A stretch of 64,000 nt of DNA from Paenibacillaceae bacterium (GTDB taxonomy: Bacteria; Bacillota; Clostridia; Lachnospirales; Lachnospiraceae), in the NCBI GenBank assembly GCA_015057705.1, contig SVDU01000023.1, forward strand, positions 1-64,000, in the 5' to 3' direction. Below the pieces are notes generated by a model. The model did not search any database, had not been told where the DNA came from, and worked only from the letters and a program-made list of their open reading frames with translations. This document shows positions 1 to 64,000 of the stretch, one piece after another (position 1 is the first letter of the stretch; each line of letters starts with the position of its first letter). The translations under genes and the position numbers were made by a program.

Positions 1-27
1 CATTGAAACAGCTCTAAACGTAAGAAA

Positions 28-55
28 GGGGCGGGATTCATACGAATCCCACCCC
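28..55 (-). terminator. Strong GC-rich hairpin
   Basis: Arms GGGGCGGGATTC and GAATCCCACCCC pair around a 4-base loop with one mismatch. Read on the minus strand the stem is followed by a broken T run (TTTCTTAC). It is probably a second terminator behind the rpsR operon, or it belongs to a gene beyond the left edge. Confidence 0.55.
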
Positions 56-74
56 AACTATTGACAAAGAGCCA

Positions 75-110
75 TAAAAAAAGACCCCACACTCTCATGT
101 GAAGTCTTTC
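75..110 (-). terminator. Terminator of rpsF-ssb-rpsR operon
   Basis: The inverted repeat AAAGAC/GTCTTT has an inner CACA/TGTG pairing. On the minus strand it is followed by seven T residues. It lies about 115 bases beyond the rpsR stop and is a canonical intrinsic terminator for the operon. Bases 111-224 hold nothing else that I can recognise. Confidence 0.75.
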
Positions 111-224
111 TATATTACGAAACTCTCTTCCTAACCAGTAACCGTCCAGAAAAATCATTCCGATTTGTTTAAAATTTGTTTAAATATCCCTTACCCGACT
201 GGCAAACCCTTATAAAATAAGGAT

Positions 225-491
225 TTAGTCCATAGTATAAGGCATAAGAGCGATATGTCTAGCTCTCTTGATTGCAACAGTCAGTGCTCTCTGATGCTTA
301 GCACAGTTGCCAGTGATACGTCTGGGAAGAATTTTTCCTCTTTCAGACACGTATCTTTTTAATTTATTTACATCTTTATAATCGATAACGCCATTCTTCT
401 CGCCGCAGAATACGCATACTTTTTTTCTTCTGCGCATGCCGCCTCTTCTCATCTTAGCGCCATCAGCTTTATCATTCCTGTTAAATGCCAT
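225..491 (-). CDS. rpsR: 30S ribosomal protein S18
   Basis: The 88-residue protein matches S18 in length and sequence: a basic N-terminus, then VCVFCGE and the conserved [17 protein letters not shown] and C-KHQR segments. S18 binds S6 on the platform of the small subunit. A GGAGG site precedes the ATG. It is the last gene of the rpsF-ssb-rpsR operon and is followed by a good terminator. The Cys residues of CxFC and C-KHQ resemble the zinc-binding (C+) form of S18. The assignment is secure. Confidence 0.98.
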
Positions 492-511
492 TGGTATACC
501 TCCTGTTAGAT

Positions 512-964
512 TTAGTTGAATGGAAGTCCTTCGTCTTCGACTCCATCCGGGATATTCATAAATCCATCGCCGATTGCACTGGAGGGAGCTGGTCTGGAGG
601 TTGGCTGATAGCCGCCGCCTTCGCCTGGAGCACCGCCCTTGCTGTCTGCGAATTCCTGATCTTCTACAACGATATCTGTTGTATATACTTTTACGCCGTC
701 TTTATTCGTATAACTTCCAGTCTGGATCCTTCCGGAAATCAGTACTCTCATACCCTGACGGAAATACTTCTCTGCAAACTCACCTGCTTTGTCAAATGCT
801 ACGCAGTTGATAAAATCAGCGGTCTGCTCATTGCCGTCCTGACTTCTGCGGCTTCTGCGATCAACAGCAAGGGTATACCTTGCGATGGCCATAGCACGCT
901 CGCCCTGGGAATATCTTACTTCTGGATCACGGGTCAATCTGCCCATAAGGATTACTCTGTTCAT
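512..964 (-). CDS. ssb: Single-stranded DNA-binding protein
   Basis: 150 residues. The N-terminal OB fold starts [19 protein letters not shown] and contains [22 protein letters not shown], both diagnostic of bacterial SSB. A Gly/Pro-rich linker follows, and the acidic tail ends EDEGLPFN, a variant of the DDDIPF tip that recruits repair and replication partners. The gene sits between rpsF and rpsR, the usual Firmicutes order. SSB coats ssDNA as a tetramer during replication, recombination and repair. Confidence 0.98.
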
Positions 965-986
965 ACGATCACGCTTTCTTTATCTA

Positions 987-1274
987 TTATGCTTCTTGTT
1001 TCACGCATAAGTATCTGATAACCGGCTCCATAATACGAACGTTTTCTTCTAATTCGTTCGGTGTATTGGACGCGCCATCAAATTTGATGAAGTAGTAGAA
1101 TCCTTCTTTCATTTTCTGAATTTCGTAAGCTAATCTCTTCTTACCCCATTCATCAACGCCAGTTACAGCTCCGCCGAAACGAGTAATGTAACCATTAATC
1201 TTTTCCATAGCAGCTGCTCTCTCTTCATCTTCGAGCTTTGCGTTCAGAACAATCGTTAATTCATATTTGTTCAT
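987..1274 (-). CDS. rpsF: 30S ribosomal protein S6
   Basis: 95 residues of ferredoxin-like fold. It begins MNKYELTIVLNAKLEDEE and contains the family motifs DEWGKKRLAYEIQKMKEG-YY and EPVIRYL. S6 pairs with S18 in the 30S platform. It is first in the rpsF-ssb-rpsR operon. The start is supported by the GGAGG site 8 bases upstream, and a structured leader with a consensus promoter lies further up. No irregularity was seen. Confidence 0.98.
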   Translation of the reverse strand: MNKYELTIVLNAKLEDEERAAAMEKINGYITRFGGAVTGVDEWGKKRLAYEIQKMKEGFYYFIKFDGASNTPNELEENVRIMEPVIRYLCVKQEA

Positions 1275-1346
1275 GCTTGTTTACCTCCTTGTGGTCTCTG
1301 GCCCCTGACTTCAGTTTCAGGAGCAAGGATTAATATGTGTCACGGT
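1275..1346 (-). promoter_or_regulatory. Structured rpsF leader, possible S6:S18 autoregulatory element
   Basis: Between the predicted transcription start and rpsF the mRNA can form a CCTTG/CAAGG outer stem. The 3' strand of this stem contains the AAGGAGG ribosome-binding site. An inner CTCCTGA/TCAGGGG hairpin is enclosed, and a CCG trinucleotide lies just upstream. Known S6:S18-binding leaders of bacterial rpsF operons use a CCG bulge and mask initiation. The match was made by eye, without a covariance model. Confidence 0.45.
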
Positions 1347-1351
1347 ACAGT

Positions 1352-1380
1352 ATTATACCGGAAATTCATGATAAAAGCAA
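1352..1380 (-). promoter_or_regulatory. Sigma-A promoter of rpsF operon
   Basis: On the minus strand, TTGCTT and TATAAT are separated by exactly 17 bases and lie about 80 bases upstream of the rpsF start. Confidence 0.75.
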
Positions 1381-1425
1381 GTCCTTTTCCCACTTTCATC
1401 ACATTTTTCTTTTATAATAGGGATT

Positions 1426-1623
1426 TTATGATTTTGGCTGTCCATCTTTTCCCTTTAATCCTCTGGTATTCTTCTCCACCAGCTTCCTGGGTACCATAAT
1501 CTGATGGCCGCATCCCGTGCATTTCAAACGAAAATCAGCTCCAACACGCAGAATTTCCCATTCCTGGCTCCCGCATGGATGCTGCTTTTTTAATTTTACA
1601 ACATCTCCAACTTCATAGATCAT
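1426..1623 (-). CDS. DUF951 family protein
   Basis: Small basic protein of about 65 residues starting MIYEVGDVVKLKKQHPCGS. It has the DUF951 hallmarks HPCGS-W-ILRVGADFRLKC-GCG and IMVPR, and the Cys residues suggest a treble-clef or zinc-ribbon-like site. The family is conserved next to Firmicutes core genes, and its molecular function is unknown to me. I chose the internal ATG because an AGG-rich site precedes it and the length then fits the family. An upstream TTG would add 13 residues. It lies 47 bases after the aldo/keto reductase and is probably co-transcribed. Confidence 0.85.
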   Translation of the reverse strand: MIYEVGDVVKLKKQHPCGSQEWEILRVGADFRLKCTGCGHQIMVPRKLVEKNTRGLKGKDGQPKS

Positions 1624-1670
1624 ATCATACACCTGTCCCGTACGTTTTATTTTCTCTTTCAAATAAGACG

Positions 1671-2660
1671 CTATTTTAAAATAATATCGATTTCATTCAG
1701 TTCCTGTTCGGTAAAAGTCAGATTCTCCAGACATGCTGCATTATCTTCCAGCTGCTTTACGCTGCTGGCACCTATTAACACTGAGGTCACAGCCGGTTCC
1801 CGAAGAACCCAGGAAAGCGCCATCTGCGCCAGTGACTGTCCTCTTTTTCCAGCCAGCTCATCAAGGCGTCTGATCTGTTCAAGCCTTTCTTCAGTCAGAT
1901 AACGTCCTCCAATGGTAGTTCCCTTTCTGGCAGCCCTGGAATCCGCCGGAACACCGTTTAAATACCGGTTTGTCAAAGCTCCCTGCGCAAGAGGGCTGTA
2001 GCAGATGCATCCGGTTCCCTGTTCCAGCAGCGCTCCAAATAAACCATCTTCCGCACCCCGTTCCAGCATGTTGTATCTTGGCTGGTCAATGAGACAAGGA
2101 ACTCCCATATCTTTTAACATGGAAATCGCTTTTACCGCTTCCTGCTCACCATAATTAGAAATTCCTGCATAAAGAGCTTTACCCTGTTTTACAATATCTG
2201 CCAAAGCCCCCATGGTCTCCTCCAAAGGAGTTTCCGGGTCCGGTCTGTGATGATAGAATATATCCACATATTCAAGCCCCATGCGCTTTAAACTCTGATC
2301 CAGACTGGACATTAAATACTTTCTGGAACCCCAGTTTCCATAGGGGCCAGGCCACATATCATATCCGGCTTTTGTAGAGATAATCAGCTCATCCCGATAA
2401 GGAAACAGATCACTCTTTAAAACTGTTCCAAAATTCTCTTCCGCTTTTCCAGGTGCAGGAAACCCGTAATTATTAGCCAGGTCAAAATGGGTGATTCCCA
2501 TGTCAAATGCACTTAAAAGAATTTCTCTCTGTTCCGATACTGGTTTTTCCAATCCAAAATTCTGCCATAATCCCAGAGATACCATGGGAAGCATGATTCC
2601 GCTTCTTCCGCAACGCTTGTACTTCATTGTGTCATATCTGTTTTCAGCTGCCTGATACAT
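1671..2660 (-). CDS. Aldo/keto reductase (YghZ/Gpr-like)
   Basis: 329 residues from the ATG preceded by AAGGAGAGC; an upstream TTG-type start would overlap the sirtuin gene. TIM-barrel oxidoreductase with NNYGFPAPGKAEENFG, the K of STKAGYDMWPGPYG, and YHHRPDPETPLEETMGAL, all typical of the YghZ (L-glyceraldehyde-3-phosphate reductase) and Kv-beta-like AKR14 group. It probably uses NADPH to reduce aldehydes such as methylglyoxal or glyceraldehyde 3-phosphate; the substrate is inferred. The sirtuin stop is 32 bases upstream, so the two are likely one transcript. Confidence 0.9.
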   Translation of the reverse strand: MYQAAENRYDTMKYKRCGRSGIMLPMVSLGLWQNFGLEKPVSEQREILLSAFDMGITHFDLANNYGFPAPGKAEENFGTVLKSDLFPYRDELIISTKAGYDMWPGPYGNWGSRKYLMSSLDQSLKRMGLEYVDIFYHHRPDPETPLEETMGALADIVKQGKALYAGISNYGEQEAVKAISMLKDMGVPCLIDQPRYNMLERGAEDGLFGALLEQGTGCICYSPLAQGALTNRYLNGVPADSRAARKGTTIGGRYLTEERLEQIRRLDELAGKRGQSLAQMALSWVLREPAVTSVLIGASSVKQLEDNAACLENLTFTEQELNEIDIILK

Positions 2661-2691
2661 CGTTTTGCTCTCCTTCTTATCCTGAACCGCT

Positions 2692-3423
2692 TCAGACTTC
2701 CGCTGCATCACGGAGCACTTCCCCGATGCTGCCGCTGATCACCAGATTGGCTTTCTCATCCATTGGTGTAACGGTTTTGTTAATAAGCACCATTTTGTTT
2801 CCTCTGTAATAATCAATCAGTCCGGCCGCCGGATAGACAGTCAGCGAAGTCCCTCCTATCATGAGCAAATCCGCCTGGGTGATGTAAGCGACTGATTTAC
2901 TTAGCACGCTTTCATCCAGACTTTCCTCATATAAAACCACATCCGGTTTAATCATCCCGCTGCATGTACACCTCGGAATCCCGTCCTCCCCCATGGAAGA
3001 AAGCATATCTTCCAATGAATAAAACTTCATACACCGGGTGCAATGATTTCTCCTTACAGATCCATGAAGCTCCAGCACAGTCTTACTCCCTGCTGCCTGA
3101 TGAAGTCCGTCGATATTCTGAGTAATAACCGCTTTTAATTTCCCCATCTCTTCCAGCTTTGCAAGAGCCAGATGAGCCGGATTGGGTTTTGCGTCCGGAA
3201 ATAACATCTTATTTTTATAAAAACGATAAAATTCCTTTGGGCTGGACCGGTAAAAACTGTGGCTGATGATAGTCTCCGGTGGATACTCATACTCCTGATG
3301 ATACAGCCCGTCAACGCCTCTGAAATCGGGAATATTACTTTCTGTTGATACCCCCGCTCCGCCGAAAAATACAATATTCTGGCTTTCCATGATCCAGTCC
3401 TTTAACAGACTTCGTTCATTCAT
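2692..3423 (-). CDS. cobB: NAD-dependent protein deacylase (sirtuin)
   Basis: 243 residues with the full sirtuin signature: GGAGVSTESNIPDFRG (NAD binding, residues 21-36), TQNIDGLH (101-108), catalytic His120 in LELHGS, zinc cysteines 128, 131, 152 and 154, and GGTSLTVYPAA. It removes acetyl or longer acyl groups from lysines, yielding nicotinamide and O-acyl-ADP-ribose. The ATG follows GGAGGG. Two acetyltransferase-fold genes lie just upstream in the same direction, a suggestive but unproven pairing. Confidence 0.95.
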   Translation of the reverse strand: MNERSLLKDWIMESQNIVFFGGAGVSTESNIPDFRGVDGLYHQEYEYPPETIISHSFYRSSPKEFYRFYKNKMLFPDAKPNPAHLALAKLEEMGKLKAVITQNIDGLHQAAGSKTVLELHGSVRRNHCTRCMKFYSLEDMLSSMGEDGIPRCTCSGMIKPDVVLYEESLDESVLSKSVAYITQADLLMIGGTSLTVYPAAGLIDYYRGNKMVLINKTVTPMDEKANLVISGSIGEVLRDAAEV

Positions 3424-3446
3424 CGTCTTATCCCTCCAACATGCAG

Positions 3447-3470
3447 GGGCGGATTCAGCTGAACCCGCCC
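3447..3470. other. GC-rich hairpin between acetyltransferase and sirtuin genes
   Basis: GGGCGG and CCGCCC flank the palindrome TTCAGCTGAA. No T run follows on the minus strand, so it may be a processing or attenuation hairpin rather than a strong terminator. Confidence 0.5.
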
Positions 3471-3495
3471 GTAACTGATTTTCATAATTAAAAAA

Positions 3496-4545
3496 TCAGG
3501 TTATTTCATCGAAAAACACTCCATTTAAAGGTCTTATCCGGTCTGCCATGGTTTGTCGGTTTTCCGGAACCTCCGGCTTTCCATAGCCGAAAAGCCAGGA
3601 AGTCAGTTCGCTGATCCCCATAACCAGATGAGGTTTTATCTTATTATTATCTGACACCGGAGTCATTGAGGAACCATCTTTTGTAAGCTTCCAGCGAAAA
3701 ACGCCGTTGTTCTGACGTATAAAATCATCCTTCACTTCAATAAACAATTCCATCTCACTGACAGGACAATCCTCTTTCAGCCTGATCACGGAGATAAACT
3801 GCTCCAGATGGATGATACGCCCCATTACAGCCGGTCTTACATTACCGACTTCCTTCACATAATCGGGAAGAACTATCAGCTCCCGCTGATTCTCTGCAAG
3901 TTCTCCGTAATAAGCCCATACACCGGCAAGCCGTTCTCTTTCATCTCTGGTGAAAAGAAGAATCATGTCTCCTCTGTCACTTCTTACTTCTCTGCATAAA
4001 TTCCGGTAATACTCCTCATCTCTGTGAGCGTACACCTCATACTTTTTTTCCAGTTGGCGGCCAACAAACCTGGCAGCCTCCTTGCAGTCATCAGACCGCT
4101 CCATAAACGCACGGCGGCTTAACCGGGTTCTTCCCTTTTCGTTTAGTACCCGCTTTGGCAGATCACAGATATAGGTAAAATCAAAGGGATGATAAATAGC
4201 AGGATCAACCGGAACCAAAAAGCAAAACTCCATCCGCTCCATATACATATCTGAAAAACACCGGGTAAGCAGTCTTCTCATATAACCCTGATGACGAAAA
4301 TCCGGATCAGTAGCCACTCCGGCAATATAATCCACCTTCCATATCCGGTCTTTTACCACCACTTCATAGGGATTGCGATGGAGCATCGCAGCAGGCTGAT
4401 CTCCGCTCCATGCAGTTAAAATCTTATTCTTGCGGACTCTGTCCGAATAATAATAATCCAGAAAGCTCTTGGAATCCTCGGAGAAAACTTTTTCCCATAA
4501 CGCCCGGCTTTCACTTTTTTCTTCCTGCTTCAAATACCGTACCAT
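3496..4545 (-). CDS. GNAT-family N-acetyltransferase (Eis-like)
   Basis: 349 residues. The N-terminal GNAT domain has the acetyl-CoA loop motif GVATDPDFRHQGYMRRLL (about residues 76-93). A second degenerate GNAT-like region and a C-terminal sterol-carrier-like part follow, the layout of Eis-type acetyltransferases. The substrate is unknown; amines or protein lysines are possible. It ends 72 bases before the sirtuin start and begins 3 bases after the stop of the DUF2156 gene, so it is tightly coupled to the latter. Confidence 0.82.
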   Translation of the reverse strand: MVRYLKQEEKSESRALWEKVFSEDSKSFLDYYYSDRVRKNKILTAWSGDQPAAMLHRNPYEVVVKDRIWKVDYIAGVATDPDFRHQGYMRRLLTRCFSDMYMERMEFCFLVPVDPAIYHPFDFTYICDLPKRVLNEKGRTRLSRRAFMERSDDCKEAARFVGRQLEKKYEVYAHRDEEYYRNLCREVRSDRGDMILLFTRDERERLAGVWAYYGELAENQRELIVLPDYVKEVGNVRPAVMGRIIHLEQFISVIRLKEDCPVSEMELFIEVKDDFIRQNNGVFRWKLTKDGSSMTPVSDNNKIKPHLVMGISELTSWLFGYGKPEVPENRQTMADRIRPLNGVFFDEIT

Positions 4546-4548
4546 AGT

Positions 4549-5469
4549 TTAGAAACCCTTCTGTACCACTGAGTATTTTCTTGCAAAATCAACGGGATAA
4601 TAAGACATCTTCGCTTTTCTTAAGCCTTCCATTCCCACATCATCTTCCCGGTTCACCAAAATCAGTTCTTCCGGATATGCATGGGTGATAAACTGCTGGT
4701 TAATAAACTGGTAAAGGCCTTTAATATTCGGATCGGCCTTCTCAATATGAATAACAGCCATTTTTTCAAAGGGGTTGTAGCTGCCTATGGTAAATGCCTT
4801 TAACATACCGTCTATAAAAACTCCTGCCATTCTTACATTCAAGAAAGAACAGTTTTTTAATATGCTGTGAATTCCCATCACTTCATAATCCAGCTGACGG
4901 GTAAACTCTGCAGCCTCTACCTTGTTCTCCCACCACTCATTTAAGAATTCCACCACGCTGTCCCTGTCTGAACAGCATAAGGTCCGATACTCATATCTTC
5001 CCTCATATTCTTTCAAAAAAGAGTTTAAATGATTCTTCTTTTTGTGAAGCTTCTTTCCAGAAAGTGTCCTTAATGATTGTGCGTCATAGAGATAATCCTT
5101 TAAATCTTCTACTTCTTTCACTTCAAACTGATCCGGATCCAGCTTTAAATACTCAATCGCTGCCTCATCTGCAAGAGAAATCCGAAGAGGCTTTTTTAAA
5201 ATCTCATTAAAGTATTCTTTCATTTCATTGAAATAGTAAGGAAGATCTTCTTCCCTGCACATGGGCATTGCTGTAAAGGGCTGGCCATCCTTTTCCATCA
5301 AAAACTGCAATGCTTTATTGTCACTGATTGCGTACTTCACATGGTAGTATTCTCTCCAGATAAAACAATCCAGATATACACTATCACAGGTCTTATTTGG
5401 CCTCAGGGCATAAAATGGAGTTATCTTTTCAACATCACTTGCCTCAATTGGCTTAAATTGTAAATTCAT
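4549..5469 (-). CDS. DUF2156 / LPG-synthase-C-like acyltransferase
   Basis: 306 residues with the two-lobed DUF2156 pattern (PNKTCDSVYLDCFIWREYYHVKYAI at the front; LHKKKNHLNSFLKEY; a C-terminal VNREDDVGMEGLRKAKMSYYPV). This is a GNAT-superfamily fold related to the catalytic domain of phosphatidylglycerol lysyltransferases. There is no membrane domain, so lipid aminoacylation cannot be assumed. It starts at an ATG after a weak AAGGGAAC site and is the first gene of the GNAT-sirtuin run. Confidence 0.8.
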   Translation of the reverse strand: MNLQFKPIEASDVEKITPFYALRPNKTCDSVYLDCFIWREYYHVKYAISDNKALQFLMEKDGQPFTAMPMCREEDLPYYFNEMKEYFNEILKKPLRISLADEAAIEYLKLDPDQFEVKEVEDLKDYLYDAQSLRTLSGKKLHKKKNHLNSFLKEYEGRYEYRTLCCSDRDSVVEFLNEWWENKVEAAEFTRQLDYEVMGIHSILKNCSFLNVRMAGVFIDGMLKAFTIGSYNPFEKMAVIHIEKADPNIKGLYQFINQQFITHAYPEELILVNREDDVGMEGLRKAKMSYYPVDFARKYSVVQKGF

Positions 5470-5493
5470 AATTGTTCCCTTCTATTTTTATCA

Positions 5494-5898
5494 CTAGCTT
5501 TTCTTTATAAAATCAGTATTACACTTGGGACAATGAATCTTTATTTTTCCTTTTCCCCTTGGCACCCTGATTTTCTGTCCGCAGCCTGGGCACTTATAAA
5601 TGTGAAACTTCATGCTCTGCTGCAGCCGGAAACGCCATTTGCGAAATGTTTCTGCGATAGCAAAACAAAACCGCTCAAATTTCTGATTTTCATCAAAGCG
5701 TCTCCTGATATTTCTTGAAAACATACGGTAGTAGCTTACTAACAGGACTGCCACTGCTATGAGGTCCACCCAGGGACTCTTTATAAACAGACCTGCAACA
5801 AATAAAACAAATGCCGCCGCTGTTAAAAATTTCCCTAATTTATCAGCGCCATATCTTCCCGTCATAAATCGAATTAATTGATCTCTCATTTGATTCAT
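5494..5898 (-). CDS. Small membrane protein with C-terminal zinc ribbon
   Basis: 134 residues. After a short charged start come two hydrophobic segments (about residues 24-58) and a basic amphipathic stretch. The C-terminal ribbon has two CPxC knuckles, CPGCGQKIRVPRGKG and CPKCNTDF, the pattern of zinc-ribbon/MJ0042-type domains. I do not recognise a specific function. It lies 24 bases upstream of the DUF2156 gene in the same direction and may be co-transcribed with it. Confidence 0.7.
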   Translation of the reverse strand: MNQMRDQLIRFMTGRYGADKLGKFLTAAAFVLFVAGLFIKSPWVDLIAVAVLLVSYYRMFSRNIRRRFDENQKFERFCFAIAETFRKWRFRLQQSMKFHIYKCPGCGQKIRVPRGKGKIKIHCPKCNTDFIKKS

Positions 5899-5991
5899 GC
5901 TGTATAATCGCCCCTTTTCTTTGCCTTAACTATAATAACCTATCCAGCCAAAGTCAATGTTATGAGCACATATTTCATAATCTTTTCAGAA

Positions 5992-6960
5992 TTAATCCCT
6001 GGACTTATCCCGGTACTGTTTCGGCGTCAGACCATAGCGTTCTTTAAAAATCCGGTGAAAATAACTGCTGTTCTCATAACCGATTTCCTGTATAATTTCT
6101 TCCACTGATTTGTTGGATGAGGTAAGGCAGTTCGCTGCCCTGCAAAGACGGATCAGCTGTAAGCATTCTGTAAAAGTCATCTGATAATACCGCTTAAACA
6201 GCCGGCTGATATAATAGGTTGGCTGCATGACTTTTAAAGAAAATTCCTCCAGTGTAGCCGTGGTATAGTGATTTTCCAGATACTGATACGCTTTTAAGGC
6301 AATCTGCTCTTCATACTGTGTCGTATCATGGGATTCCACCTTATCAGCATCATGAAGCAGTTCCATAATTAACATGGACATGGTTGCCTGATTAATCTCC
6401 TGCCTGCACTTTTTTTCCACCATCAGGGACCAGATCATATTCTCCAACAGGTTCTTTGCAGGTAAAATTTCCTGCAGACGGAAATGGAGATAATCCGCTA
6501 CCGAATGATTCTCAGATACTGCACCTGCAATAAAATGCCTTAAGATCCCTCCATCCTCTGTTATAAGAGATGGATGAGAGAAAAATTCTGGCTTCAGGAA
6601 AAAATGTATTGCAATATCATCTTCCCCTAAAGGCTCTATCGCATGACTGGTTCCCTCTCTTAACAGAAGAAGATCACTGGTATCCAGCTTAATCCTTTCG
6701 GTTTTATTAATAATCTGGACAGCACTGCCACTGTACATATAAACAAGTTCTACATAATTATGGCTATGGTCCGGAATTGCTATATGGCGGGGCTGACAGT
6801 AAAGCCCCATCATGCTGCCCTCTTCTATAATCAAATCCTTATCCACTACACTGCTATCCAAATCTCTTATATAGTATATCAAAATTGAAGATGCATCCTT
6901 GATAATACCGTTTTTCTCTTCCGATGTCTTCCTCAAAAAATTCAGAAGTTCTTCATTCAT
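5992..6960 (-). CDS. AraC-family transcriptional regulator
   Basis: 322 residues. The N-terminal cupin-type sensing half (HSHNYVELVYMYSGSAVQIIN, then LREGTSHAIEP) is followed by two C-terminal HTH motifs ending IGYENSSYFHRIFKERYGLTPKQYR. The start was moved to the ATG after GGAGGACAAT because the longer form reads through the ribosome-binding site. AraC proteins of this layout usually activate sugar-utilisation genes. It is divergent from the HPr-like gene at 7148, a possible target. Confidence 0.93.
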   Translation of the reverse strand: MNEELLNFLRKTSEEKNGIIKDASSILIYYIRDLDSSVVDKDLIIEEGSMMGLYCQPRHIAIPDHSHNYVELVYMYSGSAVQIINKTERIKLDTSDLLLLREGTSHAIEPLGEDDIAIHFFLKPEFFSHPSLITEDGGILRHFIAGAVSENHSVADYLHFRLQEILPAKNLLENMIWSLMVEKKCRQEINQATMSMLIMELLHDADKVESHDTTQYEEQIALKAYQYLENHYTTATLEEFSLKVMQPTYYISRLFKRYYQMTFTECLQLIRLCRAANCLTSSNKSVEEIIQEIGYENSSYFHRIFKERYGLTPKQYRDKSRD

Positions 6961-7147
6961 ATTGTCCTCCAAACGGCAAACCCACTCGCACTTCCCCCGA
7001 TTAATTATATCACCACTATGACATTATTTGCAAGAAAAGACGGTTTTTATACAAATTTAGACATAGCTTATTTATGAGACTGGTCCTATAATCTAGCTAT
7101 GTATTAATTTTTGTACAATCAATATAATTTCTAATGAGGTAGACATC

Positions 7148-7390
7148 ATGAAAAAGTATCCAATACGTTTGGCTAACATGGAAGAAGCGACGGCTTTTGT
7201 TAAAGCGACAAATCATTTTGAGTGCGATATGGACATTTGCAAAGGAAGTATAGTTATCGACGCCAAATCTATTTTAGGCATCATGACCATCTGGTCTGAT
7301 TGCGATCTTGAACTGGTCATTTACAATAACAATCATGACGATGTTTTGGAATCGTTAGCACCATTTCTGGTAAATCAAAAAACTGCATAA
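7148..7390 (+). CDS. Degenerate HPr-like protein (no active-site His)
   Basis: 80 residues with an HPr-like fold: the segment DAKSILGIMTI matches the regulatory-serine region of HPr (KSIMGVM), so Ser41 corresponds to Ser46. The active-site motif GxHARP is absent and replaced by NMEEATAFVKATNHFE, so it cannot carry phosphate from EI in the normal way. That recalls Crh of Bacillus, which keeps only the serine. A GAGG site 8 bases upstream supports the ATG. The gene is divergent from an araC gene and is followed by a strong terminator. Confidence 0.75.
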   Translation: MKKYPIRLANMEEATAFVKATNHFECDMDICKGSIVIDAKSILGIMTIWSDCDLELVIYNNNHDDVLESLAPFLVNQKTA

Positions 7391-7410
7391 CTACTACATA
7401 AAAAGCAAAA

Positions 7411-7458
7411 AGAGGCCTTACAAAACTAACTATGATCTGTTAGTTTTCGTCAGCCTCT
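7411..7458. terminator. Bidirectional terminator
   Basis: Arms AGAGGC+AAAACTAAC pair with GTTAGTTTT+GCCTCT around an 8-base loop. There are A-rich and T-rich flanks on both sides. It separates the HPr-like gene from the convergent broken chemotaxis gene. Confidence 0.75.
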
Positions 7459-7466
7459 TATTTAAA

Positions 7467-8677
7467 TTAATTACGATTTAATTGAAATTCATCTACCAGT
7501 TCTTTTAATACTGCAGCCATATCAGACAGCTCTTTGCTGGCAGCTGCACTTTCCTCTGCAGTTGCGGAGTTGTTCTGTACTACTGCTGAGATCTGATCGA
7601 TGCCCACAGTAACCTGACGGATTGCTTCCGACTGTCTGATGGAGGCTTGTGAGATCCGTTCTATCATCTCCGATACGGAACGAGTACTTACAACTGCTGT
7701 TGAAAGAGACTCTGCTGCGTCTTTTACCCGGCCAGAGCCATTCATAACTGACTGAATGGAGTTCTCAATCAGGTGTGTGGTATTCTGAGCCGCTTCTGAG
7801 CTTTTCGACGCCAGATTGCGGACTTCATCTGCTACTACAGCAAATCCTTTTCCCGCTTCTCCTGCCCTGGCTGCTTCCACAGCCGCGTTGAGTGCAAGGA
7901 TATTGGTCTGAAATGCAATATCCTCAATGGTCTTGATAATCTTGCTGATCTCCCTGGAATTTTCACTGATTTCCTTCATGGCAGTAACCAGGGCCTCCAT
8001 GTGTCTGCTGCTGGTTTCCAGCTCACCAGTGGCTACAACCGCCTGTTCATTGGCACAGGTGGAATCCTGTGCGTTCTTATCAATGTTATGGGAGATGTCA
8101 TTGATGGTGGCAGCCAGCTCTTCTACTGCACTGGCCTGCTCTGTTGCTCCCTGTGCAAGTGCCTGTGAACTTCCGCTTATGTTCTGTGATCCATAAGCTA
8201 CCTGTTCGGAAGCATTTACAATCCTCTCCATGGTTAACGTTAAGGTACTGCTGATTTTAAGCAGGGCATTCTTAACCTTCTCAAAATTCCCTTTGTAATC
8301 ATATTCCAGCTGGAACGCCAGATTCTTGTCTGCAATCTGGTTGAGAACAGAAGTAATTTCATCAATATAATTCACATAATCTTTCAGCTGTAATACGGTA
8401 TTGCCCAACGAAGCAGCCACCATACCAATCTCATCATTATCAAAAGAATGTTATCCTGATCCGTTGCCTGTATCTTGTCCAGGGTTTTCTTAATCTCCGG
8501 ATATCCCTGGCTGTCAGGCATTCTGACGTTTCCAGTGGCATTCTTTAAATACTCTTCCACCTGCTGGCTTGCCGCAGCACTCTTCATCTCAGCCAGGTAA
8601 AAAGTCAGGAAAGAGTCCACCTGATTTGCCGCCGCTAAGGATGCCGAATTAAGATTTTCCATAGACTGATGTTCCAT
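7467..8677 (-). pseudogene. Methyl-accepting chemotaxis protein, broken
   Basis: Two reading frames together make a receptor. The upstream piece (8384-8677) resembles part of a periplasmic sensor (EVEEYLKNATG-like), without the first membrane helix. The downstream piece (7467 to about 8440) starts within the end of a HAMP segment ([16 protein letters not shown]) and has the signalling hairpin with [36 protein letters not shown] intact. At about 8436-8445 the frame switches and the rest of the sensor, TM2 and most of HAMP are missing, so an internal deletion with frameshift is likely. A cytoplasmic MCP fragment could still be made. Confidence 0.75.
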
Positions 8678-8728
8678 GCTTTTCCCTACCTAAAGGAATT
8701 TAATTAATATTCTAAACATTAACGAAAA

Positions 8729-8755
8729 GGACGGCTGAGGATAACTCAACCGTCC
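8729..8755 (-). terminator. Terminator of dapA
   Basis: GGACGGcTGAG/CTCAaCCGTCC stem, followed on the minus strand by TTTT just beyond the dapA stop. Confidence 0.75.
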
Positions 8756-8767
8756 CGCTTTCTTTTA

Positions 8768-9667
8768 TTATGACTGAATAAGAAAATAAGATTCCATGAT
8801 ATCCTTAAGCTTTTCTTTGTCCGTTTCTTTTAACGGAACCAGAGGAAGCCTGTATTTTTCTTCACACAGTCCCAATACGGATAAAGCCGCTTTCACCGGT
8901 ACAGGATTTACATCCATAAACATAGCATTCATAATGCGTAATAACTCTAACTGCATATCTCTGCTCTTTTTCATCTGTCCCTCAAAAAACAGTTGACACA
9001 TGGTATGCATTTCCTGAGGCATAATGTTGGCCAGGACCGAAATCACGCCCTTCCCCCCAAGAGACATAATTGGTACAGTCTGATCATCATTTCCAGAATA
9101 GAGATCCAGCTGGTCTCCGCAAAGAGCCGCAACTTTTGCAATATGGGAAATATTCCCGCCAGCCTCCTTCACAGCTCTTATATTGGGATGTTCAGAAAGC
9201 TTTAAATAAGTTTCAGGTTCAATATTGACCCCTGTACGCGTGGGAACATTGTACAAAATAATCGGAATATCCACGCGGTCTGCTATCGTATTAAAATGCT
9301 CCACCAGTCCATGCTGGGATGTTTTGTTATAGTACGGTGTGACCAGCAACAGTGCTGATGCTCCAAGTGATTGTGCCTTTCTGGAAAGCCTTACTGAGTT
9401 TGAGGTGGAATTGCTCCCCGTCCCCATAATTACAGGAACCCTGTGATTTACATAATGCACCACGAATTCCAGCAGATCTGTCTTTTCCTTCTCTTCCAGT
9501 GTTGAGGATTCCCCCGTGGTTCCGTTTACAACAATTGCATCTGTACCATTTTCCAGCTGAAATTTCAACAGCCGCTCTATAGCCACAAGGTCCAAATTCC
9601 CATGTTTATCCATAGGCGTAACAATGGCTGCAGCAGAGCCTTTAAAAATCCCATCATTCATAGACAT
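8768..9667 (-). CDS. dapA: 4-hydroxy-tetrahydrodipicolinate synthase
   Basis: 299-residue class I aldolase of the DHDPS family. It condenses pyruvate with aspartate semialdehyde. Schiff-base Lys167 lies in AVKEAGGN, Tyr139 in LYNVPTRTG, and the TTGESSTL motif is at 50-57. The product feeds lysine and peptidoglycan diaminopimelate synthesis and, via DpaAB, dipicolinic acid. It is divergent from dpaAB, with a shared 113-base promoter region. ATGs at codons 1 and 3 are both possible. Confidence 0.95.
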   Translation of the reverse strand: MSMNDGIFKGSAAAIVTPMDKHGNLDLVAIERLLKFQLENGTDAIVVNGTTGESSTLEEKEKTDLLEFVVHYVNHRVPVIMGTGSNSTSNSVRLSRKAQSLGASALLLVTPYYNKTSQHGLVEHFNTIADRVDIPIILYNVPTRTGVNIEPETYLKLSEHPNIRAVKEAGGNISHIAKVAALCGDQLDLYSGNDDQTVPIMSLGGKGVISVLANIMPQEMHTMCQLFFEGQMKKSRDMQLELLRIMNAMFMDVNPVPVKAALSVLGLCEEKYRLPLVPLKETDKEKLKDIMESYFLIQS

Positions 9668-9780
9668 TCATTCCTAAAAAATAGGTTCATACTAACAGAA
9701 ATATGACAAACATTCCCAGATGGTACCATACACAAATCATTTTTTTTATCATATAAACCAGTATAAGGAGTGATGACCGT

Positions 9781-10623
9781 ATGCATAAATTTCTTCTATT
9801 AGGCGGCGACTCAAGACAGCTTTATTTAAGCCGCATTTTAACTGAAAACGGCTTTTTTACTGTTCTTCATTCTGACGGAGACGACCCTGACTTCACAATG
9901 AAGGAAGCCATGGAAACCTGCAATATCATTCTCTGTCCTATCCCGTTCACCAAAGATAAAATCAGCCTGTTTTCTGACCATGAAATGAACGACCTTGGAA
10001 TTGGCAATCTCTTAAGCCATCTTACCTCCGACCATATCCTGTTTGGAGGCAATATTCCGGCATATGTGAAAGAATATGCCAGAAAAAATGAAATTGGCTG
10101 CTTCGACTATATGGATATGGAAGATGTCACCATAAAAAACACCATTGCAACTGCAGAAGGCGCCATTGCGGAGGCCATACGGTTAAGCCCGGGCTGTCTC
10201 CATCAGAGCAAATGCCTGATCACCGGTTTCGGAAGATGTGCCAAAACCCTGGCACTTAAGCTAAAAGGCCTCGACCTTACAATCACCATAGCAGGAAGAA
10301 AAGCAAACCAGCTGGCTCTTGCATCAGCCATGGGTTTTGAAACAATTTTATTAAGTGATTTAGAAAAAGATATAGGCAGATATGATTATATCTTCAACAC
10401 CATACCAGCACTGGTCATTGATGAGAAACTTGTCTCTCTGGCCTCCCGGCAGGCAACTATTATCGATATTGCCTCCGCCCCGGGTGGTGTGGACTTTGAA
10501 GCCTGCAGGCAGCAGGGAATCCGTGCAAAGCTTAGCCTTGGCCTCCCTGGAATCTATGCTCCCGAAACCTCCGCGAAAATTTTGTATGAAGCAATTCTCA
10601 CCTTTTTATCTCAAACTGTTTAG
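9781..10623 (+). CDS. dpaA: Dipicolinate synthase subunit A
   Basis: 280 residues; the N-terminal half is DpaA-specific (LGGDSRQLYLSRIL) and the C-terminal half is a Rossmann NAD(P) domain (GFGRCAKTLALKLKGL). With DpaB it makes dipicolinic acid in the mother cell for the spore core. AAGGAG lies 10 bases upstream of the ATG. dpaB follows after 15 bases. In Bacillus the operon is driven by sigma-K; here CATATAAAC near 9756 is only a weak resemblance to a sporulation -10. Confidence 0.93.
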   Translation: MHKFLLLGGDSRQLYLSRILTENGFFTVLHSDGDDPDFTMKEAMETCNIILCPIPFTKDKISLFSDHEMNDLGIGNLLSHLTSDHILFGGNIPAYVKEYARKNEIGCFDYMDMEDVTIKNTIATAEGAIAEAIRLSPGCLHQSKCLITGFGRCAKTLALKLKGLDLTITIAGRKANQLALASAMGFETILLSDLEKDIGRYDYIFNTIPALVIDEKLVSLASRQATIIDIASAPGGVDFEACRQQGIRAKLSLGLPGIYAPETSAKILYEAILTFLSQTV

Positions 10624-10638
10624 GCAAAGGAGTGCAAT

Positions 10639-11217
10639 ATGAAACTGGAAGGAAAAAAAGTAGGCCTGGCAATTACCGGGTCCTTTTGTACTTTTGACAA
10701 AATAGAAGAAGAAATAAAAGTTCTTGCAGATGAAGGGGCAGATATCTACCCCATTTTCTCTTCCAACGTCCAGACCACAGATTCCCGGTTTGGCAGCACA
10801 AAAGAATATATGGAACGAATTACTGAAATAGCAGGAAATAAGCCAATACTCCGGCTGGAAGAAGCAGAGCCTATTGGGCCAAAGGGATATTTAGACATCC
10901 TTCTGATTGCTCCCTGCACCGGCAATACACTGGCAAAGCTGGCAAACGGAATCACCGACTCACCAGTTCTTATGGCTGCAAAAGCACATTTAAGAAATGA
11001 GAAACCTCTGGTTATCTCTCTTTCCACCAATGATGCTCTCGGAATGAATTTTAAGAATATTGGCGTACTTTACAATGTAAAAAATATTTATTTTGTGCCT
11101 TTTGGCCAGGATAATCCCGTGAAAAAGCCTAATTCCATGATTGCCCGAACCGAATTAATCAGTAAGACGCTGGAATATGCACTGGATGGAAGGCAGATTC
11201 AGCCAGTGATTTTTTAA
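10639..11217 (+). CDS. dpaB: Dipicolinate synthase subunit B
   Basis: 192-residue flavoprotein-fold partner of DpaA. It has GLAITGSFCTFDKI at the FMN-type phosphate loop, IAPCTGNTLAKLANGITDSPVLMAAKAHLRN, and the C-terminal PFGQDNPVKKPNSM. Length and order match spoVFB/dpaB. It is translated from an ATG after AAAGGAG, and its presence implies an endospore former. Confidence 0.93.
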   Translation: MKLEGKKVGLAITGSFCTFDKIEEEIKVLADEGADIYPIFSSNVQTTDSRFGSTKEYMERITEIAGNKPILRLEEAEPIGPKGYLDILLIAPCTGNTLAKLANGITDSPVLMAAKAHLRNEKPLVISLSTNDALGMNFKNIGVLYNVKNIYFVPFGQDNPVKKPNSMIARTELISKTLEYALDGRQIQPVIF

Positions 11218-11219
11218 GA

Positions 11220-11256
11220 TTGACAAAATTATGGGTTAAAGAGTACCCAATGTCAA
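11220..11256. other. Nested inverted repeat after dpaB
   Basis: TTGACA/TGTCAA encloses TGGGT/ACCCA. It lies directly after the dpaB stop, but only an AAATAAAAT tail follows rather than a T run. It is either a weak terminator or an operator-like repeat at the left border of the lanthipeptide island. Confidence 0.4.
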
Positions 11257-11278
11257 AAATAAAATATGAAGTGAAACT

Positions 11279-11331
11279 GTACCCTAATAGTATGACGCAG
11301 AAAAAGAAGCTGTGTTAAACTGTTAGGGTAC
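11279..11331. repeat. 22-bp imperfect inverted repeat with 9-base loop
   Basis: The arms (11279-11300 and 11310-11331) begin GTACCCTAA and end TTAGGGTAC, and most inner positions also pair (AGT/ACT, CAG/CTG). It stands about 20 bases upstream of the lanR promoter. There is no T run, so it is not a standard terminator. An operator, a structured RNA end or the remnant of a small transposable element are all possible. Confidence 0.6.
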
Positions 11332-11351
11332 AATTTGTGAATTTTATTCTC

Positions 11352-11380
11352 TTGAATTTATTTGTTTCAGCGTATACACT
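11352..11380 (+). promoter_or_regulatory. Promoter of the lanR-lanK operon
   Basis: TTGAAT and TACACT with 17-base spacing, 36 bases upstream of the TTG start of the response regulator. Confidence 0.6.
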
Positions 11381-11415
11381 AAAAATAGAAAACTATAAGA
11401 TTAGGGGGACCAGAA

Positions 11416-12111
11416 TTGAACTATAATATTTTAGTAATTGATGATGATAAAGAATTGTGTTCTTTAATCAAGCAAAGTGTTGCAACAGAAGAAATAATTG
11501 CTGATTACTGCTACTCAGGCATGGATGGATTGGCTATTCTTGAAAAAAAGGAGTATCACCTTATTATCCTGGATGTAATGATACCTGGACTGGATGGATT
11601 CCAGACTCTTGAGAAAATACGTCACAAAAGCAGTATCCCAATTCTAATGCTAACGTCTAAAAATGACAGTGCCTCAAAAATCTTCGGTCTACGTTCAGGG
11701 GCTGATGACTATTTGACAAAACCATTTAATATGGAAGAACTAATTGCCCGAATAATATCTCTTATCCGAAGATACACCCGTTTTAATGTGACGGGCGACG
11801 TATCTCAGCCGCTTGCCTATAAAGGGTTAATCATTGATTTTGATAATCGAAGTGTTACTACAAAAAATGGCACTTTTGAACTACCTCCAAAGGAGTTTGA
11901 TATTTTACTATTCTGTGCAAAAAACCAAGGAAAAATATTAACAAAACAGCAGATATACGAAGAGGTCTGGGGTGAAGATTATGTATACGATGACAGTAAT
12001 ATTATGGCTGTTATCAGCCGTCTTCGAAAAAAAATAGAACCAGATTCAGGATCGCCGCTGTATATTCAAACCGTAAAGGGTATCGGTTACCGGTTTAATA
12101 AGGAGGTATAA
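11416..12111 (+). CDS. lanR: OmpR-family response regulator
   Basis: 231 residues. Receiver domain with IDDD (acidic pocket), phosphoacceptor Asp53 in ILDVMIPGLDG, and K105-region LTKPF; then a winged-helix DNA-binding domain ending YIQTVKGIGYRF. It starts at a TTG after AGGGGGACC. It is 2 bases from its histidine kinase and precedes a LanFEG-like ABC transporter, so it probably senses the lantibiotic or envelope stress and induces self-protection. The symbol is by context only. Confidence 0.88.
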   Translation: MNYNILVIDDDKELCSLIKQSVATEEIIADYCYSGMDGLAILEKKEYHLIILDVMIPGLDGFQTLEKIRHKSSIPILMLTSKNDSASKIFGLRSGADDYLTKPFNMEELIARIISLIRRYTRFNVTGDVSQPLAYKGLIIDFDNRSVTTKNGTFELPPKEFDILLFCAKNQGKILTKQQIYEEVWGEDYVYDDSNIMAVISRLRKKIEPDSGSPLYIQTVKGIGYRFNKEV

Positions 12112-12113
12112 AG

Positions 12114-13037
12114 TTGACACTGACATATATTCTAGGTTTACTTCTATGCATGTCACTTTTTTTTGGTGGAATTTGTTTTGCAAAATTAATAAGCGTCAGG
12201 CGGGAACTGCTGGAAATGGAAGAGGCCTTATCAGAAATTAAATCCGGTAATGGCAACCGAAAAATCCTGGCTGCCAGCAATGATTTAACTGCAGAACTCT
12301 CCTATAAACTAAATGAAATTGTATATAGGTACGAAGAACAAATTTATCAGTTCAGAGTAGCAGACGAAGCTAACCGCCAGCTTATGACCAGCCTTTCTCA
12401 TGATGTAAGAACACCGCTTACTACTCTGATTGGATATTTAGACGCAATACACAGGGGTATAGCATCTCCGGAAGATCATGAAAGCTATATTGAAACAGCA
12501 AGATTAAAGGCTCATGATCTAAAAGATTATATTGATATATTGTTTGACTGGTTTAAATTGAATTCCAGCGAATTCACTTTATCTCTGGAGCAAATTGAAC
12601 TTGCTGAGATGACACGTAATATCTTAAAAAACTGGGTTCCTATATTCGAAGAAAAGCATATCCATTTTGAAATAGAGATACCGGAAAAGCCTTTTCTGGT
12701 ATCTGTAGATCCTGAATGTTATGAACGAATTATAAATAATCTTGTCCAAAACGTTATCAGCCACAGCCAGGCTTCTGAAATAACGATACAGATGGAAAAA
12801 GAAGATACCAATATCGTTATTCGTGTAAAAGACAATGGAATTGGGATTGATGCTTCCGATCTGCAGCATATCTTTGAACGGCTGTATAAATGTGATAAAG
12901 GGCGCTCTGACAAGAGCAGTGGGTTAGGTTTGTCAATTGTCAGACAACTGGTAGAAAAAATGAATGGTATCATTGATGCAGAGAGTAAACCTAATTGTTA
13001 TACTATCTTTATTATCCGTTTCCGCACAGAAATATAA
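12114..13037 (+). CDS. lanK: Sensor histidine kinase
   Basis: 307 residues. One N-terminal membrane segment (about 3-24) and no large extracellular loop, then a HisKA domain with His96 in SLSHDVRTPLTTLIG and an HATPase domain (NNLVQNVISHS; DNGIGI; SSGLGLSIVRQLV). Such short-sensor kinases in Firmicutes often respond to peptide antibiotics together with a neighbouring ABC transporter. It starts at a TTG after AAGGAGG. The ABC operon starts about 100 bases downstream. Confidence 0.88.
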   Translation: MTLTYILGLLLCMSLFFGGICFAKLISVRRELLEMEEALSEIKSGNGNRKILAASNDLTAELSYKLNEIVYRYEEQIYQFRVADEANRQLMTSLSHDVRTPLTTLIGYLDAIHRGIASPEDHESYIETARLKAHDLKDYIDILFDWFKLNSSEFTLSLEQIELAEMTRNILKNWVPIFEEKHIHFEIEIPEKPFLVSVDPECYERIINNLVQNVISHSQASEITIQMEKEDTNIVIRVKDNGIGIDASDLQHIFERLYKCDKGRSDKSSGLGLSIVRQLVEKMNGIIDAESKPNCYTIFIIRFRTEI

Positions 13038-13066
13038 AGCCATATAGAAGAAAATACAAGGATCTT

Positions 13067-13112
13067 GCAAGGTTGAGGCAAGGTTAATGCAAGGTTGGGG
13101 TGTTAGTATTAT
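13067..13112 (+). promoter_or_regulatory. Triple GCAAGGTT repeat and -10 of the lanFEG operon
   Basis: Three perfect copies of GCAAGGTT start at 13067, 13078 and 13089, exactly 11 bases apart (one helical turn). TATTAT at 13107-13112 is a plausible -10. The last copy overlaps the place of the -35, which has no consensus. This is the geometry of tandem sites for OmpR-type activators, and LanR is the obvious candidate. Confidence 0.7.
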
Positions 13113-13138
13113 CTCAATAAAAAAAGGAGGTTTTCGTT

Positions 13139-14062
13139 TTGAACGAATTAATTATTGAAACAAAAAATCTTTCTAAACATTATGGAGAGCAGAAAAGTGT
13201 TGATAACTTGAATATTCACGTGAAACAGGGGCGAATCTACGGTTTACTTGGCAGAAATGGGGCTGGTAAAACAACTACCATGAAAATGCTCCTGAATTTA
13301 TCAAACCCTACTTCTGGGGAAATCCAGATATTTGGTGAAAACATACATGGTAATGAAAAAAAAATATTACCACGTATTGGGAGTATCATAGAATCGCCCG
13401 GATTTTATCCAAATCTGACAGGTACGGAAAATTTAAAAATTTTTGCTCTTCTTCGAGGAGTCTCAAAACGCAATGCAATTGAAAGCGCTTTAGAAGTTGT
13501 GGGATTACCATATAATGATAAGAAATTATTTTCACAATATTCACTTGGTATGAAACAGCGTCTGGCCATTGCTCTTGCTATTATGCATGATCCAGAGCTG
13601 CTCATTTTAGATGAACCCATTAACGGGCTTGACCCAATCGGTATCGCTGAGGTGCGCTCTTTTATCCGGGAACTATGTGAGGTAAAAAAGAAAACAATAT
13701 TAATATCAAGCCATATTCTTTCTGAAATAGCTTTACTTGCTGATGATATCGGAATTATCGATCACGGTATTCTGCTGGAAGAACAAAGTCTTTCAGAATT
13801 AGAAGAAAAAAACAGCAAATATATTCATTTTGTAGTATCTGATACCGCTCAGGCCACCAGAATCCTGGAAAGAGATTTTAAAACAGTGAACTTTATTGTA
13901 GGAGGGAACCACAGTATACGTTTATATGATGATAAGCTATCTGTTTCTTTATTAAACCGGACTTTTATAGAAAATGGATTAGATGTCTTAGAAGCCCATA
14001 CATGTGAAGATACTTTGGAAGATTACTTTAAACGTGTAACAGGAGGTGAAGGAATTGCGTAA
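13139..14062 (+). CDS. lanF: Lantibiotic self-protection ABC transporter, ATPase (LanF/BcrA type)
   Basis: 307 residues. Walker A GRNGAGKTT (38-46), signature YSLGMKQR, Walker B LLILDEPINGLDP and an H-loop ISSHIL. The Q-loop carries Glu85 (GSIIESPGFYPNLTG), the E-loop reported for LanF immunity ATPases, which separates it from ordinary exporters. It starts at a TTG after AAAGGAGG. It overlaps the first permease gene. It probably expels the lantibiotic from the membrane. Confidence 0.88.
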   Translation: MNELIIETKNLSKHYGEQKSVDNLNIHVKQGRIYGLLGRNGAGKTTTMKMLLNLSNPTSGEIQIFGENIHGNEKKILPRIGSIIESPGFYPNLTGTENLKIFALLRGVSKRNAIESALEVVGLPYNDKKLFSQYSLGMKQRLAIALAIMHDPELLILDEPINGLDPIGIAEVRSFIRELCEVKKKTILISSHILSEIALLADDIGIIDHGILLEEQSLSELEEKNSKYIHFVVSDTAQATRILERDFKTVNFIVGGNHSIRLYDDKLSVSLLNRTFIENGLDVLEAHTCEDTLEDYFKRVTGGEGIA

Positions 14063-14828
14063 TCTTCTTTATGCGGAGTTAATAAAATTTAAAAGAAGAA
14101 AAGTTTTTTCATTTGGAATATTGGCAGCATTAATTTTTCCTGTTTTTAATTCTGCCCTGTTATCTGAATCTAATTTTGCAAGTATCCAATCCGGAGTAAG
14201 AGAAGACAATGCTTTTTTACTTTTAATGCCTATGCTCATCATTCTGGCATCAAATCTTTTTTTTGTGGAACAGGATAGTAACACTCTTAAAAATCTACTT
14301 TGTATTCCTATTCCTCCCCAAAAACTGGTGCTTACAAAACTGATAGTCTTATTGTTTTTTTCTATCACATTCCAAATTACTGGTTTTGTTGTCAGTACCG
14401 TAATTGCCATCATGCAGAATATACCGATCATTCAACCTTTTTTTCAATTTTTTCTAACTGCCTCAACAGGCATATTGATATGGGCAGCGGCTCTCCCATG
14501 CATTGTTCTGGTTGTTTGGTTTAATAAAAGCTATTTACTATCTATTATCATAGTTTTCTTTTACACGCTTATAAACTATGTCATGCATTTCAGCGATGCA
14601 ATAATGATGCAACCTATTGGATTACATGCTGGTACATTAATGCCTGTCCCAATGATATTTAGATGGCTATATCAGTTTTATACTCCGGTTGGAGATATAC
14701 AAACTGCTTTTTACCACCGCTTTAGTCAATATTTTGCATCTACACCAATTTGCTTTTTTGTACTTCTGCTGGAGGCCTTTGTATGTATTGGTATCATGTT
14801 CTGGATTTACAACAGCAGGGAAAATTAG
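14055..14828 (+). CDS. lanE: ABC-2 permease (LanE-like)
   Basis: About 257 residues with six hydrophobic segments and the N-terminal amphipathic start LLYAELIKFKRRK typical of lantibiotic immunity permeases. I prefer the TTG at 14055 (AGGAGG 8 bases upstream); a GTG at 14046 lies inside that site. The start overlaps the lanF stop by 8 bases, implying translational coupling. It partners LanF and the following permease. Confidence 0.82.
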   Translation: MRNLLYAELIKFKRRKVFSFGILAALIFPVFNSALLSESNFASIQSGVREDNAFLLLMPMLIILASNLFFVEQDSNTLKNLLCIPIPPQKLVLTKLIVLLFFSITFQITGFVVSTVIAIMQNIPIIQPFFQFFLTASTGILIWAAALPCIVLVVWFNKSYLLSIIIVFFYTLINYVMHFSDAIMMQPIGLHAGTLMPVPMIFRWLYQFYTPVGDIQTAFYHRFSQYFASTPICFFVLLLEAFVCIGIMFWIYNSREN

Positions 14829-14843
14829 GAAAGGAGCTCCTTC

Positions 14844-15650
14844 ATGATCAGCATTATAAAAACAGAGTTTATAAAATTGAAACGCTTTCATATTCTGCTT
14901 ATCGGTATGATTGGAATGACTTTTCCAGCTATTTTGTCAGTTTTCACCCAATCTGTCTCTACTCCCGAAGCGCAGATACAAAATTTTAACATATCAGCCT
15001 TGTTAGATAATACCATCTGGAACAATGCAACTATTTTTATGCCTGTCACCTTTACATTGATTGGGGGTTACTTAATTAACCGAGAATATACAGATGATAC
15101 TCTTAAAAATATTTTTACAATTCCTATCAGTTTTCAAAATCTTATCTTGGGAAAACTGATTGCTATGAGTATATTAAGTGTGCTGTTTGGTTTCTATAGT
15201 TTTTTAGTAACTATAATTGTGGGATTAGTGACTGGTATAACAGGGTTCAGCGCAGTTGTACTAGTGAAAGGTCTTTTGCAGATGCCCGGTATGGCTCTCT
15301 GCACATTTATTTCTGTTCTTCCAATCATTACCCTCACAAGCCGAAAACGTGATGCTTTTATGGGTGGTGTTATTATATCTTTTTTATTTGGATATTGTTC
15401 TATGTTTATAAAAAACGCTACTCTACGCAGTTTATACCCTATATTATCTGGTCTGACTGTAATCCAGTTTGATACAAGAATATACATGAATACCACCGAA
15501 CCCGCTAATCTTTTTATGTCTGTTTTAACTTTGGCTGCCGTACTTCTGCTCACAAGCGAAATTATTCTATTATCTGGACCACCCCAAAAAGCAACAAAAA
15601 GCAAAAAAAATACTATGTTTTTACGGCAAGGTCAAAAAAGAGAGAGCTGA
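14844..15650 (+). CDS. lanG: ABC-2 permease (LanG-like)
   Basis: 268 residues with about six membrane segments; it opens MISIIKTEFIKLKRFHILLIG and shares the EYTDDTLKNIFTIPISFQNLILGKL element with the previous permease (there NTLKNLLCIPIPPQKLVLTKL). The two are therefore diverged halves of a heteromeric permease. The ATG follows AAAGGAG, 15 bases after lanE. It completes a LanFEG-type immunity transporter. Confidence 0.82.
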   Translation: MISIIKTEFIKLKRFHILLIGMIGMTFPAILSVFTQSVSTPEAQIQNFNISALLDNTIWNNATIFMPVTFTLIGGYLINREYTDDTLKNIFTIPISFQNLILGKLIAMSILSVLFGFYSFLVTIIVGLVTGITGFSAVVLVKGLLQMPGMALCTFISVLPIITLTSRKRDAFMGGVIISFLFGYCSMFIKNATLRSLYPILSGLTVIQFDTRIYMNTTEPANLFMSVLTLAAVLLLTSEIILLSGPPQKATKSKKNTMFLRQGQKRES

Positions 15651-15689
15651 CACACAGGCTCATAATTAATGATAAGGAGAGTTTTTATT

Positions 15690-15956
15690 ATGAAAGAAAA
15701 ATTATTGAGCACTATTGCAGTGGTTACTATTTTAATTCCTTTTACAGTGATTTTAATTTGGAACGCCAATAACCCTAATGCAACCGGAATTATAATTGGA
15801 TATTGCATTTTTACCACATTTAGTTTCTTTTATACCCTTTTTCTATTTGCAGTAAAGCGATTCAGGAATACTAATATAAAGGTTGCGCTAGGTGTTAACA
15901 GCCTGTATCTCTTATGCATTTTGTCATTTGTAGTATTACCTCATCTTATGAGTTAA
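15690..15956 (+). CDS. Small membrane protein in the immunity operon
   Basis: 88 residues, three predicted membrane helices (about 8-26, 33-53, 65-84) with a basic KRFRN loop. I chose the ATG with AAGGAG 10 bases upstream; an ATG 21 bases earlier has no site. It resembles no family that I can name. As the last gene before the terminator of the lanRKFEG run, it could be an accessory immunity protein (a LanI/LanH analogue); this is inference from position. Confidence 0.65.
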   Translation: MKEKLLSTIAVVTILIPFTVILIWNANNPNATGIIIGYCIFTTFSFFYTLFLFAVKRFRNTNIKVALGVNSLYLLCILSFVVLPHLMS

Positions 15957-15967
15957 AAAAATTAATG

Positions 15968-16004
15968 CCCTCATATAGGATAGAAATAGCGTCCTATATG
16001 AGGG
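15968..16004. terminator. Bidirectional terminator between the two lan units
   Basis: Perfect 13-bp stem CCCTCATATAGGA/TCCTATATGAGGG with an 11-base loop. It lies between the convergent immunity operon and lanT, serving both. Confidence 0.75.
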
Positions 16005-16009
16005 TATAA

Positions 16010-18124
16010 CTAGAGCTTAGAGTAAATTAATCTATAATACAATGATTTGTTATTCAATAATTCCTCATGCTTTCCTGATTCAATTATTTTTCCAGATTCT
16101 ATCACATATATCCTGTCAAAATCCTGAATCGTATTTAAGCGATGGGTAACTACAATCTGGCTGACACCTTCTTTTTTTATATTTTCATAAATCTTCTTCT
16201 CCGTAATTGGATCTAAATTACTTGTTGCCTCATCAAATACTATAACTTCTGGATCAAGTGCTACTGCCCTTGCAATTGCAATTCTTTGCTTCTGTCCTCC
16301 AGAAATATTCTGACCATTTTCGCCAATAAATGTGTTAATACCCATTGGACAACCTTGAATAAAGTCCTGCATTTCTGAAACCCTGGCGGCTTTTTCAAGT
16401 TTTTCATCAGACAGGGAGTTCAGAACATCAATGTTATCCTTAATTGAACCACTAAAAGCAACTGGAGTCTGAGTAACAATTGTGAATATCCTATCAATAT
16501 CATCTCTATTAATTTCTGTTATGTCAATGCCATTTAAGGTTAATTTACCTGTGTAACTAAATAAAACATTCATTATTATTTTTAATAATGTTGACTTTCC
16601 ACTTCCTGATGTACCTACTATCGCAATCCGTTCTCCAGTTTTTAAATCAAAGTTAATATCAGATAATTCTTTTTTATTACTGTTTCCATATGAAAAACTG
16701 AGTCCCTCCAGTTTTAGATGCTCAAAATGCTCAATTGATATCTGACCATTCTCAGCATTTTCATTATATGTAAGAAATTCTTCCATTCTTAATAATGTTT
16801 CTTTTAAATTACCAAGCTGGGGAATTACAATTGATACTGTATTAAACGGGGCCATAAAATAAGATGATAATGTCACAAAGGCAATAAGCCCCCCTATCGT
16901 CATTTCTGTCAGAGAAACAAAGTATGATCCACAGATATAAATTAAAAGTGGAGTTATAATACCTATTGAATTAATACCTGATTCAAGAAAATTCCCAGTA
17001 ATGCTCTTTTTCCGTAATAAATCTATCACCTTATCATAATCATGTTTAAGACCTGTATTTAATATTTCACTTAATCTCATACATCTGATCTGCTGGATAT
17101 TCACTAAAGTATCAACCATTTTTCCCTCTAACTTACTTCTCTCCGCAATATAATTTTTAACTAGTTCATCTAACCTTTTTTTAATCAGACTGATATATAT
17201 TAATTGAAGAAAAATTATTATTAAAGTTATTAAAAATAAAACAAATGACTGGCTTATCATAAAAACAGCACAAATAATTCCTGTTATTATTTCTACAAAG
17301 GTTGATATAAGTAACGCTGACACAAAATCATAAATGTCATTTACACTGTTAAATCTATATTGCAGATCTCCAGAAGAGTGACTTTCATAAAATTTTAAAT
17401 TAATGCGAAATAGTTTATCAATCATATGGTGAATTGTTTCTTTATATAAACTATTTTGTACCAAAAGTATTATGTTTTGTTTTAGCAGATTCGCACAAAA
17501 AAAAGCAGTCATTATGGAAAAGGCAATTCCCAAATACATAAGAATTATATACCCACCAGAATTTTTTCCCATTGAGTCAACAATTTTTTGTATTGTAAGT
17601 GAAGGTAACAAAACAATACACTGAGTCAATAGTGTCAATATAAATGCACTTATTATAGAAGAAAGTTTTACCTTAATAAGTGAACCTCTATAATTCCTAT
17701 TCTTTTTTTTGATATCCTTTGTAGGAACGATCTTAATAATATATCGTTCACATTCATTAAGCAAATCCTGAAATGACATATGTCTTAAACCATTAACCGG
17801 ATCATTTATAAAATATTTATTTCCCACTTTATGTGTTACTACAAAATAATGGTTACTTTTTGTACACATAATAAGCGGTAAATTTACGCTTATATTTTCT
17901 TCCACTAAAAAATCTTCATAGGCCGTAAATTGAAATCCATACTCCTCAGCAATATATTTCATATCAGAGAAAGATAATCCATCACGGCCAATGTTTAAAT
18001 TAGCTCTTATATCATTTTGATTAAATTTACTACCGTAATACTGAAAAATCATTGTTAAACATGAAATTCCGCAATCTGTTGTCCCTAATTGTCTAATCAT
18101 AGGAACCTTTTTCTTTTTGGGCAT
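16010..18124 (-). CDS. lanT: LanT: lantibiotic peptidase/exporter ABC protein
   Basis: 704 residues. N-terminal C39 peptidase with Cys18 (LGTTDCGISC), His92 and Asp108 as a plausible triad; six-helix exporter domain about 160-440; ATPase with Walker A GTSGSGKST, signature ISGGQKQR and Walker B VIVFDEAT. It cuts the leader after a double-glycine-like site and exports the core peptide. It begins 4 bases after lanM, so the pair is translationally close. No separate LanP protease is present or needed. Confidence 0.95.
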   Translation of the reverse strand: MPKKKKVPMIRQLGTTDCGISCLTMIFQYYGSKFNQNDIRANLNIGRDGLSFSDMKYIAEEYGFQFTAYEDFLVEENISVNLPLIMCTKSNHYFVVTHKVGNKYFINDPVNGLRHMSFQDLLNECERYIIKIVPTKDIKKKNRNYRGSLIKVKLSSIISAFILTLLTQCIVLLPSLTIQKIVDSMGKNSGGYIILMYLGIAFSIMTAFFCANLLKQNIILLVQNSLYKETIHHMIDKLFRINLKFYESHSSGDLQYRFNSVNDIYDFVSALLISTFVEIITGIICAVFMISQSFVLFLITLIIIFLQLIYISLIKKRLDELVKNYIAERSKLEGKMVDTLVNIQQIRCMRLSEILNTGLKHDYDKVIDLLRKKSITGNFLESGINSIGIITPLLIYICGSYFVSLTEMTIGGLIAFVTLSSYFMAPFNTVSIVIPQLGNLKETLLRMEEFLTYNENAENGQISIEHFEHLKLEGLSFSYGNSNKKELSDINFDLKTGERIAIVGTSGSGKSTLLKIIMNVLFSYTGKLTLNGIDITEINRDDIDRIFTIVTQTPVAFSGSIKDNIDVLNSLSDEKLEKAARVSEMQDFIQGCPMGINTFIGENGQNISGGQKQRIAIARAVALDPEVIVFDEATSNLDPITEKKIYENIKKEGVSQIVVTHRLNTIQDFDRIYVIESGKIIESGKHEELLNNKSLYYRLIYSKL

Positions 18125-18128
18125 ATTA

Positions 18129-21100
18129 TCACCTCATATTAACTGCTAATACACATGGTAGATCTTCCGATAAATCTCTAAGTAGCGAGTACCCGATTCC
18201 AGACATACCATTCATAAAGCCTAATGAATAATAACCATACAGAGAACTCCCCCCCAAGCACTTGTCTTGGGCGATACTCCCTACTATTTCTTTTCTTATT
18301 TTTTTAATATCTATCTCAAAGTTTTTATCACCGAGTTTTTTACAATATTCTTGTATAATCTCTGTGTTTCCAATATTACCATGACATAAGCAGTTATTAT
18401 TACTAATACCATTATGATAAACGGTTTCAATAGCATTCTGAATATCCTGTAGGATTAGTTTTTTGCATTTATCATCACTGATACTTAACATGCCTATTCT
18501 TCCCAATAGAATTCCTGGTGCACCATGGCACCATGCAACTGTATAAATATTTTTATCAGATATTTTTTCACCTTTAAAGTGCCGTTCATCTCTCCAGTTT
18601 TTATACGTGTTGTCATAAAGAGTTTGTTCGAACTCCAACCCTTTTTTAATTGCATTTAAAGTATAATCATTTTTTGTATAATCCCATAATTTAGTCAGAG
18701 CATAAATAATTCCCGCCGTTCCATGAGACATTCCCGCAAGCGGAGACATTTTAGGATTGCCTGTCCAACCTCCATTATGATCCTGAGATACTATCAACGT
18801 ATCACCGGCCTGCTGGGCCAGTAATAAATAGGACTTATTATTCGTAATCTCATACATTCCAATTAGGGCAATTATGGCTCCAGAATTTCCGTATACCAAA
18901 TCATACTTTTTATCATTTTGAATACCTACTTCCAAAATGTCTACATGATGAACCGCATACTCTAAATATTTTTCTTGGTTTGTAATCTTATACAGCAGGC
19001 AATATGTATAAACAAGACCAGCCTCTCCATTAAAAATGCCACTATCTTCATCTTTAAGAATCTTCTTATCTTCCAGTAAGCTGTCTGTATACTGAAACAA
19101 TGATTCTGCTATTGCATTTAAAACCTGCTCATATTTTTCACATTGAAAAACTTTATTAATAGAAGCAAAAAATATAGCTATACCAGCCAAACCTTCATAT
19201 AGATAAACGGATATAGGTCGTATATCCCACGAAAAATCATCATCATCACCAAGAGGAAGTACATCAATCCAGCTAATATCTTTTTTATTCTTACCCCACA
19301 CGGCTTTGCTAATAAGATAATCGGCAATTTTTTTAACTGTTTCTTCGCATTCAGACTCATATGACAAAACAGATTTATTTGGAATAATATATTTTATCTT
19401 TGAATTTCTTTCATTTGTTTTATCCACATCATCCAATGCAATATTTATAAACATCACCTGTTTTTCCAAATCGGCATTGTTTAACTCCATTACTTTTTGA
19501 CATACACGTTCAATACTTGTAAGTGAAAAATAATTTTCAATACACTCACCCCTGCCATTTCTTAGTACGGTCTCATTTGCCATAACTGTAAAATACGGGA
19601 TATCCATATGTAGCATATCGTTCACTTCATGTTTAATTATATCTTTAGATTTATTAGAGGCTGCACTGTCTTTGTATAAAGAACATAAAAACAATTCTCT
19701 ATCTTTACAATCCTGAAGGAAATCCGGATGATAGGACAGATGCAAAATCATACTGTATTTTTGAGTATCTTGTATTAGGTGTCTTACTTTTAAATCACCA
19801 AAACTACTTAATAGATCACACATACTATTCTTATTAGCAATAGCATATTTATATGCATGACTAAATCCCTCCACAATATTAGCTGAAAATTCTGCAGCGG
19901 GCACAAATAAATCATTTAACCTGGCCAGATTATCCCGTTCCTCTTTCACAGGATTTTTATACTCAAGATGCATATTAGATGTATACTCATCGACAATATG
20001 GGGAATTTTAAATGGGAAAAGCGTTCCACCCTGCCCCCCCACTGCACTCATATCAATTCCTTGACCGTTCTTATCAAATCTTTTCTTAGGTAAAAGTCCA
20101 GAAGACATAACCGATTGTCTTAGCATGATATTTATGCTATCTCTTGCATACTCCTGGTCAGAAACATTCCAATTTTCCAATATGGTTTCTGCGTCTATAA
20201 TTTGGGGGTACTCACCATTTGCTATTAAGTTTTCCTCATGAAAATCGTTTGCATTAAGAATATAGCTAATAAATATTAATGCTCCAAACCTATAATAATA
20301 TCGCTTTAACTGTTCATAGCTTCTACAGCAATTACTTTCTATAAACTCTTCCCAACCATAATTTCCACAATCAAGTATATTAAACTCTCTTAAATTATGT
20401 AAAAGACCAGGGTTTATAAAATTAATGGTTTTTTGCAAATATACTTCTGCTTTTAAACTTCTGGATTTATAAACTAATTTATTCTTATTCTTAAGTGCAA
20501 GTATAAATACAGTTTCTCCACCATTATGAGAATCTGATGTATCTGATTTTAAGTTTTCAATAAATAAGTTCTTGTCATTAATATCAAAGTTTTTACATAT
20601 TTTTTCCCAATCATTGTTTAATCGATTAACAAACGATATGTAGCATCTATTAGTAATTAAAATAGATTCAAATACTAACCGTTCCAAACCTGGATATAAC
20701 TGAAAAAGCTTTGCTATATAATTTCTATCTTTTAAATAATCTTCATTAAACTGCAAATATTGCTCAGAAGGAGTTCCCTCTAAAAATCCACTCTCTTTAC
20801 ATATATACATTTCAAATATTAAGGTTCTTAAAGATACACTTCCAAGTTTGTCCAGTAAAGCTCTTGCATAACTTTCTATAATACTTTGCTGTAAATCGGG
20901 AAGTTCTTTTTTTAATGTATACACTCCAAATTGAAGAAAATTTATATAAAAACTCGAAAAAAACATTTTGTCAACCGGAATTGTAGCATTTTGAGGTAAA
21001 TCCAACTGGTACTCTTTATATAAAACCATTATTTGACTCAATTGATCCATATCCTGTGTAAATATAGGTTCAGTATACTTTGGAAATAAAATAGTTTTAA

Positions 21101-21242
21101 ATGAGTTTCCATATACCGTCGGGAAGACATGCATATCTACACCTGTCAATATCTTCTTCCAGTAAGCTAAAACCTCCTCTTGTCCCCTTGTTTCTTCCAA
21201 TATTTTTCTCTCTTTTAAATAGTAGCTCTTTATTGATATCAT
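18129..21242 (-). CDS. lanM: Class II lanthipeptide synthetase LanM
   Basis: 1037 residues, usual LanM length. The N-terminal dehydratase domain (DUF4135; kinase-like NDFHEENLIANGEYPQIIDAE) phosphorylates and eliminates Ser/Thr. The C-terminal LanC-like cyclase has zinc ligands Cys905 (WCHGAPG), Cys953 and His954 (CLCHGNIGN), with SHGTAGI and GEAGL repeats of the alpha-barrel. It is more AT-rich than flanking housekeeping genes, consistent with transfer. It follows lanA by about 80 bases with no terminator between them. The ATG follows a GGAG-like site. Confidence 0.97.
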   Translation of the reverse strand: MISIKSYYLKERKILEETRGQEEVLAYWKKILTGVDMHVFPTVYGNSFKTILFPKYTEPIFTQDMDQLSQIMVLYKEYQLDLPQNATIPVDKMFFSSFYINFLQFGVYTLKKELPDLQQSIIESYARALLDKLGSVSLRTLIFEMYICKESGFLEGTPSEQYLQFNEDYLKDRNYIAKLFQLYPGLERLVFESILITNRCYISFVNRLNNDWEKICKNFDINDKNLFIENLKSDTSDSHNGGETVFILALKNKNKLVYKSRSLKAEVYLQKTINFINPGLLHNLREFNILDCGNYGWEEFIESNCCRSYEQLKRYYYRFGALIFISYILNANDFHEENLIANGEYPQIIDAETILENWNVSDQEYARDSINIMLRQSVMSSGLLPKKRFDKNGQGIDMSAVGGQGGTLFPFKIPHIVDEYTSNMHLEYKNPVKEERDNLARLNDLFVPAAEFSANIVEGFSHAYKYAIANKNSMCDLLSSFGDLKVRHLIQDTQKYSMILHLSYHPDFLQDCKDRELFLCSLYKDSAASNKSKDIIKHEVNDMLHMDIPYFTVMANETVLRNGRGECIENYFSLTSIERVCQKVMELNNADLEKQVMFINIALDDVDKTNERNSKIKYIIPNKSVLSYESECEETVKKIADYLISKAVWGKNKKDISWIDVLPLGDDDDFSWDIRPISVYLYEGLAGIAIFFASINKVFQCEKYEQVLNAIAESLFQYTDSLLEDKKILKDEDSGIFNGEAGLVYTYCLLYKITNQEKYLEYAVHHVDILEVGIQNDKKYDLVYGNSGAIIALIGMYEITNNKSYLLLAQQAGDTLIVSQDHNGGWTGNPKMSPLAGMSHGTAGIIYALTKLWDYTKNDYTLNAIKKGLEFEQTLYDNTYKNWRDERHFKGEKISDKNIYTVAWCHGAPGILLGRIGMLSISDDKCKKLILQDIQNAIETVYHNGISNNNCLCHGNIGNTEIIQEYCKKLGDKNFEIDIKKIRKEIVGSIAQDKCLGGSSLYGYYSLGFMNGMSGIGYSLLRDLSEDLPCVLAVNMR

Positions 21243-21297
21243 ATTATTTTCTCCTCAATTCACAATAAATACCTGCACCATTCAAACCTAATAATTA

Positions 21298-21327
21298 ATA
21301 TGTACTATTTTAATATGTACTATTTTA
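21298..21327. repeat. 15-bp tandem duplication at the lanA stop
   Basis: ATATGTACTATTTTA occurs twice in perfect tandem, and the second copy includes the TAA of lanA. It may be a recent slippage duplication. It creates no hairpin, so readthrough into lanM is expected. Confidence 0.75.
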
Positions 21328-21522
21328 TTTAGGACAACATTTTTTAAGATAAGTACCATAATAACATTCTGCTGTTGCTGTACATACAACACCGCCAGAC
21401 ATTCTAAGTTCTCCAGCACCTGCTGAAACTCTGTTTAATTCTGCCTCTTCCATTTCTTTCATAACATTACCAACTGGATTAATAAAATTAATTCTTGTCA
21501 CTGCATTTCTCATATTATTCAT
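21325..21522 (-). CDS. lanA: Class II lanthipeptide precursor peptide
   Basis: 65 residues. The leader (to about residue 35) is acidic near its end (MKEMEEAELNRVSAG), with Leu at -7 and Val at -4 if cut after Ala34-Gly35. The core carries SGGVVCTATAECYYG and ends KKCCPK. CTxTxEC is the lipid II-binding motif of mersacidin, plantaricin C and the lacticin 3147 alpha peptide. The core has four Ser/Thr (42, 48, 50, 57) and four Cys (47, 53, 62, 63), so up to four (methyl)lanthionines. Start: ATG after AAAGGGG. Too short for many gene finders. Confidence 0.93.
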   Translation of the reverse strand: MNNMRNAVTRINFINPVGNVMKEMEEAELNRVSAGAGELRMSGGVVCTATAECYYGTYLKKCCPK

Positions 21523-21602
21523 ATTAAATTCCCCTTTCGCTTGTTAGAATAGTGCAGGTACTTATTCTAAATTGAGCTTTATTACTCTTTAAATATGTTT
21601 AA

Positions 21603-21608
21603 ATTATA
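21603..21608 (-). promoter_or_regulatory. lanA promoter -10
   Basis: TATAAT preceded by TGT on the minus strand, about 80 bases before the lanA ATG. No consensus -35 is present at 17 bases, which suggests an activator-dependent promoter. Confidence 0.55.
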
Positions 21609-21638
21609 ACATTTAAACAATGTTTTTTTTCTTTTAAT

Positions 21639-21671
21639 GTAACTTTTACCATTATAGGTGTAACTTTTACC
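21639..21671 (-). promoter_or_regulatory. 21-bp-spaced direct repeat upstream of lanA
   Basis: GGTAAAAGTTAC occurs twice (21639-21650 and 21660-21671) with a 21-bp period, about 30 bases upstream of the TATAAT. The spacing (9-bp core, 12-bp gap) is that of LytTR-type regulator sites, and the core AAAGTTACA fits most of that consensus. No LytTR gene lies in the window, so the regulator is unlinked or is LanR binding differently. Confidence 0.65.
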
Positions 21672-21706
21672 TTTTTTTTGATTATTTTATTAAATATTAA
21701 ATAAAA

Positions 21707-21749
21707 AATAAGTTCAAACACTTGTATCTTTACAAGAGCCGAACTTATT
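21707..21749 (-). terminator. Terminator of the GNAT gene, right border of lan island
   Basis: AATAAGTTC+CTTGTA pairs with TACAAG+GAACTTATT, followed by TTTTTTATTT on the minus strand. Confidence 0.75.
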
Positions 21750-21785
21750 ATTTTAATCTTTATTTTGTCTACCATTCTTTTACAT

Positions 21786-22310
21786 TTATCTGCAATAGAT
21801 CCGATTTTTATAATCCCACATACCACTGGTGTCCTCAATGTTATAACTCATGAGGTAGTGGCTTCTTGATGTTCCATAAATGATAAATCCATGCTTCTCA
21901 TAAAGTTCTGCAAAAGGAGCTGACTGGTAGACCATCAGTAAAACAGGTTTTTTAGTCCCATCGGACAACTGAGTAATAAAATCAAGAAAATTATCTAATA
22001 GTTCCTTTTCATGACCGGACTCAGACAATGTTACTGAGACATCTGTTATCTGGTCCGGCTGCTCCTTATATGTTAAGAACCCTGTGATTATCCCATTTAA
22101 CCTGACGCTCCAAAAACAGGCATCTTTTCTGGATCTGTGAAACAGGTCATCAGCGATAATCATTTGTATCTCTTCAACCCAGCCACCATAGTACTGATCT
22201 ACAAATGGTTTTAAAAATTCTTTCCTTATTTTAACATACTGCTCCAGGTCCTCTTCGGCAACTGGTTCTATTGTATACCCATCGCCAATCAGATCTTCAG
22301 ATAATATCAT
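21786..22310 (-). CDS. GNAT-family acetyltransferase
   Basis: 174 residues. The GNAT fold is seen in the N-terminal YTIEPVAEEDLEQYVKIRKEFLKPFV helix region, the central FWSVRLNGIITGFLTYK strand pair and PFAELYEKHGFIIYGTS, a common C-terminal GNAT signature. The acetyl-CoA loop (RxxGxG) is poorly conserved. Substrate unknown. AAGGAGG precedes the ATG. It stands alone between the lanthipeptide island and the fructose PTS genes, with its own terminator. Confidence 0.8.
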   Translation of the reverse strand: MILSEDLIGDGYTIEPVAEEDLEQYVKIRKEFLKPFVDQYYGGWVEEIQMIIADDLFHRSRKDACFWSVRLNGIITGFLTYKEQPDQITDVSVTLSESGHEKELLDNFLDFITQLSDGTKKPVLLMVYQSAPFAELYEKHGFIIYGTSRSHYLMSYNIEDTSGMWDYKNRIYCR

Positions 22311-22413
22311 GCTTCCTCCTTACCAGCTACGGTCTGGATTCCTTCTATTTCTACCATTATATAAACAGTCCGGGTAATTATTCTTTTTGGGTTTCTTTTT
22401 GCAGCATAGATAT

Positions 22414-23265
22414 TCAGAAACCTCTTCCGCTGCTTTTGCAAACCCAGATCTTATCCTGTACATAGCGTTTTACCAGTTCTTTCCCCATTTTCCCGTAAGC
22501 TTTCGGATCTATCACGGAATTATCTTCATTCAGAATCCTTTTCACCCCATTACTGAACGCAATCCTCAGATCCGTGGCGTAATTTACCTTACAAATGCCT
22601 TCCTGAATACAGCTTCTTACAACCTCATCCTCTACGCCAGATGTTCCATGAAGTACCAGAGGAACAGGTACACACTTTTTAATTTCTCCCAGCAGATCCA
22701 GACGAATGCTGGGTGCCCCCTTATATACTCCATGTGAAGTTCCAATTGCCACTGCCAGAAAATCAATTCCAGTCTTCTCTACAAATTCCGCTGCCTGAAC
22801 TGGCGAAGTAAGACCGGATTTCCTGCTGCTCATTCCATCCTCCTTGCCTCCCACGCACCCCAGCTCCGCCTCAACCGGAACCCGGCAGGGGCGGCATATC
22901 TCTACAACCCGTCTGGTCAGTCCTGTATTCTCCTCCCATGGTAGTTGTGAACCATCAATCATAATAGAGGTATACCCTTCCCGTAATGCCTGAACTGCCA
23001 GTTCAAAGCTGCTGCCATGATCCAGGTGCAGAGCAACCGGGACAGTAGCTCTCTCCGCCACCGCCTTTACATTGGCATAGTAAAGATTGAAACCTGCATA
23101 TCTGACGGTAGACGGTGTTGTCTGTAATATGACAGGCGACTGCATCTCCTGCGCAGCCTCTACTACCGCCATGACCATCTCCATATTTTCTACATTAAAA
23201 GCTCCGACAGCATAATTTCCTTTCTGTGCATCAAGCAGCATTCCTTTTGAAGTAACTAATGGCAT
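22414..23265 (-). CDS. Class II ketose-bisphosphate aldolase
   Basis: 283 residues of the zinc-dependent FbaA/GatY/KbaY family: metal-site HLDHGSSFE, VEAELGCVGGKEDG, and phosphate-binding LVLHGTSGV and KVNYATDLR. It cleaves fructose 1,6- or tagatose 1,6-bisphosphate into triose phosphates. It is the last gene after the PTS and phosphofructokinase genes (10-base gap), so the unit imports a ketose as its 1-phosphate, phosphorylates it at C6 and splits it. Confidence 0.92.
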   Translation of the reverse strand: MPLVTSKGMLLDAQKGNYAVGAFNVENMEMVMAVVEAAQEMQSPVILQTTPSTVRYAGFNLYYANVKAVAERATVPVALHLDHGSSFELAVQALREGYTSIMIDGSQLPWEENTGLTRRVVEICRPCRVPVEAELGCVGGKEDGMSSRKSGLTSPVQAAEFVEKTGIDFLAVAIGTSHGVYKGAPSIRLDLLGEIKKCVPVPLVLHGTSGVEDEVVRSCIQEGICKVNYATDLRIAFSNGVKRILNEDNSVIDPKAYGKMGKELVKRYVQDKIWVCKSSGRGF

Positions 23266-23275
23266 CTTTTTTCTC

Positions 23276-25123
23276 CTATTCTTCTATAATCAGCCGTATC
23301 ATCTGATCCTTTCCCGTACACTCTTTCAGCCTGGACAAAATACCGGGTTCCATAAGCTTTTTCGAAAGAGCAGAAAGGAGTTTTAAATGAACTTCATCTT
23401 CATTCTCTCCCGCAGCAATCATGAATACCGCATATACCGGTTCCCCATCGGAAGAATTAAATGAAATTCCATTCTTTGACAAACCAACTGCCACTCTGGG
23501 CATACGAACGGCCTTGGATTTTCCATGGGGAATTGCAATTCCGTTTCCAAATGCTGTAGAGGAAATATTCTCTCGCTTCATGATCTCTTTTTTAAACGCT
23601 TCTGCATCCTGTAAAACCCCATCAGCATAAAGCATTGCCACCATTTCATCAATGACTTCCTCTTTTCCAGTATTTACAAGTGAAAGGCAAACGGTTTCTT
23701 CTTTTAATAAATCTTTAAGTAAACCCGGATCATCAGCCTCCTTCCATTGAGCAGTATTCTTTTTTGCAACAGGAGTCACAAGAATATAAAGCAATGCCCC
23801 CACAAAAGAACCAGTCAAAATACACAAAACCCATATAACCGGTTTATTCACCAGACCGAGTATCAGAAAGCCGCCATGGGGTGCAGGAACTTCAACCCTC
23901 ATCAAATAGGTAGCGATAGCCGAAATGGAGGAACTTAACATAAGAATGGGAATTACCTTTAAGGGATTTTTTGCTGCAAAAGGAATCGCCCCTTCTGTAA
24001 TATGAGTAAATCCAAGAACATAATTAACCAATGCAGCCGTCCGGTCATCCTCCGAAAAACGGTTTCTCTTAATGGTAGCTGCAATAGCCAGAACCAGAGG
24101 GGGCGTAATGCACGCGGCGGAAACACCTGCCATAAAATAGTAATTCCCCTGTCCAAGAAGAACGGTACCCGTTACGTAAGCAGCTTTATTAACCGGACCT
24201 CCCATATCAAATGCACACATACATCCAATTACAATTCCCAACAGAACCGGACTGGTATTCTGTATCTTAGACAATGTTGCCATCATCCACTGATTAAGGG
24301 CCGCACATGGCTGGGCAAACATCATCATCAGGATTCCCACTCCACCAATGGTTACAATTGGTACAATAAAAATGGACTTTAACCCCTCCAGCTGCCTGGG
24401 AAGTCTTCTTAATGAACGAACCACCCCCTGGGAAAGATAACCGGATAAAAAGCCAGCCACAATTCCACCAAGAAATCCCGCATCAGTCCCCGCTGCAATG
24501 GCTCCTCCCACCAGACCTGCCAAAAGCCCCGGGCGTCCGCCGATAGACTGTGCGATAAATCCGCTGAGAACCGTTACCATCAGCCCCATGGAATAGCCGC
24601 CCACCGACTTTATCATGGCTGCTACCGGGTTATACTGGTCTGATGCCGGATCAAAGGAATAAATGCCCCACAGAAAAGAAATGGCGATCATTACACCGCC
24701 TGCTACCACAAGGGGAAGCATATGAGAAACACCGTTCATCAGATGCTTATAAATCTGACGTGCAGCATTCTGGTTCTGACCGGGATTAAGATTTTGAATG
24801 ACTGCCCCTCTCCTCACAGGCACTTTCCCAGAGAGACATGCCTGAACCAGTTCCTCTGCCTTGCTGACCCCGTCTCCAACCGACACCTCCAAAACCGGCT
24901 TGCCGTTAAAACGATCCAGATCCACACTTTTATCGCTGGCAACAATTATGGCATCTGCTCCTTTGATATCAGCTTCCGTTAAAGCATTCTCAACCCCGAT
25001 GGCCCCGTTGGTTTCCACTTTGATCTGACACCCCAGTTTTCCTGCTGCCGCTTTTAAAGCCTTTTCTGCCATAAACGTATGGGCAATTCCCGTAGGACAG
25101 CCAGTAACTCCAAGTAAATTCAT
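23276..25123 (-). CDS. fruA: PTS fructose-family EIIBCA
   Basis: 615 residues in B-C-A order. EIIB starts at the N-terminus with Cys9 in GVTGCPTGIAHTFMA; EIIC spans about 125-450 with GGRPGLLAGLVGGAIAAGTDAGFLGG and FDMGGPVNKAAY; C-terminal EIIA has phospho-His533 in GIAIPHGKS. It takes up and phosphorylates a fructose-type sugar, usually at C1. It overlaps the phosphofructokinase gene by 4 bases. Sugar specificity could be fructose or a related ketose. Confidence 0.94.
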   Translation of the reverse strand: MNLLGVTGCPTGIAHTFMAEKALKAAAGKLGCQIKVETNGAIGVENALTEADIKGADAIIVASDKSVDLDRFNGKPVLEVSVGDGVSKAEELVQACLSGKVPVRRGAVIQNLNPGQNQNAARQIYKHLMNGVSHMLPLVVAGGVMIAISFLWGIYSFDPASDQYNPVAAMIKSVGGYSMGLMVTVLSGFIAQSIGGRPGLLAGLVGGAIAAGTDAGFLGGIVAGFLSGYLSQGVVRSLRRLPRQLEGLKSIFIVPIVTIGGVGILMMMFAQPCAALNQWMMATLSKIQNTSPVLLGIVIGCMCAFDMGGPVNKAAYVTGTVLLGQGNYYFMAGVSAACITPPLVLAIAATIKRNRFSEDDRTAALVNYVLGFTHITEGAIPFAAKNPLKVIPILMLSSSISAIATYLMRVEVPAPHGGFLILGLVNKPVIWVLCILTGSFVGALLYILVTPVAKKNTAQWKEADDPGLLKDLLKEETVCLSLVNTGKEEVIDEMVAMLYADGVLQDAEAFKKEIMKRENISSTAFGNGIAIPHGKSKAVRMPRVAVGLSKNGISFNSSDGEPVYAVFMIAAGENEDEVHLKLLSALSKKLMEPGILSRLKECTGKDQMIRLIIEE

Positions 25124-26046
25124 ACTCCCTCCACCTTTCTCACTATAATTTCTTTTGCATAGTTCTCTACTTTATCCATTAAACCAAGTCCGCTGCTTTC
25201 TGCCACATTGGCACCTACCGCCGCAGAACGCTTTAATGCCCTCTCAATCTCATCTGGCCGTTTCAGCCATATACTTAAAAAACCTGCAAGTGCCGCATCA
25301 CCGGCACAGGCCGAACTGACCAGCTCTATCTTTTTAGCTCCTGCATGGTATAAGTCACTTCCGTTGTAAAAATACGATCCCCGCTCTCCCAAAGTTAAAA
25401 GAATATTTTTTGCTCCCCCTTCATAGAGGTCCTGAAGCACATCTTTTATATCAGCCTCATCTCTCATTACGATCCCGAAGATATCCTTAATCTCCTCATC
25501 GTTGGGTTTAATAAGATATGGCCTGGTCCTCATCAGATTTTTAAGATAAGGAGAACTGATGTCCAAAATAACAGCCGTCTGCTTCTTCCTGCAGATATCC
25601 AGCACCTCATCATAAAAGGAATCTGTCAGCCCTTTTGGCAGGCTTCCGCTGACAATTAATGTATCCATATCCCCAAGAGTTTCCATAAGCCTGCACAGCT
25701 CTCTCTGCTTCTTTTGAGAAACGTAAGACCCTTCATTTACAAATTTGTATTCATCGGTCCTGTCATTTAAAAAGATATTGATTCTGGTTGTATCCTCCAC
25801 CCAGACCGGATAAACCAAAATCCCCATCTTCTGTGTCTCCTCAACAATATACCGCCCCGAGAAACCGCCGAAAAAACCAAGAACAGCAGACTGTGTTTCA
25901 AACCGGTTTAAGCAGTAGCTGACGTTTAACCCTTTGCCGTTGGGAGTATAAACTGCATTAAAGGTCCGATTAACCACCTTTCCCATAATTCCATTAGACG
26001 AGATATTCATATCAATCGCCGGGTTTGCCGTCAATGTATAGATCAC
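25120..26046 (-). CDS. fruK: 1-phosphofructokinase
   Basis: 308-residue PfkB-family kinase: MIYTLTANPAIDMNI, substrate motif GKGLNVSYCLNRF, and C-terminal SSACAGDAALAGFLS with the anion-hole GAGD-type loop as CAGDA. It converts fructose 1-phosphate (or tagatose 6-phosphate) to the bisphosphate. It starts at a GTG after GAGAGGTG. First gene of the fru unit, coupled by a 4-base overlap to the PTS gene. A tagatose-6-phosphate kinase role cannot be excluded. Confidence 0.92.
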   Translation of the reverse strand: MIYTLTANPAIDMNISSNGIMGKVVNRTFNAVYTPNGKGLNVSYCLNRFETQSAVLGFFGGFSGRYIVEETQKMGILVYPVWVEDTTRINIFLNDRTDEYKFVNEGSYVSQKKQRELCRLMETLGDMDTLIVSGSLPKGLTDSFYDEVLDICRKKQTAVILDISSPYLKNLMRTRPYLIKPNDEEIKDIFGIVMRDEADIKDVLQDLYEGGAKNILLTLGERGSYFYNGSDLYHAGAKKIELVSSACAGDAALAGFLSIWLKRPDEIERALKRSAAVGANVAESSGLGLMDKVENYAKEIIVRKVEGV

Positions 26047-26089
26047 TTAATTTCACCTCTCTTTTTATGAAAATCTCTGCTCACCTGTT

Positions 26090-26122
26090 ATTATAGAGAA
26101 GATTGCTATGAAAATCTTTTCA
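26090..26122 (-). promoter_or_regulatory. fru promoter with RpiR-type operator
   Basis: A perfect palindrome TGAAAATCTTTTCA (26109-26122) covers the -35 region of a TATAAT box (26090-26095, minus strand). The half site TATGAAAATC recurs at about 26067. It lies between rpiR and fruK, so the RpiR protein is the likely binder. Confidence 0.6.
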
Positions 26123-26134
26123 GGTTATGAAAAA

Positions 26135-26153
26135 GGAGTCTTAGACAGACTCC
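26135..26153 (-). terminator. Terminator overlapping the rpiR stop
   Basis: GGAGTCT/AGACTCC hairpin followed by TTTTTC on the minus strand. The TAA stop of rpiR is inside the hairpin. Confidence 0.65.
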
Positions 26154-26881
26154 GAAATATAGTCAATGATGATTCTGCAAATCATATAAAGAGCGATTCT
26201 TGAAGACACCTCAAATTCCTTAATCGCCTGGTGAGCATGTTTATATCCTACAAGAGCAATGTTGCTGTATGAAATTAACTGGGATTGCGGATTGCAGCAG
26301 CAGGATATCACACAGTTTCCTTTCTGACTGGCTGTGGCAGCAGCCAAAATCAGTTCCGGTGTCTGGCCGTTTAATGACAGGATAAATAAAATATCTTTCT
26401 CTTTCATCTTGGAGGCTTTCACTCTCATAATGTTCGGATCATCGGAAAAGAAAACATCATAACCAAGAAGCTGTAATTTTAAGGAAAACTCCTGGCCAAC
26501 ATAGGTAGTCAGCCCTCTCGCAAACACAGAAATCTGGTGTGCATCTTTTAGGCATTCAATGACTGCCAGTATATCAGTGAGTGAAATGCGCTCATGCACA
26601 GCCTGAGCCTCTATCAGTGTCTTATTAAAAAGTTCATTGATGTTCTGAATCTCTTCACTCTTTGCTTTGTGACCGGAGCGGTATCTCAGTTCATTAAAAC
26701 CATTCAGCCCGCATTTGCGAATCGCCCTTGAAACGGTGGATGGTGATGAAAATGTCTCAAATGCAATATCAACGATCGACATTCCGGCAAGTGTTCCTTC
26801 ATGGCTGTTTATGTAATTGATAATTTCATATTCTGTCTTTGTTAAATTCCCTATAATATTCGTATCAAGCGGAATAATCAT
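26141..26881 (-). CDS. RpiR/MurR-family regulator
   Basis: 246 residues from the ATG with GGAGG 6 bases upstream (a longer reading from 26920 runs through that site). N-terminal HTH_6 (AFETFSSPSTVSRAIRKCGLNGFNELRYR) and C-terminal SIS sugar-phosphate isomerase fold (ISVFARGLTTYVGQEFSLKL; ILFILSLNGQTPELI). Such proteins sense phosphosugars. It precedes the fru unit and probably represses or activates it through the palindrome at 26109. Confidence 0.92.
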   Translation of the reverse strand: MIIPLDTNIIGNLTKTEYEIINYINSHEGTLAGMSIVDIAFETFSSPSTVSRAIRKCGLNGFNELRYRSGHKAKSEEIQNINELFNKTLIEAQAVHERISLTDILAVIECLKDAHQISVFARGLTTYVGQEFSLKLQLLGYDVFFSDDPNIMRVKASKMKEKDILFILSLNGQTPELILAAATASQKGNCVISCCCNPQSQLISYSNIALVGYKHAHQAIKEFEVSSRIALYMICRIIIDYISESV

Positions 26882-26913
26882 GATAGGCCTCCATCCCCTG
26901 TTTCGTTCCATCA

Positions 26914-26930
26914 GTCGCATTCATGCAACT
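26914..26930. promoter_or_regulatory. GCATTnATGC-type motif, copy 1
   Basis: GTCGCATTCATGCAACT overlaps the end of the small HTH gene and lies upstream of rpiR. It is the same motif family as those at 27155, 35768 and 36007. Confidence 0.5.
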
Positions 26931-27145
26931 CACAGGGTAAAAAAAATAGTGATAGCCTCCTCTCTGCTCAGAGGTATTATTTTTACAATTTTGTTCATCT
27001 CCTCCACAGTAAACGTATCTCCCCTTCGTTTCATCTTGCGGTAAAATGTACATCTGCTCATTCCGATGGCATCAGCGATTGCCTCCTGAGTAATTCCAGA
27101 CTCAGCCATCTTCCCTTTTAACTTTTGTATATTCAAATAGCTCAC
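26930..27145 (-). CDS. Small HTH DNA-binding protein (Cro/DUF739-like), copy 1
   Basis: 71 residues, almost entirely one helix-turn-helix domain: GKMAESGITQEAIADAIGMSRCTFYRKMKRRGDTFTVEEM. It resembles phage Cro-like and DUF739 regulators. A close paralogue lies at 35779, with about two thirds of residues identical by eye. It starts at an ATG after GGGAGGGGTG and has a consensus promoter. It could autoregulate through GTTGCATTTATGC at 27155 and may read through towards rpiR. Confidence 0.82.
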   Translation of the reverse strand: MSYLNIQKLKGKMAESGITQEAIADAIGMSRCTFYRKMKRRGDTFTVEEMNKIVKIIPLSREEAITIFFTL

Positions 27146-27154
27146 CCCTCCCCA

Positions 27155-27210
27155 GTTGCATTTATGCTACTACACAATATAAGAATAGCTCATTGAAAAT
27201 GAAAAGTCAA
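27155..27210 (-). promoter_or_regulatory. Promoter and operator of small HTH gene 1
   Basis: Minus-strand TTGACT (27205-27210), 17 bases, TATTCT (27182-27187). GTTGCATTTATGCTACT (plus strand, 27155-27171) sits just past the expected transcription start, a repressor position. Confidence 0.75.
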
Positions 27211-27283
27211 TATCCAAATCCCTGTTTTGCGTCACTTCCTGTTGCAGTTTTGGGACAGCGGAATAAAATTAATATCAAAAGAA

Positions 27284-27320
27284 ACGTTCGGATTGAATCG
27301 TTTTCCATCAATCCGAACGT
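27284..27320 (-). terminator. Terminator of the Liv-A/LarA-like/dehydrogenase operon
   Basis: Perfect 13-bp stem ACGTTCGGATTGA/TCAATCCGAACGT, then TTTCTTTT on the minus strand. Confidence 0.85.
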
Positions 27321-27335
27321 ATTCATGACAAACAG

Positions 27336-28397
27336 TTACTTTGTAAAATCTAAAAGTACCTTTAGCATATGCCCACCATTGCTGCTGAAATCCTCAAAGG
27401 CCTTTGCCCCTTCCTCATAAGGATATTCATGGGTAATTACCTTGTCCAAATCGACTCCGCCATCTTTTACCAGATCTATTAATTCTATAAAATCCTTATT
27501 CATAGCATTCCGGCTGCCATAGACATTTAGTTCCTTCTTCTGAATCATGGTAAAATTGAAATCCAGATTCTTTTTACCAACACCAATAATAACCACTTTT
27601 CCACCAAATGCTGCAGCCTCGATACAATCCTGAAAGGTGGAGGGTTGACCTACCGCCTCAATGCATACATCAAATCCATAAACTGCGTCATTGCCGTTAA
27701 TTGTAATACTGCCAGTGATCTCTCTGGCCGCCTGAAGAAGCGCATGAGGACTGTCATTTAAGATAGTTCCTGCAAAATCAAAGTGCTCCATTGCATAATC
27801 AAGCTTTTCTTTTGCCACATCAGATATGTAAACCTGTCCTCCCAGAGCCTTTGCCGCAATTGCAGCCAGAACGCCGATGGTTCCAGACCCTACCACCAGC
27901 ACTTTATCTCCCTTTTTAATTCCTGCACGCTGTATCCCATGATAACCAATACAGAAGGGTTCAATGGCTGTCAACACCCTGGGAGAAAGTCCTTTTCCAT
28001 CAAATATCCGTTCCAAAGGCATGGTGATGTACTGGCAGAAGGCACCATCCGTCTGGCAGCCCATGGTGTGATTATCCATGCAGGCATTAACAAGCCCTTT
28101 TTCACAGCTGTAGCAGGCATCACAGTTAAAATAAGGGTTACAGGTTACAATCATTCCCTGTTTCAAACCGTATTCATTGTCTTCATCAATTTCTATAATC
28201 TCTGCACTAAACTCATGACCTGGAATTCTTGGATAATCAAAATACGCAAATGTTCCCCGGTAAGAGCCCAAATCGCTTCCGCAAATACCTCCATATAAAA
28301 TTTTGAGCAATGCCTCTCCCGGCTTTCTTACTGGTTTTTCAACCTCTTTCAATTCCACCTTTCCAGGTTCCACTATATAAATCGCTTTCATTTTCAC
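27336..28397 (-). CDS. Zinc-dependent MDR alcohol/polyol dehydrogenase
   Basis: 353 residues. Catalytic zinc site GGICGSD and GHEFSAEI, structural zinc loop CDACYSCEKGLVNAC, and NAD Rossmann motif VVGSGTIGVLAAIAAKALG. It is close to sorbitol, threonine and 2,3-butanediol-type dehydrogenases, but the substrate is unclear. It lies 19 bases after the LarA-like gene and is the last gene of the Liv-A operon, which suggests it oxidises the hydroxy-compound imported or its epimer. Confidence 0.9.
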   Translation of the reverse strand: MKMKAIYIVEPGKVELKEVEKPVRKPGEALLKILYGGICGSDLGSYRGTFAYFDYPRIPGHEFSAEIIEIDEDNEYGLKQGMIVTCNPYFNCDACYSCEKGLVNACMDNHTMGCQTDGAFCQYITMPLERIFDGKGLSPRVLTAIEPFCIGYHGIQRAGIKKGDKVLVVGSGTIGVLAAIAAKALGGQVYISDVAKEKLDYAMEHFDFAGTILNDSPHALLQAAREITGSITINGNDAVYGFDVCIEAVGQPSTFQDCIEAAAFGGKVVIIGVGKKNLDFNFTMIQKKELNVYGSRNAMNKDFIELIDLVKDGGVDLDKVITHEYPYEEGAKAFEDFSSNGGHMLKVLLDFTK

Positions 28398-28416
28398 TTC
28401 TCCTTATTTCCAGAAC

Positions 28417-29700
28417 CTACCAAAGCATTCCATCCTCATCAAAGGGCAGATCCATTGGCTCAGATTCTATCTCAATGGTTTCCATTCCCTTAATTTCCTC
28501 TAAGTAGTCCTCGGAAAGCATAATATGCTCCAGATGGAGGCTGTTGGGAATTCTGACAACTCTTGGCCGGGTCTTGTCTATTTCGTTACAGCTTTTAATA
28601 CAAACCTGAATTGCTTCCTTATCACTTTCCATAATAATTGGAATCCGGACTCCACCAAGCACTGTACAGGTGATTGCATTTGGATACATAGAGGCTAAAT
28701 CCAGTTTATCAAAAACACGTTTTGTGGTAGCGCTTGAAAATCCTAATCCAATGCCGTTTCCGTGAGTTTCTTTACTTAAATCCAGAACCGCCACCCTTTG
28801 GGCTGCTATCCCGCCAGTGGCATAAGGAGAACAAAAGGTTCCGGTTATATTGGGATCCATTCCGTCACCGCTATAGTTTTTTCCTATCTCATCCACAATT
28901 AAAACATCACAGGAGTCCACCAGAATTCTTGCCATATAAGAGGCAGCTTCTTTTAAAAGGGCTGGCTCCATTTCCTCAATCTCATCTGCATTTACCGCAA
29001 CAATCTTACAGGTTTCATCGTAGGCATTTTCTATGGTTGGAACTGCAAATAAGACAGGAGCATACCTGATTATGGCCTTTCCGAACAAAGGTACATTTTT
29101 TGCCATATGTTTAAATCCTGCTTCATGGCAAACCTCTGCCCCATACTGTTTTCCCAATCCAATTGCCATCATTTTCATAATTCCGCTTTCATAGGGACCC
29201 CGGAACGCCGTATGAGGTTTGATTCTGCAGCCAATCACAATGCCATCGGATTCTGCTGCGTATTTATCTATGTAAACATCCTTTCCTTCTTCATTCACTC
29301 CGATTTTCTTTACCTCCATGGAAGAAAGGATGGGGCACTGGAGATATTCTTCTGTAATACCATAGCCCCTTAGAATCTCCCTCTGCCCCGCAGAGGTACT
29401 CCCCCCATGGCTTCCCATGGCAGGAACAACAAAGGGCTGTGCACCTTTTGATTTAATAAAATCCGAAATGCACTTTGTGGTCAATGCATTGTTTGCAATT
29501 CCCCTGGAACCTGCTGTGATAGCAATTTTCATTCCCGGTTTAATCTGGGAAGAAAACTTTTCTTCTGAAAGCAGTTTCTTTATTATGCCAGGTATCTCAT
29601 CTGGTTCGATTTTATTACGGGGAAATATCTGACGGATCCGGAACATTCTCGGTACCGTTACATCCTTTACTAAGTCAGCCACAAAAGGTCTTTCTCTCAC
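28417..29700 (-). CDS. LarA-like (DUF2088, lactate-racemase-domain) protein
   Basis: 427 residues from the GTG preceded by GGGGGAGG; an earlier start would read through that site. Family features: ITAGSRGIAN, AMGSHGGSTSAGQ, GCRIKPHTAFRGPYESGIMKMMAIGLGK and the C-terminal NSLHLEHIMLSEDYL. LarA proteins are nickel-pincer racemases or epimerases of 2-hydroxyacids, but many DUF2088 members are untested. No cofactor genes larB, larC or larE are in the window. It follows livF by 16 bases, so the substrate is probably the imported acid. Confidence 0.85.
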   Translation of the reverse strand: MRERPFVADLVKDVTVPRMFRIRQIFPRNKIEPDEIPGIIKKLLSEEKFSSQIKPGMKIAITAGSRGIANNALTTKCISDFIKSKGAQPFVVPAMGSHGGSTSAGQREILRGYGITEEYLQCPILSSMEVKKIGVNEEGKDVYIDKYAAESDGIVIGCRIKPHTAFRGPYESGIMKMMAIGLGKQYGAEVCHEAGFKHMAKNVPLFGKAIIRYAPVLFAVPTIENAYDETCKIVAVNADEIEEMEPALLKEAASYMARILVDSCDVLIVDEIGKNYSGDGMDPNITGTFCSPYATGGIAAQRVAVLDLSKETHGNGIGLGFSSATTKRVFDKLDLASMYPNAITCTVLGGVRIPIIMESDKEAIQVCIKSCNEIDKTRPRVVRIPNSLHLEHIMLSEDYLEEIKGMETIEIESEPMDLPFDEDGMLW

Positions 29701-29716
29701 GTAAATACCTCCCCCT

Positions 29717-30442
29717 TTATTCACCTAAATAAGCTTTTTTAACCTCTTCATTCTGAAGCAGATTCACACTGGTGTCGTGAAGAATGATTTCTCCGTTCTG
29801 CATCACATAACCCCGATCCGCCACATTCAAAGCTATTTTTGAATTCTGCTCCACAAAAAGAACAGAAGTTCCCTGCTTGTTAATACGAACAATGGATTCG
29901 AAAATTTCTTTTATAATGATAGGTGCCAGTCCCAGTGAAGGCTCATCCAGCAAAATCATTCTGGGATTGCACAGCAGGGCGCGGCCGATTGCCAGCATCT
30001 GCTGCTCTCCTCCGGAGAGAGTACCCGCAAGCTGGGTTCTTCGTTCATACAGTCTTGGGAACATTTCATATACCTGATCAATATCCTTGTTAATATATGC
30101 CTTATCCTTACGGATATAGGTTCCCATCTGAATATTCTCTGCAACAGTAAGCTTTGAGAATACATGTCTTCCCTCTAAAACCTGCACCAGACCCTTACCT
30201 GCAATTAAATGCCCTCTGGTTCTTCCGATGTTCCTGCCGTCAAAAAGGATTTCTCCTTTTACACCAGATGCTGCCGTCAGCCCGGAAACAGTCTGAAGGG
30301 TTGTGGTTTTTCCAGCCCCGTTGGCACCTATTATGGTTACAATCTCACCCTCATCCACATAGAGGTCAATCCCATGCACCACTTTAATATTTCCATAAGA
30401 ATACTGAAGGTTTTTCAATTCCAATAAATGTTTTCCCATCAT
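29717..30442 (-). CDS. livF: Liv-type ABC transporter ATPase LivF (system A)
   Basis: 241 residues: Walker A GANGAGKTT, signature LSGGEQQML, Walker B MILLDEPSLGLAP, a LivF-typical 'SLGLAP' D-loop. It energises uptake together with LivG. It overlaps livG by 4 bases. It belongs to a livKHMGF operon that continues into the LarA-like and dehydrogenase genes, which argues for an organic or hydroxy acid rather than a plain branched-chain amino acid. Confidence 0.93.
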   Translation of the reverse strand: MMGKHLLELKNLQYSYGNIKVVHGIDLYVDEGEIVTIIGANGAGKTTTLQTVSGLTAASGVKGEILFDGRNIGRTRGHLIAGKGLVQVLEGRHVFSKLTVAENIQMGTYIRKDKAYINKDIDQVYEMFPRLYERRTQLAGTLSGGEQQMLAIGRALLCNPRMILLDEPSLGLAPIIIKEIFESIVRINKQGTSVLFVEQNSKIALNVADRGYVMQNGEIILHDTSVNLLQNEEVKKAYLGE

Positions 30443-31191
30443 TCACCTCCCAGGTAAGCTTCAATCACGGCAGGATTGTTCTGGATTTCCAGGGGAGCGC
30501 CTTCTGCAAGCAGCTTACCATAGTTTAATACATACATATAATCAGCAAGCCCCATCATCAGCTTCATATCATGCTCAATAATCAGAATGCTGATCCCTCT
30601 TTCCACTATTTTCTTACACAGCACATCAAGCTCATTCTTCTCTGTGGCATTCATACCTGCAGCTGGCTCATCAAGCAGCAATATCTTAGGATCGCTTGCC
30701 AGGGCACGACAGATTTCAAGAAGTCTCTGTTTTCCATAGGAAAGGGAACCTGCCGGTTCATCCTTCAATTCCAGAAGTCCTACGAAATCAAGCAATTCCA
30801 AAGCCTTTTTATAAGCCTTCTTCTCCTCTTCTCTTTCTTTTTTTGTCTTAAAAAGAGAATCTGTAACGCTGGATTTTAGTCTGGAATGCATTCCTACGAT
30901 TACATTTTCATATACTTTCATTTTTTTAAACAAATTGATAATCTGATAGGTCCGGCTGATTCCCACTTTATTGATCTGATAAGGACGGTAGCCCTGGATT
31001 TCTTTTCCATCAAATATTATCTTTCCTTCATTTGGAGTATAAACACCGCTGATGCAGTTGAAAAAAGTTGTTTTACCCGCACCGTTTGGACCAATGAGCC
31101 CAGTGATTTTCCCATCTCTTACTTCCATGGAAACATTATTATTTGCCACCAGACCGCCAAACCTTAAGGTTACGTTTTTGACCTTCAGCAT
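30439..31191 (-). CDS. livG: Liv-type ABC transporter ATPase LivG (system A)
   Basis: 250 residues: Walker A GPNGAGKTTFFN, signature LSYGKQR, Walker B ILLLDEPAAGMNATE, the 'AAGMN' form diagnostic of LivG, and a C-terminal NNPAVIEAYLGGE tail. It overlaps livM by 7 bases and livF by 4 bases, so the genes are translationally coupled. Confidence 0.93.
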   Translation of the reverse strand: MLKVKNVTLRFGGLVANNNVSMEVRDGKITGLIGPNGAGKTTFFNCISGVYTPNEGKIIFDGKEIQGYRPYQINKVGISRTYQIINLFKKMKVYENVIVGMHSRLKSSVTDSLFKTKKEREEEKKAYKKALELLDFVGLLELKDEPAGSLSYGKQRLLEICRALASDPKILLLDEPAAGMNATEKNELDVLCKKIVERGISILIIEHDMKLMMGLADYMYVLNYGKLLAEGAPLEIQNNPAVIEAYLGGE

Positions 31192-32168
31192 TTATTTACT
31201 CCTTTCTTTTTGAATTTTACTGCAACATCCTGATATGCCCCATAAAGTCCCCCTGGCAGCACAACTATCACAATTAAAAGCAATACACCGTAAATTAACA
31301 ACTGATACTTTTCCGTAGCACGGAGCGCCTCATTTAATATAAGTACTGATACTGCACCGAAAATGGGGCCGAAGCGGGAAGCCGTTCCGCCGAATAAAAG
31401 CATGGTAAGAAACATAACAGACTGCTTGTACATAAATGTGTCCGGACTGATGAACTTCACGCAGTGAGCATACATCCCACCGGCAAAGGCTGTAAAAAAT
31501 GCGCTGATGGCAAATGCCAGTATTTTATAATTCCGGACATTGATTCCCATTCCATCCGCTGCATGGGAATTCTCTCTGATTGCTATAAAAGCCCGTCCAA
31601 CTTTGGATTTTATCAGATTGTTTTTCATAAGCAGAAAAATAAGCACACTGACCAGTCCAAAATAATAAAACTTGCTGTAGGTATTCAGTTTATATCCAAA
31701 AATGCTTACCGAGTCTGTAAAAAACCCTGTAAAATTGCCTGTAATCTCATAAGGAGACTGGGCAACCAGCTGATACACGATCTCCCCGAAGGCAATTGTT
31801 GCCAGGGAAAGGAAATGAAAAACCAGCTTGGATGCAGGATAAGCCAGACCCGCACCGATAACAGCAGCCAGAAAAGCAGCAATTATCATGGTAAGAATCA
31901 CCGGAATATGGGTATATTTATGTAGAATCGCAGATCCATAAGCCCCAATTGCAAAAAAGGCTGCATGACCCAGCGATATCTGGCCGCTATAACCAAACAC
32001 AATATCCAGACCCGACACTGCTATGATGTAAATAAAGATAAAGCTCACAATTGTAAATGCATACTCAAAATGTATCACTTTGAGAAACACAGGCATCAAT
32101 AAGAGGACCAAAAGAATTATTAAGTCTTTTTTTCTGTTTGATATTGCGTTTTTTAATCGTATATTCAT
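31185..32168 (-). CDS. livM: Liv-type ABC permease LivM (system A)
   Basis: 327 residues from the ATG after GGGAGGAG. About ten hydrophobic segments with GLDIVFGYSGQISLGHAAFFAIGAYG, the LivM signature, and a cytoplasmic EAA-like loop RAFIAIRENSHAADGMGINVRNYKILAF that contacts the ATPase. It pairs with LivH in the membrane. Substrate unknown. Confidence 0.93.
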   Translation of the reverse strand: MNIRLKNAISNRKKDLIILLVLLLMPVFLKVIHFEYAFTIVSFIFIYIIAVSGLDIVFGYSGQISLGHAAFFAIGAYGSAILHKYTHIPVILTMIIAAFLAAVIGAGLAYPASKLVFHFLSLATIAFGEIVYQLVAQSPYEITGNFTGFFTDSVSIFGYKLNTYSKFYYFGLVSVLIFLLMKNNLIKSKVGRAFIAIRENSHAADGMGINVRNYKILAFAISAFFTAFAGGMYAHCVKFISPDTFMYKQSVMFLTMLLFGGTASRFGPIFGAVSVLILNEALRATEKYQLLIYGVLLLIVIVVLPGGLYGAYQDVAVKFKKKGVNKC

Positions 32169-32181
32169 TCCATTCTCCTCC

Positions 32182-33054
32182 CTAATCCTGAATTGCCCGC
32201 TCATTAAAAATACCAGTGGGCTTAATAAATAAAAACGTAATTAACAGGATATAGGCCACCAGATCTTTATAAGAGGAGGAAATATAAGCGGAAGTAAACG
32301 TTTCCACCAATCCAAGAATTGCACCACCAAGCATGGCACCGTACATATTGCCGTAGCCTCCCATAACTGCACTGGCAAAACCTTTTCTTCCTATGGTCGC
32401 ACCCAAAGTTGTATATACCCCGTAAAGAGGTCCGATGAGCATACCTGCAAGCGCAGCCACTGCTGCAGAAATCCCCCAGGTAAGTCCCGTGGCAAGAGAT
32501 ACATTGATTCCAAGACTTCTGGCAGCCAGCGGGTCCATGGCAGCGGCTCTCATAGAAGTCCCAAACCTGGTATGCTTCATAAAGATATGAAGTGAAACCA
32601 TACATATCATAGAAACTAAAATGCAGACAAAAGCTTCTGTCTGAATGTTTACACCAAGAATTCTTATGTTGGTAACATGAAATATTCTTGGAAAGTTAAT
32701 GGACTGGGTGCCCCATATCAGCATAGATCCGTTCTGAATAATATAGGAAACAGCAATGGTAGCCAGAACCGTATAGATTGGCAAGGTTCCCTTTGCTACT
32801 AGCTTACTGATGATGCCCTTCTCCAAAACCATTCCAAACCCCAGCATAATAATAAAAACAATAATTACTGTAAGAATAAAGGGAATATGAAAAACCCCAT
32901 AAAAGGTATATCCCAAAAACGCGCCTAATGTAAGAATATCGCCTTGTGTAAAGTTAAGCATTCCTGATGCTTTGTAAATCAGGCTGTAGCCCAGTGCAAT
33001 CAGTCCATAAACGCAGCCCAGCACAAGACCCGAAACAAGAATTTGTATTATCAT
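32182..33054 (-). CDS. livH: Liv-type ABC permease LivH (system A)
   Basis: 290 residues with eight hydrophobic segments. The N-terminal GLVLGCVYGLIALGYSLIYKASGMLNFTQGD and the EAA-like loop RAAAMDPLAARSLGINVSLA are LivH features. GGAGG lies 7 bases before the ATG. A stable hairpin separates it from livK upstream, as in the second Liv system here. Confidence 0.93.
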   Translation of the reverse strand: MIIQILVSGLVLGCVYGLIALGYSLIYKASGMLNFTQGDILTLGAFLGYTFYGVFHIPFILTVIIVFIIMLGFGMVLEKGIISKLVAKGTLPIYTVLATIAVSYIIQNGSMLIWGTQSINFPRIFHVTNIRILGVNIQTEAFVCILVSMICMVSLHIFMKHTRFGTSMRAAAMDPLAARSLGINVSLATGLTWGISAAVAALAGMLIGPLYGVYTTLGATIGRKGFASAVMGGYGNMYGAMLGGAILGLVETFTSAYISSSYKDLVAYILLITFLFIKPTGIFNERAIQD

Positions 33055-33072
33055 TTCTTACCTCCAAGGAAA

Positions 33073-33105
33073 CCGCCTATATTCCACCTGACCGGATATA
33101 GGCGG
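33073..33105 (-). other. Hairpin between livK and livH (system A)
   Basis: CCGCCTATAT/ATATAGGCGG stem with no strong T run. Such hairpins after a binding-protein gene usually stabilise its mRNA or partly terminate, raising the binding-protein to permease ratio. Confidence 0.65.
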
Positions 33106-33123
33106 ACCATACTATATGTTTTA

Positions 33124-34371
33124 TCACTCTGCCAGTTTAGAAATATTCCCTGCCTTAATCCACTCATTAAAGTCTAAGTATTTTCCATCAATAATAATGT
33201 AATCGTTGAGCGTATGAAGCCCTTCCCGGGTTCCGTCAGTGAAATCAAGCATTCCTCCAAGAGATTTAAAATCCTTGATCTTGCTGATTGCATCTTTAAT
33301 TGCTTCCTTATCATTGCTTCCTGCTATCTTCGAGGCCTCCCAGAATACCATCATCGCATCCCAGCTTCTGTATGCGCAGTCATGGAACGGCATTACACCA
33401 TACGCTTGATAGTAAAGCTCTAAAAATTCCTTCATTTCAGGATCTTTCGCTTCTTCAATACTGTTGTATACCACGTATGGATAAGCAAATACCCAGTTGT
33501 TGACTGCATCCCCTGCCACATTAATTGTATCAACCGGAATCCCCTCACGGTTAAAGCAGAGTTTATCAAATCCAAGCTGCCGCAGCTGCTTTGCAAAAAT
33601 TGCCTGAGTCGGACCATTGGTAGAGCAGAATACTGCGTCTGGCTTAGAATTAATCATCTTAGCCACCTGACCGGAGAAATCTGTATCCCCCTCTGTGTAA
33701 CTTTCAATAGTAGTAACTTCAATTCCTCCCTTTTCTGCTTCTTCTATAAACGTTTCAGCACTGGTCTTTGCAGCATCATCCAGACCGCGAAATACCGCTA
33801 CCTTCTTAATATTTAAATTCAGCATCCTCTCTGTAACATGAGGCATGGAAAGAGCGGTGTTTAATCCTGCACGGAAAACATATTCCCATCCCTGGAGCAT
33901 CCATGTGGGACTGTTGCCCGTTCCAATAGTAGGAATTTTGGCTTCATTATAGATTCCACCTGCTGCAAGTACGTTGCTGCTTGTTAAGGATCCCAGGATG
34001 GCATCCACCTTATCTACCTGGATCATCTTATTGGCAATTTTAACTGCTTCCTCAGGAGAACCCTGATCATCATAATTTACAAGTTTAATCGGTACCCCAT
34101 TAAAACCGCCCTCCTTATTAATCACCTTAACAGCAAGTTCAGCTGCCATATTGGCAGATTCTCCAACCTGTGCATTGACACCAGTCAAAGGCTGTGGATT
34201 CCCTATTACAAAAATCTCTCCGACCTCAGCTGTGCCAGTTGTGCTCTCCGAAACAGCCGCACCTGTGGTGGTTTCTTCCGTCTTTGTACTTGTTTTTCCA
34301 GCTCCGCATGCGGTTAAGAACATTGTTAAACTTAAACCGAGTGCAAGAATTTTAGATAACTGCTTTTTCAT
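33124..34371 (-). CDS. livK: Liv-type substrate-binding lipoprotein (system A)
   Basis: 415 residues from the ATG after GGAGGAAG. Lipoprotein signal with lipobox LTAC (Cys about 22), Ser/Thr-rich linker, then a periplasmic-binding-protein type I fold (GNPQPLTGVNAQVGESANMAAELAVKVINKEGGFNG; ILGSLTSSNVLAAGGI). It anchors to the membrane outside the cell and passes ligand to LivHM. The type I family binds amino acids, amides, urea and small carboxylates. It is first in the operon. Confidence 0.93.
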   Translation of the reverse strand: MKKQLSKILALGLSLTMFLTACGAGKTSTKTEETTTGAAVSESTTGTAEVGEIFVIGNPQPLTGVNAQVGESANMAAELAVKVINKEGGFNGVPIKLVNYDDQGSPEEAVKIANKMIQVDKVDAILGSLTSSNVLAAGGIYNEAKIPTIGTGNSPTWMLQGWEYVFRAGLNTALSMPHVTERMLNLNIKKVAVFRGLDDAAKTSAETFIEEAEKGGIEVTTIESYTEGDTDFSGQVAKMINSKPDAVFCSTNGPTQAIFAKQLRQLGFDKLCFNREGIPVDTINVAGDAVNNWVFAYPYVVYNSIEEAKDPEMKEFLELYYQAYGVMPFHDCAYRSWDAMMVFWEASKIAGSNDKEAIKDAISKIKDFKSLGGMLDFTDGTREGLHTLNDYIIIDGKYLDFNEWIKAGNISKLAE

Positions 34372-34504
34372 TTTTACTTCCTCCATTTTTTATTATTATC
34401 TTTAAAAAGATACCGTGGTTAACAGAAAAGCCCCTTCTCCTGGCTTTCTTAGATTGAGAGAATCTGAATTTCTCTTTTATTTACCTGTTATTTTACTTAT
34501 ATTT

Positions 34505-34562
34505 AACTAATATATCAGTTCAAATATAGCCACATAATATACTAATAAAGGTTCTTAGTCAA
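34505..34562 (-). promoter_or_regulatory. Promoter and palindrome upstream of livK (system A)
   Basis: Minus-strand TTGACT (34557-34562), 17 bases, TATTAT (34534-34539). Just downstream is AACTAATATATCAGTT (34505-34520), an imperfect palindrome suited to a repressor, plausibly the GntR protein encoded upstream. The remainder of 34372-34778 is AT-rich and holds only this site and the gntR terminator. Confidence 0.65.
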
Positions 34563-34703
34563 GCTATTTTCTGTATATTTTATATATATATTCTTAATTG
34601 TATAATATTTGCTTGGTATATTTGCATATTTGAAACATTTTATAATTCTTTACTTTTTATGCCATTTGTTTTGCAACAGATACTTTTTCTGTGAGCAAAA
34701 AAA

Positions 34704-34744
34704 GAATGCTGAAAATGTGCTTTTTAGGCATATTCTCAGCATTC
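34704..34744 (-). terminator. Terminator of the gntR gene
   Basis: GAATGCTGA/TCAGCATTC arms with further pairing inside, followed by CTTTTTTT on the minus strand. Confidence 0.8.
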
Positions 34745-34778
34745 AATATTAATTTACGTATTCATCTATTTTATAATA

Positions 34779-35447
34779 TTACATTATGGATTTTTTAGGG
34801 AAAATCAAATCCATTGCATTATTCCAGGAATTTCTAATGTGCATTTTATAATTTTCAAGAACATCGGCATCATTATTACAAAGCATTGAATTTATAATTT
34901 CCAGATGCTCCTCAATGGAAAGTGTATAGTTTAAGTTAACCTTTGCACAATATACCCGTATTCTGTTACTATGATCTGCTACCACGTTCAGCAACTCTTT
35001 CAAAAAGCTATTTTGAGACTGAGAGATGACCGTATTATGTAAACAATCGTCTAATCTGGTGTAATATTTCACATATTCTTCATGATCTTTAAACTCAGGT
35101 GGATTCTGAAAGGAATCATACATTTTTTTAAGCCAGTCCTTGCTTAATCTGTTATAACACTCTACCGCTAAATACGGCTCATTTAGTAAACGCACCTCAT
35201 AAATTGCATTGACCAGATTATAATCGATTTCTCCGACTAAGGTTCCTTTTCGAGGATATATTTTAACAAATGAGTCCTTTTCCAATTTTAGAATCGCTTC
35301 GCGGATGGGAGTCCTGCTCATGCCTAATTCTTTCTGTAACTCCATATCAGAAATATCCTGCAAAGGAAGATATTCGCCCAGTATAATCTTATTTTTTATA
35401 TATTCATAGGCATTTGAGAATTTGTCTTCTTTTACCGATTTATCCAT
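34779..35447 (-). CDS. GntR-family regulator (FCD type)
   Basis: 222 residues. N-terminal winged HTH (LPLQDISDMELQKELGMSRTPIREAILKLEKDSFVKIYPRKGTLVG) and an all-helical FCD ligand domain with acidic and His residues for metal-bound carboxylates (DDCLHNTVISQSQN; HSNRIR; EEHLEIINSM). FCD regulators usually sense organic acids, which fits the adjacent Liv/LarA-like operon. AGAAGGAGG precedes the ATG. Confidence 0.9.
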   Translation of the reverse strand: MDKSVKEDKFSNAYEYIKNKIILGEYLPLQDISDMELQKELGMSRTPIREAILKLEKDSFVKIYPRKGTLVGEIDYNLVNAIYEVRLLNEPYLAVECYNRLSKDWLKKMYDSFQNPPEFKDHEEYVKYYTRLDDCLHNTVISQSQNSFLKELLNVVADHSNRIRVYCAKVNLNYTLSIEEHLEIINSMLCNNDADVLENYKMHIRNSWNNAMDLIFPKKSIM

Positions 35448-35460
35448 ATCTGCCTCCTTC

Positions 35461-35475
35461 TGATATGATGTATCA
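35461..35475. promoter_or_regulatory. Likely GntR autoregulatory site
   Basis: TGATATGATGTATCA, arms TGATA/TATCA with a 5-base centre, immediately upstream of the gntR ribosome-binding site. The other bases of 35448-35778 hold an AT-rich stretch and the hairpin at 35700; I see no gene there. Confidence 0.5.
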
Positions 35476-35699
35476 AGGCAAACAAATTACCTCTTTCACC
35501 ATGATCCTGAAGCAAACTTCAGAATTTTAGTTTGCCCGTCTCTAGTTTATTTCATTAATTATTGAATTGTCAACACCTATTTCGATAATTTTGTAACAAT
35601 ATGATTCAGTTTTGACATTAACACGATATATATCAATTATTTAGTGTTAAAAATAGAAATTAATAAATATACTGTGCCTAAAATGATAACAATAAAACT

Positions 35700-35738
35700 G
35701 CAGATGCTGTGCCTGACTGTACCAAACACCGCATCTGC
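35700..35738 (-). terminator. Hairpin after small HTH gene 2
   Basis: Perfect 8-bp stem GCAGATGC/GCATCTGC with a long loop, followed by AGTTTTATT on the minus strand. A moderate terminator. Confidence 0.5.
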
Positions 35739-35767
35739 AAATTGACTGGGTAATCTATATGATATTA

Positions 35768-35783
35768 TCGCATTTATGCTACT
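35768..35783. promoter_or_regulatory. GCATTTATGC motif, copy 3
   Basis: TCGCATTTATGCTACT overlaps the stop codon of small HTH gene 2, mirroring the arrangement at 26914. Confidence 0.5.
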
Positions 35784-35997
35784 TTGAAAGTAAAAAAATT
35801 TTAGCTGCTTCTTCCTTTGTCAAAGATATGAACTTTATCATTCTGTTCATTTCCTGTACGGTGAAAGTATTACCCTCTTTTTTCATCTTACGGTAAAAAG
35901 TACATCTGCTGATACCCATAGCGTCTGCAATTGATTCCTGTGTCAATCCAGAATCCGCTATCTTATCCTTTAACATGTATATATTCAAATAATTCAC
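35779..35997 (-). CDS. Small HTH DNA-binding protein (Cro/DUF739-like), copy 2
   Basis: 72 residues; paralogue of the gene at 26930 (shared AIGMSRCTFYRKMK-type recognition helix, here AMGISRCTFYRKMKKEGNTFTVQEM). Essentially a lone helix-turn-helix. It has a perfect-spacing promoter, and GTTGCATTTGTGC lies just after the start of transcription. It stands alone, divergent from the XRE gene at 36141. Confidence 0.82.
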   Translation of the reverse strand: MNYLNIYMLKDKIADSGLTQESIADAMGISRCTFYRKMKKEGNTFTVQEMNRMIKFISLTKEEAAKIFLLSK

Positions 35998-36006
35998 CTC
36001 TTTTCC

Positions 36007-36063
36007 GTTGCATTTGTGCCACTATTATGTCATAAGAATAGCTTATAAAAAATAAAATGTCAA
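36007..36063 (-). promoter_or_regulatory. Promoter and operator of small HTH gene 2
   Basis: Minus-strand TTGACA (36058-36063), 17 bases, TATTCT (36035-36040). GTTGCATTTGTGCCACT (36007-36023) occupies the same position as its relative at 27155. Confidence 0.75.
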
Positions 36064-36090
36064 TATACAAAGTCAGCCAGGGGCCATAAT

Positions 36091-36121
36091 TGTTGCATTT
36101 TTGCAACATTAATGGTATGAT
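36091..36121 (+). promoter_or_regulatory. XRE promoter with palindromic operator
   Basis: Perfect palindrome TGTTGCATTTTTGCAACA (36091-36108) contains the -35 TTGCAT; TATGAT follows at 17 bases (36116-36121). The same arrangement recurs at 55122 before a gene relic. Confidence 0.75.
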
Positions 36122-36140
36122 ACTAACAGGAGGTATGAAC

Positions 36141-36617
36141 ATGTCAATCACTGGTCAGAGAATTAAAGAAAGAAGAAAACAATTGGAAATGAGTGCTGAC
36201 GATGTAGCCGCTGAGTTAGGCGTTTCACGGTCTACGATTTTCAGATATGAGAACGGACAAATAGAAAAAGTTCCTGCTAATGTTTTAGAAAAGCTGGCGG
36301 TCATTCTTAGAACTACCCCTGCTTATTTAATGGGCTGGCAGGATGACTGTTTTGAATACCCAGATTCCGGCGCAGATGCTTCCCCATGGATCCATCCACC
36401 TGTAAGCGGAAGCGAAGATTTCTTCCGTGAAGATGAAGGAAAAGGATATCACACCAATGACAGCTTAAGTGCCATTATTCACAGTGCCGATCCGGACGAC
36501 AGAGATAAGATTACTGCCATGGCAAAGATCTATCTGACTCTGACTGATTCCGGTAAGAGAAAAGCCAATGATTATATGGTGGATTTATCCGAACAGCCAA
36601 AGTACCGGAAGTCATGA
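36141..36617 (+). CDS. XRE-family transcriptional regulator
   Basis: 158 residues from the ATG after AGGAGG. N-terminal HTH_3 domain (GQRIKERRKQLEMSADDVAAELGVSRSTIFRYENGQIEKVPANVLEKLAVIL) followed by TPAYLMGW, the common end of phage-repressor-like DNA-binding domains. The rest is acidic and lacks a LexA-type peptidase. It probably represses itself via the palindrome over its -35. Targets unknown. Confidence 0.88.
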   Translation: MSITGQRIKERRKQLEMSADDVAAELGVSRSTIFRYENGQIEKVPANVLEKLAVILRTTPAYLMGWQDDCFEYPDSGADASPWIHPPVSGSEDFFREDEGKGYHTNDSLSAIIHSADPDDRDKITAMAKIYLTLTDSGKRKANDYMVDLSEQPKYRKS

Positions 36618-36766
36618 CTTAATCCTGCTGTTTTTAACGATTTTATACCAGTAAAAAATCTTGCTTCTGGTAATAAAATCTTGCTGATTTGTTTTTCATT
36701 TTATGATAAAATAAAAAGGATTTTTTTATACAAACAATACTATAGAAAAGCAGGATCAGTTGAACT

Positions 36767-38119
36767 ATGGAATCAAAATTAGAAAAAAAGTATGGACTAT
36801 TTACAGCCATTGCGATGGTTGTAGGCATCGTGATTGGAAGCGGTGTATTTTTTAAAGCCGAAAAGATTCTTACTGCAACAGGGGGAAATTTAAAGCAGGG
36901 AATTCTTGCCTGGATCATCGGCGGTATTATTATGATTTCCTGTGCGTACACATTTTCTGTTATGGCTACGAAATATCAGTACATTAACGGTATTGTGGAT
37001 TACGCTGAAGCAACTGTAGGAAAAAAATATGCTTATTTTGTAGGAAGTTTTATGGCAATTATTTACTACCCTACCATTACTTCAGTCCTTGCATGGGTAT
37101 CCGCCCGGTATACCTGTGTCATATTCGGTTTTTCCATTACCGGCGGAGAATGTATGACCATCGCCTGTCTTTATCTGGTTTCCAGCTTTACAATCAACGC
37201 ATTATCCCCTGTATTAGCGGGAAAATTTCAGGTAAGCACGACTGTCATTAAGCTCATTCCTTTATTCCTTATGGCAATTGTGGGGACCTTTACAGGACTT
37301 CGCAACGGAATGACTGCTTATAATTTTACCCATACCGTATCTGCCAGTACCGCCAACGGGCTATTTACAGCTGTTGTTGCAGCCAGCTTCGCCTACGAGG
37401 GCTGGATCATTGCAACCTGTATCAATGCAGAACTTAGAAATGCAAAAAGAAATCTGCCTCTTGCCTTAATTTCTGGTACTTTAATCACTATGGCAGCGTA
37501 TATCCTGTATTACATCGGACTTGCCGGAACCGTAAAAAATGAAATAATCATGGCAGGTGGTGAAGCAGGAGCCAAGCTGGCATTCCAGACTGTTTTCACT
37601 TCAATAGGCGGAAATCTGTTATTTGTATTTGTAATTATCTCTTGTCTGGGTACGTTAAACGGGCTAATGCTTGGCTGCACCCGGGGAATTTATTCTCTTG
37701 CTGCCAGGGGCTTAGGACCAAAACCAAAGGTTTTCAGTCAGGTGGATTCCATGACCAACATGCCTGTTAATTCAGCTATTTTAGGTTTATTTCTTTGTGG
37801 CATCTGGCTGTTCTATTTCTACGGAGCAAATCTGACTGCCAGCTGGTTTGGATTTTTTACTTTTGATTCTTCCGAACTTCCGATCGTCACTGTTTATGCT
37901 TTATACGTTCCAATCTTTATTATGTTCATGGTAAAGAGCAAAGGACTTAACTTCTTTAATCGTATCTTAATGCCCTGCTTATCCCTTGCAGGCTGCGTAT
38001 TTATGATTATTGCCGCTTGGTTTGCGCACGGAATGGCTGTGGTTGCTTTTCTTATTGTGTTTTTTGTTGTTATGGTGTTTAGTGCTTTGATTTCACATCG
38101 GTCAGAGACAATAAATTAA
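36767..38119 (+). CDS. APC-family amino acid permease
   Basis: 450 residues, about 12 membrane helices, with the APC signature near the N-terminus (FTAIAMVVGIVIGSGVFFKAEKIL) and the AASFAYEGWIIATCINAELRNAKRNLPLALISGT loop. It resembles the LAT-like/serine-threonine exchanger branch. Substrate not predictable. The ribosome-binding site is weak (GCAGGATC). Between it and the XRE gene lie two copies of AAAATCTTGCT (36652-36688) with no clear role. Confidence 0.9.
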   Translation: MESKLEKKYGLFTAIAMVVGIVIGSGVFFKAEKILTATGGNLKQGILAWIIGGIIMISCAYTFSVMATKYQYINGIVDYAEATVGKKYAYFVGSFMAIIYYPTITSVLAWVSARYTCVIFGFSITGGECMTIACLYLVSSFTINALSPVLAGKFQVSTTVIKLIPLFLMAIVGTFTGLRNGMTAYNFTHTVSASTANGLFTAVVAASFAYEGWIIATCINAELRNAKRNLPLALISGTLITMAAYILYYIGLAGTVKNEIIMAGGEAGAKLAFQTVFTSIGGNLLFVFVIISCLGTLNGLMLGCTRGIYSLAARGLGPKPKVFSQVDSMTNMPVNSAILGLFLCGIWLFYFYGANLTASWFGFFTFDSSELPIVTVYALYVPIFIMFMVKSKGLNFFNRILMPCLSLAGCVFMIIAAWFAHGMAVVAFLIVFFVVMVFSALISHRSETIN

Positions 38120-38137
38120 ATAAATAAATAAAAATTC

Positions 38138-38175
38138 AGGGCTGGTTTCCCATAAGAGGATTCCAGCCCTTTTTC
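38138..38175. terminator. Bidirectional terminator
   Basis: AGGGCTGG/CCAGCCCT stem followed by TTTTTCTTTT on the plus strand and A/T-rich sequence on the other side. It serves the permease and the convergent Liv-B operon. Confidence 0.75.
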
Positions 38176-38177
38176 TT

Positions 38178-38891
38178 TTATAGTCCCAGATACTTCTTTC
38201 TTGTCTCTGCCGTCAGTTCACTGGTCGCCTGATGATGGACAATGGCGCCTCGTTCCAGAATATAGCAGTCGCTGCTGACCTTCATAGCAAACTTTACATT
38301 CTGTTCCGCTATCAGAATTGTTACTCCCTCAGCAACCAGATTTTGTACCATAGAAGCCAGCTGATCCACAATTATTGGTGCCAGCCCTTCTGTTATTTCA
38401 TCCAAAAGCATCATTTTAGGATTCTGCATCAGCCCTCTCGCTACTGCCAGCATCTGCTTCTCCCCTCCTGACAGCTTATCACCCTTTGAATCCTTACGTT
38501 CCTCCAGGCGCGGGAAGAATGCATAGACTGTTTCCAGATTCCATTTGCTGCTTCCGTCAACGCCTGTACGGGCTGCCACTTTTAAGTTCTCTTCCGTAGA
38601 CAACGTGGGGAAAATATGCCTTCCCTGGGGTACGTAGGCAATTCCAAGTCTGGCTATGGAATGACTTTTCATACCTGCCAGCTCCTTGCCGTCAAACTTC
38701 ATACTTCCCTCGGTTTTACAATGTTCCTTAGGGTTAAGCATTCCCATAATTGTTTTCATGGTGGTGGATTTTCCCACACCGTTTCTCCCTAGCAGGCATA
38801 CGGAGGTTCCCTGTCCCACTGACAGGGTGACTCCGTTTAAGATATGGCTTTTATCATAATAGCCGTGAACATCCTTTAATTCAAGTATCAC
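38178..38891 (-). CDS. livF: Liv-type ABC transporter ATPase LivF (system B)
   Basis: 237 residues: Walker A GRNGVGKSTTMK, signature LSGGEKQML, Walker B MMLLDEITEGLAP. The 'ITEGLAP' form and short length are LivF/UrtE-like. Last gene of the second livKHMGF set. It overlaps livG by 4 bases and ends at a terminator shared with the permease gene. Confidence 0.93.
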   Translation of the reverse strand: MILELKDVHGYYDKSHILNGVTLSVGQGTSVCLLGRNGVGKSTTMKTIMGMLNPKEHCKTEGSMKFDGKELAGMKSHSIARLGIAYVPQGRHIFPTLSTEENLKVAARTGVDGSSKWNLETVYAFFPRLEERKDSKGDKLSGGEKQMLAVARGLMQNPKMMLLDEITEGLAPIIVDQLASMVQNLVAEGVTILIAEQNVKFAMKVSSDCYILERGAIVHHQATSELTAETRKKYLGL

Positions 38892-39640
38892 GATTCGCCA
38901 CCTCCCAAATAAGCTTCCTGTACAAACTGATTTTCCTTAATTTCCTCCGGCGTCCCGCTGGCTATCAGCTCACCATCCCGAAGTACGGAGATTGTATCCG
39001 CATAGTTAAATACGATATCCATATCATGTTCGATGAAAATAATGGTCATATTGCGTTCCTCCGCCAGTTTCCGGGTTAGCTGCATCAGTGTATAAGCCTC
39101 TTCCCGGGCTACACCAGCCGCCGGCTCGTCCAGAATTAAGAGCTTTGGGTCCATGGCAAGTGCTATGGCGATATCCAGACGTCTCTGATCTCCATAGGAA
39201 AGATAAGCTGCTACTTCATTCATTTTACTTTCCAGACCTACCAGAGACAGATACCGTTTTACTTCTTCCTTTAAGTAACGATCATGAACTGGAAATAAAC
39301 TGAATGTTTTCTTATTCATCTCGATCCTGGCAATCTGCACATTTTCATATACAGTCAGGCTGGTGAACAGTTTGGAAATCTGGAAGCACTTGGTCATTCC
39401 CTTATGCACGATTTTATCAGGAGACAATCCGGTGATATCATCCCCCCGAAATAAAACCTTTCCGCTACTTGGTACAGTCCTGTTGGTAATCAGGTCCATC
39501 AATGTACTTTTTCCAGCCCCATTAGGTCCGATAATGGCACATACCTCTCCCTCCATGATTTCAAAAGAAACATTACGGGTGGCGTGAAGCGCTCCGAAAT
39601 AACGGTTTAATTTTTCAACTTTTAAAATAGGTTCACTCAT
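38888..39640 (-). CDS. livG: Liv-type ABC transporter ATPase LivG (system B)
   Basis: 250 residues: Walker A GPNGAGKSTLMDL, signature LSYGDQRRLD, Walker B LLILDEPAAGVAREE, and the NQFVQEAYLGGG tail. It overlaps both neighbours by 4 bases. Sequence differs clearly from the system A protein, so the two transporters are not recent duplicates. Confidence 0.93.
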   Translation of the reverse strand: MSEPILKVEKLNRYFGALHATRNVSFEIMEGEVCAIIGPNGAGKSTLMDLITNRTVPSSGKVLFRGDDITGLSPDKIVHKGMTKCFQISKLFTSLTVYENVQIARIEMNKKTFSLFPVHDRYLKEEVKRYLSLVGLESKMNEVAAYLSYGDQRRLDIAIALAMDPKLLILDEPAAGVAREEAYTLMQLTRKLAEERNMTIIFIEHDMDIVFNYADTISVLRDGELIASGTPEEIKENQFVQEAYLGGGES

Positions 39641-40605
39641 TTTTTAACAGCCCCCTTTTTTGCAGGCTCATTAAGCTCCTTTGTCACTTTATCGCGCAGC
39701 AGACCTCCCTGTAAGAACAGCACACAAAGCACAATGATCGCGCCCAGTACAAACTGATAATAATTAGTAAGAATGGATAACTGCGTCGATATAAACGTAA
39801 CTATTACCGCTCCTAAAATGGGTCCGAAGAAGCTGTACATACCTCCAATCAGGCACATGACCAGCCCCTCAGTAGAGGTATTGGTAGAAAACATAACCGG
39901 GAAAGCTCCCATATTTCTCATTGCGTAGAGTATTCCTGCAATGGTTACAAAAAAACTAGAGACCATACAGGCACACAGCCTTACATGCATAGTATTCATT
40001 CCAATAAAGGTAAGCCTCTCTAAATTATCACGGCTCCCTTTTAAAACAGTGGCAAAGGGACTGTGGAAAAACAGGTAAATCAGCACAATACAGATCACAC
40101 AGACAAAAAAGCATAAGTAAAAATTGCCGCTTGGGCTGCTGGCAAAAGGCAGACGCACATTGCCAGTCAGTCCGGTATCCGAGCCCACGTACTGGATTTT
40201 AAATACCATTGTATATAATAAGGTGTTGATACCCATACTTACAAAGGCAAAGGTGAGATCATCGTTGGCTCGCAGACATATTACATTAATAAACAGAGAT
40301 ATAGCCATGGAAATAATAATTGCTGCCACAATTGCCAAGGTGCGGTCCAGACCGCCTCTCACACACATAATGACATAAACATAAGAACCCATACCAAAAT
40401 AAGTGGCCATACCCAAAGGCCGCAGGCCTCCGAAGCCCAGAATAATATTTAAAGCAGAGGCAAAAAGCATCATGATTACAGTACGGCTCATAAAATCAAG
40501 CACCGAGTTAGATGCAAAGAGGGAATATGCAAAAATTGTTATGACAAGCACTGCTCCCACTATAGCATCCTGCTTTATCTTTGAAAGTGATTTCCATGCT
40601 TTCAT
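39637..40605 (-). CDS. livM: Liv-type ABC permease LivM (system B)
   Basis: 322 residues, about nine or ten membrane helices, ending in a basic KKGAVKK tail. LivM features: SALNIILGFGGLRPLGMATYFGMGSY and the loop KGSRDNLERLTFIGMNTMHVRL. It lies end to end with livH and overlaps livG by 4 bases. Confidence 0.92.
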   Translation of the reverse strand: MKAWKSLSKIKQDAIVGAVLVITIFAYSLFASNSVLDFMSRTVIMMLFASALNIILGFGGLRPLGMATYFGMGSYVYVIMCVRGGLDRTLAIVAAIIISMAISLFINVICLRANDDLTFAFVSMGINTLLYTMVFKIQYVGSDTGLTGNVRLPFASSPSGNFYLCFFVCVICIVLIYLFFHSPFATVLKGSRDNLERLTFIGMNTMHVRLCACMVSSFFVTIAGILYAMRNMGAFPVMFSTNTSTEGLVMCLIGGMYSFFGPILGAVIVTFISTQLSILTNYYQFVLGAIIVLCVLFLQGGLLRDKVTKELNEPAKKGAVKK

Positions 40606-41471
40606 CAGCGTCCCTCCCTCCTGGTAAAAATACCTTTTGGATTAATGAACATGCAGATTACCATTAAAGCAGCGGGCAGTACATTGTAATACTGAGGCAG
40701 ATAGACTGCTCCAAACGCATTTACCAGACCAACCAGCAAGGCGGCAGGCAGACAGCCATCCATATTACGCAGACCGCCAATGCAGAGAATTGGCATGACA
40801 TTACCAAAAATAGACAAACCTTCCTTAGGGCTCATGCCGGTAACAGGGGCATTTAAAACACCTCCTAGTCCCGCTATGCCAATTCCAATCATAAACAGAA
40901 CACTAAACATCTGGTTTACATTGACGCCTAAGTTGGCAACCATAGGGCGGTCGCTGATAATGGCACGGGTCAGCATGCCCAGTTTTGTCTTATTAATCAT
41001 TAACCAGAACGCAAAGGCAGTTATTCCTGAAATAACAATTTCGAAAATATAATATACCGGGAATTTAATCCCTACAATTTTAACGCCTCCATTTAGGAAA
41101 GCAGGCAGAGACAGCAGCCGTATGCTATATCCCCAGAACATAACAATAATATCGCATAGCATATACGCCACGCCATAAGTCAGCAGCATAATATACAACA
41201 TATCCTTGCCGAACAGAGGTCTGGTAGCCTTCTCCACAAAATATCCGATACCAGCCACAAGAATGGGTACCAGAATGAGCGACGGAACAAAACCAATTTT
41301 AGCAGCTATGGTATAGGTTAAATAGGTTCCAAGAACATAAAATGCCCCCTGACCGAAATTTACCATGCTCATGCCGCTGATAATCAGCGAAACACCGGCA
41401 ATCATCAGATAGGAAACCATTCCATTGCTGATGCCGGAGATGAGAGTTTGAAAAAAGAATGATACGGTCAT
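40605..41471 (-). CDS. livH: Liv-type ABC permease LivH (system B)
   Basis: 288 residues from the ATG after GGAGGAGG (upstream in-frame codons lie in the leader). LivH features: GISNGMVSYLMIAGVSLIISGMSMVNFGQGAFYVLGTYL and the EAA-type loop RAIISDRPMVANLGVNVNQM. Membrane partner of LivM. It follows livK across a strong hairpin. Confidence 0.92.
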   Translation of the reverse strand: MTVSFFFQTLISGISNGMVSYLMIAGVSLIISGMSMVNFGQGAFYVLGTYLTYTIAAKIGFVPSLILVPILVAGIGYFVEKATRPLFGKDMLYIMLLTYGVAYMLCDIIVMFWGYSIRLLSLPAFLNGGVKIVGIKFPVYYIFEIVISGITAFAFWLMINKTKLGMLTRAIISDRPMVANLGVNVNQMFSVLFMIGIGIAGLGGVLNAPVTGMSPKEGLSIFGNVMPILCIGGLRNMDGCLPAALLVGLVNAFGAVYLPQYYNVLPAALMVICMFINPKGIFTRREGR

Positions 41472-41498
41472 TAGATATCCTCCTCCAGTATTATAAAA

Positions 41499-41529
41499 CA
41501 GGCGGCAGGCCATTATATTCTGCCGCCTG
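41499..41529 (-). other. Hairpin between livK and livH (system B)
   Basis: Perfect 10-bp stem CAGGCGGCAG/CTGCCGCCTG without a T run, placed as in system A. It probably protects livK mRNA and sets the stoichiometry. Confidence 0.65.
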
Positions 41530-41541
41530 ATGGGAACGGAT

Positions 41542-42924
41542 TTACTTGGTACTTAAATCAGTAAAGGTGTATCCATTTTCCTGCGCATATTTCTCAACGT
41601 CTTCCTTAGATGGCAGCATCTCATTTCCCTGATATACTGCATAGATATCGCCAACAGGAATTGCCCATTTATTGGTAGGATCTTTAATAGCAGTCACATA
41701 ATAATAGGCATGAGCCATTAAATGATCGAAATCGCGGAAATACAAATCTTTGCCGTAAAGAGTGCTAAAGTGTACGGTGCTAAGTGCGTTGGTCATTGCT
41801 TCCGGAGTTAAGTCGCCGGCTGTTGTCTTAGCAGCCTCAGTAATTGCTTTAATGCCTACATACCAGGTATAGCCCATATCTGAAGGTCCAATTTCTTTAT
41901 TATAATATTTTTGTCCGATCTCAGAATATTTTATGGCAAATTCAGCATTTCCCTCGATCTCGTCAAGCCAGAATGGCCACAACTGCACCCCATGTACTTT
42001 GCCGTATGGATAATTTCCGCTCTCTGCCAAAGCTGTTGTATTAGTGGAATCGCAGGTATACCATCCAAGATAATCACAGTTGTCCCACAATCCGAACTGG
42101 GTGCCCTGATTTACAAGAGAGACAAAGTTCGGACCTGCAACAGCTCCAATGATTACATCAGGGTTCTTGCCAACTACTGAGGAAATTATAGTGGAGAATT
42201 CAGTTGAATTACTGGATACCTGATTGGAACCCAGGTTCTTAAAACCATCTCCCAGCTCTCTGTAGAAGAAATCACGGCTGTCACCGGAAGCTCCGCCGTC
42301 ATTGCCAATAAAAAATGCGCTCTTATATCCCTTATCAGCAGCGTATTTCGCATTCATTTTAGCTATGGGCCATGCCACGAATCCGCAGGAAAACATATAT
42401 TTGGAAGCGTTTTCTACCGTTACACGGGTATTCATGGTACAGGGAGTTACCATAGGAAACTTATTCTCATCTGCCCAGGTTGCACCGGTGGGAGCTTCAC
42501 CATCTGACTTAGGTCCCAGAATGGCAATGCACCCCTCATTAACCAGCTCGGTAGCTTTCTGCGCTACATTTGCTGAGTCACTTGCCGTATCCCGATACAC
42601 CAGTTCAAATGGGATTCCATTTAATCCTCCTGCTTCGTTGGCCTCTTCCATAGCCAATATTGCTCCAGCCTCTGCCCAGGTTACAGTGGCTGCCGCTGCA
42701 GAGGAGCGGTCAGTTAAAACACCAATTTTAATAGTTTTACCGTTGTTTTCTCCAGATGCACTGGTGCTTTGATTTTCGCCTTCTACTGTAGTTGCTGCTG
42801 CCGTTGCAGGTGCCCCTGCTGCAGATGAAGCCGTAGTTGAGGAACCGGAGTCTACTGTACCGGTACATGCAGTCATAGAAGCCATCATTGAGGCTGCCAA
42901 CGCCAAGGATATAATTTTTTTCAT
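41542..42924 (-). CDS. livK: Liv-type substrate-binding lipoprotein (system B)
   Basis: 460 residues from the ATG after GGAGGAAA. Lipobox MTAC (Cys about 20), long Ser/Thr/Ala linker, then a type I periplasmic-binding fold (IGVLTDRSSAAAATVTWAEAGAILAMEEANEAGGLNG; ILGPKSDGEAPTGATWADENKFPMVTPCT). Ligand probably small and polar; the two upstream PEP-mutase-family enzymes suggest a di- or tricarboxylate. Confidence 0.92.
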   Translation of the reverse strand: MKKIISLALAASMMASMTACTGTVDSGSSTTASSAAGAPATAAATTVEGENQSTSASGENNGKTIKIGVLTDRSSAAAATVTWAEAGAILAMEEANEAGGLNGIPFELVYRDTASDSANVAQKATELVNEGCIAILGPKSDGEAPTGATWADENKFPMVTPCTMNTRVTVENASKYMFSCGFVAWPIAKMNAKYAADKGYKSAFFIGNDGGASGDSRDFFYRELGDGFKNLGSNQVSSNSTEFSTIISSVVGKNPDVIIGAVAGPNFVSLVNQGTQFGLWDNCDYLGWYTCDSTNTTALAESGNYPYGKVHGVQLWPFWLDEIEGNAEFAIKYSEIGQKYYNKEIGPSDMGYTWYVGIKAITEAAKTTAGDLTPEAMTNALSTVHFSTLYGKDLYFRDFDHLMAHAYYYVTAIKDPTNKWAIPVGDIYAVYQGNEMLPSKEDVEKYAQENGYTFTDLSTK

Positions 42925-42994
42925 ATGCTTTTTCCTCCAATACATTTCCTTATACTTCTACTATTTCATTAATTTCCCAAAGAAACAACCTTAA

Positions 42995-44035
42995 TTACTG
43001 TTCATCCGGATTATGAACATCATCCTCACGTACAAAATAATCCGCATTGCGCTGTGCCACAGAATCCTGGGGTTCCCGTACATAAGCATTCTCTGCCTCT
43101 ACCCAGCTGCCGTCAGTAAGTCCGAACATACTCATTGTAGTAAAAGTCTTATAGCCAGTTTCATCAAAATGATAATCTACATAGTCGTTGTTCTGATCCT
43201 TCATTACATGGCGTCCCACATCAAGCATTGCCAGCATGGCTGCATGAGCGCTGAAATGAACGCCTGCCAGTTTGTATACGCCCAATTCCTTTAAATCTTC
43301 CATGGATACCTCTTGTGGATCATGGGCTTTTCCGCACAGATCCGGATACCACATAGGGAAATTCTCATACCTGGTTCCTCTTGCGTTTAATGCATCCCGC
43401 AATTTTCGGCACATCAGAAGCTTTTTCTGTCTGTCAGGAATCTTATGCATCCACAGAATGCAAAGCATATCTGCACCGGCGTCTATGTAAGCCGCACACC
43501 TGTTAACAGCAGCAGCAAAGTCATGAACAAGATCGCTGTCACAGCGGGCAATTAAAAAACCTTGATGCCCGTTTGCATTCAGCCCGGCTCTGGCTGCTCT
43601 AAACCGCAGGACGGCATCTGAAATGGAAAGCTGTCCCTTTCTTGCCAACTCTGATGTGTCCGTAACCAGAACCCCTGCTGCCCCGGCCTGCATAATACGC
43701 ATACAGCCATACTGGGCATTCAGTGCCCGTCCTAGTCCAAATCCATCATCTGCATCAATGATTAGCGGCATGGGAGTCATACGGGTGATCTGCTCTGTTA
43801 CCCGTACAAAATCATCTATGGACAAGAGCTGCAAATCAGGGACTCCGGTCAGCGCACAGGCTAAATCACCGCTGGAAACCATAATCACCTCGAAGCCGTT
43901 CATCTCTGCAGCTCTCGCAGACAGACAGTCATGCAGTTCAGGAACAATCAGAACCTGGTCTTTAACTATCAGTTTCCTAAGCCGGTCTGACGCAGTTTCT
44001 TTTGGCTCCGATGTCAGAATGTAAGGTAAACTCAT
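42995..44035 (-). CDS. PEP-mutase/isocitrate-lyase family protein 2
   Basis: 346 residues of the ICL/PEPM TIM-barrel family: ELHDCLSARAAEMNGFEVIMVSSGDLACALTGVPD, metal motif PLIIDADDGFGLG, and LIARCDSD. The gating-loop KKCGH cysteine of true isocitrate and methylisocitrate lyases is absent (LVTDTSELARKGQLSISDAV instead), so a lyase, hydrolase or mutase acting on a carboxylate is possible but unspecified. 22 bases follow PEPM gene 1. AAAGGAG precedes the ATG. Confidence 0.88.
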   Translation of the reverse strand: MSLPYILTSEPKETASDRLRKLIVKDQVLIVPELHDCLSARAAEMNGFEVIMVSSGDLACALTGVPDLQLLSIDDFVRVTEQITRMTPMPLIIDADDGFGLGRALNAQYGCMRIMQAGAAGVLVTDTSELARKGQLSISDAVLRFRAARAGLNANGHQGFLIARCDSDLVHDFAAAVNRCAAYIDAGADMLCILWMHKIPDRQKKLLMCRKLRDALNARGTRYENFPMWYPDLCGKAHDPQEVSMEDLKELGVYKLAGVHFSAHAAMLAMLDVGRHVMKDQNNDYVDYHFDETGYKTFTTMSMFGLTDGSWVEAENAYVREPQDSVAQRNADYFVREDDVHNPDEQ

Positions 44036-44057
44036 TACTGCTATCTCCTTTCTGTCT

Positions 44058-45041
44058 TTACAGGCGGTCTTTAATATCTGGTCTTACAAACCCTTCCGGA
44101 TAATCTTCAACCTGATGTCCTACGATGGTATATTCTTTATTTCCCTTCGTAAAACTATTTTCCAATGCAAGATAAGCCTGTGGATCATACATACCGGAAC
44201 AGGAGAAGCTTTCAATTCCGGAAGCCGGAGCAGTCTCAAAAGAATAGGTTACACTCTGATTCTTGTAATTTACCAGTCCATGCTCAAGCATACCCTCCAT
44301 GGCTGCCTTCATGGTATAATGGCTGCTGCACATCTTAAAACCAAGGGGAGTCAGTTCTTCCATAGTGACTGACGGGTGATAATGTCCATCCTCTCCTTTG
44401 TAAGCCCGCACATCTGCAAAAATCTTGGGTCCGGTGACGATCTCTGCCATCTGAGATGCCTGCTCAAGGTCTCCAACCAGCACCATCATCGCAATTACAT
44501 ACTGTCCCATCTCTTTGCCAATATTGATAGCTTCCTGCAAACGCTCACAGCCTTCTTTCATCTGCATGGGATCTGCCGGATCTGCATTGCTGCGGGCAAT
44601 CAGCAGACAATCTGTTCCTTCCAGTCCTGCCAGCGCCGCCCGTACCTTGGCGATATATTTATCCCTGGGAAGAATCTTTGTAGTTTCTTCCATATCAGCG
44701 GAATCTTCCAGCTGAATTGCTGCCGCACCTGCTGCTGAAAGAATCCTTGCTGAACGGTACACTGCCAGGGGTCCGCCAAAACCATCTTCAATGTCAGCAA
44801 TCAGCGGAATGGAGGAAGTCTGAGCCACTCTGCTTACTACCCTCTCCAAGTCGCTTAAATTAGTAAATCCGTAGTCAATTACACCGTTCAATGAAATGGA
44901 AACTTCTCCGCCCGACAAAAGGCTTACCGGAAATCCGCACATCTCCACTGCATGGTTGGAAGCGCAGTCATATACGCAGGGCACTAAGAAACACGCTTTG
45001 CTTTCATCCAAAATCTGACGTAAGTTTTTTTTACTTGCCAT
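44058..45041 (-). CDS. PEP-mutase/isocitrate-lyase family protein 1
   Basis: 327 residues, first gene of the operon. Family motifs: LVPCVYDCASNHAVEMCGFPVSLLSGGEVS, PLIADIEDGFGGPLAVYRSARILSAAGAAAIQLEDS and LIARSNADP. As in its neighbour, the catalytic-loop Cys (KRCGH) is missing. The two proteins differ throughout, so they may form a heteromer or act in sequence. Oxaloacetate hydrolase, dimethylmalate lyase-like and phosphonate-enzyme roles all remain open. Confidence 0.88.
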   Translation of the reverse strand: MASKKNLRQILDESKACFLVPCVYDCASNHAVEMCGFPVSLLSGGEVSISLNGVIDYGFTNLSDLERVVSRVAQTSSIPLIADIEDGFGGPLAVYRSARILSAAGAAAIQLEDSADMEETTKILPRDKYIAKVRAALAGLEGTDCLLIARSNADPADPMQMKEGCERLQEAINIGKEMGQYVIAMMVLVGDLEQASQMAEIVTGPKIFADVRAYKGEDGHYHPSVTMEELTPLGFKMCSSHYTMKAAMEGMLEHGLVNYKNQSVTYSFETAPASGIESFSCSGMYDPQAYLALENSFTKGNKEYTIVGHQVEDYPEGFVRPDIKDRL

Positions 45042-45099
45042 CTTGCTATCTCCTCTTTTTCTCTGTTGCTTGCATATTTTTCAGCGGTTTGCTCCGCTT

Positions 45100-45180
45100 G
45101 TTGCAACCCAGAAACAAAAGTTGCAGTTTATTTCATTTTTGTTGCAATTACAGAATAGCATTTTTTATCATAAACGTCAA
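45100..45180 (-). promoter_or_regulatory. Promoter of PEPM/Liv-B operon with GTTGCA repeats
   Basis: Minus-strand TTGACG (45175-45180), 17 bases, TATTCT (45152-45157). GTTGCAA, GTTGCAG and GTTGCAA (plus strand) start at 45141, 45120 and 45100, about two helical turns apart, at and downstream of the expected transcription start. Bases 45181-45376 also contain CACTTTATATAGTG (45244-45257), a near-palindrome before the cupin gene, and no other feature. Confidence 0.6.
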
Positions 45181-45376
45181 TGTCTTCTATTATTAAATCG
45201 TATTTTTTGACTATTTTTACAATTTATATAATTAATTTTTATGCACTTTATATAGTGAATTAGTTTTTTATATATGTTAAACTTTTTTTGTATATATGCA
45301 ATCGGTTTCTCTATTTTTAAATTATTGTACGGTTTATTTTAGTTTCTTGTTGCGTTTTATGAAAGGAGATTTGAAA

Positions 45377-45727
45377 ATGATACGAAGAAATGAAGAAAAG
45401 GAATCCATACGTAAGTCGGCTCCATTTGATGGAACAGGCGAAATCACGGTACGCAGCCTATTAAACGGGCCAGAAGAAATGAGCCGGAAAGGACGGGTTT
45501 TTGGCCATACTACCGTCTGGCCAGACTCAGAAATCGGCTATCACCTGCACAATGGCGACAGTGAAACTTATTATATTTTAAGCGGATCCGGGCGATATAA
45601 CGACAACGGTACATTTACCATTTTAAACCCAGGGGACGTAGCATACTGCGCTCCTGGAGAAGGACATGGCATCGCCTGCATCGGAGATGAACCAATTGAA
45701 ATGATTGCGCTGATTCTCTATGAATAA
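45377..45727 (+). CDS. Small cupin protein
   Basis: 116 residues from the ATG after AAAGGAG; earlier in-frame codons are upstream noise. Single cupin barrel: GYHLHNGDSETYYILSGSGRYNDNG with the His/Glu metal set, and GDVAYCAPGEGHGIACIGDEP with the second motif His. Probably binds a metal and a small acid or sugar; function unknown. It is divergent from the PEPM/Liv-B operon and likely part of the same regulon. Confidence 0.85.
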   Translation: MIRRNEEKESIRKSAPFDGTGEITVRSLLNGPEEMSRKGRVFGHTTVWPDSEIGYHLHNGDSETYYILSGSGRYNDNGTFTILNPGDVAYCAPGEGHGIACIGDEPIEMIALILYE

Positions 45728-45765
45728 TTCCAGTTTACTTATAACCGTAACAATCTTATTCAAGT

Positions 45766-45817
45766 AAAAAAGGCCTGGTGCCAAACTGATTCTACAGTTT
45801 GGCACCAGGCCTTTTTT
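45766..45817. terminator. Bidirectional terminator
   Basis: Perfect stem of over 20 bp (AAAAAAGGCCTGGTGCCAAA... with its complement ending GGCCTTTTTT). It ends the cupin gene and the convergent lacI gene. Confidence 0.9.
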
Positions 45818-45854
45818 CACGGATTACCGCAAACAGGTCACCCAAAATCCGGAT

Positions 45855-46847
45855 CTACAGACTCTCCCGCTTCACCAGTTCCATATCCAGGGTAATTTTA
45901 TGGGTTTGAGCCCTGCCTTCCATCACATCTACCAGAATCCGGACGGACATCATGGTAGATACCGTTACCATCGTATCCAGAGATGTCAGCCTGGGCCGGC
46001 TTACTTCACAAAGTTCAGAATTCCCCTCTCCTATGATAGAAATATCTTCAGGAACCTTCTTTCCCTGTTCCATAAAAGCATACATCACCTCAATGGCCAG
46101 TCTGTCCTGAACGCAGAGAATACCGTCTGTCTCCGGCTTTTCTTTCAGTATGCGGGTCACCACTTCGCCAGCGCCCATGCAGGGATCCACTCCAGTATAA
46201 ACGTTGTATTGAACATCGGGATGTTCTTCTGCCGCAGTCTCAAAATACGACTGTATCTTAGGCTGACTCGCCCGGTTTTTCTCAATAATAAGTGCCAGGT
46301 TTCTGCGTCCACGCTCCACAAGCTGTTCCACACAACACCGAAATCCCCGTTTCTCATTAGCTCCAATACAATATACATTTTCCATGTTAACTCGTTCATT
46401 CTGATAGACCAGAAGCACTGGCACATCCGGCAGCCACCTCTGAATCAATTTTTCCAGCCGTTCATGCTCCACAAACGAGAGACCGATCAAAAGTACACCT
46501 TCTACCTTACGAAGCCTCAGTTCCGCTATGGCTTTTCCCATGGAATCAGGCTCTTTGCCCGTATACCTTGTCATACACTGATAGCCATTGACGATCAGTT
46601 CATTCTGGCAGCGGGCAATTGCCTCATTCTGATGCTGGGAATCCAGATCATCCGTCACAATACCTACCATGCGCGTCCGCTGTGTTACAAGACTTCGGGC
46701 ATTTTCATCTGGAATATAATTGTTTTCCTCCAATACCTTCTGAATTAATTCACGCTTTTTCCTGCTGACTCCCGGTTTATCGTTCAGCGCACGGGAAACC
46801 GTGCTTGGCGATACTCCAGTCAGAGCCGCGATATCATAGATTGTAAT
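45855..46847 (-). CDS. LacI-family regulator with non-standard start
   Basis: About 330 residues. The reading frame opens IYDIAALTGVSPSTVSRALND (LacI HTH), then a type I periplasmic-binding-like sensor (MVGIVTDDLDSQHQNEAIARC; CIGANEKRGF) and ends LTSLDTMVTVS...ELVKRESL. No ATG, GTG or TTG exists before the HTH: an in-frame TAA is 12 codons or fewer upstream. Only ATT (46845-46847) or GTA (46848-46850) fit the AAGGAGG spacing. Automated calls starting at 46733 lose the DNA-binding domain. Confidence 0.85.
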   Translation of the reverse strand: MTIYDIAALTGVSPSTVSRALNDKPGVSRKKRELIQKVLEENNYIPDENARSLVTQRTRMVGIVTDDLDSQHQNEAIARCQNELIVNGYQCMTRYTGKEPDSMGKAIAELRLRKVEGVLLIGLSFVEHERLEKLIQRWLPDVPVLLVYQNERVNMENVYCIGANEKRGFRCCVEQLVERGRRNLALIIEKNRASQPKIQSYFETAAEEHPDVQYNVYTGVDPCMGAGEVVTRILKEKPETDGILCVQDRLAIEVMYAFMEQGKKVPEDISIIGEGNSELCEVSRPRLTSLDTMVTVSTMMSVRILVDVMEGRAQTHKITLDMELVKRESL

Positions 46848-46937
46848 TACAGCCCCCTCCTTTTATTCCCAAATCCTCTGTACATTGAAAATCAGACAAC
46901 TGTTTTTATTGTTTGTTGTATTAGTATACATCAAATC

Positions 46938-46965
46938 TGCAACTTCTGCAACATTTATTGCAACC
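46938..46965 (-). promoter_or_regulatory. lacI promoter with three GTTGCA repeats
   Basis: On the minus strand GTTGCAA, GTTGCAG and GTTGCAG follow one another, the middle one supplying a TTGCAG -35 placed 17 bases before TATACT (46925-46930). The same core recurs at the PEPM/Liv-B promoter, implying autoregulation by LacI. Confidence 0.55.
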
Positions 46966-47023
46966 TCTAGTTACGTTATTATTTTAAATAAAATTATGTT
47001 TATCCCTCCCCTTCCAGTCATTC

Positions 47024-47066
47024 TTGACTGACTTGCTTTTTTGTGATAACATAACAGTTGTTATGT
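47024..47066 (+). promoter_or_regulatory. tetR promoter and operator
   Basis: TTGACT (47024-47029), 17 bases, TAACAT (47047-47052). The palindrome ACATAACA-GT-TGTTATGT (47049-47066) overlaps the -10 and is perfect except for its two-base centre; a typical TetR autoregulatory site. The rest of 46966-47023 shows nothing. Confidence 0.75.
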
Positions 47067-47094
47067 GGAAACAGTAAGATTGGAGACAGCAATT

Positions 47095-47715
47095 ATGAAG
47101 CAAAATTTGGAGATCCCGTTTTCACCGGAGTCCGATGCCGGAACAACCCGCGAACGGCTTATAGAGGCTGGTATAGAAGAATTTTATGAAAAAGGTTACA
47201 GACAGGCCAGTCTTCGCAGAATTTGTGCTGCCTGCGGCGTTACTACCGGTGCCTTCTATTTTCACTTCTCCGGAAAACAGCAGCTGTTTTCTACTATTGT
47301 GGAACCAGTTATAGAACAATGGACCAGTCTTGGAAACACTCTTGCGGACCGGGAGCTCAAAGATCAGTCCACCGCTCTGGATAATGACCGGGCTATGATG
47401 GATCTTGAACTCAGACACCGCAGAGAGATACTCATATTGCTGGAAAAATCCACTGGCAGCGGCAAAGAACATTTTATGGACAATCTAAAGCAGGAGCTTA
47501 CAAAGCATTTTATGACTCATTTTACAAAAGCCATCGAACACGTACCTAACCCAGAATTCATAAAACTTCTGGTAGATATGCGTATCTATGGAAACATACA
47601 GCTATTAAAAGGTAATTACGACAGGTCACAGACATTATTTTTCAATGATATGCTGGCTTGTTATGCAGAAGGCGGGTTTACACATCTAATACAAAACCAT
47701 AAAGAGCAGTTATAG
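47095..47715 (+). CDS. TetR/AcrR-family regulator
   Basis: 206 residues from the ATG with GGAG 9 bases upstream (a GTG at 47065 lies inside the operator). N-terminal HTH: TTRERLIEAGIEEFYEKGYRQASLRRICAACGVTTGAFYFHFSGKQQLF. The C-terminal ligand domain is not assignable. It is followed by a terminator and then a methyltransferase gene in the same direction. Confidence 0.9.
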   Translation: MKQNLEIPFSPESDAGTTRERLIEAGIEEFYEKGYRQASLRRICAACGVTTGAFYFHFSGKQQLFSTIVEPVIEQWTSLGNTLADRELKDQSTALDNDRAMMDLELRHRREILILLEKSTGSGKEHFMDNLKQELTKHFMTHFTKAIEHVPNPEFIKLLVDMRIYGNIQLLKGNYDRSQTLFFNDMLACYAEGGFTHLIQNHKEQL

Positions 47716-47744
47716 AATCCAGGGCATGGTGCCCTGGATTTTTT
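47716..47744 (+). terminator. Terminator of tetR
   Basis: Perfect 10-bp stem AATCCAGGGC/GCCCTGGATT, 5-base loop, then TTTT. Confidence 0.85.
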
Positions 47745-47800
47745 ATATAACAAAAACAGGCAGCTGTTATGCTGCCACATTAAAAGGAGGTATTTTAAAT

Positions 47801-48580
47801 ATGAAACAACCAAACTACGGAAACTGGATTTCCAAAACAATGATGCAGTTTCTCTGGACCGCAACCGTCATCTTTCTGGCACTCAGTTTGATGTTCACCT
47901 ATCTGTTTCAGGTGAAAATTCTGGCCGCAGCGGCTCTGGTGCTGACCATATTGTCAGCCATTCTGTCCGTTTATCACCAGGTCTGCCGCCATGCATTTTC
48001 CTTCACCGGAAGAGGGGTAATGAGCGGCATTCACAGCGAATTACTCAATCATCTTTCCTGGAACGGAAATGGCACCCTTCTGGATATCGGCTGCGGCTCC
48101 GGTGCACTCACCATTCGCTGCGCCAAAGCATTTCCAAAAGCAGAAATAACCGGAATCGACTATTGGGGAGCACAATGGAACTATGCCAGGGAGCAGTGTG
48201 AAGAAAACAGGCGGATTGAACAGGTTCAGCCCATTACATTCATAAAAGGTGACGCTGCTGCACTTCCGTTTCAGAACGAAAGCTTTGATGCTGTAATCAG
48301 TAATTTCGTTTTCCACGAGGTTATGACACAGCCCGACAAACGTAAGGTAGTCCGGGAGGCTCTCAGGGTGGTTAAAAAAGGCGGGGTTTTCGCCTTTCAC
48401 GATTTATTTGAACAGAAAACAATATATGGTGATATGAAAGCGTTGGTGGAAGAACTGAAAAAAGAAGGAATTACAGAAATTTATTATATTCCTCATTCAG
48501 AAAATATGAAATGCATTCCTTTCTACGTGAAAGCACCATGGCTGCTGTCAGGACTTGGAATACTTTATGGGGTGAAATAA
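47801..48580 (+). CDS. Membrane-anchored SAM-dependent methyltransferase
   Basis: 259 residues from the ATG after AAAGGAGG. Two N-terminal membrane helices (about 15-55) precede a class I methyltransferase domain: LLDIGCGSGALTIRCAKAFPKAEITGIDYW (SAM loop), DAAALPFQNESFDAVISNFVFHEV (motifs II/III) and ALRVVKKGGVFAFHD. Substrate unknown; a membrane lipid, quinone or hydrophobic compound would fit. The upstream TetR gene is the likely regulator. Confidence 0.88.
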   Translation: MKQPNYGNWISKTMMQFLWTATVIFLALSLMFTYLFQVKILAAAALVLTILSAILSVYHQVCRHAFSFTGRGVMSGIHSELLNHLSWNGNGTLLDIGCGSGALTIRCAKAFPKAEITGIDYWGAQWNYAREQCEENRRIEQVQPITFIKGDAAALPFQNESFDAVISNFVFHEVMTQPDKRKVVREALRVVKKGGVFAFHDLFEQKTIYGDMKALVEELKKEGITEIYYIPHSENMKCIPFYVKAPWLLSGLGILYGVK

Positions 48581-48698
48581 GTTTTTTAAAAGGAATATGA
48601 CCGGATTGACAGCCTCCCAAAGGATAGAGTATTATAAATATCAAATACAAAGATCCGCAAAGTACATATAAGGTTAAAAAAGGAAGGAGGGTGATATC

Positions 48699-49619
48699 AT
48701 GGCAAAAATCAAAGATTTTACCCTGGAGAACATCAAGGAAATCTGTGAATTCGGCAAGGCAATCTCCTCCCCCGTAAGGCTGGAGATCATTAAACTGTTG
48801 TATCAGGACAATTATTCCATAAGCCAGATAGCGGAAGCTCTTGAGCTGCCACAGTCCAGTACTGCATTTCATTTAAAACTTCTTGAGGCTGCAGACTTAA
48901 TTCGAATGGAGGAGCAGCCCGGGAGCCACGGAACTATGAAGGTCTGCAGCCGGAAACAGGATTATGCCAATCTTTGTTTTCTACCGAGAAGCAGTCAGAT
49001 CAACCAGGTAGTCAGCATCGAGATGCCGGTCGGCTCATTTGTAGATTGCAGCATTTTCCCCACCTGCGGTTTATATACACCGACTGGAGTTATTGGAATG
49101 GAAGATAAAGAGTACAGCTTTTATCTGCCAGAACGGATGAATGCCGGACTTTTATGGACATCAAAGGGATATGTGCAATATAAGTTTCCCAATCAGCTGC
49201 CGGCCGGCAGACTTCCTGTAAGCCTGGCGTTTGCCATGGAGATATGTTCAGAGGCTCCTGGTTATATAGAAAACTGGAGATCTGACATTACCTTGTGGGT
49301 AAACGGTATCGAATGTGCCACCTGGTGCTGTCCGGGAGATTTTGGATCCAGAAGAGGCAGACTTACACCTTCGCTCTGGCCCAACGGCTCCACGCAATAC
49401 GGCATCTGGGTAAAATGGGAAATCAGGGGAGACGGAACTTATATCAATGGGGAACAGGTCTCAAAAGTCAAACTCAGCGATATTGCAATTCCGGAAAAAC
49501 CCTTTGTTGCAATGACCATAGGAAATAAGAAAAACGCCAGGTATGAAGGCGGCTTTAATCTTTTTGGCAAGACCTTCGGTGATTATCCCAGGGATATTTT
49601 AATGGAGATAGAATATTAA
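48699..49619 (+). CDS. ArsR-type HTH regulator with large C-terminal domain
   Basis: 306 residues. Residues 10-80 form a winged HTH (GKAISSPVRLEIIKLLYQDNYSISQIAEALELPQSSTAFHLKLLEAADLI), of the ArsR type. The remaining 200 residues are beta-rich with many aromatics (FVDCSIFPTCGLYTPTGVIG; DITLWVNGIECATWCCPGDFGSRRG), which I cannot assign but which look like a carbohydrate-binding jelly roll. The HTH lacks the ArsR metal cysteines. It precedes a sugar ABC transporter and a GH2 enzyme, so it probably senses a glycoside. Confidence 0.82.
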   Translation: MAKIKDFTLENIKEICEFGKAISSPVRLEIIKLLYQDNYSISQIAEALELPQSSTAFHLKLLEAADLIRMEEQPGSHGTMKVCSRKQDYANLCFLPRSSQINQVVSIEMPVGSFVDCSIFPTCGLYTPTGVIGMEDKEYSFYLPERMNAGLLWTSKGYVQYKFPNQLPAGRLPVSLAFAMEICSEAPGYIENWRSDITLWVNGIECATWCCPGDFGSRRGRLTPSLWPNGSTQYGIWVKWEIRGDGTYINGEQVSKVKLSDIAIPEKPFVAMTIGNKKNARYEGGFNLFGKTFGDYPRDILMEIEY

Positions 49620-49636
49620 TTATATTTTAAAACAAG

Positions 49637-49680
49637 ACAACTGTCTGGAAAATATGTTTGTTTCCAGATGGTTGTTTTTT
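49637..49680 (+). terminator. Terminator of the ArsR-type gene
   Basis: ACAAC+TCTGGAAA pairs with TTTCCAGA+GTTGT, then TTTTTT. Confidence 0.8.
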
Positions 49681-49823
49681 ATTGTCTTATGTCCGGGAAA
49701 CAGAAAGAAATGGTTATAACAGAATTTCTATTTTATTAAGGAAAATTAAATGATTTAATAACATTATTACTGTTGTAAACATTAAATATATACAAATATA
49801 TTCATAATTTCAATTTCAATATA

Positions 49824-49852
49824 TTGACTTACACAATAAAAAGGTGTATTGT
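49824..49852 (+). promoter_or_regulatory. Promoter of the sugar ABC/GH2 operon
   Basis: TTGACT, 17 bases, TATTGT, with a leader of about 90 bases before the binding-protein gene. The remaining gap 49681-49823 is very AT-rich, with no gene seen. Confidence 0.6.
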
Positions 49853-49951
49853 TGCTTTATTAAATCAGTATTACTGTTATTAAAACAATTTTATCTAAAT
49901 GGCAGTGAACTGGTTTATAGTGATGCATTCAAACAAAATAAGGAGGTAATT

Positions 49952-51364
49952 ATGAGAAGAAGCAAAAAATGGATGGCTGCCTTAGGTGCAGCAGCACTGG
50001 TAATGACAGCTCTGTCTGGCTGCTCAGGCACCACCGCAACCCAGACTGCCGGGAGTACTCAGACAGCAAACAGTACACAGGAAAGCAAAGAGACTGCGTC
50101 AGGGCAAACGTCAGCCGCTACGGAAGAAACAAAGAATGTCAACGACGACGGAACGGTTAACAATCCGGAAAAAGTTGCAGTGGATGCCAACAAGCTGGTG
50201 ATGTGGTCCTTATTCAGCGGAGGCGACGGCGGCTTTATGTCAAAGATGATTGAAGATTACAATGGTACCAGTCCTACGAAGCAGGTACAGTCCATCATGT
50301 TGGTATGGGCAGACTATTATACCAAGCTTCAGACGGCTGTTGCTGCTGATAAAGGACCTGATATCGGCATATCCCATGCTTCTTCTCTGCCTCAGTTAGT
50401 GGAAGATGGTGTAGTACAGCCGATCACTCCCTATCTTAAGGAATTGGGAATTGATCTAAGCCAGCATTATTCCCAGGCTTCCATAGATGCTGTTACATTT
50501 GACGGAGAGGTTTACGCGGTGCCGCTGGATACTCATGCAGAAATTATGTATTTTAATAAGAATATATTAGAACAGGCAGGAGTAGCCTTAAACGGAAGCG
50601 GAGGAGTCGACATCAAAAGCGCTGATGATTTTTATGCTGTCTGCGATAAAATAAAATCCGTGATTCCAGCAGATGGTTCCGTTATCGCCCTTACCAGCAA
50701 CGGAGATGACCCTTACCGCTTATGGTGGGCATCCTATTTCCAGATGGGAGGTACTCCTATTGTCAGCGATGACGGCAAAAAAGTGACTCTTGATAAGGAT
50801 AAAGCCGTTAAGGCAGCCGAGTTTGTAAAAGGACTTTATGACAAAGGTTATGTTAAGGAAGGTATTGATGACCACCAGAAATTCTTCCAGAGCGGCAAAG
50901 CAGGAATCTGCATTGGCGGAACCTGGGCCGTTGGAGCCTTTGAACAGACAGATAACTTAAACTTTATACCAGTACCATTTCCTAAGCTCTTTGATACAGA
51001 CAATTGCTGGGCAGATTCCCATACATTCATTCTTCCAACAAAAAAAGCAAGGAATGAAGCAGACAGCAAGGCTGCCGTGGAATTCATGGTATCAGCGTCC
51101 ATGAAAGGCGGCGTTACCTGGGCTGGTTCCGGTCAGATTCCGGCATGCAAAGAAGTTCTTGCAAGCAATGAATATAAGGCTCTTCCATACAGAAGCAGTT
51201 ACATGTCCGAAGTTGAGAAAGCAATTCTTCCTGCGAAGGTATCAACTTTTAATGGTATGAAGAAAGGCATGATTGACAGCCTTGATACGATCTGGACAGG
51301 AAAGGGTGATGCCAAATCCGGCATTGACACTCTTTACGATGAGCTTGAATCAAATCTTCCGTAA
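49952..51364 (+). CDS. Sugar ABC transporter substrate-binding lipoprotein
   Basis: 470 residues from the ATG after AAGGAGG. Lipobox LSGC (Cys about 24), Ser/Thr/Gln linker, then a cluster-B (MalE-like) binding fold (LVMWSLFSGGDGGFMSKMIEDYN; DGEVYAVPLDTHAEIMYFNKNILEQAG; GKAGICIGGTWAVGAF). It binds an oligosaccharide or glycoside outside the cell. The next genes encode its two permeases; no ATPase is nearby, so a shared MsmK-type ATPase must be used. Confidence 0.93.
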   Translation: MRRSKKWMAALGAAALVMTALSGCSGTTATQTAGSTQTANSTQESKETASGQTSAATEETKNVNDDGTVNNPEKVAVDANKLVMWSLFSGGDGGFMSKMIEDYNGTSPTKQVQSIMLVWADYYTKLQTAVAADKGPDIGISHASSLPQLVEDGVVQPITPYLKELGIDLSQHYSQASIDAVTFDGEVYAVPLDTHAEIMYFNKNILEQAGVALNGSGGVDIKSADDFYAVCDKIKSVIPADGSVIALTSNGDDPYRLWWASYFQMGGTPIVSDDGKKVTLDKDKAVKAAEFVKGLYDKGYVKEGIDDHQKFFQSGKAGICIGGTWAVGAFEQTDNLNFIPVPFPKLFDTDNCWADSHTFILPTKKARNEADSKAAVEFMVSASMKGGVTWAGSGQIPACKEVLASNEYKALPYRSSYMSEVEKAILPAKVSTFNGMKKGMIDSLDTIWTGKGDAKSGIDTLYDELESNLP

Positions 51365-51375
51365 TAACAGGTAAG

Positions 51376-51400
51376 CAGAGGGGGATTATTTCCCCCTCTG
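51376..51400 (+). other. Hairpin after the sugar-binding-protein gene
   Basis: CAGAGGGGGA/TCCCCCTCTG stem without a T run, between the binding protein and permease genes; the third example in the window of this arrangement. Confidence 0.65.
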
Positions 51401-51436
51401 AACAAGGCGGTTTGTATGGTTGGGAGGACTTAAACC

Positions 51437-52336
51437 TTGAGCAGAAGCAGAAAAATAAGAGATATGGCGACAGGTCTTGGATTGTGCTTTCCTTTTTTGG
51501 CCTTATATACAGTTTTTACTATTTGGCCGGTCATTCAGGGGCTGTATGTAAGTTTACATAAATGGTCCTTAATGGGGAAAGTAAAATTCGTAGGGCTGGA
51601 TAACTATATTAAGTTTTTATCGGATCAAAAATTTATTGATGCACTAAAACATACGATTATATTTGTTGCACTTTCCGTTCCATTTCTGGTAATCATGGCT
51701 CTGATACTTGCTCTGTTTGCCAATCGGCCGGTAAAGATCAGACGTGGATTAAGGATCGCATTTTATCTTCCAAGCATTATCTCAGTTTCGGTTGCGTCCT
51801 TTATTGCTAAATATATGTTTGCGCCCTACATGGGTTTTGTAAACGGTATTCTTCATTTGACCGGCTTCTTAAAATCAGGGTCGGAAATCCAGTGGCTGAT
51901 TGATACAAATCATGCATGGGCGGTAGTCACCATAATGACCGTATGGTGGACTGTCGGTTTTTCCATGCTGTTATATTTATCAGCTTTGCAGGATATCTCT
52001 CCTGAAATATACGAAGCTGCGGAAATCGACGGGGCTGCAAAATGGCAGCAACTATTCTCCATCGTCCTCCCGTTGCTAAAACCCACCACGTATTTAATCG
52101 TGATGCTGCAGATTATTGCAAGCTTTAAAGTATTCGGTCAGATCCAGCTAATCACAGCCGGAGGACCAGCGGGAAGCACCAAACCATTGATCCAGTATAT
52201 TTATGAAACGGGCTTTACCAAAAATAATATGGGATATGCGGCTGCCATGTCATATGTATTGTTTGCTATTCTGGTGGTGTGTACCCTGATTCAGAAGGCA
52301 ATTCAGAAAAAGGGGGAACAAAAAGATGAAGCGTAA
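51437..52336 (+). CDS. Sugar ABC permease (MalF/UgpA type)
   Basis: 299 residues, six membrane helices, with the EAA loop EIYEAAEIDGAAKWQQLFSIVLPLLKP. It starts at a TTG after GGGAGGAC. It overlaps the second permease by 11 bases. It forms the transmembrane pore with the next gene product. Confidence 0.92.
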   Translation: MSRSRKIRDMATGLGLCFPFLALYTVFTIWPVIQGLYVSLHKWSLMGKVKFVGLDNYIKFLSDQKFIDALKHTIIFVALSVPFLVIMALILALFANRPVKIRRGLRIAFYLPSIISVSVASFIAKYMFAPYMGFVNGILHLTGFLKSGSEIQWLIDTNHAWAVVTIMTVWWTVGFSMLLYLSALQDISPEIYEAAEIDGAAKWQQLFSIVLPLLKPTTYLIVMLQIIASFKVFGQIQLITAGGPAGSTKPLIQYIYETGFTKNNMGYAAAMSYVLFAILVVCTLIQKAIQKKGEQKDEA

Positions 52337-53156
52337 AAAGGCAAAAGCCGGAAGTCTTATTTTGACCGTTTTGTCAGCCGGGCTGGCTATCATTTTTCTT
52401 ACTCCTGTGATCTGGGCTTTCTTTGTATCACTGCAATATGAGGGAAAGCAGATTAAAAGCGTAGTCAGCTGGTTTTCTCCCCCATACACCTTTGGGAATT
52501 ATCTGGATCTGATTATCGGCTCAGATGTTGCCAAATGGCTTCTTAATTCCGTGGTGGTTGCGGTTCTTGTTACAGTTTTAACCCTTCTCTTCTCTGCCAT
52601 GGCTGCATATGCTCTGTCAAAAATTAAATTTATGGGGAGAAATAAACTGTTCTTTTACTTTTTACTGGGGCTCATGGTTCCAGGAGAGGCCACCATTGTT
52701 CCGCTGTTTATTACAGCAAACAATATTCATCTGATTGATACTTATGCAGGTCTCCTTCTGCCATCTGTGGCAGTTTCCATGAATTTAATTATCATGGTTA
52801 CTTTTTTTAAAGGTATTCCTGATTCCCTGATTGAAGCCGCAAGAATAGACGGCGCCGGGGAGATTACAATTTTTGCCAGAATCGTCATGCCGCTGTCAAA
52901 GGCAGTCCTATCAACCATCAGCATCTTTGCATTTATAGGAAGCTGGAATAACTATCTCTGGCCCTTACTCTGTTCTATGGACAGCAGTAAATTTACATTG
53001 CCTGTGGGAATCCCCATTTTTGCCGGAACTTACACCGTGGATTATGTGAAACCGATGACGGCCAATATGATCGCATCAATTCCTGCTATTATCATATACC
53101 TGATTTTTGAAAAACAGATTGTACAGGGAATTACCATGTCCGGCGTCAAGGGTTGA
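52326..53156 (+). CDS. Sugar ABC permease (MalG/UgpE type)
   Basis: 276 residues, six membrane helices, with the EAA loop SLIEAARIDGAGEITIFARIVMPLSKAVL and the conserved NSVVVAVLVTVLTLLFSAMAAYALSK entry. ATG after AAAAGGGGG. It ends 35 bases before the GH2 gene. Confidence 0.93.
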   Translation: MKRKKAKAGSLILTVLSAGLAIIFLTPVIWAFFVSLQYEGKQIKSVVSWFSPPYTFGNYLDLIIGSDVAKWLLNSVVVAVLVTVLTLLFSAMAAYALSKIKFMGRNKLFFYFLLGLMVPGEATIVPLFITANNIHLIDTYAGLLLPSVAVSMNLIIMVTFFKGIPDSLIEAARIDGAGEITIFARIVMPLSKAVLSTISIFAFIGSWNNYLWPLLCSMDSSKFTLPVGIPIFAGTYTVDYVKPMTANMIASIPAIIIYLIFEKQIVQGITMSGVKG

Positions 53157-53191
53157 CATAAGTATAAAACAGATAAAGGAGAATTAACTTC

Positions 53192-54994
53192 ATGTTATGC
53201 TATCAAAAAGATTATCCAAGACCACAATTTGTCCGAAATGACTGGGCCAGTTTAAACGGAATCTGGAACTTTAGCTTTGACGACAGCAACAAAGGAGAGG
53301 CAGAAGGCTGGTATAAGAGCTTTCACAGGGAAAAAGAGATATGTGTCCCCTTCACCTATGAAACGAAGAAAAGTAATATTCGCGACGAAGAAATTCATCA
53401 TTATGTGTGGTATGCCCGTACATTTCAAGCTGATAAGGCAAAAACAACAACACGCAATAAGCTGATTCTGCATTTTGAGGGAAGTGATTTTCTTACAAAG
53501 GTGTGGATTAATGGTCAGCTGGCCGGAATGCACGAAGGCGGATATTCCCGCTTTTCCTTCGATATTACAAATCTTATAACCGATGGCGAAAACCTTGTAG
53601 TCGTTAAAGCCGAGGATCATCCCGATGCACAGCAGCCCAGAGGGAAACAGCGATGGATATCCGAAAATTTCGGTTGCTGGTATGTTCAGACAACAGGAAT
53701 CTGGAAGACCGTATGGATGGAGTATGTCCCCAACATCAGCTTACGCTCAGTGAAAATGACTCCTATTCTGCCGGAAGGCAGGCTGGAACTGGAATATACG
53801 GTGGACTGTCCTGAAGCTTTGGACGGGAAAAAACTGGAAGTGGAGGCATTGGTAAGCTTTGGTGGCAGATTTGTGACAAAAGTTCTGACGGCCATAGCGA
53901 AAAATCCCACAAAAATTTCCGTTGATCTGGTGGCTGCAGAGGCAGGCTACCCCTGGGGAATTCGTACGTGGACTCCTGCCGAACCAAATCTTTACGACAT
54001 CAGCTTTAATACCCGGTTTAATGGAGAGGTGTGGGATGAAATTGGTTCTTACTTTGGAATGCGCGAGATCCGGATCGAAGGTCCTAACATTCTTCTAAAC
54101 GGAACGCCACTGTATCAAAGGCTGATTCTTGACCAGGGGTATTGGGAGGAATCTCATTTGACTCCCCCAAATGAGGAAGCATTAATCCAGGATATTGATA
54201 AAATTCATGAACTTGGCTATAACGGTTTAAGGAAGCACCAGAAAACAGAGGATGAAAGATTCCTTTACTGGTGTGATGTAAAGGGAATGCTGATCTGGAG
54301 CGAAGCGCCTGCTGCCTACATTTATTCCGACAGGGCAGTGGAACTTTTTACAAGGGAATGGCTAGATATTGTAAAACAGAATTATAATCACCCTTCCATT
54401 ATTACCTGGACTCCTTTAAACGAATCCTGGGGTGTACCACAGGTTGAGACAAACAGAACACAGCAGCACTTTACAGAAGCTATCTATCACCTGACAAAGA
54501 GCATTGACCCACACCGCCCGGTTATCGTAAATGACGGGTGGGAACATACCGTTTCCGATATCCTTACTCTGCATGATTATGAAGAGGCAGGCGAGATTCT
54601 CAAAAAGCGATATACGCAGTATAAAGATGAAATTATGACAACGGAGATCTACCACTCCACTTCCAAATCCGCCCTTGCAAACGGCTTTTCCTACAAAGGT
54701 CAGCCAGTGATCATCAGTGAATTTGGAGGCATTGCATTTGACAGTGATAAAGAAGGCTGGGGATATGGAAATAAAGTCAATACAAAAGAAGACTTTTTAA
54801 AGAGGTTCGACAGTATTACAACCGCTATAAAAGAAATTCCCTATGTTTGCGGCTACTGCTATACCCAGGTTACAGATGTACAACAGGAGATCAATGGTCT
54901 GATGGATATCTCCAGAAACTATAAAGTAGATCCTGAAGTAATTAAAGAAATTAATGAAAGAAAAGTGGCATACTGGAGAGATGAACTCCGGTAG
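53192..54994 (+). CDS. Glycoside hydrolase family 2 enzyme
   Basis: 600 residues: N-terminal sugar-binding jelly roll (RPQFVRNDWASLNGIWNFSFDD), immunoglobulin-like domain, then TIM barrel. Acid/base Glu411 in TPLNESWG and nucleophile Glu510 in IISEFGG fit GH2 retaining enzymes. There is no signal peptide, so it acts in the cytoplasm on imported material. It could be a beta-galactosidase, beta-glucuronidase or a relative; the motifs do not settle it. AAAGGAG precedes the ATG. Confidence 0.92.
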   Translation: MLCYQKDYPRPQFVRNDWASLNGIWNFSFDDSNKGEAEGWYKSFHREKEICVPFTYETKKSNIRDEEIHHYVWYARTFQADKAKTTTRNKLILHFEGSDFLTKVWINGQLAGMHEGGYSRFSFDITNLITDGENLVVVKAEDHPDAQQPRGKQRWISENFGCWYVQTTGIWKTVWMEYVPNISLRSVKMTPILPEGRLELEYTVDCPEALDGKKLEVEALVSFGGRFVTKVLTAIAKNPTKISVDLVAAEAGYPWGIRTWTPAEPNLYDISFNTRFNGEVWDEIGSYFGMREIRIEGPNILLNGTPLYQRLILDQGYWEESHLTPPNEEALIQDIDKIHELGYNGLRKHQKTEDERFLYWCDVKGMLIWSEAPAAYIYSDRAVELFTREWLDIVKQNYNHPSIITWTPLNESWGVPQVETNRTQQHFTEAIYHLTKSIDPHRPVIVNDGWEHTVSDILTLHDYEEAGEILKKRYTQYKDEIMTTEIYHSTSKSALANGFSYKGQPVIISEFGGIAFDSDKEGWGYGNKVNTKEDFLKRFDSITTAIKEIPYVCGYCYTQVTDVQQEINGLMDISRNYKVDPEVIKEINERKVAYWRDELR

Positions 54995-55018
54995 GATGAA
55001 ATCTAATAAAATTTTATA

Positions 55019-55063
55019 AGGCCTCCTCTCTATATGTCTAAACAGAGCGGAGGCCTGCTTTTT
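55019..55063 (+). terminator. Terminator of the sugar ABC/GH2 operon
   Basis: AGGCCTCC-CTCT pairs with AGAG-GGAGGCCT, then GCTTTTTAT. Confidence 0.85.
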
Positions 55064-55121
55064 ATAATTGCACAGTTAGAAACCGCATTAATGCCATCAA
55101 TTGCATATTTGCGTCTTAATG

Positions 55122-55152
55122 TGTTGCGTTTTTGCAACATCAATGATATGAT
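55122..55152 (+). promoter_or_regulatory. XRE-type promoter and operator, second copy
   Basis: TGTTGCGTTTTTGCAACA (55122-55139) carries the -35 TTGCGT, with TATGAT 17 bases on (55147-55152), and the surrounding CAATGATATGATAC also matches the XRE promoter at 36091. It now drives only a 12-codon relic. Confidence 0.7.
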
Positions 55153-55176
55153 ACATTCAAAAGGAGGTGTGGTAAG

Positions 55177-55212
55177 ATGTCAAAAATCGGTCAACAACTC
55201 CGGCATATTTAA
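55177..55212 (+). pseudogene. Relic of an XRE regulator gene
   Basis: A strong AAAGGAGG site is followed by ATG and the residues MSKIGQQLRHI, then TAA. This is the start of an XRE-type regulator (compare MSITGQRIKERR at 36141) cut off after 11 codons. The open frame after the stop (SHDYYIDYTAQDI...) is not HTH-like, so the rest of the gene was lost or replaced. Confidence 0.65.
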
Positions 55213-55272
55213 TAGGAAGCCATGATTATTACATTGATTACACAGCTCAGGACATACGGCAGGACAATACCT

Positions 55273-55503
55273 TTAAGTTTGAAGATAACATATTACTGTT
55301 CCATATATTCCCTTTTCTGTAACAAACTTATCACTAAACATAATAGAATCAAGCTTTCTTAACGGATCCTTTATTGACATCCCATTTTGTTTTTTGTAAA
55401 ATACCCCATAGTTCACAGAAATGTGAGCTGCTACTGCATCATGACGATTATTATTTCGGCTATTAAAGCATATTATAATCAGCGCCGTGAGAGAGTAACA
55501 AGA
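55273..55503 (-). pseudogene. Possible C-terminal remnant of an unknown gene
   Basis: An uninterrupted minus-strand frame of about 75 codons without an upstream start reads like protein (NRHDAVAAHISVNYGVF, then MSIKDPLRKLDSIMFSDK) and ends in TAA. I do not recognise the family. It occupies most of the 360-base gap between the XRE relic and kup, and could be a decayed fragment left by an insertion or deletion. A GTG within it could open a 50-residue product. Confidence 0.4.
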
Positions 55504-55542
55504 CTTTTGTTGTAATATTTACATTACAGCAAAGGTTTTTTT
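55504..55542 (+). terminator. Terminator or attenuator just upstream of kup
   Basis: A fully paired 13-bp stem (CTTTTGTTGTAAT with ATTACAGCAAAGG, allowing GU pairs) is followed by seven T. It ends 33 bases before the kup ATG in the same direction, so either kup has its promoter downstream of it or this is the switch of a leader-controlled gene. I could not match a c-di-AMP (ydaO) aptamer upstream. Confidence 0.7.
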
Positions 55543-55575
55543 GATTTGAAATAAAATATATAAAAAGAGGATGAC

Positions 55576-57594
55576 ATGGAATTAATATCAAAGAAATCAA
55601 GTATTTCCAAATTAACACTTGGAGGAATCCTGGTAACGTTAGGTGTTGTATATGGAGATATCGGCACATCACCGCTTTACGTAATGAAATCTGTATTATA
55701 TGGAAACGGCGGTATTCAGACTGTCTCCGAAGATTTTATTCTTGGAACCCTGTCCCTGGTATTTTGGACACTCACCATATTAACAAGTATAAAATACGTA
55801 TTTATAACCTTAAGAGCCGACAATAATGGTGAAGGCGGTATCTTTTCCCTTTTTACACTGGTCAGAAGCCGCTCCAGATGGCTGATCATCCCTGCAATGA
55901 TCGGAGGTTCCGCACTGTTGGCAGACGGTATGCTTACACCTGCAGTAACCGTGACTTCCGCTGTTGAGGGTCTGAAACTGCTTCCAGTCTTTCACGAGCT
56001 CTTTGGTGACAATCAGGGAAATATCATTGCCCTGGTTATCTTCATAATCTGTATTCTATTTTTCATTCAACACATTGGTACAGATTCCATTGGTAAATTA
56101 TTCGGTCCTATCATGTTTTTGTGGTTCTGCAGCCTGGCCTTTTTCGGAGTGATCAATCTCGCGCAAAATCCTTCTCTGCTGCGTGCATTGTCACCCCATT
56201 ACGCGATTAATACCCTTTTCAGCCCTGACAATAAACTTGGTTTTTTTATCCTGGGCAGCATATTCTTGTGTTCTACTGGTGCAGAAGCACTTTACTCTGA
56301 TCTGGGACATGTAGGCAGAAAGAATATTTACTTTACGTGGCCATTTGTTAAAATATGTTTGTTACTCAACTATTTTGGTCAGGGTGCATGGATTTTATCT
56401 TCAAAAAGCAATCCGGTATTTGCTTTGACAGAAGACATTAATCCATTTTACCAGATGATCCCCCATGGTATGCTTGTTTATGGCATCCTGATTTCTACCC
56501 TTGCTGCCATTATAGCATCTCAGGCCCTGATATCAGGTTCCTTTACACTTGTATCAGAAGCAATTAAGCTGAATCTGTTTCCCAGACTCCATACCATATA
56601 CCCCTCCCCTTCCAAGGGGCAGCTTTATATTCCTGCAATCAACCGGATTTTATGGATTGTCTGTATTGGAATTGTATTCTATTTTCAAAGTTCTGAGAAA
56701 ATGGAGTCAGCCTATGGTCTTGCAATAACAGTTACCATGCTCATGACAACTGTTCTGCTGTATAACTATATGCTAAAGAAGAAAACACCCATTCTGCTTG
56801 CAGTCATCATGCTTGTTTTCTTTATGAGCTTTGAAATTTCTTTCTTTATTGCAAATATTGTTAAGTTTTTCCATGGCGGATTTGTAGCCATTATCATTGC
56901 TGTATCGATTTTGTTTATTATGTATCTCTGGGACAGAGCTCATGTAATCCGGGTGCGTTATGAGGAATTTGTGCCCATTGATAATTATTTAAAATTACTG
57001 ACTCAGTTAAGCCAGGATCCGGACGTTCCCAAATATGCCAGCAATCTGGTGTGCTTAAGTAAATGTCCAAATTCAAAGGAAATAGAACGCAAAATACTAT
57101 ATTTTCTTTTAGATAAACGACCTAAAAAAGCAGATGTTTACTGGTTTGTAGATGTTAATGTAACTGATGAACCCTTTCAAGCAGAATATACAATTGAAAA
57201 ATTCAATACAAACAACATCATAAAAATCCAGTTAAAACTGGGCTTTCGTATTGACCAGAACCTGAATGTATTTTTGCGGCAGATATCAACGGAGCTGGTA
57301 GAGAATGGGGAAATTGAACCTCAGTCAAACAGCTATTCCATTCTTCCCAACCGAATGCTGGGAGATTTCAGATTTGTATTTATTCAGGAGATTTTATCTC
57401 ATGATGCCACATTATCCGCCTGGGACTCTTTCGTATTAAACACAAAACTGTTTATACAGAAATTCACAGCGTCCCCATCAAACTGGTTCGGGCTTGACAC
57501 CAGTGATGTTTATATTGAACGCGTGCCTATGTTCCTTGGACATTCAAACCGGGTGATCTTAAAAAGAGTGGAGCAAAAATCAGCTAAGAGATAA
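55576..57594 (+). CDS. kup: KUP-family potassium uptake protein
   Basis: 672 residues: about 12 membrane helices, then a cytoplasmic C-terminal domain from about 460. Hallmarks are LGVVYGDIGTSPLYVMKSVL, DNNGEGGIFSLFTLVRSR, GGSALLADGMLTPAVTVTSAVEG and GAEALYSDLGHVGRKNI. A proton-coupled K+ importer. AGAGGATGAC precedes the ATG. It ends at a terminator shared with the convergent cupin gene. Confidence 0.96.
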   Translation: MELISKKSSISKLTLGGILVTLGVVYGDIGTSPLYVMKSVLYGNGGIQTVSEDFILGTLSLVFWTLTILTSIKYVFITLRADNNGEGGIFSLFTLVRSRSRWLIIPAMIGGSALLADGMLTPAVTVTSAVEGLKLLPVFHELFGDNQGNIIALVIFIICILFFIQHIGTDSIGKLFGPIMFLWFCSLAFFGVINLAQNPSLLRALSPHYAINTLFSPDNKLGFFILGSIFLCSTGAEALYSDLGHVGRKNIYFTWPFVKICLLLNYFGQGAWILSSKSNPVFALTEDINPFYQMIPHGMLVYGILISTLAAIIASQALISGSFTLVSEAIKLNLFPRLHTIYPSPSKGQLYIPAINRILWIVCIGIVFYFQSSEKMESAYGLAITVTMLMTTVLLYNYMLKKKTPILLAVIMLVFFMSFEISFFIANIVKFFHGGFVAIIIAVSILFIMYLWDRAHVIRVRYEEFVPIDNYLKLLTQLSQDPDVPKYASNLVCLSKCPNSKEIERKILYFLLDKRPKKADVYWFVDVNVTDEPFQAEYTIEKFNTNNIIKIQLKLGFRIDQNLNVFLRQISTELVENGEIEPQSNSYSILPNRMLGDFRFVFIQEILSHDATLSAWDSFVLNTKLFIQKFTASPSNWFGLDTSDVYIERVPMFLGHSNRVILKRVEQKSAKR

Positions 57595-57610
57595 AAAGTA
57601 AAACCGTTAA

Positions 57611-57647
57611 AAAGGCGCTGCCTGTCAATTTGACAAAGCAACGCCTT
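57611..57647. terminator. Bidirectional terminator after kup
   Basis: AAGGCG/CGCCTT stem with an inner GTCAA/TTGAC pairing; A/T runs on both sides. Confidence 0.7.
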
Positions 57648-57671
57648 AACATATACTCCCCAGTATAATAA

Positions 57672-58076
57672 TTACTTTATTTGATTTTTCAGAAAGGATA
57701 CCTCTTCTTTTGTCAAATCCCTTAAATCTGAATTTTCCATAGATGTATCACTATTTTCTATCAGAATCAATTTTGCCTCTTTCGTCATAATGGTATTATG
57801 CCAAAGTGTAGGCGGAATCTGATACACTGCGTATGGCCTCATCTCAACAATTTTAATATCCAGGCCATTCCCCTCTTCTGTGGCATAGACAAGTGAACAG
57901 CTTCCATTCAGCAAAACAAACAGCTCATCTGTGCAATTATGTCTTTCCAGATTTCCAATCTGTTCAATATCATTGGCCGGTTTCCAATTCTTGATTCCTA
58001 CTGTCCACTGAGGATTTTCATAAACTCTTTTCAGAGCCTCTCCATCGTACTGTATTTCTGATATTTTCATCTGCAT
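57672..58076 (-). CDS. Cupin protein in PTS operon 2
   Basis: 134 residues, single cupin: NLERHNCTDELFVLLNGSCSLVYA and MRPYAVYQIPPTLWHNTIM, with two His and a Glu as likely metal ligands. Possibly a sugar or sugar-phosphate isomerase or sensor; unassigned. GAGG precedes the ATG. It is the last gene of the second PTS unit, 36 bases after the EIIA gene. Confidence 0.82.
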   Translation of the reverse strand: MQMKISEIQYDGEALKRVYENPQWTVGIKNWKPANDIEQIGNLERHNCTDELFVLLNGSCSLVYATEEGNGLDIKIVEMRPYAVYQIPPTLWHNTIMTKEAKLILIENSDTSMENSDLRDLTKEEVSFLKNQIK

Positions 58077-58112
58077 TTGTTCCTCATTTCTGATTGTTTC
58101 TTGTATTTTCTA

Positions 58113-58562
58113 TCACTCAAACGCCTCTGTAAGATCAGAAAAGTTTTTACAGGTTTCCAGTTTTTCCATCGTCTGCTCATTACCAAGTTTTCCGGCCAGT
58201 TCAGATAACAACTTTAAATGAACCGTTGCATTTTCATTATCAGACGGTACTGCAAACAGAAATATATAATGAACCGGCTGTTCATCATAAGACTCCCATG
58301 TAATCATGTTTTTTGTTTTACCAATAGCAATTCCAACTTTTTTTACGAAATCAGACTTTCCATGTGGAATTGCCACATGATTTCCAATGCCTGTAATTCC
58401 TTCGCTTTCTCTTACAAATACGTCCTTTACAAAACCATCAATATCACTGATATATCCTGCTTTATAAAGCAGACCCGAGAGAAACCGGATAGCTGATTCC
58501 TTATCTTCAGCCACCATATCCAAATCAATAACTTCTTTATCTAAAATAGCCTTCACAGCCAT
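58113..58562 (-). CDS. PTS EIIA, fructose/mannitol family
   Basis: 149 residues, stand-alone EIIA with phospho-His67 in GIGNHVAIPHGKSDF, as in FruA and MtlA EIIA domains. It passes phosphate from HPr to the EIIB encoded at 62581 and possibly to the neighbouring activator. 12 bases after the regulator gene. Confidence 0.92.
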   Translation of the reverse strand: MAVKAILDKEVIDLDMVAEDKESAIRFLSGLLYKAGYISDIDGFVKDVFVRESEGITGIGNHVAIPHGKSDFVKKVGIAIGKTKNMITWESYDEQPVHYIFLFAVPSDNENATVHLKLLSELAGKLGNEQTMEKLETCKNFSDLTEAFE

Positions 58563-58574
58563 ATTTTCACTCCT

Positions 58575-60521
58575 CTACTTAATAAAGTACTGGTATAAAT
58601 CCAGTCCGGTCTTCACCTGACGTATCTGTTTCATGAACTCATCATTTTCAGTCAGGGAAATAAAATCCTTATAGAACTGCTGGGTACAAGCCTTTTGCAG
58701 ATCAGTATCCATTTTAAGCGCCAGGAGAAATACCACATCTACCATATCCTCATGCCACCCGATGGGCTTCTCCAAAACTGCCACTACCACTCTGGATTCA
58801 TTGACCGCCTGGTTATTACCGTGTGGAATTGCCACGCCCCCCCCAACAGCAGTTGTTGTTGCTTTCTCCCTGTCCATTACATTTTTTAAATAATCCTCAG
58901 ATACATCACCAGATTCCAGCAGCTGGTTCACCATAAGCCGAAGGAGTTCATCTTTATTTTTAACAGCGGGGTGAACCAGCATATAACCTGCTCGAAACAG
59001 CTGATGGCAGATGCTGGAAGCCCGAAAGCGCATATTTCCTTTACTGTTTCGAATTCGGGTCACCGCTTCTCTGATAGAAAATATGTCTTTATCCGTGGGA
59101 GCCTGTCCAATGCTTATCATTCTGTCATGACTGTGTTTTAAATTTATATTTGTAAAAACCACATCATAGCGGTCACACATAAACGGCTTAAAATCATGTT
59201 CACTGATTGCTTTTACGAAAATAATCTCAGGAATATTCTTTTTTATCAGATCAATCATAAGCTGGGAAGGTCCCATTCCTGAATTACTGACCAATAATGC
59301 TTTCATGGGTATGGTTTTCCGGACAAGGGCTGACTGGATATACAGCGCAATGTTTGATATTTCATCCTCGGTGATCTGCACCCCGTAATACGATTCAAAA
59401 AGAGAGCTTGTTGACCATGTTGCCAGATACACCTGCTTGTACTCTATTTTCACAAACTTACTAATATTATCGGGATGCTCCTCACCATACTTCATTCTGA
59501 AAATAGCAGAACGCATATGCATCAGCAATCCATCATACAGCACTTTATCTTCGGATAAATCATCATTTAAAACATTGGCAATTGTGCTGATCACTTCTCC
59601 CACAAACTGCTGCAGGAGCTGATTGAAATAGCTGGGGTTTGTGCGCATATTTTCTGTACCGTCATTACCAATCTTTCTGGCAGACAGCAGCATGGATGTA
59701 AGCAGCAGAGTATCCTCATCCATCCCCTGAATGGAAAACTCAGACTTCACCTTATCATAGATTGATTTTGCAAACAGATATTCTGCAAAATCCCTTAAGC
59801 TGTCTTCCGTCTCACTCTCTTCTTGTTTTAGTGGATGGGCAGCTCTCTTGATGGACAGACATACCATAATCCAGGCAGTCCGGAATGAGTTCTCGGCGAA
59901 CTGTATTCTCCATGCATTTTCCATATCCACAATAATACTCTTTACCCTTGCATAATTTACACCGGCTGCATAAGTCTCAAATAGGGCATCCGTGATTTCC
60001 GGCATAATATAAACCATATAATTTACCATGGCCTGCCTGTAGGTTTTTTCATCACCCTGAAGCATGATCCCTCTGCCCCGCACAGTTACAATCTTTATAT
60101 TATATTTTTGAAACCAGCCTTCCACAGACTTTACTAGAACAGACACCGTAGGCGCACTCATATACAGGCGTTCCGCCAGCTGCCAAAGAGTAACCGGCTT
60201 ATCCATGGCATACTTTAAAAGCATTCCAATCATCTGATTGTTCCTTGACATATCCTCAGTTATTTCCGTACTCTCAGAATACCCCATTGCAAGCAGCTCC
60301 GTGCGCCTTGTAGTATGCAGACAAACTCCAAGACCCGGTTTCTTCTCTATATGCCCCAGTTCCTTTTGCTGCAGCCATTCATCCACCTGATCCACCCTGG
60401 TTCTGGCAGTTTTTACCGAGACTCCAAGCAGATCAGCCAGTCTGGAAACCGGGATATTTTCATTGTCCAAAAGAGCTTTCAGTATTTTATTTAAGTATGC
60501 CTTCTCACCTGCGTTACTCAT
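58575..60521 (-). CDS. PRD-containing PTS regulator (BglG/MtlR type)
   Basis: 648 residues. Two HTH regions (SRLADLLGVSVKTARTRVDQV; LAERLYMSAPTVSVLVKSVEGW), two PRD domains (about 180-400), an EIIB-like domain at 405-490 in which the usual Cys is Ser (VSNSGMGPSQ), and a C-terminal EIIA domain with His567 (VAIPHGNN). DNA-binding activators of this build respond to PTS phosphorylation. It is within the operon it probably controls. Confidence 0.92.
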   Translation of the reverse strand: MSNAGEKAYLNKILKALLDNENIPVSRLADLLGVSVKTARTRVDQVDEWLQQKELGHIEKKPGLGVCLHTTRRTELLAMGYSESTEITEDMSRNNQMIGMLLKYAMDKPVTLWQLAERLYMSAPTVSVLVKSVEGWFQKYNIKIVTVRGRGIMLQGDEKTYRQAMVNYMVYIMPEITDALFETYAAGVNYARVKSIIVDMENAWRIQFAENSFRTAWIMVCLSIKRAAHPLKQEESETEDSLRDFAEYLFAKSIYDKVKSEFSIQGMDEDTLLLTSMLLSARKIGNDGTENMRTNPSYFNQLLQQFVGEVISTIANVLNDDLSEDKVLYDGLLMHMRSAIFRMKYGEEHPDNISKFVKIEYKQVYLATWSTSSLFESYYGVQITEDEISNIALYIQSALVRKTIPMKALLVSNSGMGPSQLMIDLIKKNIPEIIFVKAISEHDFKPFMCDRYDVVFTNINLKHSHDRMISIGQAPTDKDIFSIREAVTRIRNSKGNMRFRASSICHQLFRAGYMLVHPAVKNKDELLRLMVNQLLESGDVSEDYLKNVMDREKATTTAVGGGVAIPHGNNQAVNESRVVVAVLEKPIGWHEDMVDVVFLLALKMDTDLQKACTQQFYKDFISLTENDEFMKQIRQVKTGLDLYQYFIK

Positions 60522-60537
60522 TTATTCTCCATTTTAT

Positions 60538-61422
60538 TTATTCATTTCCCGTTGCAATGGCATCTAAGAACTTATATCGGTTTGCAGAACCAAGAATCTT
60601 CATATAATTTATTACAAATTCTTTTATTCCTTTTTCCGCTTCCATACACATATGCATATAGTCCATATCAGGCTCCCGTTCAAGAGCCGCCATCATAGCC
60701 TTTTTGCCTGTGGAAAATGCGTCAGTAGCTACGTTTACTTTATTAATGCCGCATTCAATGGCCTTTTTCAAATTTTCTTCTCCTGAACCGGACCCTCCGT
60801 GAAGTACAAGGGGTACATCAACGGTTTCATTTAATAATTTTAACCGGTCAAAGTCAAGTTTTGGAATCTTACCTTTGGGGTAGTCCCCATGGGCGGTACC
60901 CACCGCTACGGCCAGTGCGTCAACACCAGTTCTATTTACAAAATCCAGTGCCTGATGGGGATTCGTATAAAGGTCCAGGTTGGTATCATCAGAATCCACC
61001 GCCATGCCAACATGTCCCAATTCTCCCTCTACGGAACATCCCACTGCATGTGCCATTGCTACCACCACTGCAGTTCTTTCAATATTATCTTCATAAGACA
61101 AGGAGGAACCATCAAACATGATATTTGTAAATCCCCGGTTAATACAGTCTGCAATAATCTGATAATCCGTCGCATGATCAAGATTTAATGCAATCGGAAC
61201 CGATACCCTCTCTGCAAGTTCCCTGATCATGGGAAGCATTTCCTCCGCATGTGCATGATTTTTCATCTGTCCGCATCCAAACTGGATAATCATGGGGGAA
61301 TAGGCTTCCTGGGCTGCTGTTATCGCGCCTCTTACCATCTCCATATTGATACTGTTCATGGCCATTACCGCATAATGATGTTTATGGGCGTGATCCAGAA
61401 TTGTTTTCATTGAAGTTAACAT
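60538..61422 (-). CDS. Class II ketose-bisphosphate aldolase 2
   Basis: 294 residues: metal site LNLDHATDYQ, VEGELGHVG, HGDYPKGKIPKLDFDRL, phosphate-site VLHGGSGSGEE and KVNVATDAFS. FbaA/GatY/KbaY family, about as distant from the aldolase at 22414 as from other members. It lies between the EIIC and the regulator genes. No kinase is in this unit, so the PTS may deliver a product that is phosphorylated elsewhere or directly cleavable. Confidence 0.92.
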   Translation of the reverse strand: MLTSMKTILDHAHKHHYAVMAMNSINMEMVRGAITAAQEAYSPMIIQFGCGQMKNHAHAEEMLPMIRELAERVSVPIALNLDHATDYQIIADCINRGFTNIMFDGSSLSYEDNIERTAVVVAMAHAVGCSVEGELGHVGMAVDSDDTNLDLYTNPHQALDFVNRTGVDALAVAVGTAHGDYPKGKIPKLDFDRLKLLNETVDVPLVLHGGSGSGEENLKKAIECGINKVNVATDAFSTGKKAMMAALEREPDMDYMHMCMEAEKGIKEFVINYMKILGSANRYKFLDAIATGNE

Positions 61423-61452
61423 AATACTTATTCCTCCATTTTACTTTTACGT

Positions 61453-62559
61453 CTATTGTATTTCGATATTAAAATCAAAATCTTCATCTTCTTTTATACT
61501 CGTATCCTGTTCATCCAAAGGTTTCTTGATAAATGCGTAAATTACACCGGTAAGTACAGAACCTATAATAAGAGCTATAATAAATACAATTGGATTCTTC
61601 ATCATGGGAACAACAAAGATTCCGCCTGCTGCTGCAGGGCTTTCACAACCAAATCCTACGGCAATTGCTCCTGCAACAGCGGAGCCAATTACAGATGCCG
61701 GTATAAAACGCAGAGGGTCTGATGCTGCAAATGGCAAAACACCTTCTGTAATAAAACATAATCCCATTGGAAATGCCGCTTTTCCTGCCTCCCGCTGGTC
61801 TGCACTAAACTTTTTCTTTGCAATGAGCGTAGAGATAAATGCCCCAATTGGCGGTGTCATACCACCAATAATTTTTGCTGCTGCCGGTCCCATAATCTTG
61901 TCTGCCAACAATGCATTTGCTGCCATAGAAGCTGTTTTATTCACAGGACCGCCCAGGTCGAATCCCATACAGAATCCAATAACACCACCAATTATGCCCT
62001 TTGCTCCACCATTTAATGTGATAATCCATGCCTGAAATTTTGTCATTAGGAACGACATTGGTATTGAAAATACACAAAGGAATATCATACCGCACACCAG
62101 GGTCGAAATAAGAGGAATCAGCATTACTGGCATAAGGCCCTGACTCCATTTCGGAACTCTCCACTTTTTCATCCAGTTAATAAAGGAACCAATAATGAAG
62201 GACATCAGTAATCCGCCCAGAAAGCCTGCCTTAGACTGTGATGAACAATAACCGATAACCAGACCAGGCATAATTCCGGGACGTCCGGAGATCGAATACG
62301 CAACACCTGCTGTCATAACTGCAACAGCAAAATCCATTGCAAATGTACCGATCTTATTTACCCCCCACCAGAATCCCAGCCATGTAAACGGGTTTAAATT
62401 ACTAAAAGGGGTTGCCCCAGCCTCTACCGCATTTCCAATATCGTATCCTCCCAAAGCCTTGGCCAGTGCGCACAACAAACCGCCTGCAACAACAAATGGT
62501 ATCATGTAGGATATACCCGTCATAACATGACGCTGAATGTTATTCTTTTTACTATTCAT
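61453..62559 (-). CDS. PTS EIIC, fructose family
   Basis: 368 residues from the ATG after GGAGAGGG. Membrane channel with GRPGIMPGLVIGYCSSQSKAGFLGG, FDLGGPVNKTASMAANALL and FITEGVLPFAASDPLRFIPA. Split form: EIIA and EIIB are separate genes here, unlike the fused enzyme at 23276. The tail after the last helix is acidic. Confidence 0.93.
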   Translation of the reverse strand: MNSKKNNIQRHVMTGISYMIPFVVAGGLLCALAKALGGYDIGNAVEAGATPFSNLNPFTWLGFWWGVNKIGTFAMDFAVAVMTAGVAYSISGRPGIMPGLVIGYCSSQSKAGFLGGLLMSFIIGSFINWMKKWRVPKWSQGLMPVMLIPLISTLVCGMIFLCVFSIPMSFLMTKFQAWIITLNGGAKGIIGGVIGFCMGFDLGGPVNKTASMAANALLADKIMGPAAAKIIGGMTPPIGAFISTLIAKKKFSADQREAGKAAFPMGLCFITEGVLPFAASDPLRFIPASVIGSAVAGAIAVGFGCESPAAAGGIFVVPMMKNPIVFIIALIIGSVLTGVIYAFIKKPLDEQDTSIKEDEDFDFNIEIQ

Positions 62560-62580
62560 TTTTACCCTCTCCTTTTGCAC

Positions 62581-62889
62581 TTATTTCTCTAATTTTTCGT
62601 GTGTTTTCTTTATTACACCTTTCGCAGATTTCATAACAAGACTGATGGGAATCTCAATCACCGGTTTCCCCTTAAAACGTTCTTTGGTAATCCCAATATC
62701 TGCAGCAATGATAACCACATCTGCTTCGGCGATGTCCTCAGGTGTAAGTGCATTCTCAATTCCGATAGATCCCTGCGTTTCTATCTTAATTTCATCCCCC
62801 ATTTCCCTGGCTGCTCCCTCCAGCTTCTCTTTTGCAATGTAAGTATGAGCAATTCCTGCAATACATGCTGTTATTCCTACTATCTTCAC
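62581..62889 (-). CDS. PTS EIIB, fructose family
   Basis: 102 residues with phospho-Cys9 in GITACIAGIAHTYIAKEKL and the DIGITKERFKGKPVIEIPI end typical of fructose EIIB. It starts at a GTG after GGAGG. First gene of the second PTS unit; order EIIB, EIIC, aldolase, regulator, EIIA, cupin. The upstream 62890-63020 contains no obvious consensus promoter. Confidence 0.93.
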   Translation of the reverse strand: MKIVGITACIAGIAHTYIAKEKLEGAAREMGDEIKIETQGSIGIENALTPEDIAEADVVIIAADIGITKERFKGKPVIEIPISLVMKSAKGVIKKTHEKLEK

Positions 62890-63029
62890 TTTCCTGCCTC
62901 CTGTTCTCTTGTTTGTAATGATAATATCATCCTTTATTTAACCGGTGTAAAAGAACTTATGCCCTTAATTGTGGTAACTTTTTAGTAAAGCCTTAACCGG
63001 ATTAACGCCTGTCATACTTTTTTCCCAAT

Positions 63030-63062
63030 AAAAAAGGACCACCCTTCAGGACGATCCTTTTA
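63030..63062 (-). terminator. Terminator of the transglutaminase-domain gene
   Basis: GGATCGTCCT/GGGTGGTCC-type stem on the minus strand followed by TTTTTTATTG, 16 bases past the stop. Confidence 0.7.
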
Positions 63063-63077
63063 TTTACAAACAGGTAT

Positions 63078-64000
63078 TTACTTACTTAAGCACAGAAGCT
63101 TCTCCATCAGTGCCACACTCCCCACATTGTAGCCGCTGCATGCATAAACTGCATTTAACCCCGGGTTCGTAACAATTAAAAGCGGAAGCTTTTCAGGGTC
63201 CACATACATTTTACGAGCCAACGGTTCTACCCCCTCATCAAAGTTAAAGTAACCCACCTTGATTCCCGGAATTGCCTTAAGAACCTTTTGCATGGTTAAA
63301 TTTTTTAAAGAAGCTTCGCCTTGCAGCAGAAAAATAATCTGGGCACCCAAAGCATTTAAGGAATCCTTTTGCTCCAGCATTTCATTGAGAACGTGCTCGG
63401 TGGGTTCCTGTCCCTCAGATAAAACAGCCAGTATATTGGCCTTCTCAGCCATAAGCTCCGATGCAAAAACCGTATGTTCGCTCATATTATCTTTCATGTT
63501 CACTTCAAAATCATTTATTACATAGTCAACCAGCATATCCTCCATACTTCCAGTACGCAGGCGCATGGTGACCGTCTTTACTTCATCAGTTTTCAGCTCA
63601 AATAAATATTCACTGGCATTTTGGTTTCCACTTGGAAGACGGACGGAAGTAATAAGGCGGTATTTTCCAGGTGATAAATCCAGACTTAATAAGCCTTCTT
63701 GAAACTTTAACCCAGTATAATCCAAAGTTACAAACTGCCCATCTTTTTTCATACCAATGGTCCACGTCTGATAATAAACCGGTACAATGTCCAGATCTGA
63801 GCGCAATAACAGTTTTCCATTTTCTCCAGTCTGGGGCTTTGCTCCTTCTTCCTCTCCGGTTACAGATACAAAACCATCGTTTTCATAAATCTCAGCTTCC
63901 AGATTCACAGGGTTAATCCTTGCGGGAATGCCCAAAGTACGGCAGATTGCTACAAATAATATTTTCTGGCTAAGGGGATTACCCTGTAAAAGCTTAAGGC
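63078..64000 (-). CDS. Transglutaminase-domain protein, C-terminal part (runs off window)
   Basis: The frame is open to the window edge, so at least 306 residues; the N-terminus is missing. Near the edge QGNPLSQKILFVAICRTLGIPARINPVN matches the core of transglutaminase-like domains (the GIPAR motif after the catalytic-region helix). A beta-rich middle and a C-terminal part (LGAQIIFLLQGEASLKNL...YNVGSVALMEKLL) resembling a thioredoxin-like fold follow. An annotation beginning at 63935 would be artificial. Function unknown. Confidence 0.75.
   Translation of the reverse strand, partial: LKLLQGNPLSQKILFVAICRTLGIPARINPVNLEAEIYENDGFVSVTGEEEGAKPQTGENGKLLLRSDLDIVPVYYQTWTIGMKKDGQFVTLDYTGLKFQEGLLSLDLSPGKYRLITSVRLPSGNQNASEYLFELKTDEVKTVTMRLRTGSMEDMLVDYVINDFEVNMKDNMSEHTVFASELMAEKANILAVLSEGQEPTEHVLNEMLEQKDSLNALGAQIIFLLQGEASLKNLTMQKVLKAIPGIKVGYFNFDEGVEPLARKMYVDPEKLPLLIVTNPGLNAVYACSGYNVGSVALMEKLLCLSK

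Follow-up and report, generated by a model that had tools for sequence, protein, structure and literature searches.

Is the lantibiotic island at positions 11416-21522 of this window (the whole stretch of DNA that was analysed, 64,000 nt) a complete class II unit that produces, resists and senses one peptide, as the initial annotation had it, and how did it come to lie where it does? All named genes are found, open and oriented as described and, as read from their sequences, the block would make, export and protect against a new plantaricin C-type lantibiotic, probably a lipid II-binding one. The reading that we consider fairly probable as a whole combines such a new plantaricin C-type block with two regulatory circuits, the loss of a LytTR regulator, an exchange of alleles and an mRNA stem.

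Layout of the island

The genes, hairpins and putative promoter of the immunity side are listed here in order of position.

11274-11336, strand not given: left border hairpin, 27-nt arms, 81% complementary, z -8.2 against shuffles
11352-11380, + strand: putative promoter of the response regulator, TTGAAT-17-TACACT, found by eye; a similar stretch lies 5' of this gene in Lacrimispora amygdalina and in the resistance-only alleles
11416-12111, + strand: response regulator (RR), receiver and OmpR/VanR-like DNA-binding domain (Pfam/NCBIfam); top NCBIfam model VanR, under its cut-off
12114-13037, + strand: histidine kinase (HK), VanS-like, single predicted N-terminal membrane helix; VanS model under its cut-off
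13139-14062, + strand: LanF-type ATPase with E-loop (family search), under the TIGR03740 cut-off
14046-14828, + strand: LanE-type ABC-2 permease (family search)
14844-15650, + strand: LanG-type ABC-2 permease (family search)
15669-15956, + strand: small membrane protein of 95 aa (88 aa from its likely start at 15690) with about three helices
15965-16007, strand not given: shared convergent hairpin, 17 bp, z -6.0 on the + and -4.3 on the - strand
16010-18124, - strand: LanT, C39 peptidase-ABC exporter (family search, motifs)
18129-21242, - strand: LanM, class II lanthipeptide synthetase, DUF4135 and LanC-like (family search, motifs)
21325-21522, - strand: LanA precursor, 65 aa, predicted core AGELRMSGGVVCTATAECYYGTYLKKCCPK after SAG, at a predicted cleavage point
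21703-21753, - strand: right border hairpin, z -4.5 against shuffles

The arrangement that had been described is confirmed: lanA, lanM and lanT lie on one strand, the two-component system, LanFEG and the small membrane protein on the opposite one, and both sets converge on a strong hairpin. The block is also more AT-rich than its surroundings, with a GC content in 1-kb windows of 27-38% against 42-49% just outside (9001-11000 and 22001-25000), although the adjacent genes themselves come closer, at 41% for dpaB and 38% for a GNAT-like gene that matched no Pfam family (dpaA and dpaB are the names given by the initial annotation). As for the terminator-like structures at both borders, the folds stand, and all three hairpins exceed the stability of shuffled sequences, but a simple terminator scan of the region yielded no excess (5 found versus 6.4 expected), and a scan for consensus promoters and terminators gave little or no excess over shuffles. 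The right border hairpin is probably the terminator of the GNAT-like gene. The left one recurs at the L. amygdalina island and is absent from the resistance-only alleles of other relatives, which carry a different, GC-rich hairpin 3' of dpaB.

The predicted peptide and its machinery

LanA reaches 35.5 bits against NF000539, the plantaricin C family model (cut-off 29), and thus belongs to that family. Its core holds CTxTxEC, which we take to be the lipid II motif, and has no spare Ser or Thr. Plantaricin C of Lactiplantibacillus plantarum LL441 and like plasmids has a precursor of the same family, and S7, C12, T13, T15, E17 and C18 occupy identical core positions in both, followed by a Thr, a Cys and a Cys near the end. 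In a hand alignment with the core as given in PMC6107846, all eight modified residues of plantaricin C are matched in LanA, the first five at identical positions. The cores are otherwise unlike (41.7% over 36 aa, E = 2), and the present one has two residues (PK) after its last Cys. LanM of the plantaricin C-type plasmid loci is 33% identical to this LanM, and here, unlike there, LanFEG is encoded on the other strand together with a VanRS-like pair of its own, and lanA has a LytTR-type promoter and a 34-nt stem around it.

The motifs of the machinery are all present, as had been claimed. LanM, at 848.8 bits, far exceeds the TIGR03897 cut-off (304) and combines a DUF4135 dehydratase with a LanC-like cyclase whose WCHG (904) and CLCHG (951) motifs, presumably the zinc ligands, align in their CHG with LicM2, as befits a bifunctional enzyme. 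LanT joins a C39 domain (Peptidase_C39, 2.6e-24) to an ABC membrane and an ABC ATPase domain and carries DCGISC, HYFVV and NDP, which we take to be its C39 residues; the class II leader of the precursor ends in ELNRVSAG at the predicted cleavage site. LanM would dehydrate Ser7, Thr13, Thr15 and Thr22 of the core, and closure onto Cys12, 18, 27 and 28 would give four rings with nothing left over; the core less four waters has a calculated monoisotopic mass near 3129.4 Da. LanT would then cleave after SAG and export the peptide, which LanFEG and the small membrane protein may keep off the producer's membrane.

That the product could not be identified as a known one holds for the genome collections and literature searched. 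A precursor search of 299 family genomes returned the gene itself and one weak frame with two stops; NF000539 is matched above cut-off in 8 of 397 family genomes, this one included, and the other such precursors examined are unlike this LanA. LanM matches at 1e-30 occur in 26 of the 397, again counting this one, and are at most 34% identical outside the genus; IMG/VR held no LanM relatives and phage records two distant ones. Among open-licence papers there was no description of this peptide or of a Lacrimispora class II lantibiotic, and PMC12506125 assigns a nisin variant of class I to a Lacrimispora sp. The peptide is therefore new to the collections searched and its kind is known; the novel parts are the stem and the regulator loss.

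The predicted immunity unit and its sensor

The glutamate E-loop of LanF, present as IIESPGF, is presumably the mark of LanF, and with its two ABC-2 permeases this ATPase forms a transporter of the LanFEG/CprABC type. At 242.6 bits it stays below the cut-off (309.75) of TIGR03740, the gallidermin-type protection ATPases; judging from its motifs, it would work like LanF, though outside that subfamily. The regulator and kinase are called no more than VanRS-like, since their scores fall below the VanR and VanS cut-offs (NF033117, 210 of 350 bits; NF033091, 175 of 400 bits). By simple hydropathy the kinase has one membrane helix, at residues 5-23, and so lacks the extracellular loop between helices of a CprK-type sensor.

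A putative binding site of the regulator lies between kinase and lanF.

13055-13096, + strand: 11-bp repeats (T)GCAAGGTTNNN, putative RR binding site (repeat search)

Exact pairs of this box number 23 and come from 12 of 25 genomes; every one lies between kinase and lanF, and a backward control gave 0. The box was never found at lanA, and the one 5' of lanA was rejected as a VanR-like box. The pair and LanFEG, moreover, stand without lan biosynthesis genes in 6 of the 25 genomes at this site and in 3 more elsewhere. That the island has its own sensing unit is therefore not supported, and the two-component system probably controls LanFEG alone; the pair, with its one-helix kinase, would induce it through the 11-bp GCAAGGTT repeats, the whole being a resistance unit that occurs on its own in relatives.

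Nisin-type loci are autoinduced through NisRK. If the present pair worked in the same way, it would be the true sensor-regulator of the whole island, inducing immunity and lanA alike, and it does lie in one block with the lan genes and has moved with them. Against this, all 23 boxes are confined to the kinase-lanF interval, in 9 of the 12 box-bearing genomes the retrieved stretch that surrounds the module lacks lan biosynthesis genes, and lanA is preceded by a different, LytTR-type box, which makes island-wide control improbable. PMC5786555 counts NisRK-FEG among such systems, along with CprABC-CprRK of Clostridioides difficile and LcrSR-LctFEG of Streptococcus mutans, in which, as here, a LanFEG-like ATPase and two permeases adjoin a two-component system. 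As with CprABC-CprRK-type operons, relatives of this strain carry the unit without biosynthesis genes; here, by contrast, it is joined to a producer island and has the GCAAGGTT box, and its one-helix kinase differs from CprK, which that review draws with an extracellular loop.

The small membrane protein, which has no Pfam family above cut-off, is found in 3 of the 25 genomes, every time adjoining a LanFEG module, and is a candidate accessory immunity protein. A role as biosynthesis partner was rejected on the strength of G009, in which the protein accompanies a LanFEG module that lacks lanM.

The lanA promoter and its regulator

Upstream of lanA lie 9-bp direct repeats 12 bp apart, just before the promoter, the same layout as in the LytTR-regulated bacteriocin operon that PMC6193735 describes.

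21638-21667, - strand: LytTR/AgrA-type box AAAGTTACA-N12-AAAGTTACA, both repeats exact in L. amygdalina
21603-21608, - strand: TATAAT of the lanA promoter, 29 nt after the box

A box followed by TATAAT at 27-29 nt is found at this lanA, at lanA of a distant relative from the same family (G343, locus L172) and at five other sites of the own genome, where two further boxes have TATAGT at 28 nt. Boxes with up to 3 mismatches show no genome-wide excess (20 sites against 26 in a backward control); the LytTR case rests on those sites that are nearly exact and keep a constant distance to the -10 element. With up to 2 mismatches allowed, neither the plantaricin C-like lanA locus of G011 nor five further LanM loci of the family that have a LytTR-like regulator showed such a box.

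No LytTR regulator is encoded among the frames of 11217-21786, whereas one is present in G343 and, as a PF04397 match, in the island of L. amygdalina src4 (G004, L004). The island is therefore not the complete one that had been proposed: the regulator matching its lanA promoter is missing. The L. amygdalina island occupies the same site, with proteins 76-94% identical and the same LytTR-type box, but has lost lanA and LanM residues 1-223 while keeping both box repeats; it has the LytTR regulator, next to a truncated GHKL kinase (28% identical, across 88 aa, to the intact kinase of G343). The G343 cluster unites in one stretch a VanRS-like pair, the repeat box, LanF (65%), a plantaricin C-family LanA, LanM and LanT, and differs in an intact LytTR (50.6%) and GHKL pair, a LanM of 28% identity, three permeases (one before lanF) and an ordinary hairpin between lanA and lanM. 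We suggest a LytTR/AgrA-type promoter for lanA-M-T; the regulator proper to it would have belonged to the LytTR-GHKL pair still visible, half broken, in L. amygdalina, though L. amygdalina may instead have gained the pair.

With the regulator lost, the operon would either answer to a different LytTR regulator in the cell or stay silent. The top LytTR relative within this genome is 41% identical, and the genome's other LytTR-type promoters with this geometry point to such regulators being at work there. This bears on the somewhat doubtful alternative that the island is silent or decaying, on its way to the L. amygdalina state in which resistance is kept and production lost: the sister island, without lanA, its -10 element and 223 LanM residues but with LanFEG and RR/HK still open, offers a precedent, and the regulator is absent here. 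Yet lanA, lanM and lanT are intact, and dN/dS to the sister is 0.12-0.13 for lanT and lanM, inside the 0.04-0.18 of the other genes.

Origin of the block

The expectation of a simple empty site was borne out only in part. Twelve of 25 genomes have gaps of about 70-430 bp between dpaB and the GNAT-like gene, but the majority of close relatives have the resistance-only allele (regulator, kinase and LanFEG alone; 6 of the 25 congeneric genomes show it at this site), and the short gap of G013 is a deletion scar that retains that allele's promoter. The block is foreign to the strain's own lineage, as the flank and module trees disagree: the flanks group this genome with G007, G013, G014, G015, G021 and G024, the module groups it with L. 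amygdalina (100/100 in each case). To G014, dS is 0.16-0.21 in dpaB and the GNAT-like gene as opposed to 1.9-2.8 (saturated) in RR, lanF and lanE. Because the trees differ, we regard the block as an exchanged allele related to that of L. amygdalina. It would have arrived by exchange between dpaB and the GNAT-like gene, and the lantibiotic block seems, from these comparisons, to have taken the place of a simpler, resistance-only block in the chromosome of a Lacrimispora-type bacterium. No integrase or transposase occurs among the ten proteins scanned, and exchange via flanking homology fits the trees better than a mobile element.

An inverted repeat around lanA

A 34-nt inverted repeat that the initial annotation had missed encloses lanA.

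21543-21576, - strand: 5' arm, in the lanA leader
21254-21287, - strand: 3' arm, adjoining the lanM ribosome site

The arms match at 29 of 34 positions (0 of 300 shuffles were as good) and, since G-U accounts for three of the five mismatches, pair at 32 of 34 as RNA, with a duplex energy of -42.7 kcal/mol and a stem fold z of -4.45 (100 shuffles). The stem was found in one genome only, with no second copy of lanA and its flanks, and is absent from 15 other lanA rows (13 other distinct loci). A dispersed repeat was discarded, as a search of 25 genomes that allowed up to 3 mismatches found the arms nowhere else.

Could the arms, which exactly flank lanA and occur nowhere else in those genomes, be a DNA inversion switch that flips the gene on and off? 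We find this very unlikely: they are 85% rather than fully identical, no recombinase is found among the ten proteins scanned at the locus, and a 3' arm abutting the lanM ribosome site, with near-complete RNA pairing, speaks for another role. The repeat most likely acts in the mRNA, where it would close lanA into a long stem and so set lanA apart from lanM, a task that a simple hairpin may perform in relatives. More speculatively, and rather unlikely in all its parts together, the arms could form a processing stem cut by RNase III or another nuclease, as in rRNA precursors, which would free a stable lanA mRNA, expose the lanM ribosome site and let substrate and enzyme be made unequally with no need for a partial terminator; the LytTR regulator in charge would be one that the block, once exchanged, took over from its new host.

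Implications

The peptide would be a new plantaricin C-type lantibiotic with a lipid II motif, in which all four Ser/Thr are used. Split control, with a VanR-like box for immunity and a LytTR-type box for production, predicts which genes answer which signal. The stem, if it works as proposed, would be a novel means by which a RiPP operon adjusts its precursor-to-enzyme ratio. One site holds a natural series of short gap, deletion scar, resistance-only allele, full producer and producer decayed to resistance-only, and it therefore makes directly testable whether immunity precedes production and what is lost first.

Results and discussion

The lantibiotic block (11416-21522) carries a VanR/OmpR-like response regulator, a VanS-like kinase, a LanF-type ATPase, two ABC-2 permeases and a 95-aa membrane protein on the + strand, and the precursor LanA, the synthetase LanM and the exporter LanT on the - strand. 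The two halves meet at the following feature:

15965-16007, convergent 17-bp hairpin at the meeting point of the + and - halves

All parts of the convergent arrangement described in the initial annotation were thus located, and the AT-richness it had reported was borne out as well, with GC down to 27-38% in 1-kb windows and the lowest GC3 values in lanA (0.14), lanT (0.23) and lanM (0.26). Another AT-rich stretch of the window lies at 34001-36500 (31-36% GC). Against TIGR03897 (cut-off 304) LanM reaches 848.8 bits; among proteins of solved structure, LicM2 is the closest to it in sequence (392 bits). The host is a Lacrimispora-type genome; among the named genomes scanned, the sole LanM relative returned was that of Lacrimispora amygdalina src4 (G004). 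Outside the window, the own genome also holds a second RiPP-like cluster (G000:C26, ~251,950-258,030; L095:3951-10034, - strand). Its 95-aa frame has a Nif11-like leader, weak and under the Pfam cut-off, and a core that is rich in Ala/Ser/Thr and free of Cys. The other members are a YcaO protein (639 aa), an FMN reductase, a methyltransferase, and a 719-aa LanM-dehydratase-like protein whose only LanC-like match is a short one at the end. A 721-aa frame resembling the latter occurs in G003:C92.

With 35.5 bits, the 65-aa precursor exceeds the cut-off (29) of the plantaricin C family NF000539. Its leader ends in ELNRVSAG, of the ELXXBXG type, and cleavage would fall after SAG, giving the predicted core AGELRMSGGVVCTATAECYYGTYLKKCCPK, with four Ser/Thr and four Cys residues and no extra ones. 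Within it, CTATAEC matches CTxTxEC, the lipid II motif of the mersacidin group. A lipid II motif that resembles mersacidin's and includes Thr, Glu and Cys is described in PMC11877530 for another class II peptide. The plantaricin C core is printed as KKTKKNSSGDICTLTSECDHLATWVCC in the excerpt of PMC6107846, which lists positions 7, 12, 13, 15, 18, 23, 26 and 27 from the solution structure, and where position 18 is Ser in the text versus Cys in the printed core. By the numbering in that excerpt, the window core shares Ser7, Cys12, Thr13, Thr15 and Cys18, whereas its remaining Thr22, Cys27 and Cys28 sit toward the core end. Among plasmids, the closest matches are plantaricin C-type loci (41.7% over 36 aa, E = 2) together with a plantaricin C family gene from Priestia (50% over 41 aa, E = 0.004). 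As to whether the product is known, a point previously left to a search, the lantibiotic is new to the collections searched, but its kind, plantaricin C-type, is not.

We located dpaB and the GNAT-like gene, which flank the block, in 25 genus genomes and fetched the intervening gaps. The full island is present only in the own genome (1/25), and G004 (1/25) carries it without lanA and lanM 1-223. Two sites (G008, G020) hold 5.7-5.8 kb of other cargo matching no island protein, frames having been read for G008; the gap is 0.9 kb in one genome (G017), and the GNAT-like gene was not found in two of the 25 (G012, G018). Comparing this spacing had been proposed as a way to find the empty site, and gaps under 450 bp do occur in 12 of the 25. 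However, six others (G003, G007, G014, G015, G021 and G024) carry the response regulator, kinase and LanF, LanE and LanG alone, a resistance-only allele with 66-81% identity to the window's proteins, and the short gap of G013 (~126 bp) is a deletion scar, since a resistance-only-type response-regulator promoter is kept there before a direct jump to the GNAT end. At E 0.001, a genome-wide search returned no LanM match in five of the six resistance-only genomes; G003 has three distant ones (25-32%). A stand-alone module of the same genes, without lan biosynthesis genes and at 48% GC, was seen in G009:C1 (L161, ~3,396,700-3,401,730), accompanied by a frame that by eye resembles a lipoprotein and by a relative of the block's small membrane protein (53-54%).

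In the dpaB + GNAT tree, the window joins G007, G013, G014, G015, G021 and G024 (100/100; no resolved branching within the group), whereas in the response regulator + LanF tree it joins G004 (100/100) and the six resistance-only modules form their own group (100/100). Against G014, dS is 0.156 (dpaB) and 0.205 (GNAT) outside the block, versus 2.67 (response regulator), 2.80 (LanF) and 1.91 (LanE) inside it, all saturated. Against G004 it is 0.51-0.76 inside and 0.59-1.28 outside, and between G014 and G021 it is even, at 0.16 (dpaB) and 0.20-0.21 (response regulator, LanF, LanE). Because the trees, and dS inside and outside the block, disagree in this way, the own strain's allele appears to be of outside origin; in the close relatives, the resistance-only allele appears to have been passed down with the chromosome. 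The hairpin directly 3' of dpaB is part of the incoming allele, so the left joint of the exchange would lie between 11217 and ~11274.

Regulation of the block seems to be split. Between the kinase and lanF lie 11-bp repeats, GCAAGGTTNNNGCAAGGTT, the exact pair of which occurs 23 times in 12 of the 25 genomes (backward-read pattern: 0), by coordinates always between a kinase and a lanF (23/23). In nine of these 12 genomes, the stretch fetched around the module contains no lan biosynthesis gene. G343, a genome outside the genus, has the pair between the kinase and a permease preceding lanF. The repeats are a putative binding site of the VanR-like response regulator, and a search for this box at lanA found none. 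The VanS-like kinase has one predicted membrane helix, and therefore probably senses within the membrane or via the transporter. Against the reading, response regulator and kinase stay below the cut-offs of the VanR and VanS models, and the LanF-type ATPase below that of TIGR03740.

Before lanA lies a different element:

21638-21667, - strand, LytTR-type box AAAGTTACA-N12-AAAGTTACA

It is the single match in the window at <=3 mismatches (0.05 expected), with TATAAT 29 nt beyond. The excerpt of PMC6193735 gives the LytTR layout as two 9-bp direct repeats, 12 bp apart, directly 5' of the promoter. In L. amygdalina both repeats are exact, while lanA and TATAAT are absent; the plantaricin C-family lanA of G343 has the box with two mismatches (scored as AAARTTACA) and TATAAT at 27. 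The loose count across the own genome (<=3 mismatches) carries no meaning, because 20 sites compare with 26 in the backward control. Among the 12 readable sites of those 20, TATAAT stands at 28-29 nt in six (lanA and five others, two of which adjoin a LytTR gene on contig C29) and is missing in six, two of these having TATAGT at 28. Counting against the LytTR-box reading, no box at <=2 mismatches was found in the G011 locus or in L164, L166, L167, L169 and L171, the last five being other family LanM loci that have a LytTR-like gene. Elsewhere in the own genome, at G000:C16:20335 (L187, - strand), a LytTR-type box followed by TATAAT precedes a SPASM-like maturase fragment, a weak Pfam match whose N-terminal part is seemingly gone, followed by ABC-transporter-looking frames; this is perhaps another decayed RiPP operon.

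The L. amygdalina island has 1.5 kb separating regulator and dpaB, and encoded there are a LytTR response regulator (PF04397) and the first part of a GHKL kinase, a remnant 28% identical over 88 aa to the intact G343 kinase (E 2e-10, search of that stretch only). G343 has a LytTR protein (50.6%) and the whole GHKL kinase 3' of lanT, in a stretch shared with a VanRS-like pair with its box and LanF. Nine other family LanM loci were read, drawn from 25 other genomes with a LanM match, and six have a LytTR-like regulator within the fetched stretch, five of them at 22-26% identity. In the window, dpaB and the response regulator are 198 bp apart, and no LytTR or GHKL gene is present at the locus. 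Loss of the LytTR pair in the own strain is the simpler reading, and its gain in G004 the less simple one. The own genome's nearest LytTR protein is 41% identical and lies beside AgrB. An agr-type locus on G000:C26 from 136,918 (L173:6919-9572) comprises a LytTR regulator, a sensor-kinase-looking frame and AgrB, with a LanF-like ABC ATPase (44%) ~3 kb past agrB; its LytTR regulator is a candidate regulator of lanA. In Clostridium acetobutylicum, according to the excerpt of PMC10301443, a LanM-like protein is under Agr control.

Around lanA, furthermore, lies a 34-nt inverted repeat:

21543-21576, 5' arm, in the lanA leader (29/34 matches between arms)
21254-21287, 3' arm, ending at the lanM ribosome site

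Across 300 dinucleotide shuffles of the 651-nt region, the arm match never rose above 26. Folding of the 366-nt RNA gives -83.6 kcal/mol, versus -64.0 +/- 4.4 in 100 shuffles (z -4.45), and buries the first three bases of the lanM GAGGAG. Pairing between upstream and downstream flanks reaches z -6.8 at the window lanA, versus -2.7 to +1.7 at 15 other lanA rows (13 distinct; G343, L108 and L109 agree), with letter shuffles of the upstream flank as control and gene starts assigned mechanically. G011 and G343 have a strong local hairpin 3' of lanA, unlike the window. We read the repeat as an RNA element, in which 32 of 34 positions pair and G-U accounts for three of the five DNA mismatches; the rival reading is an invertible DNA segment. 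No other copies of the arms were found in the 25 genomes at <=3 mismatches.

The locus is real and probably a working one of plantaricin C type, for which function, rings, target and regulation are predicted. It stands out for a single site that records allele exchange and decay, for a split regulation of which one half is missing, and for the stem that encloses lanA.
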